From assembly GCF_026125785.1 (NCBI RefSeq), contig NZ_JAHCKL010000002.1, positions 298,420 through 362,419 of the forward strand: a DNA stretch of 64,000 bases, written 5' to 3'. Origin of the DNA: Hydrogenophaga sp. Its GTDB lineage: Bacteria; Pseudomonadota; Gammaproteobacteria; Burkholderiales; Burkholderiaceae_C. The notes beneath the pieces are model-generated. The model was given only the letters and a program-made list of their open reading frames with translations, did no database searches and was not told where the DNA came from. This document shows positions 1-64,000 of the stretch, in pieces. The first letter of the stretch is position 1; every line of letters starts with the position of its first letter. The position numbers and the translations under genes were made by a program.

Positions 1-33
1 CGCCGGGCCCATGGCGAGGAGGTGCGCTCATGA
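1..33 (+). CDS. mnhA: Na+/H+ antiporter subunit A, C-terminal end only
   Basis: Only the last ten codons and the TGA stop of a gene entering from the left are present (peptide end [10 protein letters not shown]). The stop overlaps the ATG of the next gene (mnhB) in an ATGA arrangement. As mnhB to mnhG follow in the standard order, the incomplete gene is almost certainly the large subunit mnhA/mrpA. The identity rests on position alone, because ten residues carry no family signal. Confidence 0.55.
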
Positions 34-431
34 ATCCCTTGATCCTTCGCATGTGCGGCCAACTGGTGTTGCCGGTGGCTCTGCTGTTCTCGCTGTTCCT
101 GCTCTGGCGCGGCCACAACGAACCCGGCGGCGGATTCGTCGGCGGCCTCATGGCGGCTGCGGGCTTCGCGATCCACGCCCTGCCGCGTGGGCGGGCCCGC
201 CTGCTGCGGCTGCTGCGCATACCGCCAGGCAGCCTGGCCGCCATCGGCCTGGCCCTGGCGCTGCTCTCGGGATTGCCTGCCCTGTTGATGGGGCAGCCCT
301 TTCTCACCCACCAGTGGGCGGTGTGGGACAGCGGCTTCGTGATCGGCACGGCGCTGGTGTTCGACATCGGTGTCTATCTGGCGGTGCTGGGCGCCGTGCT
401 GGTGTTTCTCTCGCACTACCTGGACGACTGA
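30..431 (+). CDS. mnhB: Na+/H+ antiporter subunit B (MnhB/MrpB)
   Basis: This is a 133-residue membrane subunit of the Mrp/Mnh multisubunit cation/proton antiporter, which exports Na+ or K+ in exchange for protons. About four hydrophobic segments are visible. The [14 protein letters not shown] stretch near residues 28-41 is the hallmark of the MnhB family. The length is normal for a stand-alone MnhB, so the gene is not fused to mnhA as in PhaAB proteins. ATGA-type overlaps join it to mnhA upstream and mnhC downstream, indicating translational coupling in one operon. Confidence 0.93.
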
Positions 432-781
432 TGGAATTCTTCTTCGTACTGGCGTTCGGTTTCATGGCCACCATCGCCGCCTACCTGCTGATGTCGCGCA
501 ACGTGCTGCGCATCGTGCTGGGCCTGTTGCTGCTGGGCAATGCCGCCAACCTGTCCATCTTCATCGCCGGCCGGCTCGAATCGCGTGTGCCACCGTTGGT
601 GGCGGAAGGCGAAACGCTGATTGCCGTCAGCGCGAACCCGTTGCCGCAGGCGCTGATCCTCACCGCGATCGTGATTTCCTTTGCCCTCGTGGCCTATGCG
701 GTGGTGCTGTTCGAACAGGCCCACCAGCGTCTGGGCACGCTGGACACCGACGCCATGCGCGAAGCGGAGCCCCGAGCATGA
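431..781 (+). CDS. mnhC: Na+/H+ antiporter subunit C (MnhC/MrpC)
   Basis: This 116-residue protein resembles NuoK and forms part of the antiporter membrane arm. It has three predicted membrane helices. The segment VLRIVLGLLLLGNAANLSIF (around residues 22-41) matches the NuoK/MnhC core. The second conserved block, PLPQALILTAIVISFA, contains the PQALxLTAIVI motif typical of MnhC. The start ATG overlaps the mnhB stop (TGATG) and the stop overlaps the mnhD start, so the gene sits inside a coupled operon. The length agrees with the family. Confidence 0.94.
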   Translation: MEFFFVLAFGFMATIAAYLLMSRNVLRIVLGLLLLGNAANLSIFIAGRLESRVPPLVAEGETLIAVSANPLPQALILTAIVISFALVAYAVVLFEQAHQRLGTLDTDAMREAEPRA

Positions 782-2298
782 GCGCCCACCTGCTGCTCAC
801 TTTGCCGGTGGCCATTCCGCTGGCCACGCTGGTGCTGTGCGCATTGCTCCGGGACCTGCCTCGCGTCCAGCGCTGGACCAGCGTGGCCGGCAGCCTGGCC
901 TTGCTCGCGGCGTCTGTGGCGTTGCTGGCGGCGGTCTTCGACGGGACCGTGCTGGCCACCCAGTTCGGGACCTGGTCCGCGCCGTTCGGCATCACCTTCG
1001 TCGCCGATCTGCTGGCCGGGGTGATGGTGCTGATCACCGCCGTGATGGCCGTGGCCGTCTCCGTCTATGCGCTGGTGGACGGTGCGCGCGAGCGCGAGCG
1101 TGCCTTCTTTCATCCGCTCTACCACGGGCTGCTGCTGGGCGTCTGCGGGGCCTTCCTGACGGGCGATCTCTTCAACCTGTATGTCTGGTTCGAGATCATG
1201 CTGATCGCCTCCTTCGGCCTGCTGGTGGTGGGCGGGACACGTGCCCAGCTCGACGCTGGCGTCAAGTACGTGACGCTCAACCTTGTGGCCACCACGCTGT
1301 TCCTCATCGCGGTCGGCTTCCTCTATGGATTGACCGGCACCTTGAACATGGCCGACCTCTCGCGCACGCTGCCCGGTGTGGAAAACCAGGGCCTGGTGAG
1401 CACGCTGGCGGTGATGTTCCTGATCGCCTTCGGGTCCAAGGCCGCACTGTTTCCGTTGTTCTTCTGGCTGCCTGCCGCGTACCACACCGCCAGTGCGCCG
1501 GTGGTGGCCATCTTTGCCGCGCTGCTCACCAAGGTGGGCGTCTACGCCATCCTGCGCAGCTTCACGCTGCTCTTCGCGGGCGACGCCGGCTTCACCGGGC
1601 CCATCATCGGCGTGGTGGCCGCCCTCACCATGGTCACTGGCGTGCTCGGGGCGGCGGCCCACTTTGACGTTCGCCGCATCCTCTCCTTCCACATCATCAG
1701 CCAGATCGGCTACATGCTGGTCGGCCTGGCCGTGGCCACGCCGCTGGCGCTGGCCGGCTCGGTGCTCTACGTGGTGCACCACATCGTGGTCAAGGCCAAC
1801 CTGTTCCTCGTCGCCGGCGCCATGCGCCTGGCCGGCGGCAGCTTCGACCTCAAGGCCATGGGTGGCCTGCACCGCAGCGCGCCACTGCTGGCGCTGCTGT
1901 TCGCGGTGCCCGCGCTGTCGCTGGCGGGGGTGCCGCCGCTTTCGGGTTTCTGGGCCAAGTACGTGGTGGTCAAGTCCAGCCTGGACGCCGGCCACATGGT
2001 GCTGGGCGGCGTGGCGTTGGCGGTGGGCGTGCTCACCCTGTACTCGATGGTGAAGATCTGGAACGAAGCCTTCTGGAAGGCCGCCACCCCGCAGTCGGCG
2101 CAGGCGGTGGCCCATTGGAAGGCCGCGCCCCGCACGCGCCTGGCCATGCTGCTGCCCATCACCGGGCTGGCGGCCATCACGCTGACCATCGGCCTGGCCA
2201 CCGAGCCCTTCATCGAGTTTTCCCTGCGGGCGGCAGACCAGTTGCTGGTGCCCGCCAGCTACATCGAGGCCGTGCTCGGCCAGGAGGCAAGCCCATGA
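778..2298 (+). CDS. mnhD: Na+/H+ antiporter subunit D (MnhD/MrpD)
   Basis: This 506-residue polytopic protein belongs to the NuoL/M/N proton-translocating family and is one of the two large ion-conducting subunits of the Mrp antiporter. About 14 hydrophobic segments are present. The conserved patch FPLFFWLPAAYHTASAPV, followed by a lysine-containing helix (FAALLTKVGVYAILR), is the proton-channel signature of the family. FEIMLIASFGLLV carries the conserved membrane glutamate. The start overlaps the mnhC stop and the stop overlaps the mnhE start. The length is as expected. Confidence 0.95.
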   Translation: MSAHLLLTLPVAIPLATLVLCALLRDLPRVQRWTSVAGSLALLAASVALLAAVFDGTVLATQFGTWSAPFGITFVADLLAGVMVLITAVMAVAVSVYALVDGARERERAFFHPLYHGLLLGVCGAFLTGDLFNLYVWFEIMLIASFGLLVVGGTRAQLDAGVKYVTLNLVATTLFLIAVGFLYGLTGTLNMADLSRTLPGVENQGLVSTLAVMFLIAFGSKAALFPLFFWLPAAYHTASAPVVAIFAALLTKVGVYAILRSFTLLFAGDAGFTGPIIGVVAALTMVTGVLGAAAHFDVRRILSFHIISQIGYMLVGLAVATPLALAGSVLYVVHHIVVKANLFLVAGAMRLAGGSFDLKAMGGLHRSAPLLALLFAVPALSLAGVPPLSGFWAKYVVVKSSLDAGHMVLGGVALAVGVLTLYSMVKIWNEAFWKAATPQSAQAVAHWKAAPRTRLAMLLPITGLAAITLTIGLATEPFIEFSLRAADQLLVPASYIEAVLGQEASP

Positions 2299-2645
2299 GA
2301 AGAATCCGTGCCCTGTGGAACTGGCTGGCGCTGGCCGGCATCTTCCTGCGCGAGCTCGTGCTTTCGGTGCGCGAGGTCGCGCTGACCGTGCTCCGCCCGC
2401 AGCGCGCCGCGCGCAGCGGCATCGTCGCGGTGCCATTGACGGTGCGCAGCGATGCCGGCATCGCGCTGCTGGCCAACATGGTCACGCTCACGCCTGGCAC
2501 CACCAGCCTGCACGTGAGCGCCGACCGGCGCGTCCTGTACGCGCACGTCATGAACCTGCAGGGCGATCCCGTGGCGCAGATCGTCGAAGGCTTCGAGGCC
2601 CGCGTGCGCGCCGCGCTGGGCGAGGTGGAAGGAGGTGCACCATGA
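2295..2645 (+). CDS. mnhE: Na+/H+ antiporter subunit E (MnhE/MrpE), short form
   Basis: This 116-residue antiporter subunit is recognised from position and from the conserved block TLTPGTTSLHVSADRRVLYAH, with preceding RSDAGIALLANMV. Family members such as Bacillus MrpE are about 160 residues. The missing part is the N-terminal hydrophobic hairpin; here a single hydrophobic segment (about residues 8-30) precedes the soluble domain. Codon overlaps with mnhD and mnhF are intact and no upstream in-frame extension competes, so the short form looks genuine rather than a wrong start call. Confidence 0.88.
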   Translation: MRRIRALWNWLALAGIFLRELVLSVREVALTVLRPQRAARSGIVAVPLTVRSDAGIALLANMVTLTPGTTSLHVSADRRVLYAHVMNLQGDPVAQIVEGFEARVRAALGEVEGGAP

Positions 2646-2929
2646 TCCTGCCCGACTGGGTGCTGGGGCTGACGGCCCTGCTGTTGCTGCTGGCCATGCT
2701 GGCCGCGGGGGCGCGCATCGTGCGCGGTCCGCATCCTGCGGACCGTGTGGTCGCGCTGGACATGCTGGGCCTGCTGGGCGTGGCGGCCGCGGCGCTGGCC
2801 GCCCTGGTGGCCGACAGCACGGCCTTTGTGGACATCGCGCTCGGTGTGGCGCTGATCGGCTTCCTGGCGACGGTCGCGTTCGCCGCCTTCATCGAGCGCG
2901 GATCGATCCGCGAGGAGGACATGCCATGA
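2642..2929 (+). CDS. mnhF: Na+/H+ antiporter subunit F (MnhF/MrpF)
   Basis: This 95-residue protein has three membrane helices. The stretch RIVRGPHPADRVVALDMLG (about residues 25-43) is the family signature: the RGPxxxDRVVALD core with a conserved aspartate. It is a small accessory subunit of the Mrp antiporter. The start codon lies inside the last codons of mnhE and its stop overlaps mnhG, so it belongs to the same coupled operon. Confidence 0.93.
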   Translation: MILPDWVLGLTALLLLLAMLAAGARIVRGPHPADRVVALDMLGLLGVAAAALAALVADSTAFVDIALGVALIGFLATVAFAAFIERGSIREEDMP

Positions 2930-3732
2930 ACACCTGGGTGGCTTCCTGCCTGCTCGTCGCCGGCGCGCTGGTGTGCCTGCTGGCGGCAACCGGCGTGCTG
3001 CGCCTGCAGGACTTCTTCATGCGCATGCACGCCGCCACCAAAGCCGGCGTGGTGGGCAGTGGCCTGGTATTGCTGGGGGTGGCCGTGGCCGATGGCAGCC
3101 TGGCCACCTGGGTGAAGGTGCTGCTGGCCATTGTCTTTCTGCTGCTGACCACGCCTGTGGCGGGCCACCTGCTCGGGCGCGCGGGCTACGTTGGTGGTGC
3201 GCCGCTGTGGCGCGGCACCACGGAAGACCACTTGCGCGACGTATTGCCCCGCGGCCGCTTCGGCCCAGCGACCGCGCCCACGGTGCGGCGGGTGGTGCTC
3301 GCGCTGACCGAAGGGCCGTGCATGGCGCGCGCGATCGGGGACGCCGTGGCGCTGGCGCGCGAGCAGGGCGCCGAGCTGTGCGGCGTGGCCATCATCGACA
3401 CGCCGCGCCTGGCCAACGTCGGTCCGGTTCCCCTGGGCGCGCTGACCTACGCCCAGCGCATGAGGGAGCGGCGCCTGACGCAGGCGCGCCAGGCCGCCGC
3501 CGATGTGATCCAGCGTTTCGAGCAGGCCGCCAACGACGCCGGCCTGGTCTGGTCGGTGCGGCTGGAGGAAGGGCGCCCGCGCCGGCTGCTGCACGCCATG
3601 GCCAGCGCGGACACGGTGGTGGCCGTGGCGCCGCAGGCCTGGTTCGACCAGGGCGTCCTGGCGCAGCGGGTGGACGTGGTGCGTCGCCTGCGCTGGCGCG
3701 CGCAGAGGCCACTGCGGGTCCTGGGGGGATGA
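2926..3732 (+). CDS. mnhG: Na+/H+ antiporter subunit G (MnhG) fused to a universal-stress-like domain
   Basis: This protein is 268 residues long, about twice the usual 110-125 of MnhG. Residues 1-85 are a normal three-helix MnhG with the motif GVLRLQDFFMRMHAATKAG. From about residue 118 (RRVVLALTEGP) to 245 a soluble alpha/beta segment follows. Its pattern is universal-stress-protein-like: a hydrophobic strand, then a charged helix, then GAELCGVAIIDTP and later ADTVVAVAP. The usual nucleotide-binding GxxGx9GS motif is not visible. The reading frame is continuous and no stop or start separates the parts, so this appears to be a true fusion. The C-terminal part is cytoplasmic by inference and might sense nucleotide or ion status. 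Confidence 0.85.
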   Translation: MNTWVASCLLVAGALVCLLAATGVLRLQDFFMRMHAATKAGVVGSGLVLLGVAVADGSLATWVKVLLAIVFLLLTTPVAGHLLGRAGYVGGAPLWRGTTEDHLRDVLPRGRFGPATAPTVRRVVLALTEGPCMARAIGDAVALAREQGAELCGVAIIDTPRLANVGPVPLGALTYAQRMRERRLTQARQAAADVIQRFEQAANDAGLVWSVRLEEGRPRRLLHAMASADTVVAVAPQAWFDQGVLAQRVDVVRRLRWRAQRPLRVLGG

Positions 3733-3785
3733 CGGGCTGGTAAGGTGAGGGCTTGTCGGCCATCCAACCGTTCGCCCTCTCCTCC

Positions 3786-5198
3786 ATGCCTGCTCCCCAT
3801 GCCGTGCTCGCCGCCTACCGCCGCCTGCCGCTGACCGTGCGGCTGCCGCTGGTGGTGGCGGTGATGATCTTTGCCGCCGCCATCGGCACCACCCAGGTGG
3901 CGCTGCAGAGCGTCTCGCGCCAGTTCGAGTCCCAGATGGCTGGCGTGGGCCAGGTCTACCTGGACGGCCTGGCGGCCGCGCTGCAGCCGGCGTTGCGCAC
4001 GGCAGACGTCGAGGCTGTGCGCAGCGTGCTGGAGCGCTCGCTGGCGGTCAGCGTGGGCGTGCAGGACCGCCGCCTGGTGGTGCTGGACGCGCGAGGCGGC
4101 ACGCTGGCGCGCGCCGACCGCGAGAGTTTGCCGCCCGATGCGGACTGGCCGGAGGAACTACCGGACACCGCTCGCGGCGCGCGTCTGGCGGATGAGGACC
4201 AGAGCATCTGGGTCTGGCGCACGCTCGAAGGTGAACACCGTGTGCTGGCCAACCTGGACGTCTCGGCCTTCCGAGAGCAGCGCGAGGGTCTGCGCTGGCG
4301 GCTGGTGCTGCTGGACCTGGCCGTCAGCGTGGCCTGTGCGCTGCTGGGTTTTCTGGTCGCACGACAGATGCAGCGTCCGGTGGCGCTGGTGACGCAGCGC
4401 CTGCAGGAAGGGCAGGCGATTCCGGCGGCGCTGATACAGGCCAGCGACCCGGAGTCGGCGCGGCTGATGCGGGCGGTCAACCGCATGGCCGACGATGCGC
4501 GCGAGCGCGAGGCCATGCAGGCCCTGCTGGCCGAGCAGGAGCGCGAGGCCGTGCTGGGCCGGCTGGCGGCCACGCTGGCACACGAGGTGCGGAATCCGCT
4601 GGGGGGCATGGTCACCGCCATTCAGACCCTGCGCAAGTTCGGCGACCGGCCGGATGCCCGCGAAGACGCACTGGCTTTCATCGAGCGCGGCGTGCTTGCG
4701 CTGGGCGAGGTGGTGGACGCCACCCTCACCACGCACCGCCCCGGCAGCGGTGAACGCCGCCTGCGCCTGCAGGACCTGCAGGACGTCCAGCGGCTGGTGG
4801 CCGCCGATGCACGCCAGCGCGGTGTCGGTGTGCGGCTGGAGGCCGTGCCCGGCCTGCCCGAGGAACTGCCCGTGGCGGCCACCGAGGTGCGGCAGGTGCT
4901 GCTCAATCTGCTCATCAACGCCGTGCGCGCCACGGCCCCCGGAGGCGAGGTGCTGCTGCGCGTGCGGCGCGAGGCGCGCGCGCTGGTGCTGGAGGTGATC
5001 GACCAGGGCAAGGGCATGGCCGAAGACGTGGCCGACAGCCTGCGCCGAGGCCTGCCGCACGCCGGGCAGACGGGTCTTGGCGTGGCCGTCATCGTGCGTC
5101 TGGTGCAGCAACTGCGGGGCCGGGTCGCGGTGGATGCACACTCGCAGGGTGGCACCCACATCACGCTGGAACTGCCGCTGGAATCCCGAGACCCATGA
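3786..5198 (+). CDS. Membrane-bound sensor histidine kinase
   Basis: This 470-residue kinase has a membrane segment at about residues 18-38, a periplasmic region of about 140 residues, a second membrane segment near 175-196 and a HAMP-like linker. The H-box LAHEVRNPLGG places the phosphorylated histidine at 266. The N-box (NLLINAVRATAPGG) and a D-box (DQGKGMA) identify the ATP-binding domain. I chose ATG 3786; an in-frame TTG at 3753 would add 11 residues. The stop overlaps the response regulator start, so the two are a cognate pair. The stimulus is unknown. Proximity to the antiporter operon suggests, but does not prove, a link to pH or Na+. Confidence 0.92.
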   Translation: MPAPHAVLAAYRRLPLTVRLPLVVAVMIFAAAIGTTQVALQSVSRQFESQMAGVGQVYLDGLAAALQPALRTADVEAVRSVLERSLAVSVGVQDRRLVVLDARGGTLARADRESLPPDADWPEELPDTARGARLADEDQSIWVWRTLEGEHRVLANLDVSAFREQREGLRWRLVLLDLAVSVACALLGFLVARQMQRPVALVTQRLQEGQAIPAALIQASDPESARLMRAVNRMADDAREREAMQALLAEQEREAVLGRLAATLAHEVRNPLGGMVTAIQTLRKFGDRPDAREDALAFIERGVLALGEVVDATLTTHRPGSGERRLRLQDLQDVQRLVAADARQRGVGVRLEAVPGLPEELPVAATEVRQVLLNLLINAVRATAPGGEVLLRVRREARALVLEVIDQGKGMAEDVADSLRRGLPHAGQTGLGVAVIVRLVQQLRGRVAVDAHSQGGTHITLELPLESRDP

Positions 5199-6508
5199 AC
5201 GACATCCTGCTGATCGAAGACGACCGCGTGCTGGGCGGCGCGGTGAGCCAACGCCTGCGCCTGGAGGGTTTCGAGGTGCGCTGGGCCGAGACCAGCGCCC
5301 AGGCCATGGCCGCGCTGCGGCTGCGCCGGCCGGCCTTTGTGCTGGCCGACATCCGCCTGCCCGACGGGTCCGGCGAGGATCTCTACCGCAGCGCCATGCC
5401 CTACCTGGGCGACACGCCCATCCTGTTCGTGACCGCGTTCGCCGACATCGGCCAGGCGGTGCGGCTGGTGCGGGCCGGCGCCGACGACTACCTCACCAAA
5501 CCGTACGACATGGATGCGGTGGTGGCGCGGATCCGCGCGCTGGCCAGCGAACCGGCCGCTGCGACCGAGGGCATGCCGGGCGGAGGCTCGGCCGCGTCCG
5601 AGGCGCTGGCGCGCGACCTGCACCGCCTGGCCGCGCGCGATCTGCCGGTGCTGCTGCGCGGCGAGACCGGCGTGGGCAAGGAGGTGGCCGCGCGGTACAT
5701 GCACGCCCACTCACCGCGCGCGGCACAGCCCTTCGTGGCGGTCAACTGCGGCGCCATCGCCCGCGAGCTCATGGAGAGCCAGTTCTTTGGCCACGAGCGT
5801 GGGGCTTTCACCGGAGCGGTCGCCGCGCACGCGGGCTATTTCGAGGAGGCCGGCGAAGGCACACTGTTCCTGGACGAGATCGGCGAACTCGACGCCCGGT
5901 TGCAGACCGCGCTGCTGCGGGTGTTGCAGGACGGGGTGTTTCGCCGCCTGGGTGGCCGCACCGAACAGCGGTTCCGTGGCCGCCTCATGGCCGCTACCAA
6001 CGCCGACCTGAACGAGCGCATGGCCAGCAAGGCGTTTCGCGAAGACCTGTACTACCGGCTCGCGGTGGTGGAGCTGACCATTGCGCCGCTGCGCGAGCGC
6101 CGCGAGGACATCGTGCCGCTGGCGCAGCGCTTCCTGCGCGAGGCCGCCGCGCGCAACGGCATGCCCGGTCTGGTGCTGGAAGAGGCGGCGCTGGCGGCTC
6201 TGCAGGGCCATGCCTGGCCGGGCAATGTGCGGGAGCTTCGCAACCGCATCGAGCGCGCGGTGGCGCTGGTCGACGGTGATGGCATCACGCCGCAGGACCT
6301 GTTCCCCGAGCAGCGGCTGGACATGCCGGTGGCACCGGAGACCCTGGCCGATGCCCGCGAGCAGGCCGAACTGGACCAGATCGATCGCGCGCTGGCGCTG
6401 TCGGGCGGGCGTGTCTCGGAGGCGGCGCGCCGCCTGGGCATCTCGCGCACCACGCTCTGGAAGCGGCGCCGCAAAGGTCCGCCGGACACCGGCGACTTAC
6501 CCGAATGA
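5195..6508 (+). CDS. NtrC-family sigma-54-dependent response regulator
   Basis: This 437-residue protein has three modules. The receiver domain (residues 1-120) carries the phosphoacceptor Asp52 in LADIRLP. The AAA+ domain has Walker A GETGVGKE (156-163), GAFTGA (203-208), which contacts sigma-54, and Walker [10 protein letters not shown]. The C-terminal Fis-type helix-turn-helix is [16 protein letters not shown]. It therefore activates sigma-54 promoters when phosphorylated by the kinase encoded immediately upstream. I found no convincing -24/-12 promoter nearby, so its targets remain unknown. It ends 19 bp before fumC. Confidence 0.94.
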
Positions 6509-6527
6509 AGAAAGGAGTCCGCTCCCC

Positions 6528-7913
6528 ATGAACACCCGCACCGAACACGATACCTTTGGCCCGATCGAGGTCCCGGCCGACCGCCTCTGGGGCGCGCAGA
6601 CGCAGCGTTCGCTGCAGAACTTCGACATCTCCGGCGAACGCCAGCCGCGCGAGATCATCCACGCGCTGGCCCAGGTCAAGCGCGCGGCGGCGGCGGTCAA
6701 CCACGCGCTGGGCTTGCAGGACGCGCGCAAGACCCAGGCCATCGTTCAGGCCGCGGAGGAGATCATCGCCGGCCGGCACGAGGCCGAATTCCCGCTGGTG
6801 GTCTGGCAGACCGGCTCGGGCACGCAGACCAACATGAACGTCAACGAGGTGCTGGCCAACCGCGCCAGCGAGCTGCTGGGCGGCCCGCGTGGGGAAGGGC
6901 GGCTGGTGCACCCGAACGACGATGTGAACCGCAGCCAGTCCAGCAACGACGTGTTTCCCACCGCCATGCACGTGGCGGCGGCGGAAGCCATTGTGCGGCG
7001 CCTGCTGCCGGCGCTGCAGCGACTGCGCGAGACGCTGGCGCAGAAGGCGCTCGCGTTCGACGGCATCGTCAAGATCGGCCGCACCCACCTGCAGGACGCC
7101 ACGCCGCTGACGCTGGGCCAGGAGATTTCAGGATGGGTGGCGCAGTTGGAACAGGGCGAGCGGCACGTGCGCGATGCGCTGCCCCATCTGTGCGAACTGG
7201 CGCTGGGCGGCACCGCGGTGGGGACCGGCCTGAACGCGCCCAAGGGCTATGCCGAACAGGTGGCGGCGGAGCTCGCCGCGCTCACCGGACTGCCTTTTGT
7301 GACAGCGCCCAACAAGTTCGAGGCCATGGCCTCGGTGGATGCGCTGGTGCATGCGCACGGCGCGCTCAAGACCTTGGCGGTGAGCCTGAACAAGATCGCC
7401 AACGACGTGCGCTGGCTGGCCAGCGGGCCGCGCAGCGGCATCGGCGAGATCCGCATTCCGGAAAACGAGCCGGGCTCGTCCATCATGCCGGGCAAGGTCA
7501 ACCCCACACAGAGCGAAGCGCTCACCATGCTGGTCGCGCAGGTACTGGGCAACGACGTCGCCATCAACATCGGCGGCGCCTCGGGCAACTTCGAACTCAA
7601 TGTCTTCCGACCCATGGTGGCGCACAACTTCCTGCAGAGCGTGCGCCTGCTGGCCGATGGCATGAGGAGCTTCAACGACCACTGCGCCGTCGGTATCGAA
7701 CCCGACCGCGCGCGCATCGCCGAACTGGTGGAGCGTTCCCTGATGCTGGTGACCGCGCTCAACCCGCACATCGGCTACGACAAGGCGGCCTTCATCGCCA
7801 AGAAGGCCCACAGAGAAGGCAGCAGCCTGCGCGAGGCCGCCATGGCTTCCGGCTACGTCACGGCCGAGCAGTTCGACCAGTGGGTGGTGCCGGCGAACAT
7901 GGTGGGGCGCTGA
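6528..7913 (+). CDS. fumC: Class II fumarate hydratase (fumarase C)
   Basis: This 461-residue enzyme interconverts fumarate and L-malate in the TCA cycle, in the cytoplasm and without an iron-sulfur cluster. The family signature [11 protein letters not shown] is at about residues 316-326. The active-site regions [14 protein letters not shown] and [10 protein letters not shown] are also present, and the length matches FumC. A good ribosome site (AAAGGAG) precedes ATG 6528. The gene starts 19 bp after the response regulator and may be cotranscribed with it, which is unusual for fumC. Confidence 0.97.
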
Positions 7914-7932
7914 ACGCCCACGTCGGCCTGGC

Positions 7933-8535
7933 TCAGTGCCCGTCGCCCTGGGCCGGATGCGCCATCAGGCGGTCCGTCACGGCGATGGCCATGGCGCTGA
8001 GCAGGAACACCACGTGGATGATGGTCTGCCACATCAGCACCTTCACGTCGTAGTTGGCGGCGTTGATGAAGGTCTTGAGCAGGTGGATGGAGCTGATGCC
8101 GATGATGGCGGTGGCCAGCTTGACCTTGAGCACCGAGGCGTTCACGTGGCTCAGCCATTCGGGCTGGTCGGGGTGATTCTCCAGGTGCATGCGGCTCACG
8201 AAGGTCTCGTAGCCACCGACGATGACCATGATCAGCAGGTTGGAGATCATCACCACGTCGATCAGCGCCAGCACCACCAGCATGATCACGGTTTCGTTCA
8301 GGCCGTTGAGCTGCACGTCGCTCTTGTAGCCGATGCTGCTGATGAGCTTGTCCAGGGCGACCTGGTTGCCGAAGGCGGCTTCGATCAGGTGCACGAGTTC
8401 CACCCAGAAGTGGAAGACGTAGATCGCCTGCGCGGCGATCAGTCCGATGTAGAGCGGCAACTGCAGCCAGCGGCTGGCGAAAATGAGGTTCGGCAGCGCG
8501 CGCACCGAGGCAGGGGTTTTGACAGGTTCGGTCAT
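7933..8535 (-). CDS. UPF0114 (YqhA-like) inner membrane protein
   Basis: This 200-residue membrane protein has four hydrophobic segments. The pattern ASRWLQLPLYIGL, SNLLIMVIVGGYETFVS and SSIHLLKTFI is characteristic of the UPF0114/YqhA family, whose function is not established. The gene converges on fumC (its end is 19 bp from the fumC stop) and diverges from acs, sharing a 187-bp upstream region with it. No further function can be read from the sequence. Confidence 0.88.
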   Translation of the reverse strand: MTEPVKTPASVRALPNLIFASRWLQLPLYIGLIAAQAIYVFHFWVELVHLIEAAFGNQVALDKLISSIGYKSDVQLNGLNETVIMLVVLALIDVVMISNLLIMVIVGGYETFVSRMHLENHPDQPEWLSHVNASVLKVKLATAIIGISSIHLLKTFINAANYDVKVLMWQTIIHVVFLLSAMAIAVTDRLMAHPAQGDGH

Positions 8536-8722
8536 GAATGGCCAGCGTGTTGGATGGTGCCCCGGGGCGGTCGAGGGCGGGGCGGGCGTATTGTAGGGCC
8601 GCGTCTGGTCGTATATTCGGGTTTCCCCGCATCAGTACGGTGCCCTGTAAGTGGCTCGTAAGAGCCCTTGCGCACAGTCGCCGGCTGTCCCGTCCCGACA
8701 ACATCCTCTGAGGAGACATCCC

Positions 8723-10717
<1,995 letters not shown>

Positions 10718-10755
10718 GCGTCCAGGGGCTCGCTGCGTGCGAGCCGGGCAGAGCC

Positions 10756-10788
10756 ACCGCCGGGTGCCGAAGAGGCCCCGGCGGTTTT
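10756..10788 (+). terminator. Intrinsic terminator downstream of acs
   Basis: A perfect 8-bp GC stem, CCGCCGGG (10757-10764) and CCCGGCGG (10777-10784), with a 12-nt loop is followed by TTTT. It lies 39 bp after the acs stop and would end acs transcription. Confidence 0.8.
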
Positions 10789-11124
10789 CATTTGTGCCGG
10801 GTCGCGGGCGTTGTTTGGTGCGATCGGGAAAACAAAGCTTTGCAAAACGAAAAAAAACGATCAAAACTAGGGAAAACTCTGATCTGAAAAAGCCGATTTC
10901 GATCAAAAAATAGTCCCACACATTGATCGTTTCAGTGCGATGGCGCAGGGCCTACGGGCACTCTGCCGGTGCCACGGCCTATCAGGTTGTGGCGGCTCCC
11001 CAAGCCTCTCCAGAACCGAGGCAGGAAGACAGGCCACCCTCATCGGGGCGGCGACCGAAACGAACAAAAGCGAACTTGCCGGGTGCGTCCCAGGTGAGAC
11101 ACGTCCTTGTCTTCAGGAGCCATC
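10789..11124. promoter_or_regulatory. A-rich promoter region of the CUT2 ABC operon with repeated CGATCAA sites
   Basis: This 336-bp stretch has no credible gene. Between about 10820 and 10935 it is strikingly A-rich compared with the surrounding GC-rich DNA. It contains AAACGATCAA at 10855-10864, its exact inverse TTGATCGTTT at 10923-10932, and a third core CGATCAA at 10900-10906. Such spaced copies suggest operators for a dimeric regulator, possibly with looping. No regulator gene adjoins, and no promoter hexamers are clear enough to call. Confidence 0.45.
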
Positions 11125-12201
11125 ATGTCCCATTCCCTTCTTCCCGTGCGCCGCTGGTTCGGTGCCGCGGTGGTTGCCGCCGCTTTCTGCGGTGCCGCCG
11201 GTGCCGCCGACGTCGAACTGCTTCCGGGTGGTCTGCTGACCCCCACCACCAAGGAACAGACCCAGCCGGGCCAGTTCAAGAAACCCGGGCCGTGGCGCAT
11301 CGGCGTGTCCTTCGGCGGGGTGGGCAATACCTGGATCGTGCAGATGATCCAGGAGATGCGGCATGCCGCCGCACAGGACAAGAACATCGGCGAGTTCATT
11401 TTCGTGGAGGCGAACTGGCAGGCCGCCAAGCAGGTGGCCGACGTGGAGGACCTGCTGACCAAGAAGGTGGACGTGCTGATCATCGGGCCGATCTCATCGG
11501 CCATTGGCGCACCCTTGGTGGAGAAGGCCGCGAAAACGGGCATCCCGGTGGTGGTGTTCGGCGCGTTCGGCAAGGCCATGCCATCGACCGTGGAGATGAT
11601 GGGGGCGGGCGAGGTCTTCGGGCGCCAGGGGGGTGAATTCCTGCGCAAGGAGCTCAACGGCAAGGGCAACCTCTGGGCGTTCCGTGGCGTGGCCGGCGTG
11701 GAAGAAGAGACGCTGCGCTACAACGGTTTCCGCAAGTCCATCGAAGGCTCCGCCATGAAAGTGACCAAGGAGGTGTTTGGGGACTGGAACTACGCCAAGA
11801 GCAAGCAACTGTGCGAGAACCTCGTCCTGTCCGGGGATGCGGTGGACGGCATCTGGTTCTCGGGCGCCGAAATGACCCGTGCCTGCATCGACGTTTTCAA
11901 GGAAACGGGAAAGCCGTTGGTCCCCATGACCGGCGAGGGCAACAACGGCTTCCTGCGCACCTGGAAGGCCACCGGTGTCAAGAGCGTGGCGCCGCAGTTC
12001 ACGCCGGGTCTGGGCGCCGCTGTGGTGCGCGCCTCGGCGGCGCTGCTGGCCGGCAAGCCGCTGTACCGCGCCTACTTTTCTTCGCCGCCGCCCATCACGC
12101 AGGCGGATCTGGACAAGTTCTACCGCCCGGATCTCAACGATGCCTACTGGCTGCCCTCCACCTTGCCGGAGGCCAAGCTCAAGGACATGTTCCGCCGCTG
12201 A
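11125..12201 (+). CDS. CUT2/TorT-type periplasmic substrate-binding protein
   Basis: This 358-residue protein has an N-terminal Sec signal (hydrophobic run to AGAADVE, cleavage about residue 28). A type-1 periplasmic binding fold begins with WRIGVSFGGVGNTWI and continues with VDVLIIGPISSAIGAPLVEKA. The pattern is closest to TorT/ribose-type binding proteins. Start ATG 11125 has a CAGGAG ribosome site. ATPase and permease genes follow at once, so it is the capture component of an ABC importer. The ligand is unknown; a sugar, polyol or related small molecule is the family expectation. Confidence 0.87.
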   Translation: MSHSLLPVRRWFGAAVVAAAFCGAAGAADVELLPGGLLTPTTKEQTQPGQFKKPGPWRIGVSFGGVGNTWIVQMIQEMRHAAAQDKNIGEFIFVEANWQAAKQVADVEDLLTKKVDVLIIGPISSAIGAPLVEKAAKTGIPVVVFGAFGKAMPSTVEMMGAGEVFGRQGGEFLRKELNGKGNLWAFRGVAGVEEETLRYNGFRKSIEGSAMKVTKEVFGDWNYAKSKQLCENLVLSGDAVDGIWFSGAEMTRACIDVFKETGKPLVPMTGEGNNGFLRTWKATGVKSVAPQFTPGLGAAVVRASAALLAGKPLYRAYFSSPPPITQADLDKFYRPDLNDAYWLPSTLPEAKLKDMFRR

Positions 12202-12216
12202 TGGTACGGACAGCCG

Positions 12217-13788
12217 ATGCCTGACACCCTTGCCACTCCCCATGGAGCCGATCCCATCGTCGTGCGGCGCATCGGCAAGCGCTTCGGGTCCACCGTCGCG
12301 CTGCACGATGTGGATCTCGTCGGCCGTGCCGGCTCCATCCATGCCATCACCGGAGAGAACGGAGCCGGCAAGTCCACGCTGATGAAGCTGCTGGCGGGGG
12401 TGCACCAGCCCGACGCGGGCGAGATCCTGGTCGGCGGGCGCCCCATGGTGCTGCGCAGCCCGGCGGCGGCGCGCGCCGCCGGCATTTCCACCGTGTTCCA
12501 GGAACTCACCGTGCTGCCCAACCTCACGGTCGCGGAAAACTTGCTGCTGGGGCGCGAGCGTTCCCGGGCGGGGCTGCTGGACCGGGCTGGCATGCTGGCC
12601 GAGGCGCGCGCGGTGCTGGCTCGCATTGGCATTGAGCTCGATCCCCTGCGGGCCGGCGGCAGCCTCACCGTGGGCGAGCAGCAACTGGTGGAAATCGCCA
12701 AGGGCGTGAGCACCGATGCCCAGGTCTTCATCTTTGACGAACCAACGGCTCCGCTCAACCGTGCCGAGGTCGACAAGCTCGAGGCGCTGCTGCATGCGCT
12801 CAAGGCCCAGGGCAAGCTGGTGTTCTACATCAGCCACCGCCTGGACGAGATCTTCCGCCTCTGCGACACCGTGACGGTGCTCAAGGACGGTCGCCTGGTG
12901 GCCACCGAGGCGATCGGCGCGCTGGACCATGACCGCCTGATTTCGCTGATGGTGGGACGTTCGCTGCAGGCGCTGTTTCCACCGCGTCCGGACCCGGCCG
13001 AGGTCGGTGAGCCGGCGCTGCAGGTGCGCCGCCTGCGGCCCACTGCTTCTTCGGCCAGCGTCGCGCTCACCTTGCGCCGGGGCGAGATCGTGGGCCTCGG
13101 CGGCCTGGAGGGGCAGGGGCAGCGCGAGATCGTGCGAGCGCTGGCCGGCGTGATCCGGGCCGCGGAGGCCGACATCGTGCGCCGTGGACCCGATGGCCAC
13201 GAGCAGCCCTACGACCCGCGCGCCGGTGCGATGCAGGCCGTGCGCCAGGGGGTCGGGCTGGTGCCGGAGGACCGCAAGCAGGAAGGCCTCTACCTGGACC
13301 TGCCGATCGCGGACAACATCTGGCTGGGGCTGCTGCGTGGGCTGGGGCTGGTTCGCCGCGCTCCGCGCTCACGCCAGGTGGTCGGCACCCTGGCCGAGCG
13401 CATGCAACTGCGCTCGCGCGACCTCGACCAGGACGTGGGCGATCTCTCGGGTGGCAACCAGCAGAAGGTCATGCTGGGTCGCTGGCTTGCCGCGGGCGTG
13501 GACATTCTGCTGGTGGAGCAGCCCACCCGGGGTGTGGACGTGGGTGCCAAGGCGGAGATCTATGGGCTGTTGCGCGACTTCGTGCGGCAGGGCGGCACGG
13601 TGCTGGCGCTGTCGTCCGATCTGCTGGAGCTGATCGGCCTGTGCGACCGGATCATGATGGTGCGCGGCGGACGGATCGTGGGCGAGGTGCCTGCCGAAGG
13701 CGCGACCGAAGAACAACTGCTGGCCCTGGCCCTGGTCGAACAGACCGGCGACAAGGCCCGCTCTCAGGCGGAGGCTTCCCTCGCATGA
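12217..13788 (+). CDS. CUT2 sugar-type ABC transporter ATPase (RbsA-like, double domain)
   Basis: This 523-residue protein has two tandem ATPase domains. The first carries Walker A GENGAGKST (around residues 46-54), signature LTVGEQQ and Walker B VFIFDEPTAPL. The second has LSGGNQQKVMLGRWLA and ILLVEQPTRGVDVGAK. As in RbsA and MglA, the second domain lacks a canonical Walker A, having GLEGQGQRE instead. It energises import with the two permeases encoded next. Its start is 15 bp after the binding-protein stop and its stop overlaps the next start. Confidence 0.95.
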   Translation: MPDTLATPHGADPIVVRRIGKRFGSTVALHDVDLVGRAGSIHAITGENGAGKSTLMKLLAGVHQPDAGEILVGGRPMVLRSPAAARAAGISTVFQELTVLPNLTVAENLLLGRERSRAGLLDRAGMLAEARAVLARIGIELDPLRAGGSLTVGEQQLVEIAKGVSTDAQVFIFDEPTAPLNRAEVDKLEALLHALKAQGKLVFYISHRLDEIFRLCDTVTVLKDGRLVATEAIGALDHDRLISLMVGRSLQALFPPRPDPAEVGEPALQVRRLRPTASSASVALTLRRGEIVGLGGLEGQGQREIVRALAGVIRAAEADIVRRGPDGHEQPYDPRAGAMQAVRQGVGLVPEDRKQEGLYLDLPIADNIWLGLLRGLGLVRRAPRSRQVVGTLAERMQLRSRDLDQDVGDLSGGNQQKVMLGRWLAAGVDILLVEQPTRGVDVGAKAEIYGLLRDFVRQGGTVLALSSDLLELIGLCDRIMMVRGGRIVGEVPAEGATEEQLLALALVEQTGDKARSQAEASLA

Positions 13789-14702
13789 ACACATTTCGAA
13801 CCGGCATCGGCCGCATGACCTTGGCGTTGCCCGTGCTGCTGGTCGCTTGCCTGGCGCTGGCGGCGCCGAACTTCCTGGCGGCGCAGAACCTGTCGAACGT
13901 CACAGGCCAGATCACCGCGCTGCTCATCGTCAGCCTGGGGCAGATGCTGGTGGCGCTGGTGGCGGGCATCGATCTGTCGGTGGGCGCCGTGATGAGCCTG
14001 GCGGGTTGCCTGGTGGCCACGCAGCCGGATCCCGTCATGGGCGTGGTTCTGGCGCTGCTGCTGGGCTTGTGCGTTGGCCTGTTGAATGGCGTGGGCGTGG
14101 CCTTTGCCGGCATCCACCCGCTGATCATGACCCTGGCGTCCATGACCTTCCTGCAAGGCCTGGCCTACCTCGTGCTGCCGATTCCCGGTGGAGAGGTGTC
14201 CCCTGTGCTGGGGCGCATGGCCAATGGCCATCTCTGGGGTGTTCCCTTGCCCTTGCTCTGGTGCGCGGCCTGCATCGCGCTGGCCGGTTTGCTGCTGCAC
14301 CGCACGCGCCTGGGGCTGCATTTCTTCGCGGTGGGCGCGATGGCGCGCAGTGCTCACCTCAACGGAGTGCAGGCGCGCACCGTGGTGGTGGCCGCGTACA
14401 TCCTGTGCAGCCTGATGGCCGTGGTGGCGGGCATTTACCTGACCGCACGGGTGTCGGCCGGTGACCCGACCATGGGGGCGGCGTTCGGCCTCGAATCCGT
14501 TGCCGCGGTGGCTCTGGGCGGCGTGCAGCTCACCGGTGGCGTGGGCAGCATCCTGGGCGTGGTCATCGGTGCCCTCAGCCTGGGGCTGATCACCAACGGA
14601 ATCAACCTGTTCGGCATTTCGCCTTTCCTGCGAGGCGCGGTCACGGGCGTGCTGCTGCTGGTGGCGGTGTGTTCCCAACGCAGAAAGGCGGTGGGGCTGT
14701 GA
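13785..14702 (+). CDS. CUT2 ABC transporter permease (RbsC-like), first copy
   Basis: This 305-residue inner-membrane permease has about eight to ten hydrophobic segments. The block MLVALVAGIDLSVGAVMSLA is the BPD_transp_2/RbsC signature, and ESVAAVALGGVQLTGGVGS is the ATPase-contact loop region. The start ATG overlaps the ATPase stop and the end overlaps the next permease start. It probably forms a heterodimeric channel with the following gene. Confidence 0.93.
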   Translation: MNTFRTGIGRMTLALPVLLVACLALAAPNFLAAQNLSNVTGQITALLIVSLGQMLVALVAGIDLSVGAVMSLAGCLVATQPDPVMGVVLALLLGLCVGLLNGVGVAFAGIHPLIMTLASMTFLQGLAYLVLPIPGGEVSPVLGRMANGHLWGVPLPLLWCAACIALAGLLLHRTRLGLHFFAVGAMARSAHLNGVQARTVVVAAYILCSLMAVVAGIYLTARVSAGDPTMGAAFGLESVAAVALGGVQLTGGVGSILGVVIGALSLGLITNGINLFGISPFLRGAVTGVLLLVAVCSQRRKAVGL

Positions 14703-15670
14703 GCGCCGTTCCCCTGACCCGACCCGTGGCCATGCCCTCGTGGCGCAAGGCACTCGGCTGGCTGGCCGACCTGCCGCCGGCCTATGTGGCGCTGTTCATC
14801 CTGCTGGTGCTGGCCGCGTTCATGCGCCCTCAACTGCTGTCCGCCATGCTGCTGCCACTCATCGCGCGGCAGGCCGCCCCGCTGGGCCTGGCCGTCATCG
14901 GGCAGTCGCTGGTGATGAGGGCGCGCTCCATAGACCTCTCGTCCGGCGGTGTCATCGTCGCCGTTGCCTACCTGCTCACCAGCGGCTACTTTCCCCTGTC
15001 AACCGGTATGGCGGTGGGACTGTGCGTGCTGCTGGGTCTGGTGGTAGGCGCGCTCAACGGGGTGCTGATCGTGAGGACGCGCGCCTCGGCCATGATCGTC
15101 ACGCTGGCCATGTCCATGATCCTCACGGGCTGCGTGGTCGCGCTGTCGCAGTTCCGTGCGCCCGGTGATGCGCCCGAGTTCCTGACCGAACTGGTGCGCC
15201 AGCGGGTGCTGGGCTGGCCGGTGCCCGTGCTGATCTGGCTCGTGGCCCTGGTGCCCGCCGCGCTGCTGCTGCGCTACACGGTGTTTGGGCGTGCCCTGGA
15301 TGCCGTGGGCAGCAACCCCCAGGCGGCCGCGCTGTCGGGCCTGCCCCACCTGCGCGTGGTCTTTGTCGGTCACGTGGTGTCGGCGCTGATTTCCGTGGCC
15401 TGCGGCTTCGTCCTCGTCGGCTTCGTGGGCAAGGGCAGCATCACGCTGGGCCAGGATCTCGCGCTGAACTCTCTGGCCGCGGCGATCCTGGGCGGCGTGA
15501 CCTTTGGCCGCAGCAAAGGCGGGATGGCCGGGCCGGCGGTCGCGGCGTTCATGCTCACCTTTCTTTTCAACTTTCTGACCAGCCTGGGCCTGGGCGAGCC
15601 CGGGCGGCTGATGCTGCAAGGCGCCATCATCGCGGTGGCCGCGCTGGCCTACAGCCTCAAGACCCGCTGA
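14699..15670 (+). CDS. CUT2 ABC transporter permease (RbsC-like), second copy
   Basis: This 323-residue permease has the family signature in MRARSIDLSSGGVIVAVAYL and ALNSLAAAILGGVTFGRSKG. I chose GTG 14699 because it overlaps the previous stop (GTGA) like the other junctions here. An upstream in-frame GTG at 14669 would run further into the first permease. Two different permeases imply a heterodimer. The gene is followed after 37 bp by an esterase gene. Confidence 0.91.
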   Translation: MSAVPLTRPVAMPSWRKALGWLADLPPAYVALFILLVLAAFMRPQLLSAMLLPLIARQAAPLGLAVIGQSLVMRARSIDLSSGGVIVAVAYLLTSGYFPLSTGMAVGLCVLLGLVVGALNGVLIVRTRASAMIVTLAMSMILTGCVVALSQFRAPGDAPEFLTELVRQRVLGWPVPVLIWLVALVPAALLLRYTVFGRALDAVGSNPQAAALSGLPHLRVVFVGHVVSALISVACGFVLVGFVGKGSITLGQDLALNSLAAAILGGVTFGRSKGGMAGPAVAAFMLTFLFNFLTSLGLGEPGRLMLQGAIIAVAALAYSLKTR

Positions 15671-15707
15671 CACTTCCCGCAACCCTTCTCACCCCTCAGG
15701 AGACTCC

Positions 15708-16466
15708 ATGAACGAAGAACCCATCCTCCCCGGCGCCGAGCCCTTCTTCTTTGCCGGCAACGATGTCGGCGTGCTGGTCTGTCACGGCTTCACCGGTTCC
15801 ACGCAAAGCATGCGTCCGCTGGGCGAGCACATCGCCAAGGCCGGCTACACCGTGATCGGACCGCGCCTGAAAGGGCATGGCGTATCGCCCGCCGCCATGG
15901 CCCGCACCACCGCCAGCGACTGGATCGCCTCGGTGGAGGAAGCCCTGGCCACGCTGCGCAAGAGCTGCTCGCAGATCTTCATGGTGGGTCTGTCCATGGG
16001 TGGGACGCTGTCGCTCTACATGGCCGCCATGCACCCCGATGTCATCAAGGGCACCGTGCCGATCAACGGCGCGGTCCAGCTCAATTCCGCCGACATGGCC
16101 GGCCTTGCGCTGGCCACGGGCCTGCCGGACACGGTGCCCGGCATTGGCTCGGACATCAAGGCGCCCGGCATCCAGGAACTGGCGTACCCCGAGGTACCGG
16201 TGGCCGCGTTCCGCCAGGTGTATGCGCTGATGGCGGTGACCCACGACCTGCTGCCGCGCATCAAGTGCCCGGCGCTGGTGATGACCTCGCGCGAGGACCA
16301 CGTGGTCGACCCCAGCAACGGGCCGCGCATCGTGCGCCGCCTGGGCAGCAGCCGGATCGATTTCCGCTGGCTCGACAACTCTTACCACGTGGCCACGCTG
16401 GACCACGATCTCGACCTCATCGCGCAGGAAACGCTGAGTTTCATCCGCTCCATCGCGGGCAAGTAG
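15708..16466 (+). CDS. Alpha/beta-hydrolase carboxylesterase (Est30-like)
   Basis: This 252-residue cytoplasmic hydrolase has no signal peptide. The nucleophile elbow GLSMGG puts the catalytic serine at 96. Asp197 (REDHVVDP) and His227 (SYHVATLDHD) complete the triad. VLVCHGFTGS supplies the oxyanion-hole region. Size and motifs match monoacylglycerol lipase-like and thermostable carboxylesterases of the Est30 type. A CAGGAGA ribosome site precedes ATG 15708. The 37-bp spacing suggests cotranscription with the CUT2 transporter, so it may de-esterify the imported substrate; this is inference. Confidence 0.88.
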   Translation: MNEEPILPGAEPFFFAGNDVGVLVCHGFTGSTQSMRPLGEHIAKAGYTVIGPRLKGHGVSPAAMARTTASDWIASVEEALATLRKSCSQIFMVGLSMGGTLSLYMAAMHPDVIKGTVPINGAVQLNSADMAGLALATGLPDTVPGIGSDIKAPGIQELAYPEVPVAAFRQVYALMAVTHDLLPRIKCPALVMTSREDHVVDPSNGPRIVRRLGSSRIDFRWLDNSYHVATLDHDLDLIAQETLSFIRSIAGK

Positions 16467-16479
16467 GCCGGGGGCCTGC

Positions 16480-17193
16480 TCAGGCGACCCGGTGCTCCTG
16501 CACGACGAAGGCCGTGATCTCGTGCAGGAAATCCTTGGCGTGGGCCATGGTCACCTGGCCGGCGGGGCTGGCGAAGGCGGCGTTCAGGGTCTCGGGGTCG
16601 GTGAACCAGAGTTCGACGATGCCGTCGATCGGCAGCGCCTCGTAGCCGCAGGGCTCGCCCTTGCGGCGTTCGCGCGCCACCACCACGTTCTGCCGGTAGC
16701 CTGAGACGCCCGGCATGCGCCGCACGTGTCCGGCGTGCACCCGCCATTCGCGCCGGAAGTCCGCTTCGTCGATGTCGGGTCGGCGCTTGAGGATGGACAT
16801 GCGCTTGAGCCGCCGGGCACGCTCGGCGGGCGCAGGGAGTTCGATCACGGTGGTCTGTTCGCAGGTGACGATGTGCAGGCCAGCCAGGAAGCGGGCCTCG
16901 TCCTCGCGCAGCGGCCCGGCCAGGTTGCCGGCGTCGAACGCCTGGCCGGCGTCGGCGGCCGAGTCGAACCAGAGTTGCGAGAAGCCGTCGAAGTCCCAGG
17001 GACCACGCGCGAAGTCGATGCCGCGCTGCAGGCGGTCAAGCACCGGGTTCTGCCAGTAGGCGCGCAGGCCGGGCGCCTGCGCGGCGAGCGGCCCATGGTG
17101 GTCGCGCCAGTAAGCGCGAAAAGCGTCCTCGCCCAGCGCGGGGTTGCGCTGGAGCAGGCCCATGCGGACCGTCTCGGTCGTGGGGTTCATCAT
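16480..17193 (-). CDS. Tandem EthD-domain protein
   Basis: This 237-residue protein consists of two related halves of about 110 residues. Each has the ferredoxin-like EthD pattern: K/QRxPxxxxxxFRxxWRxHHG, then a tyrosine-rich YRQN/YWQN strand, then an ELWF or QLWF strand with a following helix. EthD-type domains are small dimeric alpha-beta barrels found in degradation operons (ethers, polyketide-like and aromatic compounds); most lack a proven reaction. ATG 17193 overlaps the stop of the upstream oxidoreductase gene. It is the last gene of the minus-strand catabolic operon and converges on the esterase. Confidence 0.85.
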   Translation of the reverse strand: MMNPTTETVRMGLLQRNPALGEDAFRAYWRDHHGPLAAQAPGLRAYWQNPVLDRLQRGIDFARGPWDFDGFSQLWFDSAADAGQAFDAGNLAGPLREDEARFLAGLHIVTCEQTTVIELPAPAERARRLKRMSILKRRPDIDEADFRREWRVHAGHVRRMPGVSGYRQNVVVARERRKGEPCGYEALPIDGIVELWFTDPETLNAAFASPAGQVTMAHAKDFLHEITAFVVQEHRVA

Positions 17194-18365
17194 GCTGTGT
17201 CTCCTTCTGGGTGGTGGGCGTTGGCGCGCGCCTCGGCCAGGCCTGGTGCCCGCTTGGCCAGCCAGATGCCATGGCGTTCGGGCCAGCGCTGGAAGGCGGG
17301 GTCGATGCCGAAATGGGCGGCGGCGTGGTGCGGCCAATAGGGGTCCAGCAACGCTTCGCGGCCGATGGCCACGAGATCGGCGCTGCCTCGCGCGAGCACG
17401 GCCTCGGCCTGTTCGGGGTCGACGATCATGCCCACGGCCTGCGTTCGCACGCCGGCCTGCTGGCGCAACTGGCGCGCGAAGGGCACCTGGAAACCCAGGC
17501 CGCGCGGCACCGGCAGGGCACGGGTCTCTTCGGTCAGGCCGCCCGAAGAGCAGTCGACCACGTCCACGCCCAGCGCCGCCAGCGCCTGGGCCAGTCGCAC
17601 CGAATCGTGTTCGCGCCAGCCGCCGATGCTGCCGTCGACCACCGAGAGCCGCGCGAACAGCGGCTTGTGCGCGGGCCAGATGGCCCGCACCGCGCGCGTG
17701 ACTTCCAGCGGCAGGCGCATGCGGCCCTCCAGGCTGCCGCCCCAGCGGTCCTGGCGCTGGTTGGCCAGCGGCGAGAGAAACGCGGCGATCAGGTAGCCGT
17801 GGCCAAAGTGCAGCTCGACCACGTCGCAGCCGGCTTTGTCGGCGCGCACCGCAGCGTCGACAAAGGCCTGGATGATGCCGGCAATGCCGGCTTCATCCAG
17901 TGCCAGCGGCACGCTCCAGCCGGGGCCGGCTGGCCGCGCGCTCGGTCCCAGGCGTTGCCACGGGTCCGGGTCGGCCGCCATCTCGGCCTCGCTCAGCGCG
18001 GCACCGCCTTCCCACAGGGGCTGGCTGCCGGCCTTGCGGCCCGCGTGGCCCAACTGCACGCCGAAGGCCGCGCCCTGCGCCTGGACGAAGGCCGCCACGC
18101 GCGCCAGAGGCGCGATCTGCATGTCGCTCCACAGGCCGAGGTCGGCGCTGCCGATGCGCCCGCGCGGATCGACCGCCGTGCTCTCGGTCAGCACCAGTCC
18201 GGCGCCGCCGAGGGCGAACTTGCCCAGGTGCACCAAGTGCCAGTCGGTGGCCGCGCCGCGCTCGGCCGCATGCTGGCACATGGGCGAGATGACGATGCGG
18301 TTCTTCAGGTCGAGTTCGCGCAGCCGCAAGGGCTGGAACAGCAGGGGCAGGGTGGACATGGTCAT
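17190..18365 (-). CDS. Old-yellow-enzyme-family NADH:flavin oxidoreductase (YqjM-like)
   Basis: This 391-residue TIM-barrel FMN enzyme has Cys30 in SPMCQ, which tunes the flavin in the YqjM/thermophilic-like subgroup. H186 and H189 in ELHFGHGYL are the pair that binds the carbonyl of the substrate. GVQLGHAGRK contributes the glutamine and arginine near the flavin. Such enzymes reduce activated C=C bonds of enones or oxidise the reverse. The gene overlaps its neighbours on both sides. In context it probably acts on a cyclic enone intermediate; that is inference. Confidence 0.93.
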   Translation of the reverse strand: MTMSTLPLLFQPLRLRELDLKNRIVISPMCQHAAERGAATDWHLVHLGKFALGGAGLVLTESTAVDPRGRIGSADLGLWSDMQIAPLARVAAFVQAQGAAFGVQLGHAGRKAGSQPLWEGGAALSEAEMAADPDPWQRLGPSARPAGPGWSVPLALDEAGIAGIIQAFVDAAVRADKAGCDVVELHFGHGYLIAAFLSPLANQRQDRWGGSLEGRMRLPLEVTRAVRAIWPAHKPLFARLSVVDGSIGGWREHDSVRLAQALAALGVDVVDCSSGGLTEETRALPVPRGLGFQVPFARQLRQQAGVRTQAVGMIVDPEQAEAVLARGSADLVAIGREALLDPYWPHHAAAHFGIDPAFQRWPERHGIWLAKRAPGLAEARANAHHPEGDTA

Positions 18366-19282
18366 GCGCGGGCGTGGGCGTCGCGTGCGCGCTGCGTGCC
18401 CAGCCAGGTGCCGAGCATCACCGCGACGAAGCCGACCAGGTGCCAGGCCGTCAACCGCTCACCGAGCAGCACCACGGCACCGAGCACGCCAAAGACCGGC
18501 ACCCAGTAGAAGAACACGGCGGTGCGCGCCACCCCGATGCGGCCGATGGCCTGGTTCCAGGCGATGCTGCTCAGCGCGGTGGCGAAGACGCCGGAGAACA
18601 GCACCAGGCCCCAGGTGCGCCAGCCCACGGCGAAGTCGCCGAACCCAGGCACCGGGGCGGTGGCCAGGTCGTGCACGATCAGCAGCGCGGTGCCGATCAG
18701 GTAGACCGCCCAGCTGATGGCCAGCGCGTCCAGCCGGCCGGCCAGCCGTTGCACCAGCGCGCCGCCGGCGGCAAAGCTGATGACGGCCCCGACCAGCAGC
18801 AGATCGCCGGCCCCGGCCGCGCTCAGCGAATGCAGCGGGTGGCTCAGGATGACGGCGGCCACGCCCAGGAAACCCAGGGCCAGGCCGGCCAGGCGCGGTG
18901 CCGTGAGGCGTTCATGGAAGGCGACCGCCGCCAGCAGGGCGGACACCAGCGGGGACAAGGCCATGATCAGGGCCGCGTTGGTGGCGGTGGAGCGCAACAG
19001 ACCCTGGGTCAGCAGAATCTGGTTGGCATAGACCATCAGCAGGCCGCAGACCAGCAGGCCCGCCATCTGGCGACCCGTGAGCCGGCGCGGCAGGCGGCGC
19101 CACCAGAGCAGCACCGCGGTCAGCACGATGCAGGCCACGCCCATGCGCAGCGAAGCCACGCGCAGGGGGCTGAGTTCACCGGTCAGCAGCTTGACCGCGG
19201 TGACGTTCAGGCCCCAGATCAGCATGGCCAGCAGCAGCACCGCCTGCGTGGCGGCGGCGGATGGCTCGCGCGGGTCGCTCAT
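18362..19282 (-). CDS. EamA-family (DMT) transporter
   Basis: This 306-residue protein has about ten membrane segments and two EamA repeats. It begins with LLLAMLIWGLNVTAVKLL, and the second repeat includes AISWAVYLIGTALLIV and FSGVFATALSSIAWNQAI. The family exports or imports small metabolites. I chose ATG 19282; an in-frame ATG at 19330 would overlap the preceding gene by 22 bp. The stop overlaps the oxidoreductase start. It probably exports a product or intermediate of the pathway. Confidence 0.88.
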   Translation of the reverse strand: MSDPREPSAAATQAVLLLAMLIWGLNVTAVKLLTGELSPLRVASLRMGVACIVLTAVLLWWRRLPRRLTGRQMAGLLVCGLLMVYANQILLTQGLLRSTATNAALIMALSPLVSALLAAVAFHERLTAPRLAGLALGFLGVAAVILSHPLHSLSAAGAGDLLLVGAVISFAAGGALVQRLAGRLDALAISWAVYLIGTALLIVHDLATAPVPGFGDFAVGWRTWGLVLFSGVFATALSSIAWNQAIGRIGVARTAVFFYWVPVFGVLGAVVLLGERLTAWHLVGFVAVMLGTWLGTQRARDAHARA

Positions 19283-19308
19283 GCGCTGTGGGGGCCGGAT
19301 GCGGGGGA

Positions 19309-20277
19309 TCAGCCTTCGAGCGATTTCCACATCTCGATGTCGCGCTCGGCGGTCCAGATGCGCGGGTGCACATGGCCGGTGGCCTCGTCGTAGGCGCGCG
19401 AGACGTCGAACGGCATGCAGTGGTCGAAGATCACCCAGTGGCCGTACACCGGCCGCAGCGCCGCCATGGTCTCCTTGTAGATCGTGCCCAGGTCCTTGCC
19501 TTCGGCCACGCCGTTGTTCACCAGGGTGTAGACGTCGGAGATGAAGGCGCGCGTCGAGGCGATCGCGCGGCGCACGCTGCCGGCGTTTTCCAGCGCGCCG
19601 CCGCGGCCGGGCACCAGCTTCTCGAAGCCGAAGCCGGCCAGGCGGTCCAGCGTGGTGGGCCAGTCGCGGAAGTAGCAGTCGCCCGCGTACGCGGTGCTCT
19701 GGTACTCCACCAGGTCACCGGCGAAGCAGATCTTCTGGTCTTCCAGGTAGGCGATGGTGTCGCCCTTGGTGTGGCCGCGCCCGATCTGTGCCAGCTTGAC
19801 CTCCAGCGTCTTGCCCAGCCACACGCTCATGCTGCCGTCGAAGGTCATGGTGGGCCAGGTCAGCCCCGGCGGCACCGATTCCACGTTGCGGAACAGCCTC
19901 GGGAAGCGGCCGATCTCGCTGGCCTTGTCCTGCTCGCCGCGCTCCACGATCAGGTCGTAGGTGTCTCGGCTGGCGATGATCTGCTCGGCGCCTTCCTGGA
20001 AATAGGCCGAGGCGCCGAGGACGCGCACCGCGTGGTAGTGGCTCAGCACCACGTACTTGATGGGCAGCGGCGTGACCTCGCGGATGCGGCGGATCACGTC
20101 CTGCGCCATCGCGGGCGTGGCCTGGGTGTCGACGATCATCACGGCCTCGTCGCCGATGAAGACGCCCGTGTTGGGGTCGCCCTCGGCGGTGTAGGCCCAG
20201 GCGTTCTCGGACAGGCGGGTGAAGCTGATCTGCTTGTCCTGCATGTCCGCGTGGCTGGCGAAGGTCTTGGTGTTCAT
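19309..20277 (-). CDS. MBL-fold hydrolase-like protein with a degenerate metal motif
   Basis: This 322-residue protein has a metallo-beta-lactamase fold. The motif HxHxDH reads H80-Y-H82-A-V-R, so the Asp and His that bind the second metal are replaced by Val and Arg. Later ligands are kept, for example the His of GRGHTKGD and the Asp of CFAGDLV. It may bind one metal or be non-hydrolytic. Proteins of this type occur in catabolic operons and their reaction is not known to me. The start ATG 20277 lies 32 bp downstream of the livF end. Confidence 0.83.
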   Translation of the reverse strand: MNTKTFASHADMQDKQISFTRLSENAWAYTAEGDPNTGVFIGDEAVMIVDTQATPAMAQDVIRRIREVTPLPIKYVVLSHYHAVRVLGASAYFQEGAEQIIASRDTYDLIVERGEQDKASEIGRFPRLFRNVESVPPGLTWPTMTFDGSMSVWLGKTLEVKLAQIGRGHTKGDTIAYLEDQKICFAGDLVEYQSTAYAGDCYFRDWPTTLDRLAGFGFEKLVPGRGGALENAGSVRRAIASTRAFISDVYTLVNNGVAEGKDLGTIYKETMAALRPVYGHWVIFDHCMPFDVSRAYDEATGHVHPRIWTAERDIEMWKSLEG

Positions 20278-20308
20278 GGGAAGGAATGGAGGCGTGAAAG
20301 GTGGAATC

Positions 20309-21019
20309 TCAGTGCGCGCCGAGGTAGGCCGCGCGCACCTTGGGGTCGTCGAGCAGTTCGCGTCCGGCGCCCTGCAGGGTGATGCGGCCGGTCTCCAGCA
20401 CGTAGGCGCGGTCGGCCACGCTCAGCGCCTGCTTGGCCATCTGCTCCACCAGCAGGATGGTCAGGCCGGCCTGGCGCAGTTGCCGGATGGTGTCGAAGAT
20501 GTCCTTGATGATCAGCGGCGCCAGACCCAGCGACGGTTCGTCGAGCAGCAGCAGGCGGGGTTCGCTCATGAGCGCGCGGGCAATGGCCAGCATCTGCTGC
20601 TCGCCGCCCGACAGCGTGCCGGACGGCTGGTGCTGCCGCTCGGCCAGGCGCGGAAAGCGCGCGAACTCGCGGTCGATCGCGGCCTGCACCGCGCGCGGGT
20701 CCTTGCGGCGCGCATAGGCGCCGAGCATCAGGTTCTCGCGCACGGTCTGGTCGGCAAACACGCCGCGCCCCTCCGGCGACATGGCCATGCCCAGGCCGAC
20801 GCGCTGGTGCGGGGGCACCTGGGTGATGTCTCTGCCATCGAACACGATGCGCCCGGCCGCCGCCGGCTCCAGGCCGGCAATGCTCTTGAGCAGCGTGCTC
20901 TTGCCCGCGCCGTTGGCGCCGATGATGGTGACGACCTCGCCAGCGCCCACTTCCAGGCTGACTTCACGGACCGCCTCGATGGCGCCGTAGTTCACGCGCA
21001 CGCCTTCAAGCTGGAGCAT
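20309..21019 (-). CDS. livF: Branched-chain-amino-acid-type ABC transporter ATPase LivF
   Basis: This 236-residue ATPase has Walker A GANGAGKST, signature LSGGEQQ and Walker B LLLLDEPSLGLAP, all typical of LivF. ATG 21019 was chosen because the protein then begins MLQLEGVRVNYG, the normal LivF start. It overlaps the end of the fused permease-ATPase gene by 14 bp. With LivH, LivM-LivG and the binding protein it completes a Liv-type importer, here probably for a carboxylate or aromatic-type substrate rather than an amino acid. Confidence 0.94.
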   Translation of the reverse strand: MLQLEGVRVNYGAIEAVREVSLEVGAGEVVTIIGANGAGKSTLLKSIAGLEPAAAGRIVFDGRDITQVPPHQRVGLGMAMSPEGRGVFADQTVRENLMLGAYARRKDPRAVQAAIDREFARFPRLAERQHQPSGTLSGGEQQMLAIARALMSEPRLLLLDEPSLGLAPLIIKDIFDTIRQLRQAGLTILLVEQMAKQALSVADRAYVLETGRITLQGAGRELLDDPKVRAAYLGAH

Positions 21020-22778
21020 GGGGTGCCTCCTCTTCGGTGCCCAGGTAGGCGGCAATGACGCGCGGGTCGGCCTGGACCTGCTCGGGGCTGCCCTCGGCGA
21101 TCTTGATGCCGTAGTCGAGCACGATGACGTGGTCCGAGATGGCCATCACGAGGTCCATGTGGTGTTCCACCATGAGAATGGTCACGCCGCAGCGGCCGAT
21201 GCGTTGCAGCAGTTGGCCCAGTTCGGCCGTCTCCTGCGGGTTCAGTCCGGCGGCCGGCTCGTCCAGCAGCAGCAACTGCGGCTCCGTGGCCAGCGCGCGC
21301 GCCAGTTCCACGCGCCGCTGCAACCCGTAGGGCAGGCTGCCGGCGTTCAGGTGGGCCTGCGCGCCCAGCCCCACGAGCTCCAGCAGTTGTAGAGCACGCT
21401 CGCGCGTGGCCTTTTCCTGCCGCCGGGCACCGGGCAGCGCCAGCAGCGAAGCGAAGAAGCCGTTGGCCATGCGGCTGTGGCGCCCGAGCATGACGTTGTC
21501 CAGCACCGAGAGCTCCGCGAACAGGCGCAGGTTCTGGAAGGTGCGGCCCATGCCCATCTTGCAGATGGCGTGCATGGGCGTTCCGGTGATCTCGCGCCCG
21601 AGGAACCGGATGGAGCCTTCGCTGGGCTCGATCACGCCAGTGAGCATGTTGATGAGCGTGCTCTTGCCCGCGCCGTTGGGGCCGATGAGGGCGTGCACGT
21701 GGCCGCGCTGCAGCCGAAAGGAGATGTCCTGCGCCGGCTTCACGCCGCCGAAGGCCTTGCTCACGTGGCTGACCTCCAGCAGTTCGCCTTCGCCTTGCGC
21801 CACGGTGTAGCCGGCGTCGCCGCCCAGGCCCGTGCCTGGTGCCGGCTGGCCACGGCCGAACAGCCGGCTGGCCGCACCCACCACGCCGCCGGGCATCACG
21901 TACAGCGCGAACAGCAGCAGGAAACCGTAGGCGAAGTGCTGGGCCGAGGGCCAGCGCGCCAGCAGCGCGTCGATGGTGGTGAGGATCACCGCTCCGGCCA
22001 GCGGGCCGTAGAGCGAGCCCGCGCCCCCGAACAGCACCAGCAGCAGGATGAAGATGGAGAGGTGGAAGTTGATGAAGTCGGAGTTGATGTACTGGTTCTG
22101 CTGGGCCACCAGCGCACCCGCGATGCCGCAGGTGACGGCCGCGACCACGAAGGCGATGACCTTGGCGCGGTACACCCGCACGCCCACCGAAGAGGAGGCG
22201 ATCTCGTCGGCCTGCAGCGAGAGCAGCGCGCGGCCGAAACGGCCCTGGATGAGGTTGCGGATCAGCAGGTGCGTCAGCGCGCACAGCAGCAGGCCCAGCC
22301 ACACCCATTGCAGCGAACTCAGCGGCTGCCCGTCCCAGGTGATGGGGCGGATGCCGTAGATGCCCTGGGCGCCGCCGAAGACGTCGGTCCATTCGCTCAC
22401 CAGTTTTTCGACCACGATGCCGAACGCGAGCGTCACCATGGCGAGGTAAGGCCCCTTCACCCGCAGCGAGGGCAGGGCGATCAGCACACCGCAGATGCCC
22501 GAAACACTCGCCGCCAGCACCAGGGCCAGCCAGGGGTCGATCTCGGTGCGGCTGGTCAGCAGCGCCACGGCGTAGGCCCCGGCCGCGAACAGGCCGGCCT
22601 GGCCGAGCGACTTCTGGCCGGCGTAGCCCACGAGCACGTTCATGCCTGCGGCCGCCAGGTAGTAGACGCACATCATGAAGGCGATGCGCAGGTAGTAGTC
22701 GTTGCCCAGCAGGGTGCTGGCGGCCATCAGCGCGGCCGTCGCGGCCACGACGAGGGCCAGGTGGGTCGCGAACTTCAT
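21006..22778 (-). CDS. Fused LivM permease and LivG ATPase
   Basis: This 590-residue protein joins two subunits of a Liv-type ABC importer. Residues 1-305 are the LivM permease, with GYAGQKSLGQAGLFAAGAY as the family block and GGAGSLYGPLAGA near 251-263. A linker of about 30 residues follows. Residues 333-590 are a LivG ATPase with Walker A GPNGAGKST (366-374), GMGRTFQNLRLF (Q-loop) and Walker B LLLLDEPAAGLNP. The frame is uninterrupted. LivM-LivG fusions exist in other proteobacteria but are the minority form. ATG 22778 overlaps the livH stop. Confidence 0.93.
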   Translation of the reverse strand: MKFATHLALVVAATAALMAASTLLGNDYYLRIAFMMCVYYLAAAGMNVLVGYAGQKSLGQAGLFAAGAYAVALLTSRTEIDPWLALVLAASVSGICGVLIALPSLRVKGPYLAMVTLAFGIVVEKLVSEWTDVFGGAQGIYGIRPITWDGQPLSSLQWVWLGLLLCALTHLLIRNLIQGRFGRALLSLQADEIASSSVGVRVYRAKVIAFVVAAVTCGIAGALVAQQNQYINSDFINFHLSIFILLLVLFGGAGSLYGPLAGAVILTTIDALLARWPSAQHFAYGFLLLFALYVMPGGVVGAASRLFGRGQPAPGTGLGGDAGYTVAQGEGELLEVSHVSKAFGGVKPAQDISFRLQRGHVHALIGPNGAGKSTLINMLTGVIEPSEGSIRFLGREITGTPMHAICKMGMGRTFQNLRLFAELSVLDNVMLGRHSRMANGFFASLLALPGARRQEKATRERALQLLELVGLGAQAHLNAGSLPYGLQRRVELARALATEPQLLLLDEPAAGLNPQETAELGQLLQRIGRCGVTILMVEHHMDLVMAISDHVIVLDYGIKIAEGSPEQVQADPRVIAAYLGTEEEAPHAPA

Positions 22779-23698
22779 ACCTTCTCCACCACGGGCTTGC
22801 CGAACAGGCCGGTGGGACGGAAGGCCAGTACCAGGATCACCAGGGCGAAGACGGCGACCTCGCGCCACTGCGCCTGCCAGAGGTTGATGAGCGACTCCAG
22901 CACGCCCAACGCAAAGCCGCCGATGACGCAGCCGCGCGGGTTGGACAGGCCGCCGATCATGGCGCCGGAGAAGCCCTTGAGGCCCACGGCCAGTCCCATG
23001 AAGAGCGAGGCCTGGGCGATGGGAGCGAGCAGGAAGCCCGAGAGGCCCGCCAGCGCCGCGCTGACGACGAAGGCGCCGATCATCACCGCCTGGGTGTTGA
23101 TGCCCATCAGGCTGGCGATCTGGCCGTTGGCCGCCACGGCGCGCATGGCCTTGCCCACCATGGTGCGGTTCATGACATGGTCGAACACCAGCATCACCGC
23201 CACGCTCACGCCCAGTGTGAGCAACTCCTGCGGCCGCACGCCAATGCCCCAGAAGCGGATCACCTCGTCGCCCACGGGCGCGGGCACCACCACGGGCTTG
23301 GGGCCCCAGATGGCCAGTCCGATGCTCTGCAGGATCACGCCGAAACCCAGGGTGCTCATGACCCAGGCCATGCCCGGGCGGCCGGCGAACGGGCGCACGC
23401 CCGCCACATACAGCAGCCAGCCCAGCAGGCCCATGACACCCAGTGCGGCCGCAAAGGCCAGCAACTGGGCAGTGAGACTGGGCTCGGTGGTGCCGAACGA
23501 GGTCGACGACACCGGCATGCCCAGCATCAGGAACAGCGCGCTCATGCCGATGAACGCACCTGCCGAGACGAACTCGCCGTGCGAGAAGTTCAGCGTCTTG
23601 GTGGTGGTGAACGTGATGCTGAACCCGAGCGCGACCAGCGCGTAGGCACCGCCCACGGCCAGTCCGCTCAGGATCGCCTGCAGAAGCGCGACGGTCAT
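22775..23698 (-). CDS. livH: Liv-type ABC transporter permease LivH
   Basis: This 307-residue permease begins with LLQAILSGLAVGGAYALVAL, the classical LivH N-terminus. The segment TLNFSHGEFVSAGAF and the later KGFSGAMIGGLSNPRGCVIGG contain the ATPase-contact region. About eight membrane segments are visible. Its stop overlaps the start of the fused livM-livG gene. It lies 10 bp downstream of the substrate-binding protein gene. Confidence 0.94.
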   Translation of the reverse strand: MTVALLQAILSGLAVGGAYALVALGFSITFTTTKTLNFSHGEFVSAGAFIGMSALFLMLGMPVSSTSFGTTEPSLTAQLLAFAAALGVMGLLGWLLYVAGVRPFAGRPGMAWVMSTLGFGVILQSIGLAIWGPKPVVVPAPVGDEVIRFWGIGVRPQELLTLGVSVAVMLVFDHVMNRTMVGKAMRAVAANGQIASLMGINTQAVMIGAFVVSAALAGLSGFLLAPIAQASLFMGLAVGLKGFSGAMIGGLSNPRGCVIGGFALGVLESLINLWQAQWREVAVFALVILVLAFRPTGLFGKPVVEKV

Positions 23699-23708
23699 GG
23701 CGATCGGT

Positions 23709-24902
23709 TTACTGTTTGAAGTCCGCGGCGGTGAACGAGGTGATCAGCGCGTCGCTGTAGGGCAGCAGCTTGCCGTCCTTCCACTTGATCCACACCAGGT
23801 CCTTGGCGGTGAGGGCTTCGTGGTCGTTCTTGCTGAAAGGCTTGGTGTAGGTCTTGAGCAGGCCTTGCACCGGGGCCTGCAGGTCCTCCAGCGCCAGGCG
23901 GATCTGGGAGCCGTCGGTGCTCTTGGCCTGCTTGATCGCCTCGGCCATCAGCAGCACCGAGTCGTAGCCGTGCAGCGCGAACGAGAACGAGCTGGGCGCC
24001 TTGAGCTTGGAGCCGATGCGGTCATACAGCTTCTGCTGCGTCGGCGTGCGGGTGTCGCCCACGGTGCGCATGAAGAGCGGCTTCTCGGCCAGGGTCTTGC
24101 CCGCGGCGTCGTAGAAGGTGATGTTGTCCGCGGCCCAGGAGGTCAGCGTGAGCGGGAAGTAGTTGATCTTCTCCATGCTGCGGATGAGCTGGGCGATGGG
24201 CGTGCCCTGGGCCCACACCACCACCGTGTCCACGCCGGCGGACTTCATCTTGCCCAGTTGGGAAGTCATGTCCGTGTCGCCCACGCCGAAACGCTCGACG
24301 CCCGCGATCTTGATGTCCTGCAGCTTGGCGATCTCTTCCATGTCCTTGAGGCCGCCCTGGCCGTAGCCGGTGGTCTCGGCCATCAGGCCCACCACCTTGG
24401 AGGCGCTGTTCTTCTTCACGTAGGCCATCAGCGCGGCCACTTGCTCACGGTCCACCATGGAGACGCGGAACATGTAGTTGTCCGCGCCCGGGCTCATGGG
24501 TTTGGTGATGTCGGTGCCGGAGCCCACGTTACCCATCACGGGCACCTTCTTCTGGTTGGCGATGTGCTTCCAGGCCATGGCGTTGCCGGAGTTGGTCGGG
24601 CCGAACACGGCCGTGACCTTCTCGTTGTCCACCAGGTCGCTCATGTTCTGGATGGACTTGGGCGGCGCGGACACGTCGTCGCGCGTGACCAGGGTGAGCT
24701 TGCGGCCCAGCACACCGCCCGCGGCGTTGATGTCGGCGATGGCGGCTTCCATGCCCAGCACGGCGGCCTGGCCGCTCTGGGCGGAAGGCGAGGCGGACAG
24801 GTCGCCGTTGTACCCCAGCTTGATGTCCTGGGCCATCGAGGCGCCGGCCGCGACGGCAAAGGTTGCCGCCGCGAGCGCGGTCCGCAGGTGAGTCAGCTTC
24901 AT
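23709..24902 (-). CDS. Liv-type ABC transporter substrate-binding protein
   Basis: This 397-residue periplasmic protein has a Sec signal ending near GASMAQD (cleavage about residue 24). A type-1 periplasmic binding (Peripla_BP_6) fold follows: DIKLGYNGDLSASPSAQSGQ, then AAIADINAAGGVLGRKL and ATTGYGQGG. I chose ATG 24902, which carries a normal signal peptide and a GGAGAC ribosome site; the frame is open further upstream but that part is not signal-like. Homologues bind branched-chain amino acids, amides or aromatic and dicarboxylic acids. In this operon the ligand is probably the catabolic substrate. Confidence 0.92.
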   Translation of the reverse strand: MKLTHLRTALAAATFAVAAGASMAQDIKLGYNGDLSASPSAQSGQAAVLGMEAAIADINAAGGVLGRKLTLVTRDDVSAPPKSIQNMSDLVDNEKVTAVFGPTNSGNAMAWKHIANQKKVPVMGNVGSGTDITKPMSPGADNYMFRVSMVDREQVAALMAYVKKNSASKVVGLMAETTGYGQGGLKDMEEIAKLQDIKIAGVERFGVGDTDMTSQLGKMKSAGVDTVVVWAQGTPIAQLIRSMEKINYFPLTLTSWAADNITFYDAAGKTLAEKPLFMRTVGDTRTPTQQKLYDRIGSKLKAPSSFSFALHGYDSVLLMAEAIKQAKSTDGSQIRLALEDLQAPVQGLLKTYTKPFSKNDHEALTAKDLVWIKWKDGKLLPYSDALITSFTAADFKQ

Positions 24903-24975
24903 GGTTGTCTCCTTGGTTGGAAAAAGGGCGCGGGGCCCGGACTGAAAAACGGAAAGAGGGTGGCCGGGGGGGCGG

Positions 24976-25752
24976 CTACGCCGCCAGGAAACCACCGTCC
25001 ACCGGCAGGGTGATGCCGGTCACGTAGCGGGACATGTCGGAGGCGAGGAAGATGACCGGGCCCACAAGGTCCTCGGTCTCTCCCACGCGCCCCATCGGGA
25101 TGCGGGTCATGAAGGCCTCCAGCCGCGCGGGGTCCTCGCGCGTGGCTGCGGTCATGGGCGTGGCGATCACGCCGGGTGCCAGCGCGTTCACGCGCACCCC
25201 CAGCGGCGCCAGCTCGGCCGCCAGCGACTGCGTGAACATCTTGATGGCGCCCTTGGACGGCGAATAGCCCAGGCTGCCCCCCTGGCCGGCGTAGGCGGCG
25301 ATGGAGGCGATGTTGACGATGCCGCCGCGGGCGGACTTGATCGCGGGCAGCCAGGCCATGGTTGCGTTGAAGGTGCCCTGGACGTTGACGTCCATGGTCT
25401 TCTTCCAGTTGGCCGCTGCCCTGGGGCTGGCCGTGCCTTCGCGGATGATCACGCCGGCGTTGTTGACCAGCAGGTCGACCGTGCCCACGTCCTGCGCCAC
25501 GCGCTGCGCCAGCGCCTCGCAGGCCTCGGCCGACGTGACGTCCAGCGCGAACGACCAGGCCTGGGCGCCGTCGTCGCGCGCGAGTTGCGCGGTCTGCGCG
25601 GCGGCCTCGGCATTCATGTCGGTGGCGATCACACGGGCACCGGCCTGTGCCAGGCCGAGCACGATGGCGCGGCCGTTGCCTTGCCCGGCGCCCGTGACCA
25701 GGGCCAGGCGGCCCTGCAGCAGCGCGGGTGCGATGTGGGGAGGAAAGGTCAT
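24976..25752 (-). CDS. Short-chain dehydrogenase/reductase
   Basis: This 258-residue classical SDR has the NAD(P)-binding motif TGAGQGNG at residues 20-27. NNAG follows at 97-100. The catalytic set is Ser150, Tyr163 and Lys167 in YSPSK. An Asp at the end of the second strand (IATDMN) favours NAD over NADP. It should oxidise an alcohol to a ketone or the reverse in the pathway. It lies between the flavoprotein gene (20 bp upstream) and the binding-protein gene (73 bp downstream). Confidence 0.93.
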   Translation of the reverse strand: MTFPPHIAPALLQGRLALVTGAGQGNGRAIVLGLAQAGARVIATDMNAEAAAQTAQLARDDGAQAWSFALDVTSAEACEALAQRVAQDVGTVDLLVNNAGVIIREGTASPRAAANWKKTMDVNVQGTFNATMAWLPAIKSARGGIVNIASIAAYAGQGGSLGYSPSKGAIKMFTQSLAAELAPLGVRVNALAPGVIATPMTAATREDPARLEAFMTRIPMGRVGETEDLVGPVIFLASDMSRYVTGITLPVDGGFLAA

Positions 25753-25772
25753 GGCAGGGTCTCCGTCGGGGC

Positions 25773-27524
25773 TCAGGCGGTGGCTTGCGCGGCGGTGGCC
25801 AGCGGTGCGATTTCCGCCGCTGCGGGCTGCTGCGCGAGTTCGCGTCCGGCCACGTAGCCGAAGGTCAGCGCCGGCCCCAGGGTGATGCCCGCACCTGGGT
25901 AGTTGCCGCCCATGACGCTGGCCGCGTCGTTGCCCACCGCGTACAGGCCCGGGATGGGTTGGCGCTGGGCATCGAGCACGCGTGTGCGCTCGTCGGTGAC
26001 CAGGCCGGCAAAGGTACCGATGTCGCCCACCACCAGCTTGATGGCGTAGTACGGGCCGTGCTCCAGCGGCGCCACACAGGGATTGGGCGCCACCGTGGCG
26101 TCGCCCTGGTAGCGGTTGTAGGCCTTGCTGCCCTTGCCGAACGCGGGGTCTTCGCCGCGCTGCGCACCGGCGTTGAACTCTGCCACCGTGCGTTCGAGCA
26201 CCGCCGGATCGACGTCGATCTCTCTGGCCAGCGCGGCCACCGTGGCGCCGCGCTTGAGATAGCCGCTGCGCAGGTGGCGGCCGATGGGCAGCGGCGCCGG
26301 CGCCACGCAGCCCAGTCCGTAGTTGCGCAGGGCCTTGTGGTCGCACAGCAGCCAGGCCGACACCTCGGGCTCGTCCTTGCAGGCCGCCACCATGCCCTGC
26401 ACGAAGTCGTGGTAGCTGTTGCCTTCGTTGGTGAAGCGCACGCCGCGGCGCGTCACGGCGATCACGCCGGGCTTGGCGCGGTCGATGAAGTGGGGCATCA
26501 CGCCCCGGCTGCCATCGGGGCGCGTGGTCACCGAGGCGGGCACCCAGGCCGCCGCGTGCGGGATGGTGCCATCGACCCAGCCGCCCACGCTCTCGCCCAG
26601 GCGCAGCCCGTCGCCGGTGTTGGTCTGGGGCGAGGGCGAATAGTGTTCCTGCCCTGTGGGCGCGTGGGGAAAGAGTTGGCGGCGGCGCTCCACGTCGTAG
26701 GGGAAGCCACCGCAGGCCAGGACCACGCCGCGCGCCGCGCGCACCAGCACCGGCTGGCCTTCGTGCTGCACCATGGCGCCGGTCACGCGGCCCTCTTCAG
26801 AGACCAGGCGCTCCACCGGCGAAGACAGCCAGATGGGGATCTTCAGGTCCATGGCGGCGCGCGCCAGGCGGCCGGCGAGGGCGTTGCCGTTGGTCAGCGT
26901 CATGCCGCGCCCATGCCGCAGCACGTCCAGGAAATGCCGGGTCAGCCGCCGGGTCACGTAGGCGAAGGACACCGGCGACTTGAAGGCGCGCATGAAGTGT
27001 TTGATCTCCGGGCCCGAGCCCAGCATCATGCCGAACACCGTGAGTTCGGGCAGCGGCGGCGCCAACTGTTTGATGCGCGGCCCCAGTTCGCGTCCGTCGA
27101 ACGGGCGGGTCACCATGGAGCGGCCGCCCTGCTGGCCGCCCGGCGCCTCGGCGTGGTAGTCGGGGAACACCGCCGGCAGGTCGAACTGCACGCAGGTGTT
27201 GCGGGTGAAGAAGTCGATCGCCTCAGGGCCTTGGGTCAGGAAGGTGTGTACGCGCGCCGCGTCGTAGTGCGTCGTGGCCTCGTGCCTCATGTAGGTCACG
27301 GCCGCGCCCGAAGGCTCCTCGATGCCTTGCTCCCTGGCCAGGCGCGTACCCGGAATCCAGAGCCAGCCGCCCGAGCGCGCGGTGGTGCCGCCAAACAGCG
27401 GCTGCTTGTCCACCACCAGCACCTTTAGGCCCTGCGAAGCCGCCGTGATGGCCGTGGCCATGCCCGAGGCGCCGGTGCCCACCACGAGCACGTCCACGTC
27501 CCGTGTCTTTGTCTTTTCCGTCAT
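25773..27524 (-). CDS. FAD-dependent dehydrogenase, 3-ketosteroid-Delta1-dehydrogenase-like
   Basis: This 583-residue flavoprotein of the fumarate reductase/KstD superfamily has the FAD-binding motif VGTGASG (G16, G18, G21). GGTTARSGGWLWIP follows at about 45-58. The C-terminal flavin cap GNYPGAGITLGPALTFGYVAG is typical of KstD-like enzymes. These enzymes introduce a C=C bond next to a ketone, or reduce it. As the first gene of the operon it probably catalyses an early desaturation. Steroid activity is not implied; no other steroid-degradation genes are in the window. Confidence 0.9.
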   Translation of the reverse strand: MTEKTKTRDVDVLVVGTGASGMATAITAASQGLKVLVVDKQPLFGGTTARSGGWLWIPGTRLAREQGIEEPSGAAVTYMRHEATTHYDAARVHTFLTQGPEAIDFFTRNTCVQFDLPAVFPDYHAEAPGGQQGGRSMVTRPFDGRELGPRIKQLAPPLPELTVFGMMLGSGPEIKHFMRAFKSPVSFAYVTRRLTRHFLDVLRHGRGMTLTNGNALAGRLARAAMDLKIPIWLSSPVERLVSEEGRVTGAMVQHEGQPVLVRAARGVVLACGGFPYDVERRRQLFPHAPTGQEHYSPSPQTNTGDGLRLGESVGGWVDGTIPHAAAWVPASVTTRPDGSRGVMPHFIDRAKPGVIAVTRRGVRFTNEGNSYHDFVQGMVAACKDEPEVSAWLLCDHKALRNYGLGCVAPAPLPIGRHLRSGYLKRGATVAALAREIDVDPAVLERTVAEFNAGAQRGEDPAFGKGSKAYNRYQGDATVAPNPCVAPLEHGPYYAIKLVVGDIGTFAGLVTDERTRVLDAQRQPIPGLYAVGNDAASVMGGNYPGAGITLGPALTFGYVAGRELAQQPAAAEIAPLATAAQATA

Positions 27525-27572
27525 TGCTGCTGCTCCTGCTCTGCCCGATGAGACCGGGACTCGGTCTTCGTA

Positions 27573-27607
27573 TGATTATGGTCAATCAATTCGTTAATAT
27601 CGAACGA
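27573..27607. promoter_or_regulatory. Two inverted repeats between the KstD-like operon and the IclR gene
   Basis: TGATT-N6-AATCA (27573-27588) and TCGTT-N7-AACGA (27591-27607) lie side by side in the 127-bp AT-rich gap between divergent genes. They are suitable sites for the IclR-type regulator encoded at 27652 to control both directions. The assignment rests on symmetry and position. Confidence 0.45.
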
Positions 27608-27651
27608 TTAGACTTCATCAGACAAATCCATGAATATCGGGGAAAACACGG

Positions 27652-28479
27652 ATGGCTACACTCGGGCCTTCGCGCATGAAATCGCCGACCATGGAAAAGA
27701 ACCGACGGGGCATTCAATCGATCGAGATCGGCAGCGCGCTGCTGCTGCAGCTGGCCCGTCACGTGCGGCCGGTGCCGCTCAAGGATCTCGCGCGCGCCGC
27801 GGGCATGACGCCAGGCAAGGCGCATCCCTACATGGTCAGCTTCCTCAAGGTCGGTTTCGTGACCCAGACCGACGCGGGCCACTACGAACTGGGCCCGCTG
27901 GCGCTGACCCTGGGGCTCACGCGGTTGCAGCGCATGGACCCGGTGAAGGAGGCGTCGCAGGTGATCGAGGCCCTGGCCGAGGAAACCGGGCAGAGCGTCG
28001 CCGTGGCGGTCTGGGGCAACCTGGGGCCGACCATCGTTCGGCTGGAAGAGCCGATACAGCCGCTGCACGTCAACCTGCGCGCGGGCACGGTGATGTCCCT
28101 GGTGAACACCGCCACGGGCCGCCTGTTCGCCGCCTACATGCCGCCCAAGCTGGTGGAGCGGCTGCTGTCGGACGAACTGGCCCGCGTGGGCGACGCGCCG
28201 GAGACGCCGCTCAAGCTCGGCCACGAGGCCTTCGAGGCGCTGCTCGCGGAGACGCGCCGCCATGGCCTCTCGCGTTCGCTGGGCCAGCCGATTCCCGGCA
28301 TTGATGCGCTGTGCGCGCCGGTGTTCGACGGCGCGGGCCACCTCGTGCTGGGCCTGTTGGTGATGGGGCCCTCGGCCACGTTCGACAGCCGTTGGGACGG
28401 TGCGGTGGCCAAGGCCGCGCTGCAATGCGCGGCGGAAGTCTCCCGTCGCATCGGCAACGACCGCGCGCGCGCTCCATGA
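27652..28479 (+). CDS. IclR-family transcriptional regulator
   Basis: This 275-residue regulator has a winged helix-turn-helix at about residues 25-75 (VPLKDLARAAGMTPGKAHPYM). An IclR-type effector domain follows, with GQSVAVAVWGNLGP and ending in DALCAPVFDGAGHLVLGL. It is divergent from the flavoprotein gene and almost certainly controls the catabolic operon, probably with a pathway compound as effector. ATG 27652 is the longest start; ATG 27676 or 27691 are possible. A perfect bidirectional terminator begins at its stop codon. Confidence 0.92.
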   Translation: MATLGPSRMKSPTMEKNRRGIQSIEIGSALLLQLARHVRPVPLKDLARAAGMTPGKAHPYMVSFLKVGFVTQTDAGHYELGPLALTLGLTRLQRMDPVKEASQVIEALAEETGQSVAVAVWGNLGPTIVRLEEPIQPLHVNLRAGTVMSLVNTATGRLFAAYMPPKLVERLLSDELARVGDAPETPLKLGHEAFEALLAETRRHGLSRSLGQPIPGIDALCAPVFDGAGHLVLGLLVMGPSATFDSRWDGAVAKAALQCAAEVSRRIGNDRARAP

Positions 28480-28513
28480 AAAAACCCGCCGGGTCGCGGC
28501 GGGTTTTTTCATG
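28475..28513. terminator. Bidirectional intrinsic terminator between the IclR gene and the cytochrome c gene
   Basis: A perfect 16-bp inverted repeat, CATGAAAAAACCCGCC (28475-28490) and its exact complement (28498-28513), flanks a 7-nt loop. The GC core CCCGCC/GGCGGG is followed by six Ts on each strand. It includes the IclR stop codon and terminates both convergent genes. Confidence 0.93.
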
Positions 28514-28528
28514 CGCCAGGGGCGCGGA

Positions 28529-28834
28529 TCACTTCAGGCTGAGCACCCAGGCGGCCAGCTTCTTGGCCTCGGCTTCGCTGACCTGCGTGTTCGCGGGCAT
28601 GGGGATCGCACCCCAGACGCCGGAGCCGCCCTTGACGATCTTGGTGGCCAGGGCATCCACGGCCTTGGCGTCGCCTGCGTACTTCTTGGCGACGTCCTTG
28701 TAGGAAGGGCCCACCAGCTTCTTGTCCACCGCATGGCAGGCCATGCAGTTCTTGCTCTTGGCCAGGGCTTCATCGGCCATCGCGGGCAGCGCCAGCGTGC
28801 TCATGGCGGCCAGAATGAGGAAAGCGCGTTTCAT
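28529..28834 (-). CDS. Small periplasmic class I cytochrome c
   Basis: This 101-residue protein has a signal peptide ending at PAMADEA (cleavage about residue 20). One haem-binding motif CMACH spans residues 30-34, and Met79 in IPMPAN is the probable sixth ligand. The size and the KNCMACHAVDKKLVGPSYKDVAKKY-type arrangement match cytochrome c551/c552 electron carriers. It probably transfers electrons to a terminal oxidase or other periplasmic acceptor. It has its own upstream region and ends at the bidirectional terminator. Confidence 0.94.
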   Translation of the reverse strand: MKRAFLILAAMSTLALPAMADEALAKSKNCMACHAVDKKLVGPSYKDVAKKYAGDAKAVDALATKIVKGGSGVWGAIPMPANTQVSEAEAKKLAAWVLSLK

Positions 28835-28957
28835 GGGGGACTTCCTTGTGATGTTTGCCAGGATTGGCGTGGCGCGATTTTAACGAAGCCCGTTTTGCGC
28901 AGACACGACGGGTTACAGTTTCTTGCCGGCTTTGTCCGGCCTTTACCGGAGCATGTG

Positions 28958-29200
28958 ATGTATTTCCTGATCGCCGGCATCCTGCTGTTGCTGATGAAGT
29001 ACCTGGAGGTCGGCTTTGCCGCCGACCTGTCCTGGTGGTGGGTGCTGTCCCCCTTTGGCCTGGCCGCCGCCTGGTGGGTCTGGGCCGACATGAGTGGCTA
29101 CACCAAGCGCAAGGCCATGGAGAAGATGGACCAGAAGAAGCAGGCGCGCATCGACAAGCAGCGCGAGGCCCTGGGCATCAAGAAAAAACCCCCGCGCTGA
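28958..29200 (+). CDS. Small Trp-rich protein
   Basis: This 80-residue protein has two hydrophobic segments. The first is residues 1-18 and the second contains the cluster WWWVLSPFGLAAAWWVW. A highly charged tail (KRKAMEKMDQKKQARIDKQR) follows. This matches a small Trp-rich protein family of Burkholderiales with no known function. ATG 28958 gives the conserved start MYFLIAG. The last codons (KKKPPR) are encoded by the reverse arm of the ilvD terminator. Confidence 0.85.
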   Translation: MYFLIAGILLLLMKYLEVGFAADLSWWWVLSPFGLAAAWWVWADMSGYTKRKAMEKMDQKKQARIDKQREALGIKKKPPR

Positions 29201-29226
29201 CCTCGGGCGTGAGGCCAGGGCGGGGG
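29183..29226 (-). terminator. Intrinsic terminator of ilvD inside the 3' end of the Trp-rich gene
   Basis: Read on the minus strand, CCCCCG (29221-29226) pairs with CGGGGG (29189-29194). The intervening sequence has an internal CCTC/GAGG stem, and six Ts follow (29188-29183). The element ends ilvD transcription while its opposite strand encodes the Trp-rich protein's last residues. On the plus strand no T-run follows. Confidence 0.72.
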
Positions 29227-29237
29227 CTTGCAGGGCA

Positions 29238-30947
29238 TCAGAACGCGTCGAGCACCGCGCCCTTGCTGGCGCTAGAGGCGTTGAACGCGAACTTCGCCTG
29301 CACGCCGCGCGTGTAGCGCGGTGCCGGTGCCGTCCAGCCGGCGCGGCGCTTCTCGATGTCCGCTTCCGGCACATTGAGTTCCAGCTTGAGCTGGTGCGCG
29401 TCGATGGTGATGCTGTCGCCCTCCTCGATGAAGGCGATGGTGCCGCCGGCGGCGGCCTCGGGCGCCACGTGGCCCACGACCATGCCCCAGGTGCCGCCGG
29501 AGAAGCGGCCGTCGGTGATCAGGCCCACGCTTTCGCCCAGGCCCGCACCGATGAGCGCGCCGGTGGGTGCCAGCATCTCGGGCATGCCCGGCCCGCCCTT
29601 GGGGCCGAGGTAGCGCAGCACCATCACGTCGCCAGCCTTGATCTTGCCGTCCAGGATCGCCTGCAGGGCCGACTGTTCGTCGTCGAACACGCGCGCCGGA
29701 CCGGTGATGACCGGGTTCTTCAGGCCGGTGATCTTGGCCACTGCGCCTTCGGGGCTGAGGTTGCCCTTGAGGATGGCGAGGTGGCCCTGTTCGTACATGG
29801 GCTTGTCGATCGGGCGGATCACGTCCTGGTCGGCGCGGGGCTGGTCGGGCACGTCCTTGAGCACCTCGGCGATCGTCTGGCCGGAGATGGTCAGGCAGTC
29901 GCCGTGCAGCAGGCCGGCGTTGAGCAGGATCTTCATGACCTGCGGAATGCCACCGGCACGGTGCAGGTCCACCGCGAGGTACTTGCCACTGGGCTTGAGG
30001 TCGCAGAGCACGGGCGTCTTCTTGCGGATGCGCTCGAAGTCGTCGATGCTCCATTCCACGCCCGCCGCGTGGGCGATGGCCAGGAAGTGCAGCACCGCGT
30101 TGGTCGAGCCGCCCGTGGCCATGATCACGGCCACCGCGTTCTCGATCGCTTTGCGCGTGACGATGTCGCGCGGCTTGATGTCCTTGCGGATCGCCTCGAT
30201 CAGCACCTTGGCCGACTCCTTGGCCGAGTTCATCTTCTCGTCGTGCGGGTTGGCCATGGTGCTGGAGTAGGGCAGGGAAATGCCCAGCGCCTCGAAGGCC
30301 GACGACATGGTGTTGGCCGTGTACATGCCACCGCACGAACCGGTGCCGGGAATGGCGTGCATCTCGATCTCGCGCAGGTCCTCGTCGCTGAGGTTGCCGG
30401 CGGCGTTCTGGCCCACGGCCTCGAACACGCTCACGATGTTGAGGTCCTTGTCCTTCCAGCGGCCGGGCAGGATGGTGCCGCCGTAGACATAGATCGCCGG
30501 CACGTTGGCGCGCAGCATGCCCATCAGCCCACCGGGCATGTTCTTGTCGCAGCCGCCCACCACCAGCACGCCATCCATCCACTGGCCGCCGACGCAGGTC
30601 TCGATGCAGTCGGAGATCACCTCGCGGCTGACCAGCGAGTACTTCATGCCCTCGGTGCCCATGGCCATGCCGTCGGAAATGGTCGGCGTGCCGAACACCT
30701 GGGCATTGCCACCGGCCTCCTCGATGCCGGCGATGGCCGCATCGGCCAGCTTCTGCAGACCCGAGTTGCAGGGGGTGATGGTGCTGTGGCCGTTGGCCAC
30801 GCCCACCATGGGCTTGGTGAAGTCGCCTTCCTGGTAGCCCATGGCGTAGAACATGGAGCGGTTGGGCGCGCGCGACTTGCCTTGCGTGATGTTGGCGCTG
30901 CGGCGGTTGATGGGCTGGATGGGGATGGTCTTGTTCGGCGTGGCCAT
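29238..30947 (-). CDS. ilvD: Dihydroxy-acid dehydratase
   Basis: This 569-residue enzyme dehydrates 2,3-dihydroxy-isovalerate and 2,3-dihydroxy-3-methylvalerate in valine and isoleucine synthesis. The iron-sulfur and Mg sites are visible in [20 protein letters not shown] and [14 protein letters not shown]. The C-terminal TDGRFSGGT block is also present. The length fits the 2Fe-2S/4Fe-4S IlvD/EDD family. IlvD is preferred over sugar-acid dehydratases because of the ilvD-like PTISDG and [10 protein letters not shown] pattern. It is divergent from a LysR regulator with a symmetrical site between them. Confidence 0.96.
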
Positions 30948-31063
30948 GGTTGTCTCGTCGTGGGGAAGGGAAGGGCGGCCGGCCCGCGCGTGGCGGGCCG
31001 CGGCCAGCCGCGAGTATGCGACAGGCGCCAGGGCATTTCCAATTGCTTCGGCGGTCGCCATTG

Positions 31064-31078
31064 ATATGCTTGGCATAT
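31064..31078. promoter_or_regulatory. Candidate LysR-type operator between ilvD and the LysR gene
   Basis: ATATGC-TTG-GCATAT is a perfect inverted repeat and contains the T-N11-A core of LysR-type binding sites (T31065, A31077). It overlaps the LysR start codon at 31077, which would suit autorepression. It lies about 117 bp upstream of the ilvD start. Confidence 0.55.
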
Positions 31079-32015
31079 GAATAGAGATGAAAAATCGCTG
31101 CGTGTCGAATTGCGCCAGTGGCGCCAGTTCGTCGCTCTGGCCGAGGAACTGCACTTTGGCCGCGCCGCGCTGCGGCTGCACATGACCCAGCCGCCGCTGA
31201 CCCAGGCCATCGCCGGGCTGGAGGCCGCGCTGGGCGTCCGGCTGTTTGACCGCACCCGGCGCAGCGTGCAGCTCACCCCCGCCGGCCAGGCGCTGCTGCC
31301 CGAGGCGCGCGAGCTGCTGGCGCGCGCGCAGGCACTGCCCGGGCTGGCGCGTGCCGCCGCCGATGGCGAGGTGGGGCATCTGCGGCTGGCCTTCGTCTCC
31401 ACCGTGGGCTACGAACTGCTGCCACGCTGGGTGCTCGCCTTCCGCCAGCGCTGGCCGCAGGTGGCGCTGGAGCTGACCGAAGCCACCGGCGACGTGCAGC
31501 TCGAGCTGCTGGCGCGCGGCGAGGCCGACGCCGGCTTCATGCTGCATTCGCCAGGCTTTGCCATGGCGGGGCTGGCGCATGCCCGCATCGCCAGCGAGCC
31601 GCTGGTGGTGGCGCTGCCGCAATCTCACCCGCTGGCCACGCAGGAACAGCCCAGGTTGCAGGCCTTGCTGGATGAGCCGCTGGTCATTTTTCCCCGCCGC
31701 ATCCTGCCCTCGGTGCACGACGCGGTGTTCCAGCTCTACCACGCCGCCGGGCGTGCCCCCCGGGTCGCCCAGGAGGCGATCCAGATGCAGACCATCGTCA
31801 ACCTGGTGGCCGCCGGCCTCGGCCTGGCCTGGGTGCCGCACAGCGTGCGCCAGTTCCAGCGCACCGGCGTGGTCTACCGCAGCCCGGCGTTGCCCCGGGG
31901 CCGGGCCTTGCCCACGTGCGAGACCAGCCTGGTCTGGCGGGCCGATGCGGTCAGCCCGACGCTGGCGCGCTTCATGGACTTCGCCCAGCCCGAACGGGCC
32001 CTGCTGCGACAATAG
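31077..32015 (+). CDS. LysR-family transcriptional regulator
   Basis: This 312-residue regulator has an N-terminal winged helix-turn-helix (residues 13-72, [20 protein letters not shown]). A LysR substrate-binding domain follows from about 98 ([17 protein letters not shown]). It is divergent from ilvD, so control of ilvD or of itself is likely. The effector is unknown. The pattern is close to LysR proteins that recognise aromatic or acidic ligands, but this is not decisive. It ends 5 bp before lgt. Confidence 0.93.
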
Positions 32016-32020
32016 ACCGC

Positions 32021-32827
32021 ATGCTGCTCCATCCCCAGATCGACCCCGTTGCCCTGCAGATCGGCCCCCTGGCCATCCACTGGTACGGCCTGACCTATCT
32101 CGCCGCCTTCGGCCTGTTTCTCCTGCTCGGGCGCGCGCGCCTGCACCACCCGCCCTTCGCGGGCATCACCCAGCCCAGCCCCTGGAGCCGGCGCGACGTG
32201 GAGGACATCCTGTTCCTGGGCGTGCTGGGCGTGGTGGCGGGCGGGCGACTGGGCTACTGCCTGTTCTACAAGCCCGCCTACTACCTGGCCCATCCGCTGG
32301 AGGTGTTCGCGGTCTGGCAGGGCGGCATGAGTTTCCATGGCGGCCTCATCGGCGTGATGCTGGCCATGGTCTGGTACGCGCGCAGCCGCGGGCGGCCCTT
32401 CATGCAGGTGATGGATTTCGTCGCGCCCTGCGTGCCCACCGGCCTGGCCGCGGGCCGTGTGGGCAACTTCATCAACGGCGAACTCTGGGGCCGGGTGGCC
32501 GATCCCTCGCTGCCCTGGGCCATGGTGTTTCGCGGTGCCGGCGACCTGCCGCGCCACCCCTCGCAGATCTACCAGTTCCTGCTCGAAGGGCTGCTGCTCT
32601 TCGTGCTGCTGTGGTTCTACGCACGCAAGGAGCGCGCGCAGGGCCAGGTGTCGGCGGTGTTCCTGTTCGGCTACGGCGTGTTCCGCTTCATCGCCGAATT
32701 CTTCCGCGAACCCGATGCCCACCTCGGGCTGCTCTCGCTGGGCATGAGCATGGGCCAGTGGCTGTGCGTGCCCATGATCCTGGGCGGCGCGTTCATGTGG
32801 TGGTGGTTTGGGCGCCGCCGTCAGTAG
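32021..32827 (+). CDS. lgt: Prolipoprotein diacylglyceryl transferase
   Basis: This 268-residue inner-membrane enzyme transfers diacylglycerol from phosphatidylglycerol to the lipobox cysteine of prolipoproteins. The Lgt signature [13 protein letters not shown] spans residues 145-157 with the essential Arg146. [11 protein letters not shown] contains catalytic-region His106. Seven membrane segments are predicted. ATG 32021 is 5 bp after the LysR stop, so the two may be cotranscribed. It overlaps the end of tadG on the opposite strand by 7 bp. Confidence 0.96.
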
Positions 32828-34944
32828 ACCAGCGTGGCGCCGCGCTGGCACGACAGCCGTGCGCCGATCTCGGTCTGGGCCAGGTCGATGCCGGTCCAGC
32901 GCAGCGCAGCGTTGAGCACGGGGTCCAGCAGCGGTGCCAGTGCGTTCCTGATCACGCCCTTGAGCGTGTTCAGCAGGTTGTTGATCAGGGAGACAGTGCC
33001 ATTGAGCAGCGCGCCGAGCGCGCCGCTGCCGCTGCTCTGGTACATCGAGATCTCCAGGCCATTGAGCGTATTGCCCAGGCTGGCCACGATGTCCGTGGCC
33101 TGGATGGCCTGGAACGAGGGGTCGCTGCCCGGGCCGGCGTAGGGCGGCGCATCGATTTCCGGCAGGTTCTCGGGTGCGGGCGCCGCGTAGAGCAGCGGTG
33201 TGCTGGTCTGGGAGCCGGCGACCGGCATGTCCGCCTGCAGGCCGAAGCCCGCGACGACGTTGCGCCGCGCGGCGTTGGCGTCGTTGACGAAGTTGCCCGA
33301 CACGTTCTTGTACTGACGGCCCGAACACCCGATGGAGCCCAGCAGGATGTTCAGCAGGCAGCTCGCGTAGCGCTCTTCGGTGTAGCCGACCTCGATCAGC
33401 GACACCGGGTCCACCCGGATGGGCTGGGAGCTGGAGAATGCTTGGCTGATCTGGCCCACGCGCACATGGGCCAGGGCGGTTTCGCCGTGCACGCTCAAGG
33501 ACTTGCTCTGCGCTTCGCAGCTGTGGTCGGTGACGCGCGCGGACCCCAGTCCGGCGTCGATGCTGAGGTCGACGCGGGCGCTGGGCAGCACCTGGGTGTA
33601 GATGATCTTGGATTCCGGGCAGGGGACGATGGCGCCGCAGACGATGCCACCCACCAGGCCGGTGACGATGTTGCCCAGGTTGAGCGTGCTCACGGTGCCC
33701 AGGAAGTTGATCAGGGGCGAGAGGGCCGCGGTGACCGAACTGGTGAGGCTGCTGACGGCTCCGCTCAGGCCATTGAGCTGCACGCTGTGCAGGGTGCGCA
33801 CCTGCGCCGTGCGCACGGCGATGCGGGCGGGGTCGCTGTCGCCCAACTGGGGGTTGATGAGTTCCGGATTGCCGATGGCCGAGTGCTGCGGTTTTTCGAT
33901 GACCTTGATCTGCGACGTCAGGCCCGCCAGCCCAGGCAGGCTGATGGCCAGGTTCGCGGCCGCTGCGTTCTCGCCGTTGGCCAGTTGTATGGTGCTCTGG
34001 ACCAGGCTGAACACCTGCACGTCCATGTTCAGTGCCGAGGCCGGCGTGCCGCTGGCCACACTGAGCAGGTCGCCCAGGCGGATGTCGGCGTTGCGCACGG
34101 CCGCGGCGGTGCCCAGTTGCTGCAGGGCGCTGGCCTGCAGCGCATGGCCGTCGCGCTGCAGCAGTTCCGCCGCGACGTCGAACAGGCGGGCCAGCGTGAT
34201 GCGGCTGTCGAGCACGCTTTCGTAGTCACCGGCGGTGGCGCCCAGGGCCACGAGGTAGTCCAGCAGGCGGACCTGGGTTTGCAGCAGGCCGTTCCAGCCC
34301 GCCGCCGACAGGTTGACCGCGCTGCCGAGCAGGGCGCCGGTCACCTGGTTGAGCAGGCTGGCCTGCGTGCTGTCCAGGTTGAGCAGCGTGCTGCGCACCG
34401 TCAGCGCGGCCTGGGGGGACTGGCGCGCGGCGATCGCTTCCACCTGGATGGTGCGCGGGGCATTGCCGGGGATGGCCGGGAGCAGCAGCGGGGGCGTCTT
34501 CTGCAGGCTCACCCGTACCGCGTTGAACGGCGTGCGGTCCGCCTCGAAATGGCGGCCGCTGCCGTCGTCGGCGACATCGGGCGCCCAGTAGCCGCAGCGG
34601 ACTTCGGCCGCTTCCAGGCTGAAGCTGGCCGGCAGGTTGCGTGCCGGGTCGGAGGGGCCGCTGCCATTGGCGCTGTGGCGTGCGGCGTCGATGGCGTCGT
34701 CGCAACGGTTGGCCAGAAGGCCGCCGGCTCCGGCCAGTGCGGCCAGGTCCGTGGCTTTCTGCAGTTCGCGCTTCATGTGGAACAGGTGGCCCAGTTCGGT
34801 GCTCACCAGCGCGATCACGATGAGGCTCATGGCGATCACCGTGTGGATCATCAGCGACCCGCGCTGCGGCGCGCGGGGCGAGAGGCGCCGCCGGCTCGGG
34901 GACGCTGAGGCTGGAGGGGCAGAGGCGTGGGGATGCGCGTGCAT
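32821..34944 (-). CDS. tadG: TadG-like pilus assembly protein
   Basis: This 707-residue protein ends the tad operon. Near residues 28-52 a type-IV-pilin-like membrane segment ([19 protein letters not shown]) is followed by the helix [19 protein letters not shown], which identifies the Tad/TadG N-terminal domain. The rest is a large, probably periplasmic region without a clear von Willebrand domain. It contains a run of cysteines ([14 protein letters not shown]) and ends in [10 protein letters not shown]. TadG proteins are minor pilins or envelope anchors of Flp pili. The convergent end overlaps lgt by 7 bp. Confidence 0.8.
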
Positions 34945-34964
34945 GGCGGCGTCTGGGCGAAGGG

Positions 34965-35420
34965 TCAGGGGCGGGCCGTGGCGCGGCCCTGGAGCAGGTC
35001 GGGCATCCAGCGGCTGCCGTCGAGCAGGGGCAGCGAGGGCAGCAGCCGGTTCACCCGGTAGGGGTAGCTCACGGTGACGGTGGTGGCGCCAGGAGGGCCG
35101 CTGACTTCCACCGTGACCTGTGCCGCGATCCACAGGCGCCGATCGGCGAAGCTGGCATGCGCCACCGGCGTGACCAGGGATTCGGCGAGCGAATCCCAGA
35201 CCAGGTTGCGGACGTCGTCGGTGGCCATGGCGGTGCGTGCGTGCAGCGCGCGCGCGCCTTCGCCGGCCGCGCGCGCCACCGCCTGCTGTGTGTACAGCGC
35301 GGCGCCGAAAGTGGCGACGGCGTAGAGCGCGAGCAGCAGCACCAGCATGACCAGCGCGAACTCGATCGCCGCCACGCCGCGCTGCGCGAGCCGAAGCAGG
35401 GGCGTGCGAACCGGTGTCAT
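34965..35420 (-). CDS. TadE-like minor pilin (second)
   Basis: This 151-residue protein has the pseudopilin-like start RLAQRG|VAAIEFALVMLVLL: glycine at about 15, glutamate at about 20, then a long hydrophobic helix. This marks TadE/TadF minor pilins processed by the prepilin peptidase TadV. The C-terminal part is soluble and probably periplasmic. ATG 35420 overlaps the stop of the preceding TadE-like gene. It could equally be named tadF. Confidence 0.88.
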   Translation of the reverse strand: MTPVRTPLLRLAQRGVAAIEFALVMLVLLLALYAVATFGAALYTQQAVARAAGEGARALHARTAMATDDVRNLVWDSLAESLVTPVAHASFADRRLWIAAQVTVEVSGPPGATTVTVSYPYRVNRLLPSLPLLDGSRWMPDLLQGRATARP

Positions 35421-35926
35421 GGCCGCACGCGCTCCAGCAGGACGCTGGCCCGGCCCGCCAGCCGCTCGGGCAGGGGAAAGGGAATCGGCGGCAGCACGCG
35501 ATCGAGCTGGGACAAGGTGACCTGCACGCGGATGTGGCAGCGCTGCGCCCAGTCGCTGGAGGCACAGTCGGGCGTGCCGCCGGCCTGCACACAGGTTCCG
35601 GTGGCCGGCTGGCAGACATCGGCCTCGATGGCCATGTTCGCCTGCAGCGGCTTCCAGCCCTGGGTGCGTGCCAGTGCGACAGCCTGCGCCTGCGAGAGCC
35701 GCGCCTGCAGGCTCTGCTGCACCGTGGCGCCGGACTGGTGGCGCAGGCCGGCGCGCGCGGCGTCTTCGGCCGCGCTCTGCAGCCCCAGGCGGAAGGTGAA
35801 GAGCACGCCGTAGCACATGATGGTGTAGACGATGCCGAAGAACAGCAGGAACACGAAGGCGTACTCGATGGCGTAGATGCCCCGCTGAAACCGTGGCCGG
35901 CGAGGCGTGCGTGGCGTGCGTGGCAT
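35417..35926 (-). CDS. tadE: TadE-like minor pilin (first)
   Basis: This 169-residue protein has the short basic leader, the processing site RG|IYAIEYAF (glycine 16, glutamate 21, tyrosine 22) and a hydrophobic helix. These are the marks of TadE. Three cysteines (CVQAGGTPDC and AQRC) occur in the soluble part. ATG 35926 was chosen over an in-frame upstream start at 35980, which would overlap the DUF3613 gene. It is translationally coupled to the next TadE-like gene. Confidence 0.88.
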   Translation of the reverse strand: MPRTPRTPRRPRFQRGIYAIEYAFVFLLFFGIVYTIMCYGVLFTFRLGLQSAAEDAARAGLRHQSGATVQQSLQARLSQAQAVALARTQGWKPLQANMAIEADVCQPATGTCVQAGGTPDCASSDWAQRCHIRVQVTLSQLDRVLPPIPFPLPERLAGRASVLLERVRP

Positions 35927-35957
35927 GGGGGTCTGCACCGCGTTGCGGCGGCGTGTC

Positions 35958-36269
35958 CTACTTCGCTTCGCCCTGCACACGCGAGCCGAACCAGGTCGGC
36001 AAAGGCTGCTGGAAGCTCTTGAGGTAGCGCTGGTGGCTCAGGTCGGCCACGCTGCCGTCGATCGGGCGTGGCGTGGCGGAGGCTTCATGCCCCAGGCGCT
36101 GGCGCTGCAGCAGGCTGCGCGTGGCGTCGCCGATTTGCATCGGCGCGGGGGCGGCCGTGGTCGCCGGCATGGCCGGCGCGTCCTGCGCCCAGAGCGAGGT
36201 GCTCAGCAGCATGCCGAGCACCCACCCGCAGGGCCGGGCGATGGTGGAAGGGCGGGGTCTTGTGCGCAT
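35958..36269 (-). CDS. DUF3613-like small secreted protein
   Basis: This 103-residue protein has an N-terminal hydrophobic segment ending LWAQD, consistent with a signal peptide (cleavage about residue 29). The mature part includes GDATRSLLQRQR and the conserved-looking HQRYLKSFQQPLP. This resembles DUF3613 proteins, often encoded within tad operons next to tadD. No function is established. It lies 49 bp downstream of the TadD-like gene and 31 bp upstream of tadE. Confidence 0.72.
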   Translation of the reverse strand: MRTRPRPSTIARPCGWVLGMLLSTSLWAQDAPAMPATTAAPAPMQIGDATRSLLQRQRLGHEASATPRPIDGSVADLSHQRYLKSFQQPLPTWFGSRVQGEAK

Positions 36270-36318
36270 GGCGTGGCTCCTTGCAGGACGGCGGTGGCGG
36301 GTGTGACAGCGAAATTGT

Positions 36319-37065
36319 TCAGGGCGTCGATGGCGCGGGCGGGTTCTCCAGCCGCAGGCTCATGCGCAGGGTTTTTTCAGACGGGGCCGAGGCTGGCGCC
36401 AGGACCCGCGCCTGCTGCTCGATGGCCGAGCGCGCGGCGTCGCTCAGGCGCGCCTCGTCCATCCAGCGCCGAGCGGCCGCCGTGTCGCCCTGGGTGAGCA
36501 GGTACAGGGCCAGGTTGCTGCGCACGCGCGGGTGGTCGGGCAGCAACTGCTGCGCCTGCATCAGCGGCAGCCGGGCGGCGTCGAAGCGCCCGGCCATCAG
36601 GTAGGCGTAGCCCAGGTCGTTGAGCAGCAGGCCGTCGGTGGGGCGTGCTTCGCGCGCCTGCTGAAACAGCGTGGCCGCTTCGGCGTAGTCGCCGCGCGTA
36701 CCGGCCAGCAGGCCCAGGCCGCGCAAGGCGGCGGCGCGTTCGGTGGTGCCGGTGAGCTGCTCGTAGAGCGCGGCACTCGGTGCGTCCTGGCCGGTGTGGC
36801 GAAACGCCTGTGCGCGCAGCAGGCGCGTGGCCGGGGTGCTGCCCCAACGCTGCTCCAGCGCATCGATATGGGCCAGGGAGGCAAACCACATGCCGTTGCC
36901 CTGCATCTGGCGAACCAGCGCCAGGTACGTGGCCTGGTTGTCCAGGCCGGGCTGGGCCGTTTCTGCGGCCCCGGCCGGGTCGGGCGGCAGCGAGGTGCAA
37001 GCGCCGAGCGCCAGGAGGCAGGCAAGGCCCAGCAGGGCGCGGCCGATGCGGTGCGGTGTGTTCAT
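36319..37065 (-). CDS. tadD: TadD-like TPR lipoprotein
   Basis: This 248-residue protein has a lipobox LGAC with the modified cysteine at 23. Tetratricopeptide-type repeats follow (for example AALRGLGLLAGTRGDYAEAA and LLNDLGYAYLMAGRFDAA). TadD is an outer-membrane pilotin-like factor for Flp pilus assembly. The TPRs are easy to recognise, while the TadD name rests on position in the operon. ATG 37065 overlaps the tadC stop. Confidence 0.86.
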   Translation of the reverse strand: MNTPHRIGRALLGLACLLALGACTSLPPDPAGAAETAQPGLDNQATYLALVRQMQGNGMWFASLAHIDALEQRWGSTPATRLLRAQAFRHTGQDAPSAALYEQLTGTTERAAALRGLGLLAGTRGDYAEAATLFQQAREARPTDGLLLNDLGYAYLMAGRFDAARLPLMQAQQLLPDHPRVRSNLALYLLTQGDTAAARRWMDEARLSDAARSAIEQQARVLAPASAPSEKTLRMSLRLENPPAPSTP

Positions 37066-38003
37066 GATGTGATGCTCCCCAGTGATCGCACGATCGCGAT
37101 GAAGCCCGGCCCGGCGGTGACGATGACCAGCGCCGGCAGCAGGGTGGCCACCATCACCACGGTCATCTTCACGGTGATCTTGCCCACCAGGGCCCGCATT
37201 TCGGCCTTGCGGTGCACGCGCAGGCGTTCGCCGAACTGGCGTATGGGCTCCTGCACCGCGCCACCGTGCTTGTCCACCTGGTTCATCAGGGCCACGAAGT
37301 CGATCAGGTGCTGGTTGTCGTGCAGGCCGGCCATGCGTTGGTAGGCCTGTTCGCGGCTGCGGCCCTGCGCGTACTGGCGATTGGCCCGCGCGACCTCGGC
37401 GCCGAGCACCGGCATCACGTGCTGGAATTCGGCGGCCACGACCTGCAGACTCTGGTCCAGGCTCAGGCCCACGCTCTGCAGCAGGCCGAGAAGGTCCACG
37501 AACAGCGGCAGTTCGTGCGTCACCTGGCGCCGCCGACGTGCGGCAAGGTGCTTGAGCACCCACTTGGGCAAGAGGTAACCCATGGCGAAGCCGGTGGCCA
37601 GCAGCACCACGTGCTGGCCGGCGCCGCCCTTGCCGTTGCCCAGAAAGGCATGGGCCAGCAGCGGCAAGGTCAGGCAGAGCAGCAGCCGGGCGACGAGGAA
37701 GGCGATCTGCGCGCGTGTGGCCGGCAGGCCACTCTGGCTGATCAGGCGGCGGTCTTCCTCGGCCACCAGCGCGCGGCCGAAACGGCTGTCCAGCCAGCGC
37801 CGTGGCCAGGCTGGCGCGCGCAGCAAGGCCAGTTCGTCCGGGGGGGCGTGCGGCGCTTCCTGCGAGTGCACGCCCAGCGCCCGCTCGACCAGGCGGGTGT
37901 GGACGTCTCGCCGCGCCTGCTCGCGCAGCATCACCGCCGCCAGCATGGCCAGGCCCACGGCCAGCAGCACCAGGGACAGGATGGTCAATTGCAGCGGGCT
38001 CAT
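37062..38003 (-). CDS. tadC: Tad pilus platform protein TadC
   Basis: This 313-residue membrane protein belongs to the type II secretion F family. Hydrophobic segments flank a cytoplasmic region containing ELPLFVDLLGLLQSVGLSL and AEVARANRQYAQGRSREQAY, the GspF-like core. With TadB it forms the inner-membrane platform on which the TadA ATPase works. The start is 2 bp after the tadB stop and the end overlaps tadD. Confidence 0.92.
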   Translation of the reverse strand: MSPLQLTILSLVLLAVGLAMLAAVMLREQARRDVHTRLVERALGVHSQEAPHAPPDELALLRAPAWPRRWLDSRFGRALVAEEDRRLISQSGLPATRAQIAFLVARLLLCLTLPLLAHAFLGNGKGGAGQHVVLLATGFAMGYLLPKWVLKHLAARRRRQVTHELPLFVDLLGLLQSVGLSLDQSLQVVAAEFQHVMPVLGAEVARANRQYAQGRSREQAYQRMAGLHDNQHLIDFVALMNQVDKHGGAVQEPIRQFGERLRVHRKAEMRALVGKITVKMTVVMVATLLPALVIVTAGPGFIAIVRSLGSITS

Positions 38004-38005
38004 GC

Positions 38006-38971
38006 TCAGTCCAGTCGTGCGAGCCGGTACAGCAGCAGCGCGCCCGCCAGTTGCAGGCCAGCGGCGCTGAAGACCAGGCTGCGGCCCAGGGAGTCGGTCC
38101 ACATGCGGCCGAAGTAGTCGGCGTTGGTGGCGATGATGGCGCCCCCCACCAGCACCGGCAGCAGGCCCAGCACCCAGGCCGACAGGCGGGTTTCCGCCGA
38201 CATGGCCGAGAGCTCCGCCTCGGCCTCTTCCCGGTCGCGCATGAAGTGGGCCACCCGTTCGAGCAACTGGTCCGAGCGGCCGCCGTAGCGCGAGCTCAGA
38301 CCGAGGATGGAGGCCACCAGAAACAGCTCTTTCACACGGGTCTTGCGCGCCACCTGCCGCAAGGCCTGGTCCACGTCCATGCCGGCCTTCACCATCGCCA
38401 GGGCATGCGCCATCTGCTCGTGCAAGGGGTTCTTGGTGCCCTGCACGGCCATCTGGAAGGCCGCCTGCGTGGAGTGGCCCACCACGATCAGCCGCACGAT
38501 CGCATCGAGCATGCCTGGCAACTGGTGGACCATCTGCCGGCGCTGGCGCTGCACGCGCAGCCAGATGCCCAGGCCGCCGCCGGACAGCAGCACCGCCAGC
38601 ACACCCAGCGCGCTGACCCAGCCGGAGAATGCCAGGGCGGTGCCGACGGACACCAGTGCCATCAGCAACCCGGCCACCGCGGCAGAGGGTGGCAATGCGC
38701 CCAGCATGCAGGCCGGCATGTGCCATGCCGGGCGTGCTCCGGGTATGGGTTGCGGTGGCGCCTGTGGAGCCAGCGGCGCGCCAAAGCGCAGGCCCGGCAT
38801 GGCCAGCGGCGCCGCGCCGGGGGGAGGCATGTTCTGGGGTGACAGGCGTTCGGCCAGGTGCCGTTGCGCGGCCTGGTTCCGCTGGCGCCGCTGCGCGAAC
38901 GCCCAGGCCAGAACGCCCGCGGCGAGCAGCAGCAGCGCCCCGCTCAGGGCGATGAGAGCGAGGTCAGACAT
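38006..38971 (-). CDS. tadB: Tad pilus platform protein TadB
   Basis: This 321-residue protein has an N-terminal membrane helix, a proline-rich linker and a GspF-like core (HQLPGMLDAIVRLIVVGHS, then VKELFLVASILGLSSRYGG). Two C-terminal membrane segments follow. It pairs with TadC as the pilus platform. ATG 38971 overlaps the end of tadA by 8 bp. Confidence 0.93.
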   Translation of the reverse strand: MSDLALIALSGALLLLAAGVLAWAFAQRRQRNQAAQRHLAERLSPQNMPPPGAAPLAMPGLRFGAPLAPQAPPQPIPGARPAWHMPACMLGALPPSAAVAGLLMALVSVGTALAFSGWVSALGVLAVLLSGGGLGIWLRVQRQRRQMVHQLPGMLDAIVRLIVVGHSTQAAFQMAVQGTKNPLHEQMAHALAMVKAGMDVDQALRQVARKTRVKELFLVASILGLSSRYGGRSDQLLERVAHFMRDREEAEAELSAMSAETRLSAWVLGLLPVLVGGAIIATNADYFGRMWTDSLGRSLVFSAAGLQLAGALLLYRLARLD

Positions 38972-40289
38972 GCGGGCCTCCGGGCGATGCCTGGTGCAGC
39001 AGTTGCTGGCGCAAGCGGGCGATCTTGGGCGAGTGCGGGGCGATGTCCATCGCCACCCAGCGGTCCTGCTCCTCTCCATGGGCCGACACCAACGGCTCGT
39101 GGCGGAACAGCTCCTGCATGGCGACCACGTTGTCGTTCAGGCCGGTGATCTCGCTGATGGACAGAATGCGGCGCGAGCCATTGGGCAGGCGGCCGATCTG
39201 CACGATGAAGTCGATGGCGTTGGCGATCTGCCGGCGCAGGCTGATCTCGCTGCCCTGGTAGCCCGCGAAGCCAGCCAGCATTTCCAGGCGGTACAGGCAC
39301 TCGCGCGGCGAGCTGGCGTGGATGGTGCCCATGGAGCCGTCGTGCCCGGTGTTCATGGCCTGCAGCATTTCGATGACCTCGCCGCCGCGCACCTCGCCCA
39401 CGATGATGCGGTCCGGACGCATGCGCAGGCTGTTGCGCATGAGGTCGCGGATGGCGATGTGCCCCGCGCCGTCGTAGCCACCCGGGCGGCTCTCCAGTCG
39501 CACCACGTGCGGGTGGTTGAGCGCCAGTTCGGCGGTGTCTTCGATGGTGACCATGCGCTCGTTGCCGGTCACGAAACAGGCCAGGGCGTTGAGCAGCGAG
39601 GTCTTGCCCGAGCTGGTGCCGCCGCTGATGAGGATGTTGCAGCGAGAGCGCACCGCCATCTCCAGCAACTGGGCCATGGCCAGGTCGAAGGTGCCCAGCC
39701 CGAGCAGGTCTTCCGGGCTCAGCGGGTCCTTGCGGAATTTCCGGATCGACACGGCGGGGCCGTTGATCACCAGAGGCTCGATGACGACGTTGATGCGTCC
39801 GCCGTCGCCCATGCGCGCATCGACCATGGGGTTGGACTCGTCCAGCCGGCGGCCGATGGGCGCCAGGATGCGCCGCACGATGCGCATCAGGTGGTCGTTG
39901 TCGGCAAAGTGGATCTGCTCGCGCTGCAGCACGCCGTGGCGCGAGACATAGACCTGCTGGCTGCCGTTGATGAGGATGTCCTCCACGGTCGGATCGCTCA
40001 ACAGGTCTTCCAGCGGACCGAAGCCGGCGAACTCCTTGGTCAGCGCGTCCGCCACCAGTTGCGTTTCGCGCGCGTTGATGGGCACGCGGTGCAGGCGCAC
40101 CTGGCTTTCGCACTCCAGGCTGACGAACTGCTGGATGGTGCTTCGTGACCAGCGGCCAAACTCCGCGCCCAGTTCTTCGATGCGGTTGAGCAGGTGCTCG
40201 TGCACGAAGGTCTTGACGGTCTGGAACTCCGGCGAGTTCTGGAACTGCCCCGTTTCGGCGAATTCGATGGGGTTGGACAGGGCGCTCAT
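38964..40289 (-). CDS. tadA: Tad pilus assembly ATPase TadA (CpaF)
   Basis: This 441-residue hexameric secretion ATPase has Walker [10 protein letters not shown], the Asp-box IEDTAELAL, Walker [12 protein letters not shown] and the His-box [12 protein letters not shown]. These place it in the VirB11/CpaF family. It powers Flp pilus extension and perhaps retraction at the cytoplasmic face. ATG 40289 overlaps the tadZ stop. The length fits CpaF (about 430-480). Confidence 0.96.
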
Positions 40290-41560
40290 TTCCGTCCTTT
40301 CCAGGGCGCAAGCCAGCCGTTCATGCGCTGGGACCAGGGTGCCGAGGTGGGAGGGCCCGATGACGCCGCGCCGGCATCGTGGCTCTGGCCCTGGCCCAGC
40401 GTGCGCGCCAGGGCCGCGAGGGCCTGGACATACGGGTCGCTGCGGTCCGTCTCGGCCAGCAGGCGGCCTTGCGCGGCGGCGCCGAGCAGCGCCGCGCCGC
40501 GCGCGGGCAAGGGGTGCGCGCTGGCGCGCAGGCCGAGCTGCCGCGCAATGTCTTCGCTGCCCAGGCCCACGCCTTTTTCCAGCCGGTTGAGCACCAGGGA
40601 GAAGTTGGCGACGGGCACCTGGCGGTCGCGCAGTTCGCTCAGCAACTGGGCGGTGGAGACGATGGCGCCGATGCTCTGGTCGCACACCACCCAGACCTCG
40701 TCGGCCGCCTGCGCCACCTGCGCGACGAAGTCCAGGTTGGACAGACCGCCGAGGTCCGCGATCTGCAGGTCGAAGAACTCGGTCATGCGCTGGATCAGCG
40801 CCACGGAGTCGGCATGCGACACCGCGCGCAGTTGCGTCAGGTCGGCCGGCAGGGGCAGCACCGCCGTGCCGCTGGCGTGCTGGGCCAGGGCGGTCTGCAG
40901 CAGCGTCTGGTCCAGGCGGCGCAGGTTGTGAACGCCATCGACGAAGCTGAAGCCGCTCTGCATGTCCAGGTACAGCAGGCCGTCGCGCGCGGGCAGGCCC
41001 ATGTCCAGCAGGGCGACGCCCTGGCGCGGCATGCCTGCGCCGCGCCCGGACTGCAGCAGCGCGGCGAGGTTGCAGGCCAGGGTGCTCACGCCCAGGCCAC
41101 CGCGCGCGCCGAGCAGGGCCAGCGTGCGCCCGCGGGGCACCGGCCGGACTTCCTGGCGCCGGTTGCCCAGCGTCAGCAGCATCTGCAGCACCTCACCGGG
41201 CGGGCCGCCCAGGTCCACGAAATCGTCCACCCCCGCGCGCAGCGCCGTCAGCGTGGCCTGGGTTTCGCTGGCATGCCCGATGCCGATCAACAGCAGGTCG
41301 GGCCACTCCCGGCGCAAGTGGGCGGCGAGGCGTGCGCCCTGGCCGGCCTGTTCGCCGGAGAAATCGATGAACACGGCCCGCGGCGGCGTGGCGCCGATGC
41401 GTTCCCCCAGCGAACGCGCATCGGGCGTGATGGCGGTGACCTGTTCCGGACCGCCCAGCGCCGTGGCCAGCCAGTCCACGTGCGCGCGGACGTCGGACGC
41501 ACAGAGCGAGGCGGTGAGGCCCAGGTTCGCGGCGACGAGGGAGCTTGGCATCTTGGTCAT
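40286..41560 (-). CDS. tadZ: TadZ/CpaE-like pilus localisation protein
   Basis: This 424-residue protein has an N-terminal receiver-like domain (to about residue 130). A ParA/MinD-type domain follows. Its nucleotide loop reads GARGGLGVST, so the signature lysine and the Walker A lysine of KGGxGKS are replaced by Arg and Val. TadZ proteins often have such atypical loops and position the pilus at the pole. A proline/serine-rich tail follows. ATG 41560 was chosen; ATG 41551 is possible. Confidence 0.88.
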   Translation of the reverse strand: MTKMPSSLVAANLGLTASLCASDVRAHVDWLATALGGPEQVTAITPDARSLGERIGATPPRAVFIDFSGEQAGQGARLAAHLRREWPDLLLIGIGHASETQATLTALRAGVDDFVDLGGPPGEVLQMLLTLGNRRQEVRPVPRGRTLALLGARGGLGVSTLACNLAALLQSGRGAGMPRQGVALLDMGLPARDGLLYLDMQSGFSFVDGVHNLRRLDQTLLQTALAQHASGTAVLPLPADLTQLRAVSHADSVALIQRMTEFFDLQIADLGGLSNLDFVAQVAQAADEVWVVCDQSIGAIVSTAQLLSELRDRQVPVANFSLVLNRLEKGVGLGSEDIARQLGLRASAHPLPARGAALLGAAAQGRLLAETDRSDPYVQALAALARTLGQGQSHDAGAASSGPPTSAPWSQRMNGWLAPWKGRK

Positions 41561-41576
41561 GGTCGTGGGGCGTCGG

Positions 41577-42950
41577 TCAACGCGAGAAGCCGGGCAGGCT
41601 CTCGTCGGCCTGGGCACCGATCAGGAAGCTGCGCCAGAAGGGGGCGTCGCGCTGTTCGCTGCGCCCTGGCAGGGCAGGGTCGATCGGCGTGCCCGGCGCC
41701 AGGGGGCGCACCAGGTGCGGCGTCACCACGATCACCAGCTCGCGTTCGCTTTGCTGGTAGTCCTGGCGCTTGAACAGCGTGCCCAACACGGGCAGGTCGC
41801 CCAGCATGGGCACCTTGTCCAGGCTGGAGGTGGTGTGGCGGCTGATGAGGCCGCCGATGATGAAGCTCTCGCCGTCGCCCAGCTCGACGGTGGTGTCGGC
41901 CCGGCGCGTGGTGAGCGCCGGCACCGAAATGCCGTTGAGCGTCACCGCGTTGGTGTAGTCCAGGTCGCTGGCCTCGGGGGCCACCTTGAGCACGATGCGG
42001 CTGTCCGACAGCACCGTGGGCGAAACCGTCAGGCCGATGCCGAAGGGCTTGTACTCGACGCTGGTCGTGCCCAGGCCCTGTGCGACGGGGATCGGGATCT
42101 CGCCGCCGGCGAGGAAATTGGCGCTCTGGCCGGAGAGCGTCACCAGTGTCGGCTCGGCCAGCACGCGCGCCAGGCCGTTGCCTTCCAGCAGGCCCAGCCG
42201 CATGCCGATGTTGGCCTTGCCGAAATTCATCAGCAGGCTGAACGCCTGCGACATCGGGGAAGCCATTTCGCCCGTCAGCGCGCCATCGGCGCCGAAGGTG
42301 GCCGAGTTCAGCGAAGAGGGCGTGAACACGCCGAAGCTGAAGCCGCTGCGGTTGGGGCTGGTGCTGAAGAGGTTCAGGCCGGCCTGCTTGAGCACGCGTT
42401 TGTTGAACTCCACGATCTTCACTTCCACCTGCACGGTGTGGCTCTTCACCGCCACGGTGGCGCGGTCGTTCAGGGTTGTCTGCGGTGCATGGGCGCTCAA
42501 AGCCTCCTCGCGGGCCTGCCGGTGCGCCTGCGCATCCGCGTAGCTGCCTTGCAGCACCGCCGCGGGGCGCTGCACCTCCAGCAGGAACGCGCGCGGCGCT
42601 TCGCTGCCGCGCTCCCAGACCAGCAGCGAGGTGCTGCCCGGCGCCTTGCCGGTGAGGATCAACCGGGCCGCCGCGCTGCCGCGTTCCTTGCGCGTGACGA
42701 GCACCGTGGCGACGCGGTCGTCGGCGATGGCGATGCGCTCCACGCCCTTGTCGATCAGCAGCGTCTGCTGGCTGCCGACGGTCAGGTCCAGCGCCGTTGC
42801 CTGCGCGGCCATGCCGGCCGTTCCTGTCTGGGCCGTGGCGGTCAGGGGGGGCGCCCAGGCCAGGATGCCGCAGGCGACAAGGCTGGCCACCATGCGGACA
42901 CCCGCGCGCGGGGCCGAGGGCGGGAGAGAGGGCGGGTGGGCTGTGGACAT
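41577..42950 (-). CDS. rcpA: Tad outer-membrane secretin RcpA (CpaC)
   Basis: This 457-residue protein has a signal peptide (to about residue 41) and an N-terminal pilus-associated domain (IADDRVATVLVTR). A BON-like segment and a C-terminal secretin domain follow, including RVLAEPTLVTLSGQSANFLAGG, VELGDGESFIIGG and VPMLGDLPVLGTLFK. It forms the outer-membrane pore for the Flp pilus. It starts 33 bp after the cpaB/rcpC end and ends 16 bp before tadZ. Confidence 0.94.
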   Translation of the reverse strand: MSTAHPPSLPPSAPRAGVRMVASLVACGILAWAPPLTATAQTGTAGMAAQATALDLTVGSQQTLLIDKGVERIAIADDRVATVLVTRKERGSAAARLILTGKAPGSTSLLVWERGSEAPRAFLLEVQRPAAVLQGSYADAQAHRQAREEALSAHAPQTTLNDRATVAVKSHTVQVEVKIVEFNKRVLKQAGLNLFSTSPNRSGFSFGVFTPSSLNSATFGADGALTGEMASPMSQAFSLLMNFGKANIGMRLGLLEGNGLARVLAEPTLVTLSGQSANFLAGGEIPIPVAQGLGTTSVEYKPFGIGLTVSPTVLSDSRIVLKVAPEASDLDYTNAVTLNGISVPALTTRRADTTVELGDGESFIIGGLISRHTTSSLDKVPMLGDLPVLGTLFKRQDYQQSERELVIVVTPHLVRPLAPGTPIDPALPGRSEQRDAPFWRSFLIGAQADESLPGFSR

Positions 42951-42983
42951 GCGTGCACCTTGGGGTGGTAGGGGGCGGCCGGC

Positions 42984-43952
42984 TCAGTAGCGCGCGGTGT
43001 CGCGGCGGTCGCCGCGGATGATTTCGATTTCCTGGCTCTCGGCGGCGGGCCGCGCGCCGCGCCGGGCGGGCATGGGCGTGGCCGCCGGGCGTGCGGGCGA
43101 GGCGCTGCCGCCCTCGGCGAGGTCGGCCGCGGTCAGGCCGGCCTGTGCCAGGTCCATGCCCTTGAGCGGACCGGTCGCGGCGGTGCCCCGCCGGGCCGGC
43201 CGCAGCGCGGTGGGCAGCGGTGCGAACAGGGCGGGGTCCGGTTCGGCGGTGTCGTCGGGGTTGCGCAGCGCTAGCAGCAGTTGCCCGGTGGCGTCGCCCA
43301 GGGCCAGGCGGTTGACCTCCTCCACGGGCACCGCCAGCACGGCGGTGCGTGCTGCTGCCTGCGCGGCAGGCTTCTGGGGGCGGCCGTCTCCGTTGGGTGG
43401 CAGGCCGTCGACCGACGCACTGCCGTAGGCCAGCACACGTTTGCGGGCCAGCAGCAGGCGCGACTGGCTGCGCTCGACGTCCTTGCCATCGGCCTTGATG
43501 GCAAAGAACACGTCGACGAAGTCACCGGGACGCACGGTGTTGCCCACGCCGATCACCTCGTCCACTTTCACGGCCACGGCGCGCTCGCCGCTTTCCAGGC
43601 GCAGGGCCAGCCCGGACACCAGTTGCGCTTCCAGCAGCGGTGATCCGCTGCCCAGGTCGAACACCGGCACGCGGCCTTCGACGTCGGACACGCTGCGAAA
43701 CGCACCCGTTGGCTGCATAGGCAGCTGGACCACGCGCAAGGCACTGGCCTCGATGACCTGGCCGGCGGGCAGGGCGCGTGCGGCCACGACCACCGGGTAG
43801 GTGGCGGCCGCAGGGGCCGCCGCGGCTGTCGGGGCCGGCACGGGCTGGGCCACGGGCACCGCCGGCTGCCGGCTCAGCATCCAGGCGTACGCCGCCAGGA
43901 GCAGGGACAGCAGCACCAGGACGATGGCGATGACTTTGGAGAACTTGATCAT
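42984..43952 (-). CDS. cpaB: Flp pilus assembly protein CpaB/RcpC
   Basis: This 322-residue protein has one N-terminal membrane segment (residues 7-27) and an Ala/Pro-rich linker. A SAF-like domain follows (VVAARALPAGQVIEASALR), then GERAVAVKVDEVIGVGNTVRPGDFVDVFF, the CpaB/RcpC core. A low-complexity Arg/Ala/Pro-rich tail ends the protein. It connects the secretin RcpA to the inner membrane. It sits between the prepilin peptidase and rcpA genes. Confidence 0.92.
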   Translation of the reverse strand: MIKFSKVIAIVLVLLSLLLAAYAWMLSRQPAVPVAQPVPAPTAAAAPAAATYPVVVAARALPAGQVIEASALRVVQLPMQPTGAFRSVSDVEGRVPVFDLGSGSPLLEAQLVSGLALRLESGERAVAVKVDEVIGVGNTVRPGDFVDVFFAIKADGKDVERSQSRLLLARKRVLAYGSASVDGLPPNGDGRPQKPAAQAAARTAVLAVPVEEVNRLALGDATGQLLLALRNPDDTAEPDPALFAPLPTALRPARRGTAATGPLKGMDLAQAGLTAADLAEGGSASPARPAATPMPARRGARPAAESQEIEIIRGDRRDTARY

Positions 43953-43988
43953 GGCGTCGGTGTGTCCGTGGTGGGTTGACGTCTCGCC

Positions 43989-44486
43989 TCAACCCGCGCC
44001 GCCCAGGGCCATGAGGCCGAGCGTGCCGAATGCGAGGTAGGCGGCCAAAGGGATGTGCCGTCGGCGCTGCGCGGCTGGGGGGGCGGGGTTGTCCAGTGCG
44101 CCGGCCAGACGCGGCAGCCAGGTGGGCTGTCGCCGCAGAGCCAGCCACAGCAGCGCATGGGCGAGGCCCAGCACGCTGGTGATCAGCCAGATGCCCGGGA
44201 GCGCCGCGGCCCCCATCCAGAGCCCCAGGGCGCCGGCGAACTTCACGTCGCCCGCGCCCATGAGCCCGGCGGCATGCAGACAGAGCAGGGCGCCGAAGGC
44301 CAGAGCGCCACCCAGCAGCGCCTGTGGCCAAGCCAGGCCCAATGGCTGGGCGCCAACGCTCAAGGACACCAGGGCCATGGCCGCGCCAACGAGCACCAGG
44401 CTGTTGGGTACGCGGCGGTGCGCCAGGTCGTGGTGCGTCACCAGCATCAGCCAGCCGACCAAAACCGCCATGGCCCAGGTGTTCAT
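43989..44486 (-). CDS. tadV: Prepilin peptidase TadV (CpaA)
   Basis: This 165-residue A24-type aspartic peptidase has the first catalytic Asp in THHDLAHRRVPN (about residue 20). The second lies in AGDVKFAG, the family's GxGDVK motif. Several membrane segments are present and there is no N-methyltransferase domain, as usual for TadV. It cleaves Flp pilin and the TadE-like pseudopilins. ATG 44486 is 23 bp after the flp stop. Confidence 0.93.
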   Translation of the reverse strand: MNTWAMAVLVGWLMLVTHHDLAHRRVPNSLVLVGAAMALVSLSVGAQPLGLAWPQALLGGALAFGALLCLHAAGLMGAGDVKFAGALGLWMGAAALPGIWLITSVLGLAHALLWLALRRQPTWLPRLAGALDNPAPPAAQRRRHIPLAAYLAFGTLGLMALGGAG

Positions 44487-44509
44487 CGCCGTTGCCTCGC
44501 GCTTGGGTG

Positions 44510-44695
44510 TCAGGACGACGGCACGGCCGACGACTTGACGTGCTCGAAGATCGCCTCCAGCGTGCTCTTCACGCTGTTCTCGCCGGTGCTGAACACGACC
44601 ACCAGGACGATGGCCATGAGGCCCGCGATGATGCCGTACTCGATGGCGGTGGCGCCTTCCTCGTCGCGCAGGAATTGAAGGATCTGAAGTTTCAT
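44510..44695 (-). CDS. flp: Flp-type major pilin
   Basis: This 61-residue prepilin has a 14-residue leader and the processing site EEG|ATAIEYGIIAG. Glu19 and Tyr20 give the Flp motif, followed by a hydrophobic helix and a short soluble tail ending SAVPSS. It is the structural subunit of the Tad pilus and the first gene of the operon. An AAAGGAGCCC ribosome site precedes ATG 44695. Its upstream region is long, AT-rich and able to fold. Confidence 0.96.
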   Translation of the reverse strand: MKLQILQFLRDEEGATAIEYGIIAGLMAIVLVVVFSTGENSVKSTLEAIFEHVKSSAVPSS

Positions 44696-44743
44696 GATGG
44701 GCTCCTTTGAACAGGCCGCAAAAGGTCAAACACACAGGTGCAT

Positions 44744-44850
44744 GGCGACAGGCTTCCCGACGTTCCAGTCCACCGGAGAGCCGGTGATGCCCTGTTGCGC
44801 CAGGTCCTCTGATCCGCTTCTCGATTCCTTCGCCGATTCGCCTCCAGAGG
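44744..44850 (-). promoter_or_regulatory. Candidate structured 5' leader of the flp-tad transcript
   Basis: Upstream of flp, GGCG-ACAGG (44744-44752) pairs with CCTGT-tg-CGCC (44791-44801). This pairing encloses a perfect CACCGG-AGAG-CCGGTG hairpin (44771-44786). A neighbouring pairing joins CCTCTG (44806-44811) to CAGAGG (44845-44850). The element starts about 48 nt before the flp ATG. It matches no riboswitch class I recognise; the GC content also allows chance pairing. Confidence 0.4.
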
Positions 44851-45429
44851 TGGGGAATCCATGAATTAAATCGGATGCCGACCTTAGTGATTTCGGGGAT
44901 AAATGGTTTATCTTGAGGTGGAATTTTTCATGTTAGAAACTGTTATTAATTGACCATTCAGAAAAGAATGGGTGACCGCCAGAAGGTTTTTTTCATCGAT
45001 GAAAAGGTGTGATGAAATGCATGTGCAGGCATTGTTTTGAGTACAAAATCTCGTTGTTTTTCATGTGATTAGATGGGATTTATAACTTTATTGATAAGCT
45101 TTTACATCCCCCTTTGTATAGGACCGAAGTTCCACTTGTCGCATCGACTGAGGAGCAAAGTCCACAGTTGGAAATTCGAGCGTAATACCAAAAGAACCAT
45201 GCGCCCAATGTCTTCGTGCAGGTGGTAAGTGGTGACACCAAATTTGGGTTAAGTCGAAGGACCGTCATTACCCTGCCGACGTTATGGGATTGGATGGGGC
45301 GGGAAATGCCGGCCTGAGCCCGTTCGGGTGGAGGGGCAGGCCCGGGCGCGGCGCGGCCTGGCGGCCCACGGAGGCGTCACCAGGGGCGGGCTTACCCCTA
45401 TGGAAGGCGCCCGCCGGGGCTTTAAAATT
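44851..45429. promoter_or_regulatory. AT-rich regulatory region between flp and the malonate regulator
   Basis: About 580 bp without a credible gene, much poorer in GC than the flanks up to about 45270. It holds a perfect 16-bp palindrome, TTTTCATCGATGAAAA (44990-45005), and AATGC-N8-GCATT nearby (about 45016-45033). Promoters for the leftward tad operon and the rightward malonate operon must lie here, but no hexamer pair is clear enough to call. A 62-codon open frame on the minus strand (45080-45268) resembles no protein. Confidence 0.5.
44990..45005. repeat. Perfect 16-bp palindrome upstream of the tad operon
   Basis: TTTTCATCGATGAAAA is fully self-complementary. It stands alone in the AT-rich intergenic region about 295 bp upstream of flp, and is a candidate operator. 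No partner protein can be assigned. Confidence 0.6.
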
Positions 45430-45439
45430 ATGCGTAATT
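45426..45439. promoter_or_regulatory. Candidate operator at the malonate regulator start
   Basis: AATTATGCGTAATT is a near-perfect palindrome (12 of 14 positions). It overlaps GTAATTAC (45434-45441), which is exact and fits the GT-Nx-AC pattern of GntR sites. It straddles the chosen ATG 45430, which would suit autoregulation or mean that ATG 45466 is the true start. Confidence 0.4.
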
Positions 45440-46125
45440 ACACGTCATTATTCAGCCCGCAGCCCATGCTCAACTCCCTGCACGACGAAGTGGCCACGCA
45501 ATTGCGGGAGCGCATCTTCGCCGGCCAGTTGGTGCCCGGCAGCTTCATCGACGAGCCGGCGCTGTGCAATGAGCTTTCCATTTCCCGCACGCCACTGCGG
45601 GAGGCTCTGAAAGTGCTCACCGCCGAAGGCCTGGTGCGCCACGAACCCCGGCGCGGCTGTTTCGTCAGCGAGGTCACCGAGCGCGACCTGGACGAGATCT
45701 TTCCCGTCATCGCGCTGCTCGAAGGGCGCTGCGCGCACGAGGCGGCCGTCAACGCATCGGACGCCGAGCTGGCCGCGCTGGAGCAGTTGCACGAACGCCT
45801 GGAGCGCTGCGCGCGTGCACGGCTCATCAACGACTACTACGAGGCCAACTTCGCCATCCACGAAGCCATCATCACCCTGGCCAACAACCGCTGGCTGGCC
45901 CAGGTGATCGGTGACCTGCGCAAGATCGTCAAGCTCGCGCGCCTGCAGCAGTTGCATGCCCCGGGCCGCCTGGAGCAGAGCCTGTCCGAGCACCTGGCGG
46001 TGTTTGCCGCGCTCAAGGCGCGCGACGCCGAAGGCGCGGAGGCCGCCATGCGCACCCATCTCACGCGCCAGCGCACCGCCTTGCGCGAGCTCGCGCGCAG
46101 CCAGCGATCGAGGCTATCCGCATGA
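45430..46125 (+). CDS. GntR-family (FCD) regulator of the malonate operon
   Basis: This 231-residue regulator has a GntR winged helix (QLRERIFAGQLVPGSFIDE, then LSISRTPLREALKVL). An FCD effector domain follows, with metal-ligand-like residues in NFAIHEAI and SLSEHLAVFAAL. Its stop overlaps the malonyl-CoA decarboxylase start, so it leads its own operon like MatR of rhizobia. ATG 45430 was chosen; ATG 45466 is a plausible alternative because a palindrome covers the first start. Malonate is the likely effector by context. Confidence 0.88.
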   Translation: MRNYTSLFSPQPMLNSLHDEVATQLRERIFAGQLVPGSFIDEPALCNELSISRTPLREALKVLTAEGLVRHEPRRGCFVSEVTERDLDEIFPVIALLEGRCAHEAAVNASDAELAALEQLHERLERCARARLINDYYEANFAIHEAIITLANNRWLAQVIGDLRKIVKLARLQQLHAPGRLEQSLSEHLAVFAALKARDAEGAEAAMRTHLTRQRTALRELARSQRSRLSA

Positions 46126-47471
46126 ACACCGGCACCCACACCACCACGGAATGGCTGGCCCGCAGCGTCTCGCGGCTGCGTCCCTCCGCCACGCGCAAGC
46201 AGGGCCCCCGTTCCACCCAGGAACGGCTCAAGGCCACGCTGCGGCAGGACGGCGAGGCCATGTCCCCACGTGCGTTGCGCCAGGCCCTCAAGGATCTCAA
46301 GGGCATCGTCGATCCCATGGTCAGCGAGGTGGAGGGAGGGCGGCGGGCTCAGGCGGTGATGGACTGGCACGCGCAGGCCGAGCCCGCGCTGCGGCGCGAC
46401 CTCTGGCTGCTCATGAGCGAGCACTTCGTCGCCGACCCGGAGCGTGTGCAGCAGGCGCAAGCCCAGTACGCCGCCGCCGTGGGCACGCCAGACGAGGCCG
46501 CGGCAGAGGTGCTGTACCGCCGGGCCACCGTCTCGCCACGGCGCCGCCTGCTGCAGCGTTTCAGCGCCAACCCCGACGGTGTGCGCTTCCTGGTCGATCT
46601 GCGCGCGCAGATGCAGCCCCTGCTGCGTTCGGACAGGCGCCTGCTGGCGCTGGACGTGGAGATGGAGTACATGTTCTCCACCTGGTTCGACGTAGGCTTT
46701 CTGGCGTTGCGGCGCATCACCTGGGATTCGCCGGCCTCGCTGGTGGAGAAGCTCATCAAGTACGAAGCGGTGCACGACATCCGCAGTTGGGCGGACGTGA
46801 AGAACCGGCTGGACAGCGACCGGCGCTGCTACGGCTTTTTCCACCCCAGCCTGCCTGAGGAACCGTTGATCTTCGTCGAGGTGGCGTTGATGAACGAGAT
46901 CGCGTCCAGCATCACGCCGCTGCTGGACGAAGCGGCGGCGCCCGCGGACCTCGACCGCGCCACCACCGCCATCTTCTATTCCATCAGCAACACGCAGACC
47001 GGCCTGCGTGGCGTGAGCTTCGGCGATTCGCTCATCAAGCGGGTGGTGGACACGCTCAACCGCGAATTCCCGCGCCTGCGCCACTTCGCCACGCTCTCGC
47101 CCATCCCCGGCTTGCGTGCCTGGTTGAACAAGGCGGCTCCGGCGGAGCTGCTCAAGGCCTGGGAGCACGTGGACACCCTGGAAGAAGACGCACCCGAGCG
47201 GCGCGCGCTGCTGGGCTGGGCTGCGCGCTACCTCGGCCGGGAACTGCAGGACGGCAAACCGCTGGACCCGGTGGCGCGTTTCCACCTGGGCAATGGCGCC
47301 CGGGTCGAACGCCTGAACTGGGCCGCCGACCCGTCTGCCAAGGGCATGCGCCAGTCCTACGGGCTGATGGTCAACTATCTCTATGATCTCAAGCGCCTGG
47401 ACAAGCATCGTGCCTTGCTGGCGCAGGGCAAGGTTCCGCTAGCCGCGGCCATCAAGGACCTCGACGACTGA
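46122..47471 (+). CDS. matA: Malonyl-CoA decarboxylase
   Basis: This 449-residue enzyme converts malonyl-CoA to acetyl-CoA and CO2. The C-terminal GNAT-like catalytic region shows FFHPSLPEEPLIFVEVAL with Ser243, and RFHLGNGA with His388; these correspond to the catalytic serine and histidine of the family. SISNTQTGLRGVSFGDSLIK and TLSPIPGLRAWL are further family blocks. The N-terminal half is the helical oligomerisation domain. It starts within the GntR stop codon and ends 48 bp before the Bug protein gene. Confidence 0.95.
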   Translation: MNTGTHTTTEWLARSVSRLRPSATRKQGPRSTQERLKATLRQDGEAMSPRALRQALKDLKGIVDPMVSEVEGGRRAQAVMDWHAQAEPALRRDLWLLMSEHFVADPERVQQAQAQYAAAVGTPDEAAAEVLYRRATVSPRRRLLQRFSANPDGVRFLVDLRAQMQPLLRSDRRLLALDVEMEYMFSTWFDVGFLALRRITWDSPASLVEKLIKYEAVHDIRSWADVKNRLDSDRRCYGFFHPSLPEEPLIFVEVALMNEIASSITPLLDEAAAPADLDRATTAIFYSISNTQTGLRGVSFGDSLIKRVVDTLNREFPRLRHFATLSPIPGLRAWLNKAAPAELLKAWEHVDTLEEDAPERRALLGWAARYLGRELQDGKPLDPVARFHLGNGARVERLNWAADPSAKGMRQSYGLMVNYLYDLKRLDKHRALLAQGKVPLAAAIKDLDD

Positions 47472-47519
47472 AAGATCGAGGCCTGCCGGCCGCCCATTCC
47501 AACCACAGGAGACAACCGC

Positions 47520-48509
47520 ATGAACCAGAGTCTGAACAGACGAGACATCCTGCGCGCGGCCGCTGCCGGCGCCGCCCTCCGCGCCACGGCTGGCCACGCC
47601 CAGCCCAGCGCGTGGCCGAGCCGGCCGGTCACCATGATCGTGCCCTTTCCCGCGGGCGGCGGCACCGATGCCTTCGCCCGCCCCATGGGCGCGCAGTTCA
47701 CCCGTCTGACCGGCAAGTCCCTGGTGATCGACAACCGCGGCGGCGCGGGCGGCACGGTCGGCGCGAGCGCGGCGGCCAAGGCCGTGCCGGACGGCTACAC
47801 GCTCTTCATGGGCGCGGTGCACCACACCATCGCCCCCAGCATGTACCCGCGCCTGGACTACGACCTCGAAAAAGACCTGGTGCCGCTCATCCTCGTGGCC
47901 AGCGTGCCCCAGGTGGTGGTGGTCAACCCCAAGCGGGTGACGGCCAACAACTTCCAGGAGTTTCTCGCCATGGCCAAGGCCAACCCGGGCAAGCTGAACT
48001 ACGCCTCGGCGGGCAGCGGTACCTCGCACCACCTGGCTGGCGAGCTGTTCAAGCAACAGACGCGCACCTTCATCACCCACATTCCCTACCGCGGTGCGGG
48101 CCCGGCGCTCAACGACCTCATTGCCGGCCAGGTGGACGTGATGTTCGACGGCCTGGGCTCCTCGGCCGGCCATATCAAGGGCGGGCGCATCAAGCCGCTG
48201 ATGGTCTCCGGCAGCAAACGCAGCCCCGCGCTGCCCGACGTGCCCTGCGCGGCCGAGGTGGGCCTGCCCGACTACAACGTCACCACCTGGTACGGGGTCT
48301 GGGCGCCCAAGGGAACGCCGGTCGACGCGCAGGCGCGGGCGATCGAGGAGATCCGCAAGGCGGTCTCCGCCGACGAGTCCAAGGCCGTCTGGGCCAGCCA
48401 GGGGGCGGAGTTCGCCAACCTGAGCGGCCCGCAGTTCGAGGCCTTCGTGAAGACTGAGGTGCAGAAATGGGCCGCCGTGGTCAAGGCGTCGGGGGCCAAG
48501 CTCGAATGA
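47520..48509 (+). CDS. Bug-family tripartite tricarboxylate transporter binding protein
   Basis: This 329-residue periplasmic protein starts with a twin-arginine-like signal (NRRDILRAAAAGAAL) and cleavage near GHAQPSA. Bug (TctC) motifs follow: RPVTMIVPFPAGGGTDAFAR, NRGGAGGTVGASAAAKAVPDG and GKLNYASAGSGTSHHLAGEL. It probably captures malonate or a related acid. No TctA or TctB membrane genes are nearby, so it must share membrane components encoded elsewhere or act as a sensor. ACAGGAGA precedes the start. Confidence 0.92.
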   Translation: MNQSLNRRDILRAAAAGAALRATAGHAQPSAWPSRPVTMIVPFPAGGGTDAFARPMGAQFTRLTGKSLVIDNRGGAGGTVGASAAAKAVPDGYTLFMGAVHHTIAPSMYPRLDYDLEKDLVPLILVASVPQVVVVNPKRVTANNFQEFLAMAKANPGKLNYASAGSGTSHHLAGELFKQQTRTFITHIPYRGAGPALNDLIAGQVDVMFDGLGSSAGHIKGGRIKPLMVSGSKRSPALPDVPCAAEVGLPDYNVTTWYGVWAPKGTPVDAQARAIEEIRKAVSADESKAVWASQGAEFANLSGPQFEAFVKTEVQKWAAVVKASGAKLE

Positions 48510-48522
48510 CGGAAAGGACAGC

Positions 48523-49293
48523 ATGAGCGGACGGGTTCATCTCGCCATCGACAACGGGGCGCTGGCGCGGGTCACGCTGTCCCATCCGGGCAAGTTCAAC
48601 GCCATGTCGCGCGCGATGTGGCGGGAGTTGCGCGCGGTGTTCACCGCCCTGCAGACGCGCGATGACCTGCGTGCCGTGATCGTGGCAGGCGAGGGCGGGC
48701 ACTTCTGCGCTGGCGGCGACATCGCCGAATACCCGGCATTCCGCTTCGAGGAGGCGGGCCTGCGCGACTTTCACGAGAACGACGTCTGGGGAGGTCTGAG
48801 CGCCATGCTCGCGTGCGACCTGCCGCTGCTGGCGCAGATCGACGGCCACTGCATGGGCGCGGGCGTGGAGATCGCCAGTTGCTGCGACATCCGCGTGGCC
48901 GGGCAGGGCGCGCGCTTTGGTGCGCCCATCGCCCGCCTGGGCTTTCCCATGGCGCCGCGCGAAGCCCAGTTGGTGGCGCGCGAGCTGGGGTTGGCCACGG
49001 CGCGCGAGATGCTGCTGGAAGCCGCCGTGCTGGACGCCAGCGAGATGAAGGCGCGCGGCTTTCTCCAGGCGGTGCTGCCCGATGCCGAGGTGGCGCAGCA
49101 GGTGCTGGCCCGCGCCCAGCGCCTGGCGCGGCTGTCGCCGCACGCGGCCCGGCTCAACAAACAAACCTTGCGTGCACTGGGCGGGGACGCGCCCGCTGCC
49201 GCGCTGCTGGCCGAGGCCTACCGCTATGCCGAGCACCCCGAACACCGGGAGGGCATCGGTGCCTTTCTCGCCAAGCGGCCCGCCGTTTTCTGA
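48523..49293 (+). CDS. Enoyl-CoA hydratase/isomerase family protein
   Basis: This 256-residue crotonase-fold protein has the two oxyanion-hole segments HFCAGGDIAEYP (about residues 61-72) and DGHCMGAGVEIASCCDIRVAG (about 107-127). The catalytic glutamate expected after GAGVE is present, but the second glutamate position is hard to fix. The reaction is uncertain: hydratase, isomerase or a decarboxylase-like variant are all possible in a malonate operon. It starts 13 bp after the Bug gene and ends 28 bp before matB. Confidence 0.9.
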   Translation: MSGRVHLAIDNGALARVTLSHPGKFNAMSRAMWRELRAVFTALQTRDDLRAVIVAGEGGHFCAGGDIAEYPAFRFEEAGLRDFHENDVWGGLSAMLACDLPLLAQIDGHCMGAGVEIASCCDIRVAGQGARFGAPIARLGFPMAPREAQLVARELGLATAREMLLEAAVLDASEMKARGFLQAVLPDAEVAQQVLARAQRLARLSPHAARLNKQTLRALGGDAPAAALLAEAYRYAEHPEHREGIGAFLAKRPAVF

Positions 49294-49321
49294 TTCCCTT
49301 CTGTCTTCGCTCAGTCTGCAC

Positions 49322-50875
49322 ATGGACAACCACAACCTCTTCGCCGCGCTGCGCGCGGCCTTTCCCGCCGACCTGGATGCCACCGCCGTGGAAACCGTGG
49401 GGGGCGAGCATGCCGGTCTGCGTTATTCCTGGCGCGACCTGGACCGCGCCAGCGCCATGCTGGCCAATCTGCTGGACTCGCTCCAGCTGCCCGCCGGTTC
49501 GCGCATCGCCGTGCAGGTGGACAAGTCGGTCGAGGCGCTGATGCTCTACCTGGCCACGCTGCGCGCAGGCCACGTCTTCCTGCCGCTGAACACCGCCTAC
49601 CAGGCCGGCGAGATCGAGTACTTCGTCGGCAACGCCGAACCCGCCGTGGTGGTGTGCAGCAAGGCCAACTTCGGCTGGGTATCCAAGATCGCCTTCAAGG
49701 CCGGCACGCGCCATGTGTTCACGCTGGACGAAGACCGCAGCGGCACGCTGCTGGACCGGGCCGCGCACCATTCGGACGTGCATACCCCGGCGTTGCGCCA
49801 GGCGGACGACCTGGCCGTCATCATCTACACCAGCGGCACCACCGGCCGCAGCAAGGGCGCGATGCTCTCGCACGGCAACATGCTCAGCAACGCCCAGGTG
49901 CTGCGCCAGTACTGGGGCTGGCGGCCCGACGACGTGCTGATCCACGCGCTGCCCATCTTCCACGTGCATGGCCTGTTCGTTGCCATCCACGGCGCGTTGA
50001 TCAATGGCAGCCCGATGCTCTGGCTCAACCGCTTCGACCCGCGCGCCACGGTGGCCCTGTTTCCCCGCGCCACGGTGTTCATGGGGGTGCCCACGCTCTA
50101 CGTGCGCATGCTGGCCGAGCCAGGTCTCACGAAACAGCAGGCCGCGCACATGCGCCTGTTCATCTCGGGCTCCGCGCCACTGCTCATCGAAACCTTCGAC
50201 GAATGGAAACAGCGCACCGGACAGACCATCCTGGAGCGCTACGGCATGAGCGAGACGGTGATGATCACCTCCAACCCCTATCCGGCCGACCCGCGCTTCG
50301 GCGGCCAGGATGAACGCCGCGGGGGCACCGTGGGCTTCGTGCTGCCTGGCGTGGAGCTGCGCGTGGTGGATGACGCGGGCGCACCCATGCCCGTGGACGA
50401 GATCGGCGGCATCCAGGTGCGTGGGCCCAATGTGTTCAAGGGCTACTGGCGCATGCCCGAAAAGACCGCCGAGGAGTTCACCGCCGATGGCTTCTTCAAG
50501 ACCGGCGATGTGGGTCGCATCGACGCACGCGGCTATGTGAGCATCGTGGGCCGCAGCAAGGACCTCATCATCTCCGGCGGCTACAACGTCTATCCGGCCG
50601 AGATCGAGGGCTGCATCAACGAGATGGCGGGCGTCGCCGAGAGCGCGGTGGTCGGCGTGCCGCATCCGGATTTCGGTGAGGTCGGCGTGGCGGTGGTGAT
50701 CGCCAAACCCGGTGCCAGTCTGGACGCCAACCAGATCCTGGCTGCCCTCAAGGCCCGCCTGGCCAACTTCAAGATCCCCAAACGCTGCGTGGTCGTTCCC
50801 GAACTGCCCCGCAACACCATGGGCAAGGTGCAGAAGAACCTGCTGCGGGACCAGTACAAGGCCAGTTTTGCCTGA
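49322..50875 (+). CDS. matB: Malonyl-CoA synthetase (MatB)
   Basis: This 517-residue adenylating enzyme makes malonyl-CoA from malonate, ATP and CoA. It has the P-loop YTSGTTGRSKGAML, the core ERYGMSET, the hinge GDVGRIDARGYVSIVGRSKDLIISGG and the C-terminal lysine motif RNTMGKVQKNLLR. The size and the MatB-like substrate region FHVHGLFVA support malonate. It completes the path malonate to malonyl-CoA to acetyl-CoA with the decarboxylase encoded upstream. It converges with the mutarotase gene. Confidence 0.93.
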   Translation: MDNHNLFAALRAAFPADLDATAVETVGGEHAGLRYSWRDLDRASAMLANLLDSLQLPAGSRIAVQVDKSVEALMLYLATLRAGHVFLPLNTAYQAGEIEYFVGNAEPAVVVCSKANFGWVSKIAFKAGTRHVFTLDEDRSGTLLDRAAHHSDVHTPALRQADDLAVIIYTSGTTGRSKGAMLSHGNMLSNAQVLRQYWGWRPDDVLIHALPIFHVHGLFVAIHGALINGSPMLWLNRFDPRATVALFPRATVFMGVPTLYVRMLAEPGLTKQQAAHMRLFISGSAPLLIETFDEWKQRTGQTILERYGMSETVMITSNPYPADPRFGGQDERRGGTVGFVLPGVELRVVDDAGAPMPVDEIGGIQVRGPNVFKGYWRMPEKTAEEFTADGFFKTGDVGRIDARGYVSIVGRSKDLIISGGYNVYPAEIEGCINEMAGVAESAVVGVPHPDFGEVGVAVVIAKPGASLDANQILAALKARLANFKIPKRCVVVPELPRNTMGKVQKNLLRDQYKASFA

Positions 50876-50910
50876 ATGGCCACGGCGAGCGTGGCATCGC
50901 ACAGGGGCGC

Positions 50911-51945
50911 TCAGGCGGCGCTGAAGACGTAGCGTGTCTCGGCGAAGTAGGGCTCCTGTGGCGACACGCGCAGCAGCGGCAGCGAGGGGCGGTTGGGGGC
51001 ATTCGGATAGCGCTGCGGTTCCAGGCAGATGGCCGCCCGGGGCCGGTGGCGAACGCCTTGCTTTCCCATGTCGGGCCGTTCGCCGACGCCCAACAGGCCT
51101 GCCGTGTAGACCTGCAGAACCGGCTCCGTGGTCCATACGTCCAGCGTTCGCGCACTGGCGGGCGCGGACAAACGTGCGGCGTGGCGCAGTTCGTCCGTGC
51201 GGGGCTCGATCACAAAGGCTTCGTCGATCTCTGGCACGGTGTCCAGTCGCCGGGGCACCCGCAGGTCATACGGCAGGCCTTGGAGCGCTTGCTGCAGGCC
51301 TGTGGCGATCCGCTCGCCGTCGCAGGGCAGCAGTGCATGGGCATGCACCGCCAAGGTGTGGCCGTCGATCAAGGAGGTTCCGGGGCCTTCCAGGTTGAAG
51401 AACACGTGGCTGGTGAAGCTGGCAGGGCTGGTGCCCTGCGTGGCCACGGCCTCATGTTCTATCCGCAGTGTGTGATGGTCCGTGAGTTGGTAGCGCAGGT
51501 GCAGTTCCAGCGTTCCTGGGAAGCCATCCACCTCCGGGTCAAAGCGGTGCCACAGATCGAGCGTGCAGGGATCGGCCTGGCTCGCCTCGAATACCTGGTG
51601 GCGTGACCCTCCGGGTCCGCCGTGGATGCAATGCGCCCCAGCGTTGGCTGGCAGTGAATGCATGTTCCCGTCCCAAGGGAAGCGGGCGTTCGAGATGCGC
51701 CCTGCATAACGCCCGATGAAAGCCCCGACGGATGGGGCACCTCGCAGCACGGCATCCAGGCTGTCATAGCCCAGCGCGACATCGGTCAGTCTGCTCTGGC
51801 GGTCGGGCACCAGGATCTGCAGCACTTTTGCCCCCAGGTTGGTGACACTCACCACCATGCCCTGAGGGTGGCGCAACTGGAACAATGCCGTGCGTTGTCC
51901 ACCCACCTCGCCCCGGAAGCGTGCCGGGTCGAGCAGAACGCTCAT
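50911..51945 (-). CDS. Aldose 1-epimerase (galactose mutarotase-like)
   Basis: This 344-residue beta-sandwich protein has the family motifs GAFIGRYAGRISNARF, AHCIHGGPGG, SFTSHVFFNLEG (catalytic His) and AICLEPQRYPNAPN (catalytic Glu). It interconverts alpha and beta anomers of hexoses; in this cluster a hexuronate is the likely substrate. Its start overlaps the end of the lactonase gene, so the two are coupled and form the end of the minus-strand uronate operon. Confidence 0.92.
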   Translation of the reverse strand: MSVLLDPARFRGEVGGQRTALFQLRHPQGMVVSVTNLGAKVLQILVPDRQSRLTDVALGYDSLDAVLRGAPSVGAFIGRYAGRISNARFPWDGNMHSLPANAGAHCIHGGPGGSRHQVFEASQADPCTLDLWHRFDPEVDGFPGTLELHLRYQLTDHHTLRIEHEAVATQGTSPASFTSHVFFNLEGPGTSLIDGHTLAVHAHALLPCDGERIATGLQQALQGLPYDLRVPRRLDTVPEIDEAFVIEPRTDELRHAARLSAPASARTLDVWTTEPVLQVYTAGLLGVGERPDMGKQGVRHRPRAAICLEPQRYPNAPNRPSLPLLRVSPQEPYFAETRYVFSAA

Positions 51946-52946
51946 GGGAGGAACAAGACCCAGTTGGGGTTGCGTCCGACAGGCTCTCGCTGGCGCAGAG
52001 TCAGCTCACCGGTCAGCGGGTCGAGGCTGTAGCTGCTGAGATGGTGCGAGGCCTGCCCAGCCACGAGCAGCGTGCGTCCCTCCGGGCCGATGGCGAAGCC
52101 GCGAGGCTGTTGTTCGGTGTCGGTGCGGCCGATTCGCCGCACGCGGCCGCTGGAGCCGTCGATGGCGAATGCGCACAGGGTGCTGCTGTGACGCTCGCAA
52201 GTGAACAAATGGCGGCCATCGGGGGTGATGTGCAGGTCCGCCGCCCAAGGCTTTCCGTTGAGACCGGGCGGCGCGGTGGCCTCCGTCTGCAACCAGCGCA
52301 GCGTGCCGGCGTCCGCATCGAAAGACAAGACGTCCAGCGTCGCATCGAGTTCGTTGAGCAGGTAGACGAAGCGGCCATTCGGGTGAAAGCACAGGTGGCG
52401 AGGGCCGGCCCCTTCACGCTGGCGCCAGCAGGGCGGGTCGTTGGGCGTGAGTCGACCGCTGCGGGCATCAAAGTGGAACTGCAGCACCTCGTCCGCTCCC
52501 AGGCTGGTGGCCAGCACATGGCGATTGGACGGCGCGGCCACGATGGCATGCGCATGCGGACCCGTCGGGATGGTCTGGAGCACCGGGCCCACGGTGCCGT
52601 CGTCGGCGATGGGACTCACGGTGAGCATGTGGCCCGGGTAAGAGGCCGCCAACAGGTGGCGTGCATGGCGATCGGTGGCGATATAGGCCATGCTGGCGGG
52701 CAGGGGCGTCTCGCCCAGCAGGCGCAGACTGCCAGAGGCCTTGTCCACAGCCAGGGTGAGCACCGCGAAGGGTTCGCTGCGGCGAGCCACGTACAGGCGG
52801 CTGCCGTCCTGGTTCGTGGCCATGGGCATGAGCACGCCGCCCAATGCGATGCCGGGCAGGACAGTGAGGTGCCCGTCGGCCGTGGCGCGAAGAATGGAAA
52901 TGTCCCCGCTGTCGGCGTTGGACACACAGACCAGCGATGGCGTCAT
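51942..52946 (-). CDS. Beta-propeller lactonase (6-phosphogluconolactonase-like)
   Basis: This 334-residue seven-bladed propeller protein belongs to the YbhE/COG2706 lactonase family, with FVYLLNELDATLDVLSF, GRTLLVAGQASHHLSSYS and PRHLCFHPNGRF. In a uronate dehydrogenase cluster the expected reaction is hydrolysis of an aldarolactone (galactaro- or glucaro-1,4/1,5-lactone) rather than of 6-phosphogluconolactone; this is inference from context. No signal peptide is evident. It is 4 bp downstream of the TRAP large permease gene. Confidence 0.88.
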   Translation of the reverse strand: MTPSLVCVSNADSGDISILRATADGHLTVLPGIALGGVLMPMATNQDGSRLYVARRSEPFAVLTLAVDKASGSLRLLGETPLPASMAYIATDRHARHLLAASYPGHMLTVSPIADDGTVGPVLQTIPTGPHAHAIVAAPSNRHVLATSLGADEVLQFHFDARSGRLTPNDPPCWRQREGAGPRHLCFHPNGRFVYLLNELDATLDVLSFDADAGTLRWLQTEATAPPGLNGKPWAADLHITPDGRHLFTCERHSSTLCAFAIDGSSGRVRRIGRTDTEQQPRGFAIGPEGRTLLVAGQASHHLSSYSLDPLTGELTLRQREPVGRNPNWVLFLP

Positions 52947-52950
52947 GGCC

Positions 52951-54234
52951 TCACAGTCCCAGCGTGCGCGGCAGCCACAGCGAGAGCCAGGGCAGGTAGG
53001 TGACCATCATGAGCACCACGAAGAGCGCCACAAAGAAGGGCGCCATGGCGCGGGTGACCACGCCGATCTTGAGCCGAGAGATGGCACTTCCCACAAAAAG
53101 CACGGTACCCACAGGAGGCGTGATCAGGCCGATGCCCAGGTTGACCATCATGATCATGCCGAAATGCACAGGGTCCACGCCAAGCAGCTTGACCACGGGA
53201 AGCAGTATGGGCGTGAGGATCAGGATCAACGGCGACATGTCCATCAGCGTGCCCAGCGCCAGCAGGAGCAGATTGATCAACGCGAGGATGACGTACTTGT
53301 TGTCAGAAATGCCCGTGAGAAAAGCCGTCACGCGCATCGGTATCTGCATCAAGGTCATGATGTAGCCGAAGGCGGCGGCGAAGCCGATGAGGATCATGAC
53401 GATGGTCACCGTCTTCACGGTTCGGTGGACCAGCTTGGGCAGGTCGCGCCAGCGGTAGTCGCGGTAGATGAACATCGTGACAAAGAAGGCCCAAAGCACC
53501 GCGATGGAAGCGCTCTCGTTGGCGGTGAACACGCCAGAGAGAATGCCGCCAAGAATGATCACCATGGTCATCAGGCCCCAGAGGGCCTCCATCGACATCT
53601 TCAGCGCCTGCCGCAGCGGAATGACCTCGCCTTTGGGGTAGCCATGCCGGTTGGCCTTGTACAGGCACAGCACCGCCAGCGTGAGCCCCATGAGCAGGCC
53701 GGGAAGAACGCCTGCCATGAAGAGCGCAGCGATGGACACCGAGCCACCGGCGGCAAGCGAGTACAGCACCGCGTTGTGGCTGGGTGGGATCAGGATGGCC
53801 TGCACCGAACCGCTGATGGTCACAGCCGTCGCGAAAGGCCGGGGATACCCCTTGCGTTCCATTTCCGGGATCAAGACCGTGCCGACGGACGCCGTGTCCG
53901 CCACCGAGGAGCCCGAAATGGCACCGAAGAAGGTGGACGCCAGAATATTCACCAGCGAAAGACCGCCTCGCACGAAGCCGACCAGCACGCTGGCAAAGGC
54001 CACCAGCCTCCGTGCCATGCCGCCTTCGGCCATGATGGCGCCGGCCAGCACGAAGAAGGGAATGGCCAGCAGTGAAAACTTGTTGACGCCAGCCGCGATC
54101 TGGATCATCACCGCGTCCAGCGGAATATCGATCCATAGAGCGCCAAGCAGCGCCGCCAGTCCCAGCGAAAAGGCAATAGGCACACCCAGAACCATGAGCA
54201 GCACGAAGCTGCCGATAAGAATGAAGGCGTCCAT
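52951..54234 (-). CDS. TRAP transporter large permease (DctM-like)
   Basis: This 427-residue inner-membrane protein has about 12 hydrophobic segments. LGVPIAFSLGLAALLG, FFGAISGSSVADTASVGTVLIPEM and HFGMIMMVNLGIGLITPPVG are the DctM signatures. It forms the ion-coupled channel of a TRAP importer with the small permease, whose gene it overlaps by one base. It is expected to import a hexuronate or aldarate in this cluster. Confidence 0.95.
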   Translation of the reverse strand: MDAFILIGSFVLLMVLGVPIAFSLGLAALLGALWIDIPLDAVMIQIAAGVNKFSLLAIPFFVLAGAIMAEGGMARRLVAFASVLVGFVRGGLSLVNILASTFFGAISGSSVADTASVGTVLIPEMERKGYPRPFATAVTISGSVQAILIPPSHNAVLYSLAAGGSVSIAALFMAGVLPGLLMGLTLAVLCLYKANRHGYPKGEVIPLRQALKMSMEALWGLMTMVIILGGILSGVFTANESASIAVLWAFFVTMFIYRDYRWRDLPKLVHRTVKTVTIVMILIGFAAAFGYIMTLMQIPMRVTAFLTGISDNKYVILALINLLLLALGTLMDMSPLILILTPILLPVVKLLGVDPVHFGMIMMVNLGIGLITPPVGTVLFVGSAISRLKIGVVTRAMAPFFVALFVVLMMVTYLPWLSLWLPRTLGL

Positions 54235-54776
54235 CAGGCGGCCTCTGAGCTGTGTTTGGCGAACGCTTCGTCGGACTCTTCGTAGCGCATGAGGCGGCGT
54301 TGGTCCTGGGGGCCGATCCAGCGGCGCTCAAGCACGAACAGCAGCGTGATGAGCGAACCTATGGGCAGCGCCGCGTAGGTCACCCCCACAGGCAACCAGG
54401 GCAGCTCGCTGATCGACTGGCCCATGGTGCCCAGACACAGGTGCGTGCCGTACCAGACCACGAAGGCGCAGGCCAGCGCCATCAGGCTGTCCACCAGCCA
54501 GCCACATGCCGCACGGATCGGTGCGGGCATGACGTCCGTCAGCATGGTGACGGCGATGTGCGCGTTGGCCCTGTAGCCCGCGGCGGCACCGATGAAGGTG
54601 AACACCATCATGAGCAGGATGGCGATCGGTTCGGGCCACTGCGAGCCCGTCCCCATCACATAGCGCGTGAAGACGCCCCACGGGATGATGAGGGACATGC
54701 ACGTGATGGCTGTCCCTGCCACCCAGATGCAGGCGAGGTAAAGGCGGTCCATGGCCGCCACGTAGGACGTCTTCAT
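54234..54776 (-). CDS. TRAP transporter small permease (DctQ-like)
   Basis: This 180-residue protein has four membrane segments. The DctQ pattern SQWPEPIAILLMMVFTFIGA with YRANAHIAVTMLTD is clear. It partners the large permease encoded next. It starts 4 bp after the dctP-like gene and its stop shares a base with the large permease start. Confidence 0.94.
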   Translation of the reverse strand: MKTSYVAAMDRLYLACIWVAGTAITCMSLIIPWGVFTRYVMGTGSQWPEPIAILLMMVFTFIGAAAGYRANAHIAVTMLTDVMPAPIRAACGWLVDSLMALACAFVVWYGTHLCLGTMGQSISELPWLPVGVTYAALPIGSLITLLFVLERRWIGPQDQRRLMRYEESDEAFAKHSSEAA

Positions 54777-54780
54777 GCGT

Positions 54781-55761
54781 TCACTTGACCTCGCTGATGC
54801 GCTTCATGAGGTCGGCGAACTTGGCGCCGTACTTGGCCCGCACAGGCGCGGTCGCCTCGTAGAAAGGGCGGTTGTCGATGGCGATGAACTCCACACCCTC
54901 GGCCTTGAGCTTGGCGGTGTAGTCCGCCACGGCCTTGTCCCAGAGGGCGCGCTGTTCCAGTTGGGCTTCGCGGCCCAGTTTCTTCATCAGAGTCTGGTCG
55001 GCGGGACTGAGTTTGTCCCAGGCCACGCGCGACATCACGAGCACCTCGGGAATGATGAGGTGGTTGGTCTGCGTGTAGTACTTGGCCCCGGCCTTGAAGT
55101 GATTGGCGGTATACAGACTTGGCGGGTTGTTCTCTGCGCCATCCACCACGCCGGTTTGCAGGGCGGTGAACACCTCGCCGTAGCCCATGCTGATGCCGTT
55201 GCCGCCCATGGCATTCATGGTGTCGACAAACAGCGGGTTGCCCATCATGCGGATCTTCTGGCCCTTGAGGTCCTCAGGCTTGCGCACGGGCTTCTTGGTG
55301 TAGAGGCTGCGGGAGCCGCCATCCATCCAGGCCAGTCCGACCATGCGGGCCGGGGAGGCGGATATCTTGTCCAGCAGTTCGTCGCCGATGGGGCCATCGA
55401 TCACGGCGCGCATGTGCGCGATGTCGCGAAACACGAAGGGCATGTTGAACACATCGACCTCGGGCACCACTGGGCCGATGGGACCCAGCGAAGTGCGCAG
55501 GATCTGGATCGCTCCCACCTGCGTCTGCTCGATCATTTCCTTCTCGGCGCCCAGTACGCTGCCGGGGAACATCTGGAACTTCATCCGGCCCTGGGTGGCG
55601 GCCTCCAGCTTCTTGCCCATGTTTTCCACCGCGACGACAGTGGGGTAGCCGGCAGGGTGTACGTCGGCCGCCTTGAGCACGGTCTGCCCGGAGGCCGTCC
55701 CCAGCATGCCAACGGTGAAGGCGGCCACGGCCGCCTGAATCAGGGTTCTGCGATCGTTCAT
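54781..55761 (-). CDS. TRAP transporter substrate-binding protein (DctP-like)
   Basis: This 326-residue periplasmic protein has a signal peptide ending TASGQTV (about residue 26). DctP-family motifs follow: RMKFQMFPGSVLG, GSRSLYTKKPVRKPEDLKG and the MGGNGISMGYGEVFTALQTG region, with the ligand-binding arginine in KIRMMGNPLF. The context suggests uronate or aldarate binding, similar to known sugar-acid TRAP systems. It is the first gene of the minus-strand operon facing the GntR regulator. Confidence 0.94.
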   Translation of the reverse strand: MNDRRTLIQAAVAAFTVGMLGTASGQTVLKAADVHPAGYPTVVAVENMGKKLEAATQGRMKFQMFPGSVLGAEKEMIEQTQVGAIQILRTSLGPIGPVVPEVDVFNMPFVFRDIAHMRAVIDGPIGDELLDKISASPARMVGLAWMDGGSRSLYTKKPVRKPEDLKGQKIRMMGNPLFVDTMNAMGGNGISMGYGEVFTALQTGVVDGAENNPPSLYTANHFKAGAKYYTQTNHLIIPEVLVMSRVAWDKLSPADQTLMKKLGREAQLEQRALWDKAVADYTAKLKAEGVEFIAIDNRPFYEATAPVRAKYGAKFADLMKRISEVK

Positions 55762-55877
55762 GTCGAGTCTCCTAGCGCCGGGTCGCTGGTGGTGTGGATG
55801 CCCCGGAGGCGTTTGGTGAGCGAACTTCCCAAAGACGAGGTGCTTCTGCTACAGTGAGGCACTGTTCTCATCATCAG

Positions 55878-55888
55878 TTGTCGTACAA
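55878..55888. promoter_or_regulatory. Perfect FadR/GntR-type operator between the TRAP operon and its regulator
   Basis: TTGTCGTACAA matches the TNGTNNNACNA consensus of FadR-subfamily GntR repressors at every fixed position. It lies in the 139-bp divergent gap, 13 bp before the regulator start and 117 bp before the TRAP binding protein start. It can serve both promoters. Confidence 0.75.
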
Positions 55889-55900
55889 CAAATCTAGCAG

Positions 55901-56662
55901 ATGTCCTTTGACCCCCCTACCGGGATAACCCTCATGAACCGGGATCTGTCGCGGCGCAACAAGTCGCGCACCCTGTCGACCGAACTGGCCCATTTGCTGG
56001 CCGATCGCATTCGCAGCGGCGAGTATCCGCCGGGGGCCAAGCTGCCCAAGGAAGCGGCCATCATGGACGAGTTCCGCGTCAGTCGCACAGTCGTGCGCGA
56101 AGCCATTTCCTACCTGCAGGCGGTGAACATGGCGGAAACCCGTCATGGCATTGGCACCTTTGCCCTGCGTGCCGAGGAGGGGGCTCCGTTCCGTGTTCAG
56201 CCGGAGCAGGTGGGCACCCTGCGCGACACGATAGCGCTGCTGGAGCTGCGCATAGGCATAGAGACCGAGGCGGCCGCCATCGCGGCCTCGCGGCGGACGG
56301 AGGCCAATTTGCAGGGTATGCAGGATGCGCTGGCCGCCTTCGAGGCGGCGATCGAGGCCGGTCAGGATGCGGCTGCCACCGACTTTCAGTTCCACCGGGA
56401 GATCGCGCTGGCCACCCAGAACAACCACTTCGCCGAGGTCATGAACTCGTTGGGGCCGGGTGTGATCCCGCGTGCCCGGCTTGACCCGGACGAGGGTCAC
56501 AACCCCAACCGCCTGGCCTACCTTCGCCGCGTGCACCAGGAGCATGAAAGCATCTTCCATGCGATCCGGGATCAGGACGTGGACGGCGCGCGTGCTGCGA
56601 TCCGCACGCACCTCTCCAACAGCCGCGAGCGTCTGCGCAGACGCGACATCCTGCCCAACTGA
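55901..56662 (+). CDS. GntR-family regulator (FadR subfamily, FCD domain)
   Basis: This 253-residue regulator has a GntR winged helix (LADRIRSGEYPPGAKLPKE, DEFRVSRTVVREAISYLQ). An FCD domain follows, with the metal-binding pattern DFQFHREIA and HQEHESIFHAI. It is similar in layout to ExuR, UxuR and LldR-type regulators. It is divergent from the TRAP operon and probably represses it until a uronate derivative is present. ATG 55934 is an alternative start. Confidence 0.91.
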   Translation: MSFDPPTGITLMNRDLSRRNKSRTLSTELAHLLADRIRSGEYPPGAKLPKEAAIMDEFRVSRTVVREAISYLQAVNMAETRHGIGTFALRAEEGAPFRVQPEQVGTLRDTIALLELRIGIETEAAAIAASRRTEANLQGMQDALAAFEAAIEAGQDAAATDFQFHREIALATQNNHFAEVMNSLGPGVIPRARLDPDEGHNPNRLAYLRRVHQEHESIFHAIRDQDVDGARAAIRTHLSNSRERLRRRDILPN

Positions 56663-56708
56663 ATCCGGCGCTCAGAGGGTTAACACCGAGGTATGCCATG
56701 GTCTCTGG

Positions 56709-56719
56709 TTGTATGATGA
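56709..56719. promoter_or_regulatory. Weaker second GntR-type site upstream of the aldolase gene
   Basis: TTGTATGATGA matches TNGTNNNACNA at all fixed positions but one (T instead of C). It lies 46 bp after the regulator stop and 46 bp before the aldolase start, where it could control the rightward aldolase-dehydrogenase pair. Confidence 0.35.
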
Positions 56720-56764
56720 CTGATCATAAAGATGCCTCAGCACCTCGATCAACCTGGCGCACGC

Positions 56765-57529
56765 ATGGATCTGCCCATCAACCATTTCAAGCAAGCCCTT
56801 CTGGCCGGCCAACGGCAGATCGGACTGTGGTCTCATCTGTGCAACCACATCAGCGCCGAGATCCTGGCCGGCTGCGGCTTTGACTGGCTTCTGCTCGACA
56901 TGGAGCACTCGCCCAACGAGTTGCCCGACCTGTTGCCGCAGTTGATGGCCATGCGTGGCGGCAGCGCCTCGGCCATCGTCCGGCCGCCCTGGAACGATAT
57001 GGTGACCTTCAAGCGTTTGCTCGACATTGGCGTGCAGACCTTGCTGGTTCCCTATGTGCAGACGGCTCAGGAGGCGGCCCAGGCTGTTTCTCAGACCCGC
57101 TATCCGCCTGAAGGTGTGCGGGGCTTTGCCGGTGCGCCAAGGGCCAGCGGCTATGGCCGTGTGCCTGGCTACGCGCAGCGGTGCGCGCAGGAGCTGTGCG
57201 TATTGGTGCAGGTGGAGACGGTACAAGGCCTGGCCAACCTGGAGTCCATCGCGGGCGTGGCGGGCGTCGATGGCGTGTTCATCGGGCCAGGCGATCTCTC
57301 GGCGGCTCTGGGCCATCTGGGGAACCCTCGACACCCCGAGGTACTGGCAGCGATCGATGACGCCATCGCCCGCATACGCGCCTGTGGCAAGGCCGCCGGC
57401 ATTCTGACTGGCGACGAAGCGCTGGCACGCCACTACCTGGAGCAAGGTTGCCTGTTTGTTGCCGTCGGCGCGGACCAGAACCTGTTGCGCGACAGCGCAC
57501 AGGCCCTGTGTGCGCGTTTCAAGACCTGA
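56765..57529 (+). CDS. HpcH/HpaI-family class II aldolase (2-keto-3-deoxy-sugar-acid type)
   Basis: This 254-residue TIM-barrel aldolase starts with LPINHFKQALLAGQRQIGLW. The metal and substrate residues are visible in LLLDMEHSPNE (His), VLVQVETVQG (Glu) and VFIGPGDLSAALG (Asp). Relatives cleave 2-keto-3-deoxyglucarate (GarL), 2-keto-3-deoxyrhamnonate (RhmA) or 4-hydroxy-2-ketoheptanedioate (HpaI), giving pyruvate plus an aldehyde. The GarL-type reaction to pyruvate and tartronate semialdehyde fits the neighbours. ATG 56765 was preferred to 56732 because it gives the family's usual N-terminus. Confidence 0.9.
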   Translation: MDLPINHFKQALLAGQRQIGLWSHLCNHISAEILAGCGFDWLLLDMEHSPNELPDLLPQLMAMRGGSASAIVRPPWNDMVTFKRLLDIGVQTLLVPYVQTAQEAAQAVSQTRYPPEGVRGFAGAPRASGYGRVPGYAQRCAQELCVLVQVETVQGLANLESIAGVAGVDGVFIGPGDLSAALGHLGNPRHPEVLAAIDDAIARIRACGKAAGILTGDEALARHYLEQGCLFVAVGADQNLLRDSAQALCARFKT

Positions 57530-57566
57530 ATCCCGTATCGCCCGCGTGCCCATCCGGAGTCTTCCC

Positions 57567-58388
57567 ATGCTCGATCACCCCGTTTCCGCTCTTCGTTTCA
57601 CACGTCTTCTGCTCACGGGCGCAGCGGGCAACCTTGGTCAGGCGCTGCGACCGCGCCTGAAGGCGTATTGCGGCACCCTGCGTGTGAGCGATCTCAACGA
57701 AATGGCCGCAGCCTCCGAGGGCGAGGAGGTGGTGCAGGCCCCGCTGGAGGACCGGTCGCGCGTGCAATCCTTGCTCGAAGGGGTCGACGCGGTGGTGCAC
57801 ATGGGCGGCGTGTCCACCGAGCAGCCTTGGGAACCCATTCTCGCGGGCAACATCGTGGGCATGGTCAACCTGTACGAGGCTGCCAGGCTTCAGGGGGTGC
57901 GCCGCATCGTTTTCGCGAGTTCCAACCACGTCACCGGTTTTTACCGGCAGGACGAGGTGATCGGCCCGCGGACCGCGCCACGGCCCGATGGCTTCTATGG
58001 CCTCTCCAAAGCCTTTGGCGAAGACCTGGCCCAGCTGTATTGGGATCGCTGGGGAATCGAAACGGTGAGTTTGCGCATTGGTTCTTCGTTCCCGGAGCCT
58101 CGGGACCGGCGCATGCTGGCGACCTGGCTGAGCCACGACGATCTGGAGCGTCTGGTGGTCGCGGCGTTGACCGCACCCATCGTGGGCCACAGCATCATCT
58201 ACGGCATGTCCGACAACCAGGCCACCTGGTGGGACAACACCGCCGCCCGCCACATTGGCTACCGGCCGCGGGATTCTTCAGACCGCTTCCGTGAAGCGGT
58301 CGAATCAAGGCAGCCGACGATCGACGTGAACGATCCCGCCGCGCGTTTCCAGGGTGGCGCCTTTGTCAAAGCCGCGCCGCACGGCTGA
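57567..58388 (+). CDS. udh: Uronate dehydrogenase-like NAD-dependent epimerase/dehydratase family protein
   Basis: This 273-residue extended-SDR protein has the nucleotide motif LLLTGAAGNLGQALRP at the N-terminus. VVHMGGVSTEQPWEPILAGN, ASSNHVTGFYRQDE and FYGLSKAFGED follow, the last with the catalytic Tyr-xxx-Lys. The SSNHVxGFY segment and the length are typical of uronate dehydrogenase, which oxidises galacturonate or glucuronate to the aldarolactone with NAD. It lies 37 bp after the aldolase gene and is probably cotranscribed with it. Confidence 0.88.
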   Translation: MLDHPVSALRFTRLLLTGAAGNLGQALRPRLKAYCGTLRVSDLNEMAAASEGEEVVQAPLEDRSRVQSLLEGVDAVVHMGGVSTEQPWEPILAGNIVGMVNLYEAARLQGVRRIVFASSNHVTGFYRQDEVIGPRTAPRPDGFYGLSKAFGEDLAQLYWDRWGIETVSLRIGSSFPEPRDRRMLATWLSHDDLERLVVAALTAPIVGHSIIYGMSDNQATWWDNTAARHIGYRPRDSSDRFREAVESRQPTIDVNDPAARFQGGAFVKAAPHG

Positions 58389-58421
58389 AAGCCGCTGTAC
58401 GCCCAGACCCTGAACGCCCGC

Positions 58422-58865
58422 TCAGCGGAGCACGAGCACGGGGATGTGCGAGTGCGTCAGCACCTGCTGGGTCTCACTGCCCAGCAGCAGGCGCTTGATG
58501 CCGCGGCGGCCGTGTGAAGCCATCACGATCAGGTCGCACTTGTTGCGCTTGGCGGTGGCGATGATGGCTTCCGAGACCAGGTCCGACTTGACCGTGACGG
58601 CCTTGACCTTGACCTCGCGCGCCTGGCCGGCGGCCTTGACCGCGTTGACGGCGGCCTGTGCCTCTTCCTGCCACTGCTTCTCGATGCGCGCCACTTCGGC
58701 CGTGGCCAGTGCGACGCCGCCTTCGAAATAGGTCTGCGGGTACCGGGGCACGACCTTGAGCGCCACCACCTCGGCGCCGGTCAGGTCGGCCAGATCGATG
58801 CCGTGCTTGACGGCCTGTTGGGAAAGCTTGGAGCCATCGGTGGCCACCAGGATGCGCTTGTACAT
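58422..58865 (-). CDS. Universal stress protein (UspA family)
   Basis: This 147-residue single-domain Usp has YKRILVATDGSKLS at the start and DLIVMASHGRRGIKRLLLGS with the nucleotide-binding G-2x-G motif near the end, then HIPVLVLR. It is probably an ATP-binding Usp dimer. It is divergent from ccoI and its promoter region contains an FNR-type box centred about 70 bp before its ATG. A GAGGAG ribosome site and a TACTCT -10-like hexamer (58907-58902, minus strand) fit FNR-activated expression at low oxygen. Confidence 0.94.
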   Translation of the reverse strand: MYKRILVATDGSKLSQQAVKHGIDLADLTGAEVVALKVVPRYPQTYFEGGVALATAEVARIEKQWQEEAQAAVNAVKAAGQAREVKVKAVTVKSDLVSEAIIATAKRNKCDLIVMASHGRRGIKRLLLGSETQQVLTHSHIPVLVLR

Positions 58866-58928
58866 GCCTTGCTCCTCGGGTTTGTTGCGGGATGAAGCCC
58901 AAGAGTAGCAAGTCCAGCCCGGTTGTGG

Positions 58929-58942
58929 TTGACTTATGTCAA
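58929..58942. promoter_or_regulatory. FNR/Anr box between the universal stress gene and ccoI
   Basis: TTGACTTATGTCAA contains the perfect inverted repeat TTGAC-N4-GTCAA, a close match to the FNR consensus TTGAT-N4-ATCAA. If placed at -41.5 it predicts a leftward start near 58894, just after the TACTCT hexamer upstream of the stress protein gene. For ccoI the same spacing falls on its own ATG (58977). Confidence 0.8.
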
Positions 58943-58976
58943 CGGCGCCATGGAAGACCCGCACTACGCTACACCC

Positions 58977-61352
58977 ATGAACCAGGCTGTCACCACACTG
59001 CCGGTGGGGCCTGCGTTGGCCGATCCACCCATCCGCACCGCGCAGGCGCCGGACTGGCTGGGCGAACACCGGGGCCCGCTCACCGTCACCGACGATTTCG
59101 CGGTGCTCGACGACCCGCTGGAACAGCAGGCCTTCACCGAGCGTATCCAGGCAGAGGGCCAGGAAGGTCAGGCCGAATCGGTGCTGATGGTGCAGGGCAT
59201 GTACTGCGCGGCCTGCGCCGACACCGTGGAATCCGCCCTGCAGGGTCTGCCTGGTGTGCGCGAGGCCCGCGTGCACGCCGCCACCCGCCGCCTGCGCGTG
59301 CGCTGGGACCCGTCGCTCACCCGCATGTCCACGCTGGCCCAGGCCGTCGGACGGGCTGGCTACCGGCTGCTGCCCATGCAGCAGGCCCTGTCCATCAGCC
59401 AGCGCTTGCAGGAGACCCGGCAGGCGCTGTGGCGCCTTTTCGTCGCCGGCTTCTGCATGATGCAGGTCATGATGTACGCGTGGCCGGCCTACGTCACCGC
59501 GCCGGGGGAGATCCCGCCCGACATCGATCAGTTGCTTCGCTGGGCCAGCTGGGTCATCAGCCTGCCGGTGGTGTTCTTCGCCAGCGGACCGTTTTTCCGC
59601 AGCGCCTGGAACGACCTGCGGCGCGGCCGCGTCGGCATGGACACGCCGGTGTCCCTGGGCATTCTCGTGACCTTTCTGGTGAGCTCTGCCGCCACCTTCG
59701 ACCCCTCCGGCCCCTGGGGCGCGGAAGTGTGGTTCGACTCGCTCACCATGTTCGTGTTCTTTCTGCTGGGCGGGCGCTACCTGGAGCACAAGGCGCGCGA
59801 CCGCACGGCGGGGGCGCTGGACAGCCTGATGAACCGCCTGCCCGCGGCCTGCGAACGGCAGACCGGCGACGGTATCTACGAAACGGTGTCGATCCGCCGG
59901 CTGGCCACGGGTGACGTGGTGCGCGTGCCGGCGGGCGAGGCGTTCCCCGCGGACGGCGAACTGCTCGACGAACGCGCCACGGTGGACGAGGCCTTGCTGA
60001 CCGGGGAATCGCATCCGCTCACGCGCACGCGCGGCGAGCACGTCGTGGCCGGCAGCTTCAACCTCGCAGGGCCTGTGCACGTGCGGCTGTTGCGTGTTGG
60101 TGGCGACACGCGCTTCGCGCAGATCGTCAGGCTCATGGAACAGGCCTCGACCGAAAAGCCGAGGCTGGCCATTCTGGCCGACCGCGTGGCCGCGCCGTTC
60201 CTCGTGCTGGTGCTGCTGGCGGCCGCGCTGGCGGGCTGGTACTGGTGGCAGATTGACCATACGCAGGCGTTCGCGGTGGCTGTGGCGGTGCTCATCGTCA
60301 CCTGTCCGTGTGCCCTTTCGCTGGCCACGCCGGCGGCCATGCTGGCCTCGGCGGGCTCGCTGGCGCGCAAGGGCGTGCTGGTGCGGCGGCTGCAGGCCTT
60401 CGAGACCCTGGCCGGCATCGACACCGTGGTGTTCGACAAGACCGGCACCCTGACCCACGAGGGGCTGTCGCTGTGCAAGGTGCGCACGCGGCCCGGCCTC
60501 GACCGCGCGCAGGCGCTGGCCCTGGCGGCCGCGCTGGCGCAGGGCTCCCTGCATCCGGCTTCGCGGGCGCTGGCGCGGGAAGCCCCCGGCGCCGGCCTGC
60601 CGCACCTGCGGGACCACGCGGAGGTGGCGGGGCAGGGCATGCAGGGGCGATTGCCCGACGGCACCCTGGTGCGCCTGGGCTCGGCCGGGTTCTGCGGCGG
60701 TACGCCACCCGCCTCGCGTGACGAGGATGCGCCGGTGGTGCACCTGAGCGACGAGCGCGGCTGGATGGCCAGCTTCGTGCTGCAGGAGTCGCTGCGCGCC
60801 GACGCGGCCGCCGCGGTGGCGTCACTGCGGGGCCAGGGCCTGCGCACGCTGTTGCTCTCGGGCGACCGGCCGCAGGCGGCGGGGCGCATCGCCCAGGCCG
60901 TGGGTGTGGATGAGGTCATCGCACAGGCGTCTCCGGAGCGCAAGTTGCAGGAGATCGCGGCCATGCAGGCGCAGGGGCGGCGGGTGGCCATGGTCGGCGA
61001 TGGCCTCAACGACGGCCCTGTGCTGGCTCGCGCCGACACCTCTTTCGCGCTGGGCCACGCGGCTCCGCTGGCGCAGGCACAGTCCGACTTCGTGATCCAG
61101 GGGGCCAGCGTGATGGACGTGGTCGACACGCTGCACCTGGCCCGAGCGACGATGCGCGTCGTGCGGCAGAACCTGGTCTGGGCGGCGGTCTACAACGCGG
61201 TCAGCGTGCCGCTGGCGCTGGTCGGTTGGATGCCACCCTGGCTGGCCGGCCTGGGCATGGCGGGCAGCTCGCTGCTCGTCATCGGCAACGCACTGCGCCT
61301 GTCCGCCCGCTCCCCCAGGCAGGGGATGGCCGAGGTGCCTGCAACGGCGTAG
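58977..61352 (+). CDS. ccoI: Copper-translocating P-type ATPase CcoI (FixI)
   Basis: This 791-residue P1B-type ATPase supplies copper for cbb3 oxidase assembly. An N-terminal metal-binding domain carries the CxxC motif (Cys77 and Cys80 in GMYCAACAD). The TM6 motif CPC is in VTCPCALSLATPA, the phosphorylation site is DKTGTLTHEG and the hinge is GDGLNDGP. About eight membrane helices are present. An extra N-terminal stretch of about 65 residues precedes the metal domain, as in CcoI/FixI. ATG 58977 was chosen over starts overlapping the FNR box. ccoS follows after 41 bp. Confidence 0.94.
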   Translation: MNQAVTTLPVGPALADPPIRTAQAPDWLGEHRGPLTVTDDFAVLDDPLEQQAFTERIQAEGQEGQAESVLMVQGMYCAACADTVESALQGLPGVREARVHAATRRLRVRWDPSLTRMSTLAQAVGRAGYRLLPMQQALSISQRLQETRQALWRLFVAGFCMMQVMMYAWPAYVTAPGEIPPDIDQLLRWASWVISLPVVFFASGPFFRSAWNDLRRGRVGMDTPVSLGILVTFLVSSAATFDPSGPWGAEVWFDSLTMFVFFLLGGRYLEHKARDRTAGALDSLMNRLPAACERQTGDGIYETVSIRRLATGDVVRVPAGEAFPADGELLDERATVDEALLTGESHPLTRTRGEHVVAGSFNLAGPVHVRLLRVGGDTRFAQIVRLMEQASTEKPRLAILADRVAAPFLVLVLLAAALAGWYWWQIDHTQAFAVAVAVLIVTCPCALSLATPAAMLASAGSLARKGVLVRRLQAFETLAGIDTVVFDKTGTLTHEGLSLCKVRTRPGLDRAQALALAAALAQGSLHPASRALAREAPGAGLPHLRDHAEVAGQGMQGRLPDGTLVRLGSAGFCGGTPPASRDEDAPVVHLSDERGWMASFVLQESLRADAAAAVASLRGQGLRTLLLSGDRPQAAGRIAQAVGVDEVIAQASPERKLQEIAAMQAQGRRVAMVGDGLNDGPVLARADTSFALGHAAPLAQAQSDFVIQGASVMDVVDTLHLARATMRVVRQNLVWAAVYNAVSVPLALVGWMPPWLAGLGMAGSSLLVIGNALRLSARSPRQGMAEVPATA

Positions 61353-61393
61353 CATGCGAGCTGTCGTGCGCCGCTCTTCAATCCGGACAAGCC

Positions 61394-61531
61394 ATGGACA
61401 TTCTCTACCTGCTGATCCCCCTCTCGGTGCTGCTCGTGTTCGGCATCATCGGTGTCTTCTGGTGGGCGCTGCAATCGGGTCAGTTCGACAACATCGACCG
61501 CGAAGGCGAGCGCATCCTCAAGGGCGATTGA
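61394..61531 (+). CDS. ccoS: cbb3 oxidase maturation protein CcoS
   Basis: This 45-residue single-helix protein begins MDILYLLIPLSVLLVFGIIG. FFxWA-like FWWALQSGQFDNIDREGERIL follows with the conserved C-terminal DxxGER-type tail. CcoS is required for cofactor insertion into CcoN. The gene stands directly between ccoI and ccoN, the usual place. It is easily missed because of its size. Confidence 0.93.
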   Translation: MDILYLLIPLSVLLVFGIIGVFWWALQSGQFDNIDREGERILKGD

Positions 61532-61589
61532 GCCCACCGCTGGTCCGCTGTGTTTTTCCAGCTGGGGGAACACGGTGAACAGGCCCCAG

Positions 61590-61603
61590 TTGACTTAAGT
61601 CAA
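61590..61603. promoter_or_regulatory. FNR/Anr box upstream of ccoN
   Basis: TTGACTTAAGTCAA is a fully palindromic 14-bp sequence that differs from the box at 58929-58942 by one base. Its centre is about 65 bp before the ccoN ATG. At -41.5 it predicts a transcript start near 61638, leaving a leader of about 24 nt with the GAGGAG ribosome site. Confidence 0.85.
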
Positions 61604-61661
61604 GGCGTCGGCGGCGCCCCGTGGTGACACTTCCCACAGTGACATTAGCGAGGAGTTCTGT

Positions 61662-63104
61662 ATGTCCATGACAAGCAAGGCCGACCGTGCGGCGGTCTAC
61701 AACGACAAAGTGGTGCGGCAGTTCGCCATCATGACGGTGGTATGGGGCGTGATCGGCATGCTGGTGGGCGTGATCATCGCCGCCCAGCTCACCTGGCCCG
61801 CGCTCAATCTGGGCGTCGAGTGGCTGAGCTACGGCCGCCTGCGCCCGCTGCACACCAACGCGGTGATCTTCGCGTTTGGCGGTTGCGGCTTGTTCGCGGC
61901 CAGCTACTACGTGGTGCAGCGCACCTGCCAGACGCGCATCTTCTCCGACGGTCTGGCCGCCTTCACCTTCTGGGGCTGGCAACTGGTCATCCTGCTGGCG
62001 GTCGTCTCGCTGCCCATGGGGTTGACCCAGGGCAAGGAATACGCCGAGCTCGAATGGCCGATCGACCTGCTCATCGCCGTGGTCTGGGTGGCCTACGCCA
62101 TCGTGTTCTTCGGCACCATCGGCATTCGCAAGGTGCGCCACATCTACGTGGCCAACTGGTTCTTCGGCGCCTTCATCCTGGCGGTGGCGGTGCTGCACAT
62201 CGTCAACAGCGCGGCGCTGCCGGTGGACCTGTTCAAGTCCTATTCGGCCTACGCGGGCGTGCAGGACGCGATGGTGCAGTGGTGGTACGGCCACAACGCG
62301 GTGGGCTTCTTCCTCACAGCGGGTTTCCTCGGGATGATGTACTACTTCATTCCGAAGCAGGCCGAGCGGCCGGTGTATTCCTACCGGCTGTCCATCGTGC
62401 ACTTCTGGGCGCTGATCTTCACCTACATGTGGGCCGGCCCCCACCATCTGCACTACACGGCGCTGCCGGACTGGGCCCAGTCCCTGGGCATGGTGTTCTC
62501 CCTGATCCTGCTGGCGCCGTCCTGGGGCGGGATGATCAACGGCATCATGACCTTGTCGGGTGCGTGGCACAAACTGCGCACCGATCCGATCCTGAAGTTC
62601 CTGATCACCTCCCTGTCGTTCTACGGCATGTCGACCTTCGAAGGGCCGATGATGGCCATCAAGACGGTGAACTCCCTGTCGCACTACACCGACTGGACCG
62701 TGGGCCACGTGCATTCGGGCGCCCTGGGCTGGGTGGCGATGATCTCGGTCGGCAGCCTGTACTACCTGATCCCGCGTCTGTTCGGCCGGGCCGAGATGTA
62801 CAGCGTGCGGGCCATCACCGTGCACTTCTGGGTCGCCACCATCGGCGTGGTGCTGTATATCGCCGCCATGTGGATCGCCGGGGTGATGCAGGGTCTCATG
62901 TGGCGCGCCACCAACCCGGACGGCACCCTGACCTACACCTTCGTGGAAAGCGTCAAGGCCACCTATCCGTTCTACGCCATCCGGTTGCTCGGCGGGTTCA
63001 TGTTCTTCTGCGGCATGCTCATCATGGTCTGGAACGTCTGGAAGACGGTGGTCGGTTCCAAGCCCGTGGATGCCCCGGTCCTGGCGCCGGCGGCGGCCCA
63101 CTGA
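61662..63104 (+). CDS. ccoN: cbb3-type cytochrome c oxidase subunit I (CcoN)
   Basis: This 480-residue catalytic subunit has 12 or more membrane helices. Haem and copper ligands are visible: His in [11 protein letters not shown], His in [13 protein letters not shown] with the active-site Tyr region [15 protein letters not shown], the His pair in [12 protein letters not shown], and His residues in [10 protein letters not shown]. The enzyme reduces O2 with high affinity and pumps protons. It starts a cco operon behind an FNR box with a GAGGAG ribosome site. Confidence 0.97.
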
Positions 63105-63126
63105 ACCTCCAGCGGAGAGCGATGCG

Positions 63127-63741
63127 ATGAAGATGACACATGAGTTCGTCGAGAAGAACATCGGCTGGATGATCGTGCTGGTGATCCTGGTGGTGAGCGT
63201 CGGGGGCCTGGTGGAGATCGTGCCCCTGTTCTTCCAGCGTTCCACCACGGAGCCGGTGGCCGGCGTGACCCCGTATCCGCCGCTGCAGCTGGTGGGCCGG
63301 GACGTCTACGTGCGCGAGGGCTGCTACAACTGCCATTCGCAGATGGTGCGGCCGTTCCGGGCTGAGACCGAGCGCTACGGCCACTACTCGGTGGCGGGGG
63401 AGTATGTGTACGACCACCCGTTCCAGTGGGGCAGCAAGCGCACCGGGCCGGACCTGCACCGGGTCGGCGGCCGCTACAGCGATGAATGGCACCGCCTGCA
63501 CCTGGACAACCCCCGCGACGTGGTGCCGGAATCCAACATGCCGGCCTATCCCTGGCTGGCGCGGACGCCGGCCGACACCGGCAGCATCGAGGCCAAGATG
63601 CGGGCCCTGCGCCGTGTGGGCGTGCCCTACACCGATGAGGACATCGCCGGCGCTGCCGGCCAGGTGGCCGGCAAGACCGAGCAGGATGCGCTGATCGCAT
63701 ACCTGCAGGGCCTTGGTACCGCATTGAAGAACGTGAGGTGA
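63127..63741 (+). CDS. ccoO: cbb3-type cytochrome c oxidase subunit II (CcoO)
   Basis: This 204-residue membrane-anchored monohaem cytochrome has one N-terminal helix (about residues 12-34). The haem motif CYNCH spans residues 66-70 ([15 protein letters not shown]), and the axial methionine is probably in [11 protein letters not shown]. It passes electrons from CcoP to CcoN. ATG 63127 was chosen; a nearby ATG at 63122 is stopped after one codon. It ends by overlapping a possible GTG start of ccoQ. Confidence 0.96.
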
Positions 63742-63746
63742 GCGCG

Positions 63747-63932
63747 ATGACGATCGAAGACGTGCGTGCGTGGATGGTGGTGGCGCAGTTCCTGGTGTTC
63801 GTGGGGATCGTCTGGTGGGCGTATAGCGGGCCGCGACGGTCCCGGTTCGAAGCCGACGCGTTGCGGGTTCTGCACGACGACGACACGCCGCCGCAGGCGG
63901 GACGCTCGCGGAAGGGGGCGAACCATGGGTGA
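63747..63932 (+). CDS. ccoQ: cbb3-type oxidase small subunit CcoQ (FixQ)
   Basis: This 61-residue protein has one membrane helix (WMVVAQFLVFVGIVWWAY) and a charged tail (SGPRRSRFEADALRVL), the standard CcoQ layout. It stabilises the oxidase complex. I chose ATG 63747 because AGGTGA stands five bases upstream. A GTG at 63738 overlapping the ccoO stop would add three residues. The end overlaps the start of ccoP. Confidence 0.9.
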   Translation: MTIEDVRAWMVVAQFLVFVGIVWWAYSGPRRSRFEADALRVLHDDDTPPQAGRSRKGANHG

Positions 63933-64000
63933 TTTCATTCACGAGTTCTGGAGTGGCTACATCGCCGTGTTGACGATCGTCAGCATGATCGCCTGTGGCG
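63925..64000 (+). CDS. ccoP: cbb3-type cytochrome c oxidase subunit III (CcoP), N-terminal part only
   Basis: The gene runs off the right edge. The 25 visible residues start MGDFIHEFWSGYIAVLTIVS, the normal beginning of CcoP (first membrane helix, DFxSxFWS-like motif). The diheme domain lies outside the window. It overlaps the ccoQ stop and has GGGGGCGA upstream as a weak ribosome site. Confidence 0.85.
   Translation, partial: MGDFIHEFWSGYIAVLTIVSMIACG

Follow-up and report, generated by a model that had tools for sequence, protein, structure and literature searches.

The minus strand of the window, the whole 64,000-nucleotide stretch of Hydrogenophaga sp. DNA that was analyzed, carries an operon of ten open reading frames in tandem (positions 16480-27524), with an IclR gene facing away from it. 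We regard it as about evenly balanced that these genes make up a peripheral catabolic operon, the products of which would import an alicyclic acid, oxidize a ring alcohol, and desaturate and aromatize a ketone, and which in its family would feed hydroxyphenylacetate/homogentisate catabolism. From the IclR side, the order of the features is as follows, with Pfam matches in brackets unless another source is named:

27652-28479, plus strand: divergent IclR-family regulator (NCBIfam IclR-family models, all below cut-off, the best being BhcR at 72.3 bits)
27525-27651, no strand: KstD/IclR intergenic control region (promoter-like sites, consensus matches only)
25773-27524, minus strand: KstD-like, predicted FAD ketone desaturase, 583 aa (FAD_binding_2; PRK06134 subfamily)
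24976-25752, minus strand: SDR alcohol dehydrogenase, 258 aa counted from the start codon ATG at 25752 (adh_short; adh_short_C2, 1.4e-59)
23709-24902, minus strand: LivK-type periplasmic binding protein, 397 aa (Peripla_BP_6, 5e-57)
22775-23698, minus strand: LivH-type permease (BPD_transp_2)
21006-22778, minus strand: LivM-LivG fusion of 590 aa, a single chain that joins permease and ATPase (BPD_transp_2, 29-291; ABC_tran, 350-509)
20309-21019, minus strand: LivF-type ATPase (ABC_tran; best NCBIfam match LivF, below cut-off)
19309-20277, minus strand: metallo-beta-lactamase-fold (MBL) protein of a homogentisate-linked family (Lactamase_B)
18362-19282, minus strand: EamA (DMT) exporter (two EamA stretches)
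17190-18365, minus strand: old yellow enzyme (OYE), YqjM/XenA-like class (Oxidored_FMN, 1.1e-63)
16480-17193, minus strand: double EthD protein (EthD2) with tandem EthD domains (EthD, two stretches)

Adjacent genes overlap by 4 bp (EthD2/OYE, OYE/EamA and LivMG/LivH) or 14 bp (LivF/LivMG), or lie 10 bp (LivH/LivK), 20 bp (SDR/KstD), 26 bp (EamA/MBL), 31 bp (MBL/LivF) or 73 bp (LivK/SDR) apart. GC3 is 0.85-0.96 for the operon reading frames, with a value of 0.76 for the SDR frame when it is taken with a long 5' extension. Coordinates and Pfam matches agree with the sequence-only reading of this DNA, which had described ten minus-strand genes, mostly overlapping or nearly so, beside a divergent IclR regulator, and the gene calls likewise agree with its catabolic operon. 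The set of uptake, export and redox genes that it had named is borne out by the calls as well, except that LivM and LivG form one fused protein and that the MBL-fold protein (19309-20277), one of the enzymes it had counted as accessory, was omitted from its title. A consensus search of positions 16300-28900 returned only two sigma-70-like matches, both within the KstD/IclR intergenic region, a placement that fits a single transcript but falls short of proof. The IclR gene is divergent from the operon in 36 of 37 relatives. A candidate operator palindrome was set aside: the words CATCTGATA/TATCAGATG occur in 17 of 43 KstD/IclR intergenic regions of relatives (duplicates counted), and the window's own region lacks them.

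The flavoprotein that heads the operon passes the PRK06134 model (777.7 bits against a cut-off of 747) and falls below three KstD models (484.7 against 789, 439.7 against 788 and 389.9 against 793 bits), the ChcC2 model NF053677 (589.3 against 900) and the ChcC1 model (338 against 1000); its ChcC2 score exceeds all three of its KstD scores. Its best solved relative is 7p18, a 3-oxosteroid 1-dehydrogenase. Residues Y123, Y371, Y542 and G546 are near-invariant across 58 aligned rows (duplicates counted) and align with Tyr119, Tyr318, Tyr487 and Gly491, which we take to be the KstD catalytic positions in the numbering of the 4c3x protein. The retention of these four active-site positions, a likeness to 3-ketosteroid delta1-dehydrogenases (7p18, 4c3x), backs the earlier proposal that the enzymes act on a cyclic alcohol or ketone. 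As judged from the conserved residues, the flavoprotein would remove hydrogens adjoining a ketone and so might drive the ring towards a phenol, and the SDR (solved relatives 5er6 and 5ha5) would, from its family, oxidize a ring alcohol to the ketone.

All parts of a HAAT (Liv) importer are present by Pfam, namely a binding protein, two permeases and two ATPases, with LivM and LivG, which are separate genes in alphaproteobacterial relatives, fused. The nearest solved fold for the LivK protein is 4q6w (24-25% identity), the ligand of which we take from a partial title ('3-Hydroxy Be...') to be 3-hydroxybenzoate; leucine binders score nearly as high, and this fold is therefore a mere lead to the importer's ligand, which we expect to be a small, probably six-ring alicyclic acid. 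Among the remaining genes, the OYE has solved relatives 8uaj and 3hf3 as well as XenA and YqjM entries. The double EthD protein has paired H33/H153 and YxQN motifs that are near-invariant (27 rows, duplicates counted), and its second half matches 4-methylmuconolactone methylisomerase (3hfk, E 1.2e-4), from which it differs in being a fused double domain and in scoring 27 bits against the MmlI cut-off of 180. OYE, double EthD and MBL proteins may carry out enone, isomer or lactone side steps, the most speculative part of the scheme, and EamA may export excess or toxic intermediates.

Dinuclear metallo-beta-lactamases follow an HxHxDH pattern with later His, Asp and His ligands. In the MBL protein, which is 58% identical to a solved structure, 8d2z, the conservation alignment shows H80, H82, H169 and D188 retained, and the dinuclear ligand set is incomplete: by positions assigned by eye, the motif reads HYHAVR, and V84 and R225 replace the usual Asp and last His. 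Members of this family occur in 28 of 37 operon loci (in L027 on the opposite strand). Among 15 other places with an MBL of at least 45% identity in a class sample, one of them in the window's own genome, 12 have a hydroxylase (11) and/or HmgA (5) in the stretch examined, the hydroxylase being a monooxygenase like 3-hydroxyphenylacetate hydroxylase (MhaA-like). Operon MBLs and hydroxylase-linked MBLs are intermixed in a tree, forcing at least three changes. We propose the MBL gene as a marker of homogentisate catabolic clusters; the preferred reading would also give a pathway to this uncharacterized family, which already has a solved structure (8d2z).

The KstD-SDR-LivKHMGF core is found in 33 of 37 distinct loci, indicating an arrangement beyond chance, and the window's exact gene order in 12. 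Homogentisate-pathway genes lie inside or adjoin the operon in eight of the 37. At L139 the genes run, on the same strand after IclR, KstD-SDR-LivK-LivH-LivMG-LivF-MBL-HmgA-FahA-EamA-OYE-EthD2, with HmgA (643.6 bits against 510.75) and FahA (479.7 against 375.3) both above curated cut-offs. At L021, MBL is followed by hmgA-fahA; at L057 the IclR side has hmgA, fahA and a hydroxylase and the tail has ScoAB; and in an alphaproteobacterial locus (L035), hmgA-maiA-fahA-MBL-hydroxylase adjoins IclR and SDR-KstD. L135/L144 run from KstD to LivF and on through MhaA-like, MBL, EthD2, VOC, FahA, MFS, EamA, ScoA and ScoB in a row without hmgA, and L025, L045 and L137 have full-length fahA in the operon tail. 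Full-length hmgA is placed at L021, L057 and L139 among the 37 relatives, with a 134-residue relic between MBL and EamA at L019, and 3-oxoacid CoA-transferase genes are carried by two loci. The stretches examined lack homogentisate genes in 29 of the 37 loci, several of these stretches being incomplete. The absence of a ring-cleavage dioxygenase noted earlier therefore stands for the window but not for the operon family, and the view that this is unrelated to standard aromatic pathways is not supported, given relatives that carry homogentisate dioxygenase, fumarylacetoacetase, MhaA-like hydroxylase and CoA-transferase genes in or next to the operon, and given that the MBL gene belongs to a pathway-linked family; the ring-cleavage step is missing from the window and genus, rather than from the operon family as a whole.

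Several relatives carry hmgA, fahA, an MhaA-like hydroxylase gene and CoA-transferase genes either within the operon or directly next to it, and on this basis the operon's product would enter the hydroxyphenylacetate/homogentisate route. Across a family sample, HmgA is found in 7 of 9 operon genomes as against 74 of 191 others (one-sided p 0.024, uncorrected for ancestry), and full-length-type FahA in 8 of 9. A rough binomial estimate of the linkage was discarded, as it treats the loci as independent. No HmgA match was found in the window's assembly (93.84% complete), the window included, and FahA searches there gave short FahA-domain matches only and no full fahA, so that the upper pathway must end elsewhere in this organism; its product may pass to another ring-cleavage route, for example, or be passed out.

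The strongest rival holds that a different ring compound is degraded to an end product that bypasses homogentisate, the hmg genes having joined in some lineages through related signals or shared IclR ancestry. HmgA was found neither in the window's genome nor in two genus-mates listed as 100% complete (G463 and G452), which carry the operon core, EthD2 and EamA without MBL or OYE (L161, L162), nor in G231 (99%, one contig), which has the full operon, FahA and an MhaA-like hydroxylase; gene content in the operon tail varies, and at the 12 loci that share the window's gene order exactly, the stretch examined contains no hmg gene. Also weighing against the preferred reading, HmgA was not found in G447 (87% complete; 61% KstD), nor an MhaA-like match at 1e-30 in G414 and G314. 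Against this rival, hmgA, fahA, hydroxylase and ScoAB are associated with the operon in differing arrangements across several lineages, and the hmgA relic and the prevalence of the homogentisate-linked MBL point the same way; on balance we consider it unlikely, if a serious contender.

More doubtful is a substrate that is already aromatic, such as a hydroxyphenylacetate-like acid, with KstD, SDR, OYE, EthD and MBL repairing over-oxidized or reduced side products, e.g. quinones or cyclohexadienones. Second IclR<>MBL-hydroxylase units occur in five of six operon genomes examined (G349, G231, G250, G313 and G425; not G272), two of the five with hmgA (L146, L155), and the apparent 4q6w ligand would suit such a substrate; however, KstD and SDR head the operon as part of its most conserved core even in genomes without HmgA, and repair genes would be expected next to the hydroxylase, not with an importer of their own. 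Degradation of a steroid, bile-acid or terpenoid ring, to which the 7p18 relationship points, is very improbable given the PRK06134 match, the KstD scores below cut-off and below ChcC2, and the absence of any steroid-specific gene recognized by eye in the loci examined, although CoA-type genes lie near L031, L039 and L035. These acyl-CoA dehydrogenase-, ligase- and thiolase-like genes, noted by eye near the three alphaproteobacterial cores, make a CoA-type route possible there.

Within the preferred reading, a homogentisate-feeding operon, a bolder and less likely version is an undescribed aerobic route in which the KstD-like desaturase and SDR would aromatize cyclohexane- or cyclohexenone-acetic acid to hydroxyphenylacetate/homogentisate, to be cleaved in some relatives by the homogentisate branch of the same operon, with a putatively mono-metal MBL-fold protein and a double EthD enzyme as new steps; purely as an idea, cyclohexenones that derive from plant quinols might serve as substrates in nature. 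Topic searches of a paper library showed no paper assigning the operon's gene set, consistent with the earlier suggestion of a candidate for a pathway not yet described, and searches by PDB code gave nothing relevant. The mhaAB-hmgABC system is a homogentisate pathway with a 3-hydroxyphenylacetate 6-hydroxylase (excerpt of PMC3053370), and HmgR, an IclR-family regulator, is listed for homogentisate use (excerpt of PMC8222616); the operon's relatives share HmgA, FahA, an MhaA-like hydroxylase and IclR-type regulation with it, whereas the window has no ring-cleavage genes and the excerpt of PMC3053370 mentions no KstD-like, SDR, OYE, EthD or Liv genes for mhaAB-hmgABC. The aromatization of cyclohexanecarboxylate (excerpt of PMC5906575) uses KstD-superfamily ketone desaturases (ChcC1/ChcC2, NCBIfam) and aromatizes a ring ketone by the same logic as that proposed for the operon, but the window's flavoprotein falls below both models, and that route is of the pobA/protocatechuate type, whereas the ring-cleavage genes linked in the operon's relatives are of the homogentisate type. 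If correct, our proposal would define a new feeder into the homogentisate pathway from a non-aromatic ring, a counterpart of the cyclohexanecarboxylate-to-4-hydroxybenzoate route, and the right substrate should brown the medium of an operon-bearing Variovorax without hmgA, providing a simple substrate screen. Across 38 stretches, flanking gene families recurring in at least three loci all came from Variovorax and, by eye, look like shared chromosome context; we therefore set them aside as conserved neighbors.

The gene calls of the sequence-only reading, which had described a minus-strand catabolic operon with a Liv-type importer beside a divergent IclR regulator, agree with Pfam and NCBIfam, which add that LivM and LivG form one fused protein and that one operon gene encodes a metallo-beta-lactamase-fold (MBL) product:

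16480-27524, minus strand: ten-gene operon, in which neighboring genes either overlap slightly or lie no more than 73 bases apart
19309-20277, minus strand: MBL-fold gene of the operon (Pfam/NCBIfam)
27652-28479, direction opposite to the operon: divergent IclR gene

Only two promoter-like matches occur within the 12.6 kb scanned, both in the intergenic stretch between the KstD-like and IclR genes. By eye, a small class I cytochrome c-like protein is encoded at 28529-28834, 3' of IclR and on the opposite strand, and 45328-50875 resembles a malonate-type cluster, with genes for a GntR-like regulator, a possible malonyl-CoA decarboxylase, a Bug receptor and an enoyl-CoA hydratase-like protein.

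The operon is real and conserved. A scan with the KstD-like protein returned 60 loci, of which 31 with KstD identity of at least 69% were kept and 29 left out as more distant; six new stretches from family genomes brought the set to 37 distinct loci, with duplicates of named loci (L132, L134, L161, L162) excluded from the counts. The divergent IclR gene is present in 36 of these and the KstD-SDR-LivKHMGF core in 33; the MBL gene occurs in 28 (on the other strand in L027) and the double EthD gene in 22, tail-gene counts being lower bounds because several stretches, for example L016, L017, L018 and L028, stop before the end of the tail. Twelve loci (L003-L011, L014, L044, L133) have the exact gene order of the window, the MBL of L014 aligning as two pieces. 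Flanking genes are common to Variovorax loci only, and nine alphaproteobacterial loci (L031-L033, L036-L039, L043, L046) retain IclR-SDR-KstD-LivKHM, with LivM and LivG as separate genes. Counting the window's genome, a KstD-like orthologue was found in 9 of 200 genomes in the family sample and, at 79% identity or more, in 3 of 60 genomes of the genus (one more at 61%). Besides the operon copy, the window's genome has another eight long KstD-like genes, 41-56% identical, on contigs C23, C43, C5, C12, C30 and C2.

The reading that suits the operon best, within its family, is that of a putative feeder for hydroxyphenylacetate/homogentisate catabolism. Eight of the 37 distinct loci carry a homogentisate-pathway gene within the fetched stretch. 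The homogentisate dioxygenase and fumarylacetoacetase genes, hmgA-fahA, stand between MBL and EamA-OYE-EthD2 in L139, which has a 3-hydroxyphenylacetate-hydroxylase-like (MhaA-like) gene on the IclR side, and follow MBL in L021; fahA lies in the operon tail in L025, L045 and L137. The row of L135/L144 includes an MhaA-like hydroxylase, fahA and ScoAB (3-oxoacid CoA-transferase) but not hmgA; in L057, hmgA, fahA and the hydroxylase gene flank the operon at its IclR end, and ScoAB is part of the tail. Two proteins of L139 (HmgA, FahA) and two of L144 (FahA, ScoA) score above curated cut-offs. A Polaromonas genome bin retains an hmgA relic between MBL and EamA (L019:18347-18748; 134 residues, 70% identity), with other sequence after it. 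Among alphaproteobacterial loci, hmgA-maiA-fahA-MBL-hydroxylase adjoins IclR-SDR-KstD across a MarR-like gene in L035, a row in L040 includes MBL, hydroxylase and, by eye, an EthD-like gene, and in L059 hmgA and a maiA-like gene lie some kilobases from a 48% KstD. Counter to this link, acyl-CoA dehydrogenase-, ligase- and thiolase-like genes are seen by eye near L031, L039 and L035.

The neighborhoods of the MBL family point the same way. Among 229 class-level genomes, 15 near full-length places at 45% identity or more lie outside the window operon (one in the window's own genome), and all were fetched. An MhaA-like hydroxylase is present at 11, directly adjoining MBL in ten, and HmgA at five; 12 have one or both. 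The other three are L101 (the own-genome second copy), L102 (its genus-mate) and L110 (a short contig); the second MBL gene of the window's genome (L101:9471-10451, 55%) has no hydroxylase or hmgA in its fetched stretch. The MBL of L102 sits in a similar setting. Five of six operon genomes fetched for this purpose carry a separate second unit of MBL-hydroxylase divergent from IclR (absent from G272); L146 and L155, two of these five units, have hmgA as well. A tree of 40 sequences (the window's, L101 and 38 from a set of 48) intermixes operon MBLs with hydroxylase- or hmgA-linked MBLs, and its starred branches require three changes or more.

Other results count against the homogentisate reading. 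HmgA has no match in the window's assembly, which is 93.84% complete, and the FahA-domain matches there are all short. HmgA occurs in 5 of 60 genomes of the genus and in none of the operon carriers among them; two of these carriers, listed as 100% complete, have KstD-SDR-LivKHMGF-EthD2-EamA without MBL or OYE. The whole operon is present in genome G231, yet HmgA has no match there. Of the nine operon genomes in the family sample, eight have full-length-type FahA, six an MhaA-like hydroxylase at 50% identity or more, and seven HmgA, as against 74 of 191 others, a modest enrichment (one-sided p 0.024, uncorrected for ancestry). Elsewhere in the window's genome, a VOC protein is followed by an MhaA-like monooxygenase (L141:8548-10921; about 40%); since a related VOC adjoins fahA in L025, L045 and L144, this protein could catalyze ring cleavage or act as an isomerase.

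As far as our searches show, the operon is without a pathway assignment in the literature searched. Excerpts of PMC3053370 have MhaAB converting 3-hydroxyphenylacetate to homogentisate and HpaBC converting 3- or 4-hydroxyphenylacetate to homoprotocatechuate; excerpts of PMC8222616 give HmgR as an IclR regulator, those of PMC9115942 place hmgA and fahA of one Variovorax about 1 kb apart, and those of PMC5906575 mention cyclohexanecarboxylate aromatization. The operon under study is not mentioned in the excerpts of these four papers.

The score of the flavoprotein is above the cut-off of the PRK06134 subfamily and below those of all three KstD models, ChcC1 and ChcC2 (NCBIfam). Aligned at the position numbers that we take to mark the KstD active site, it has Y123, Y371, Y542 and G546, all four near-invariant across 58 rows (duplicates included), so that its predicted role as a ketone desaturase is well supported; aromatization is inferred. 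The nearest solved fold to the LivK binding protein, at 24-25% identity, has a truncated title that names a complex with '3-Hydroxy Be...', taken here as 3-hydroxybenzoate. The MBL keeps H80, H82, H169 and D188 and has V84 and R225 at what we read as the positions of the usual Asp and His, a replacement that makes a mono-metal site likely. In the double EthD protein, His and YxQN motifs are conserved as pairs, and the second half is similar to methylmuconolactone methylisomerase.
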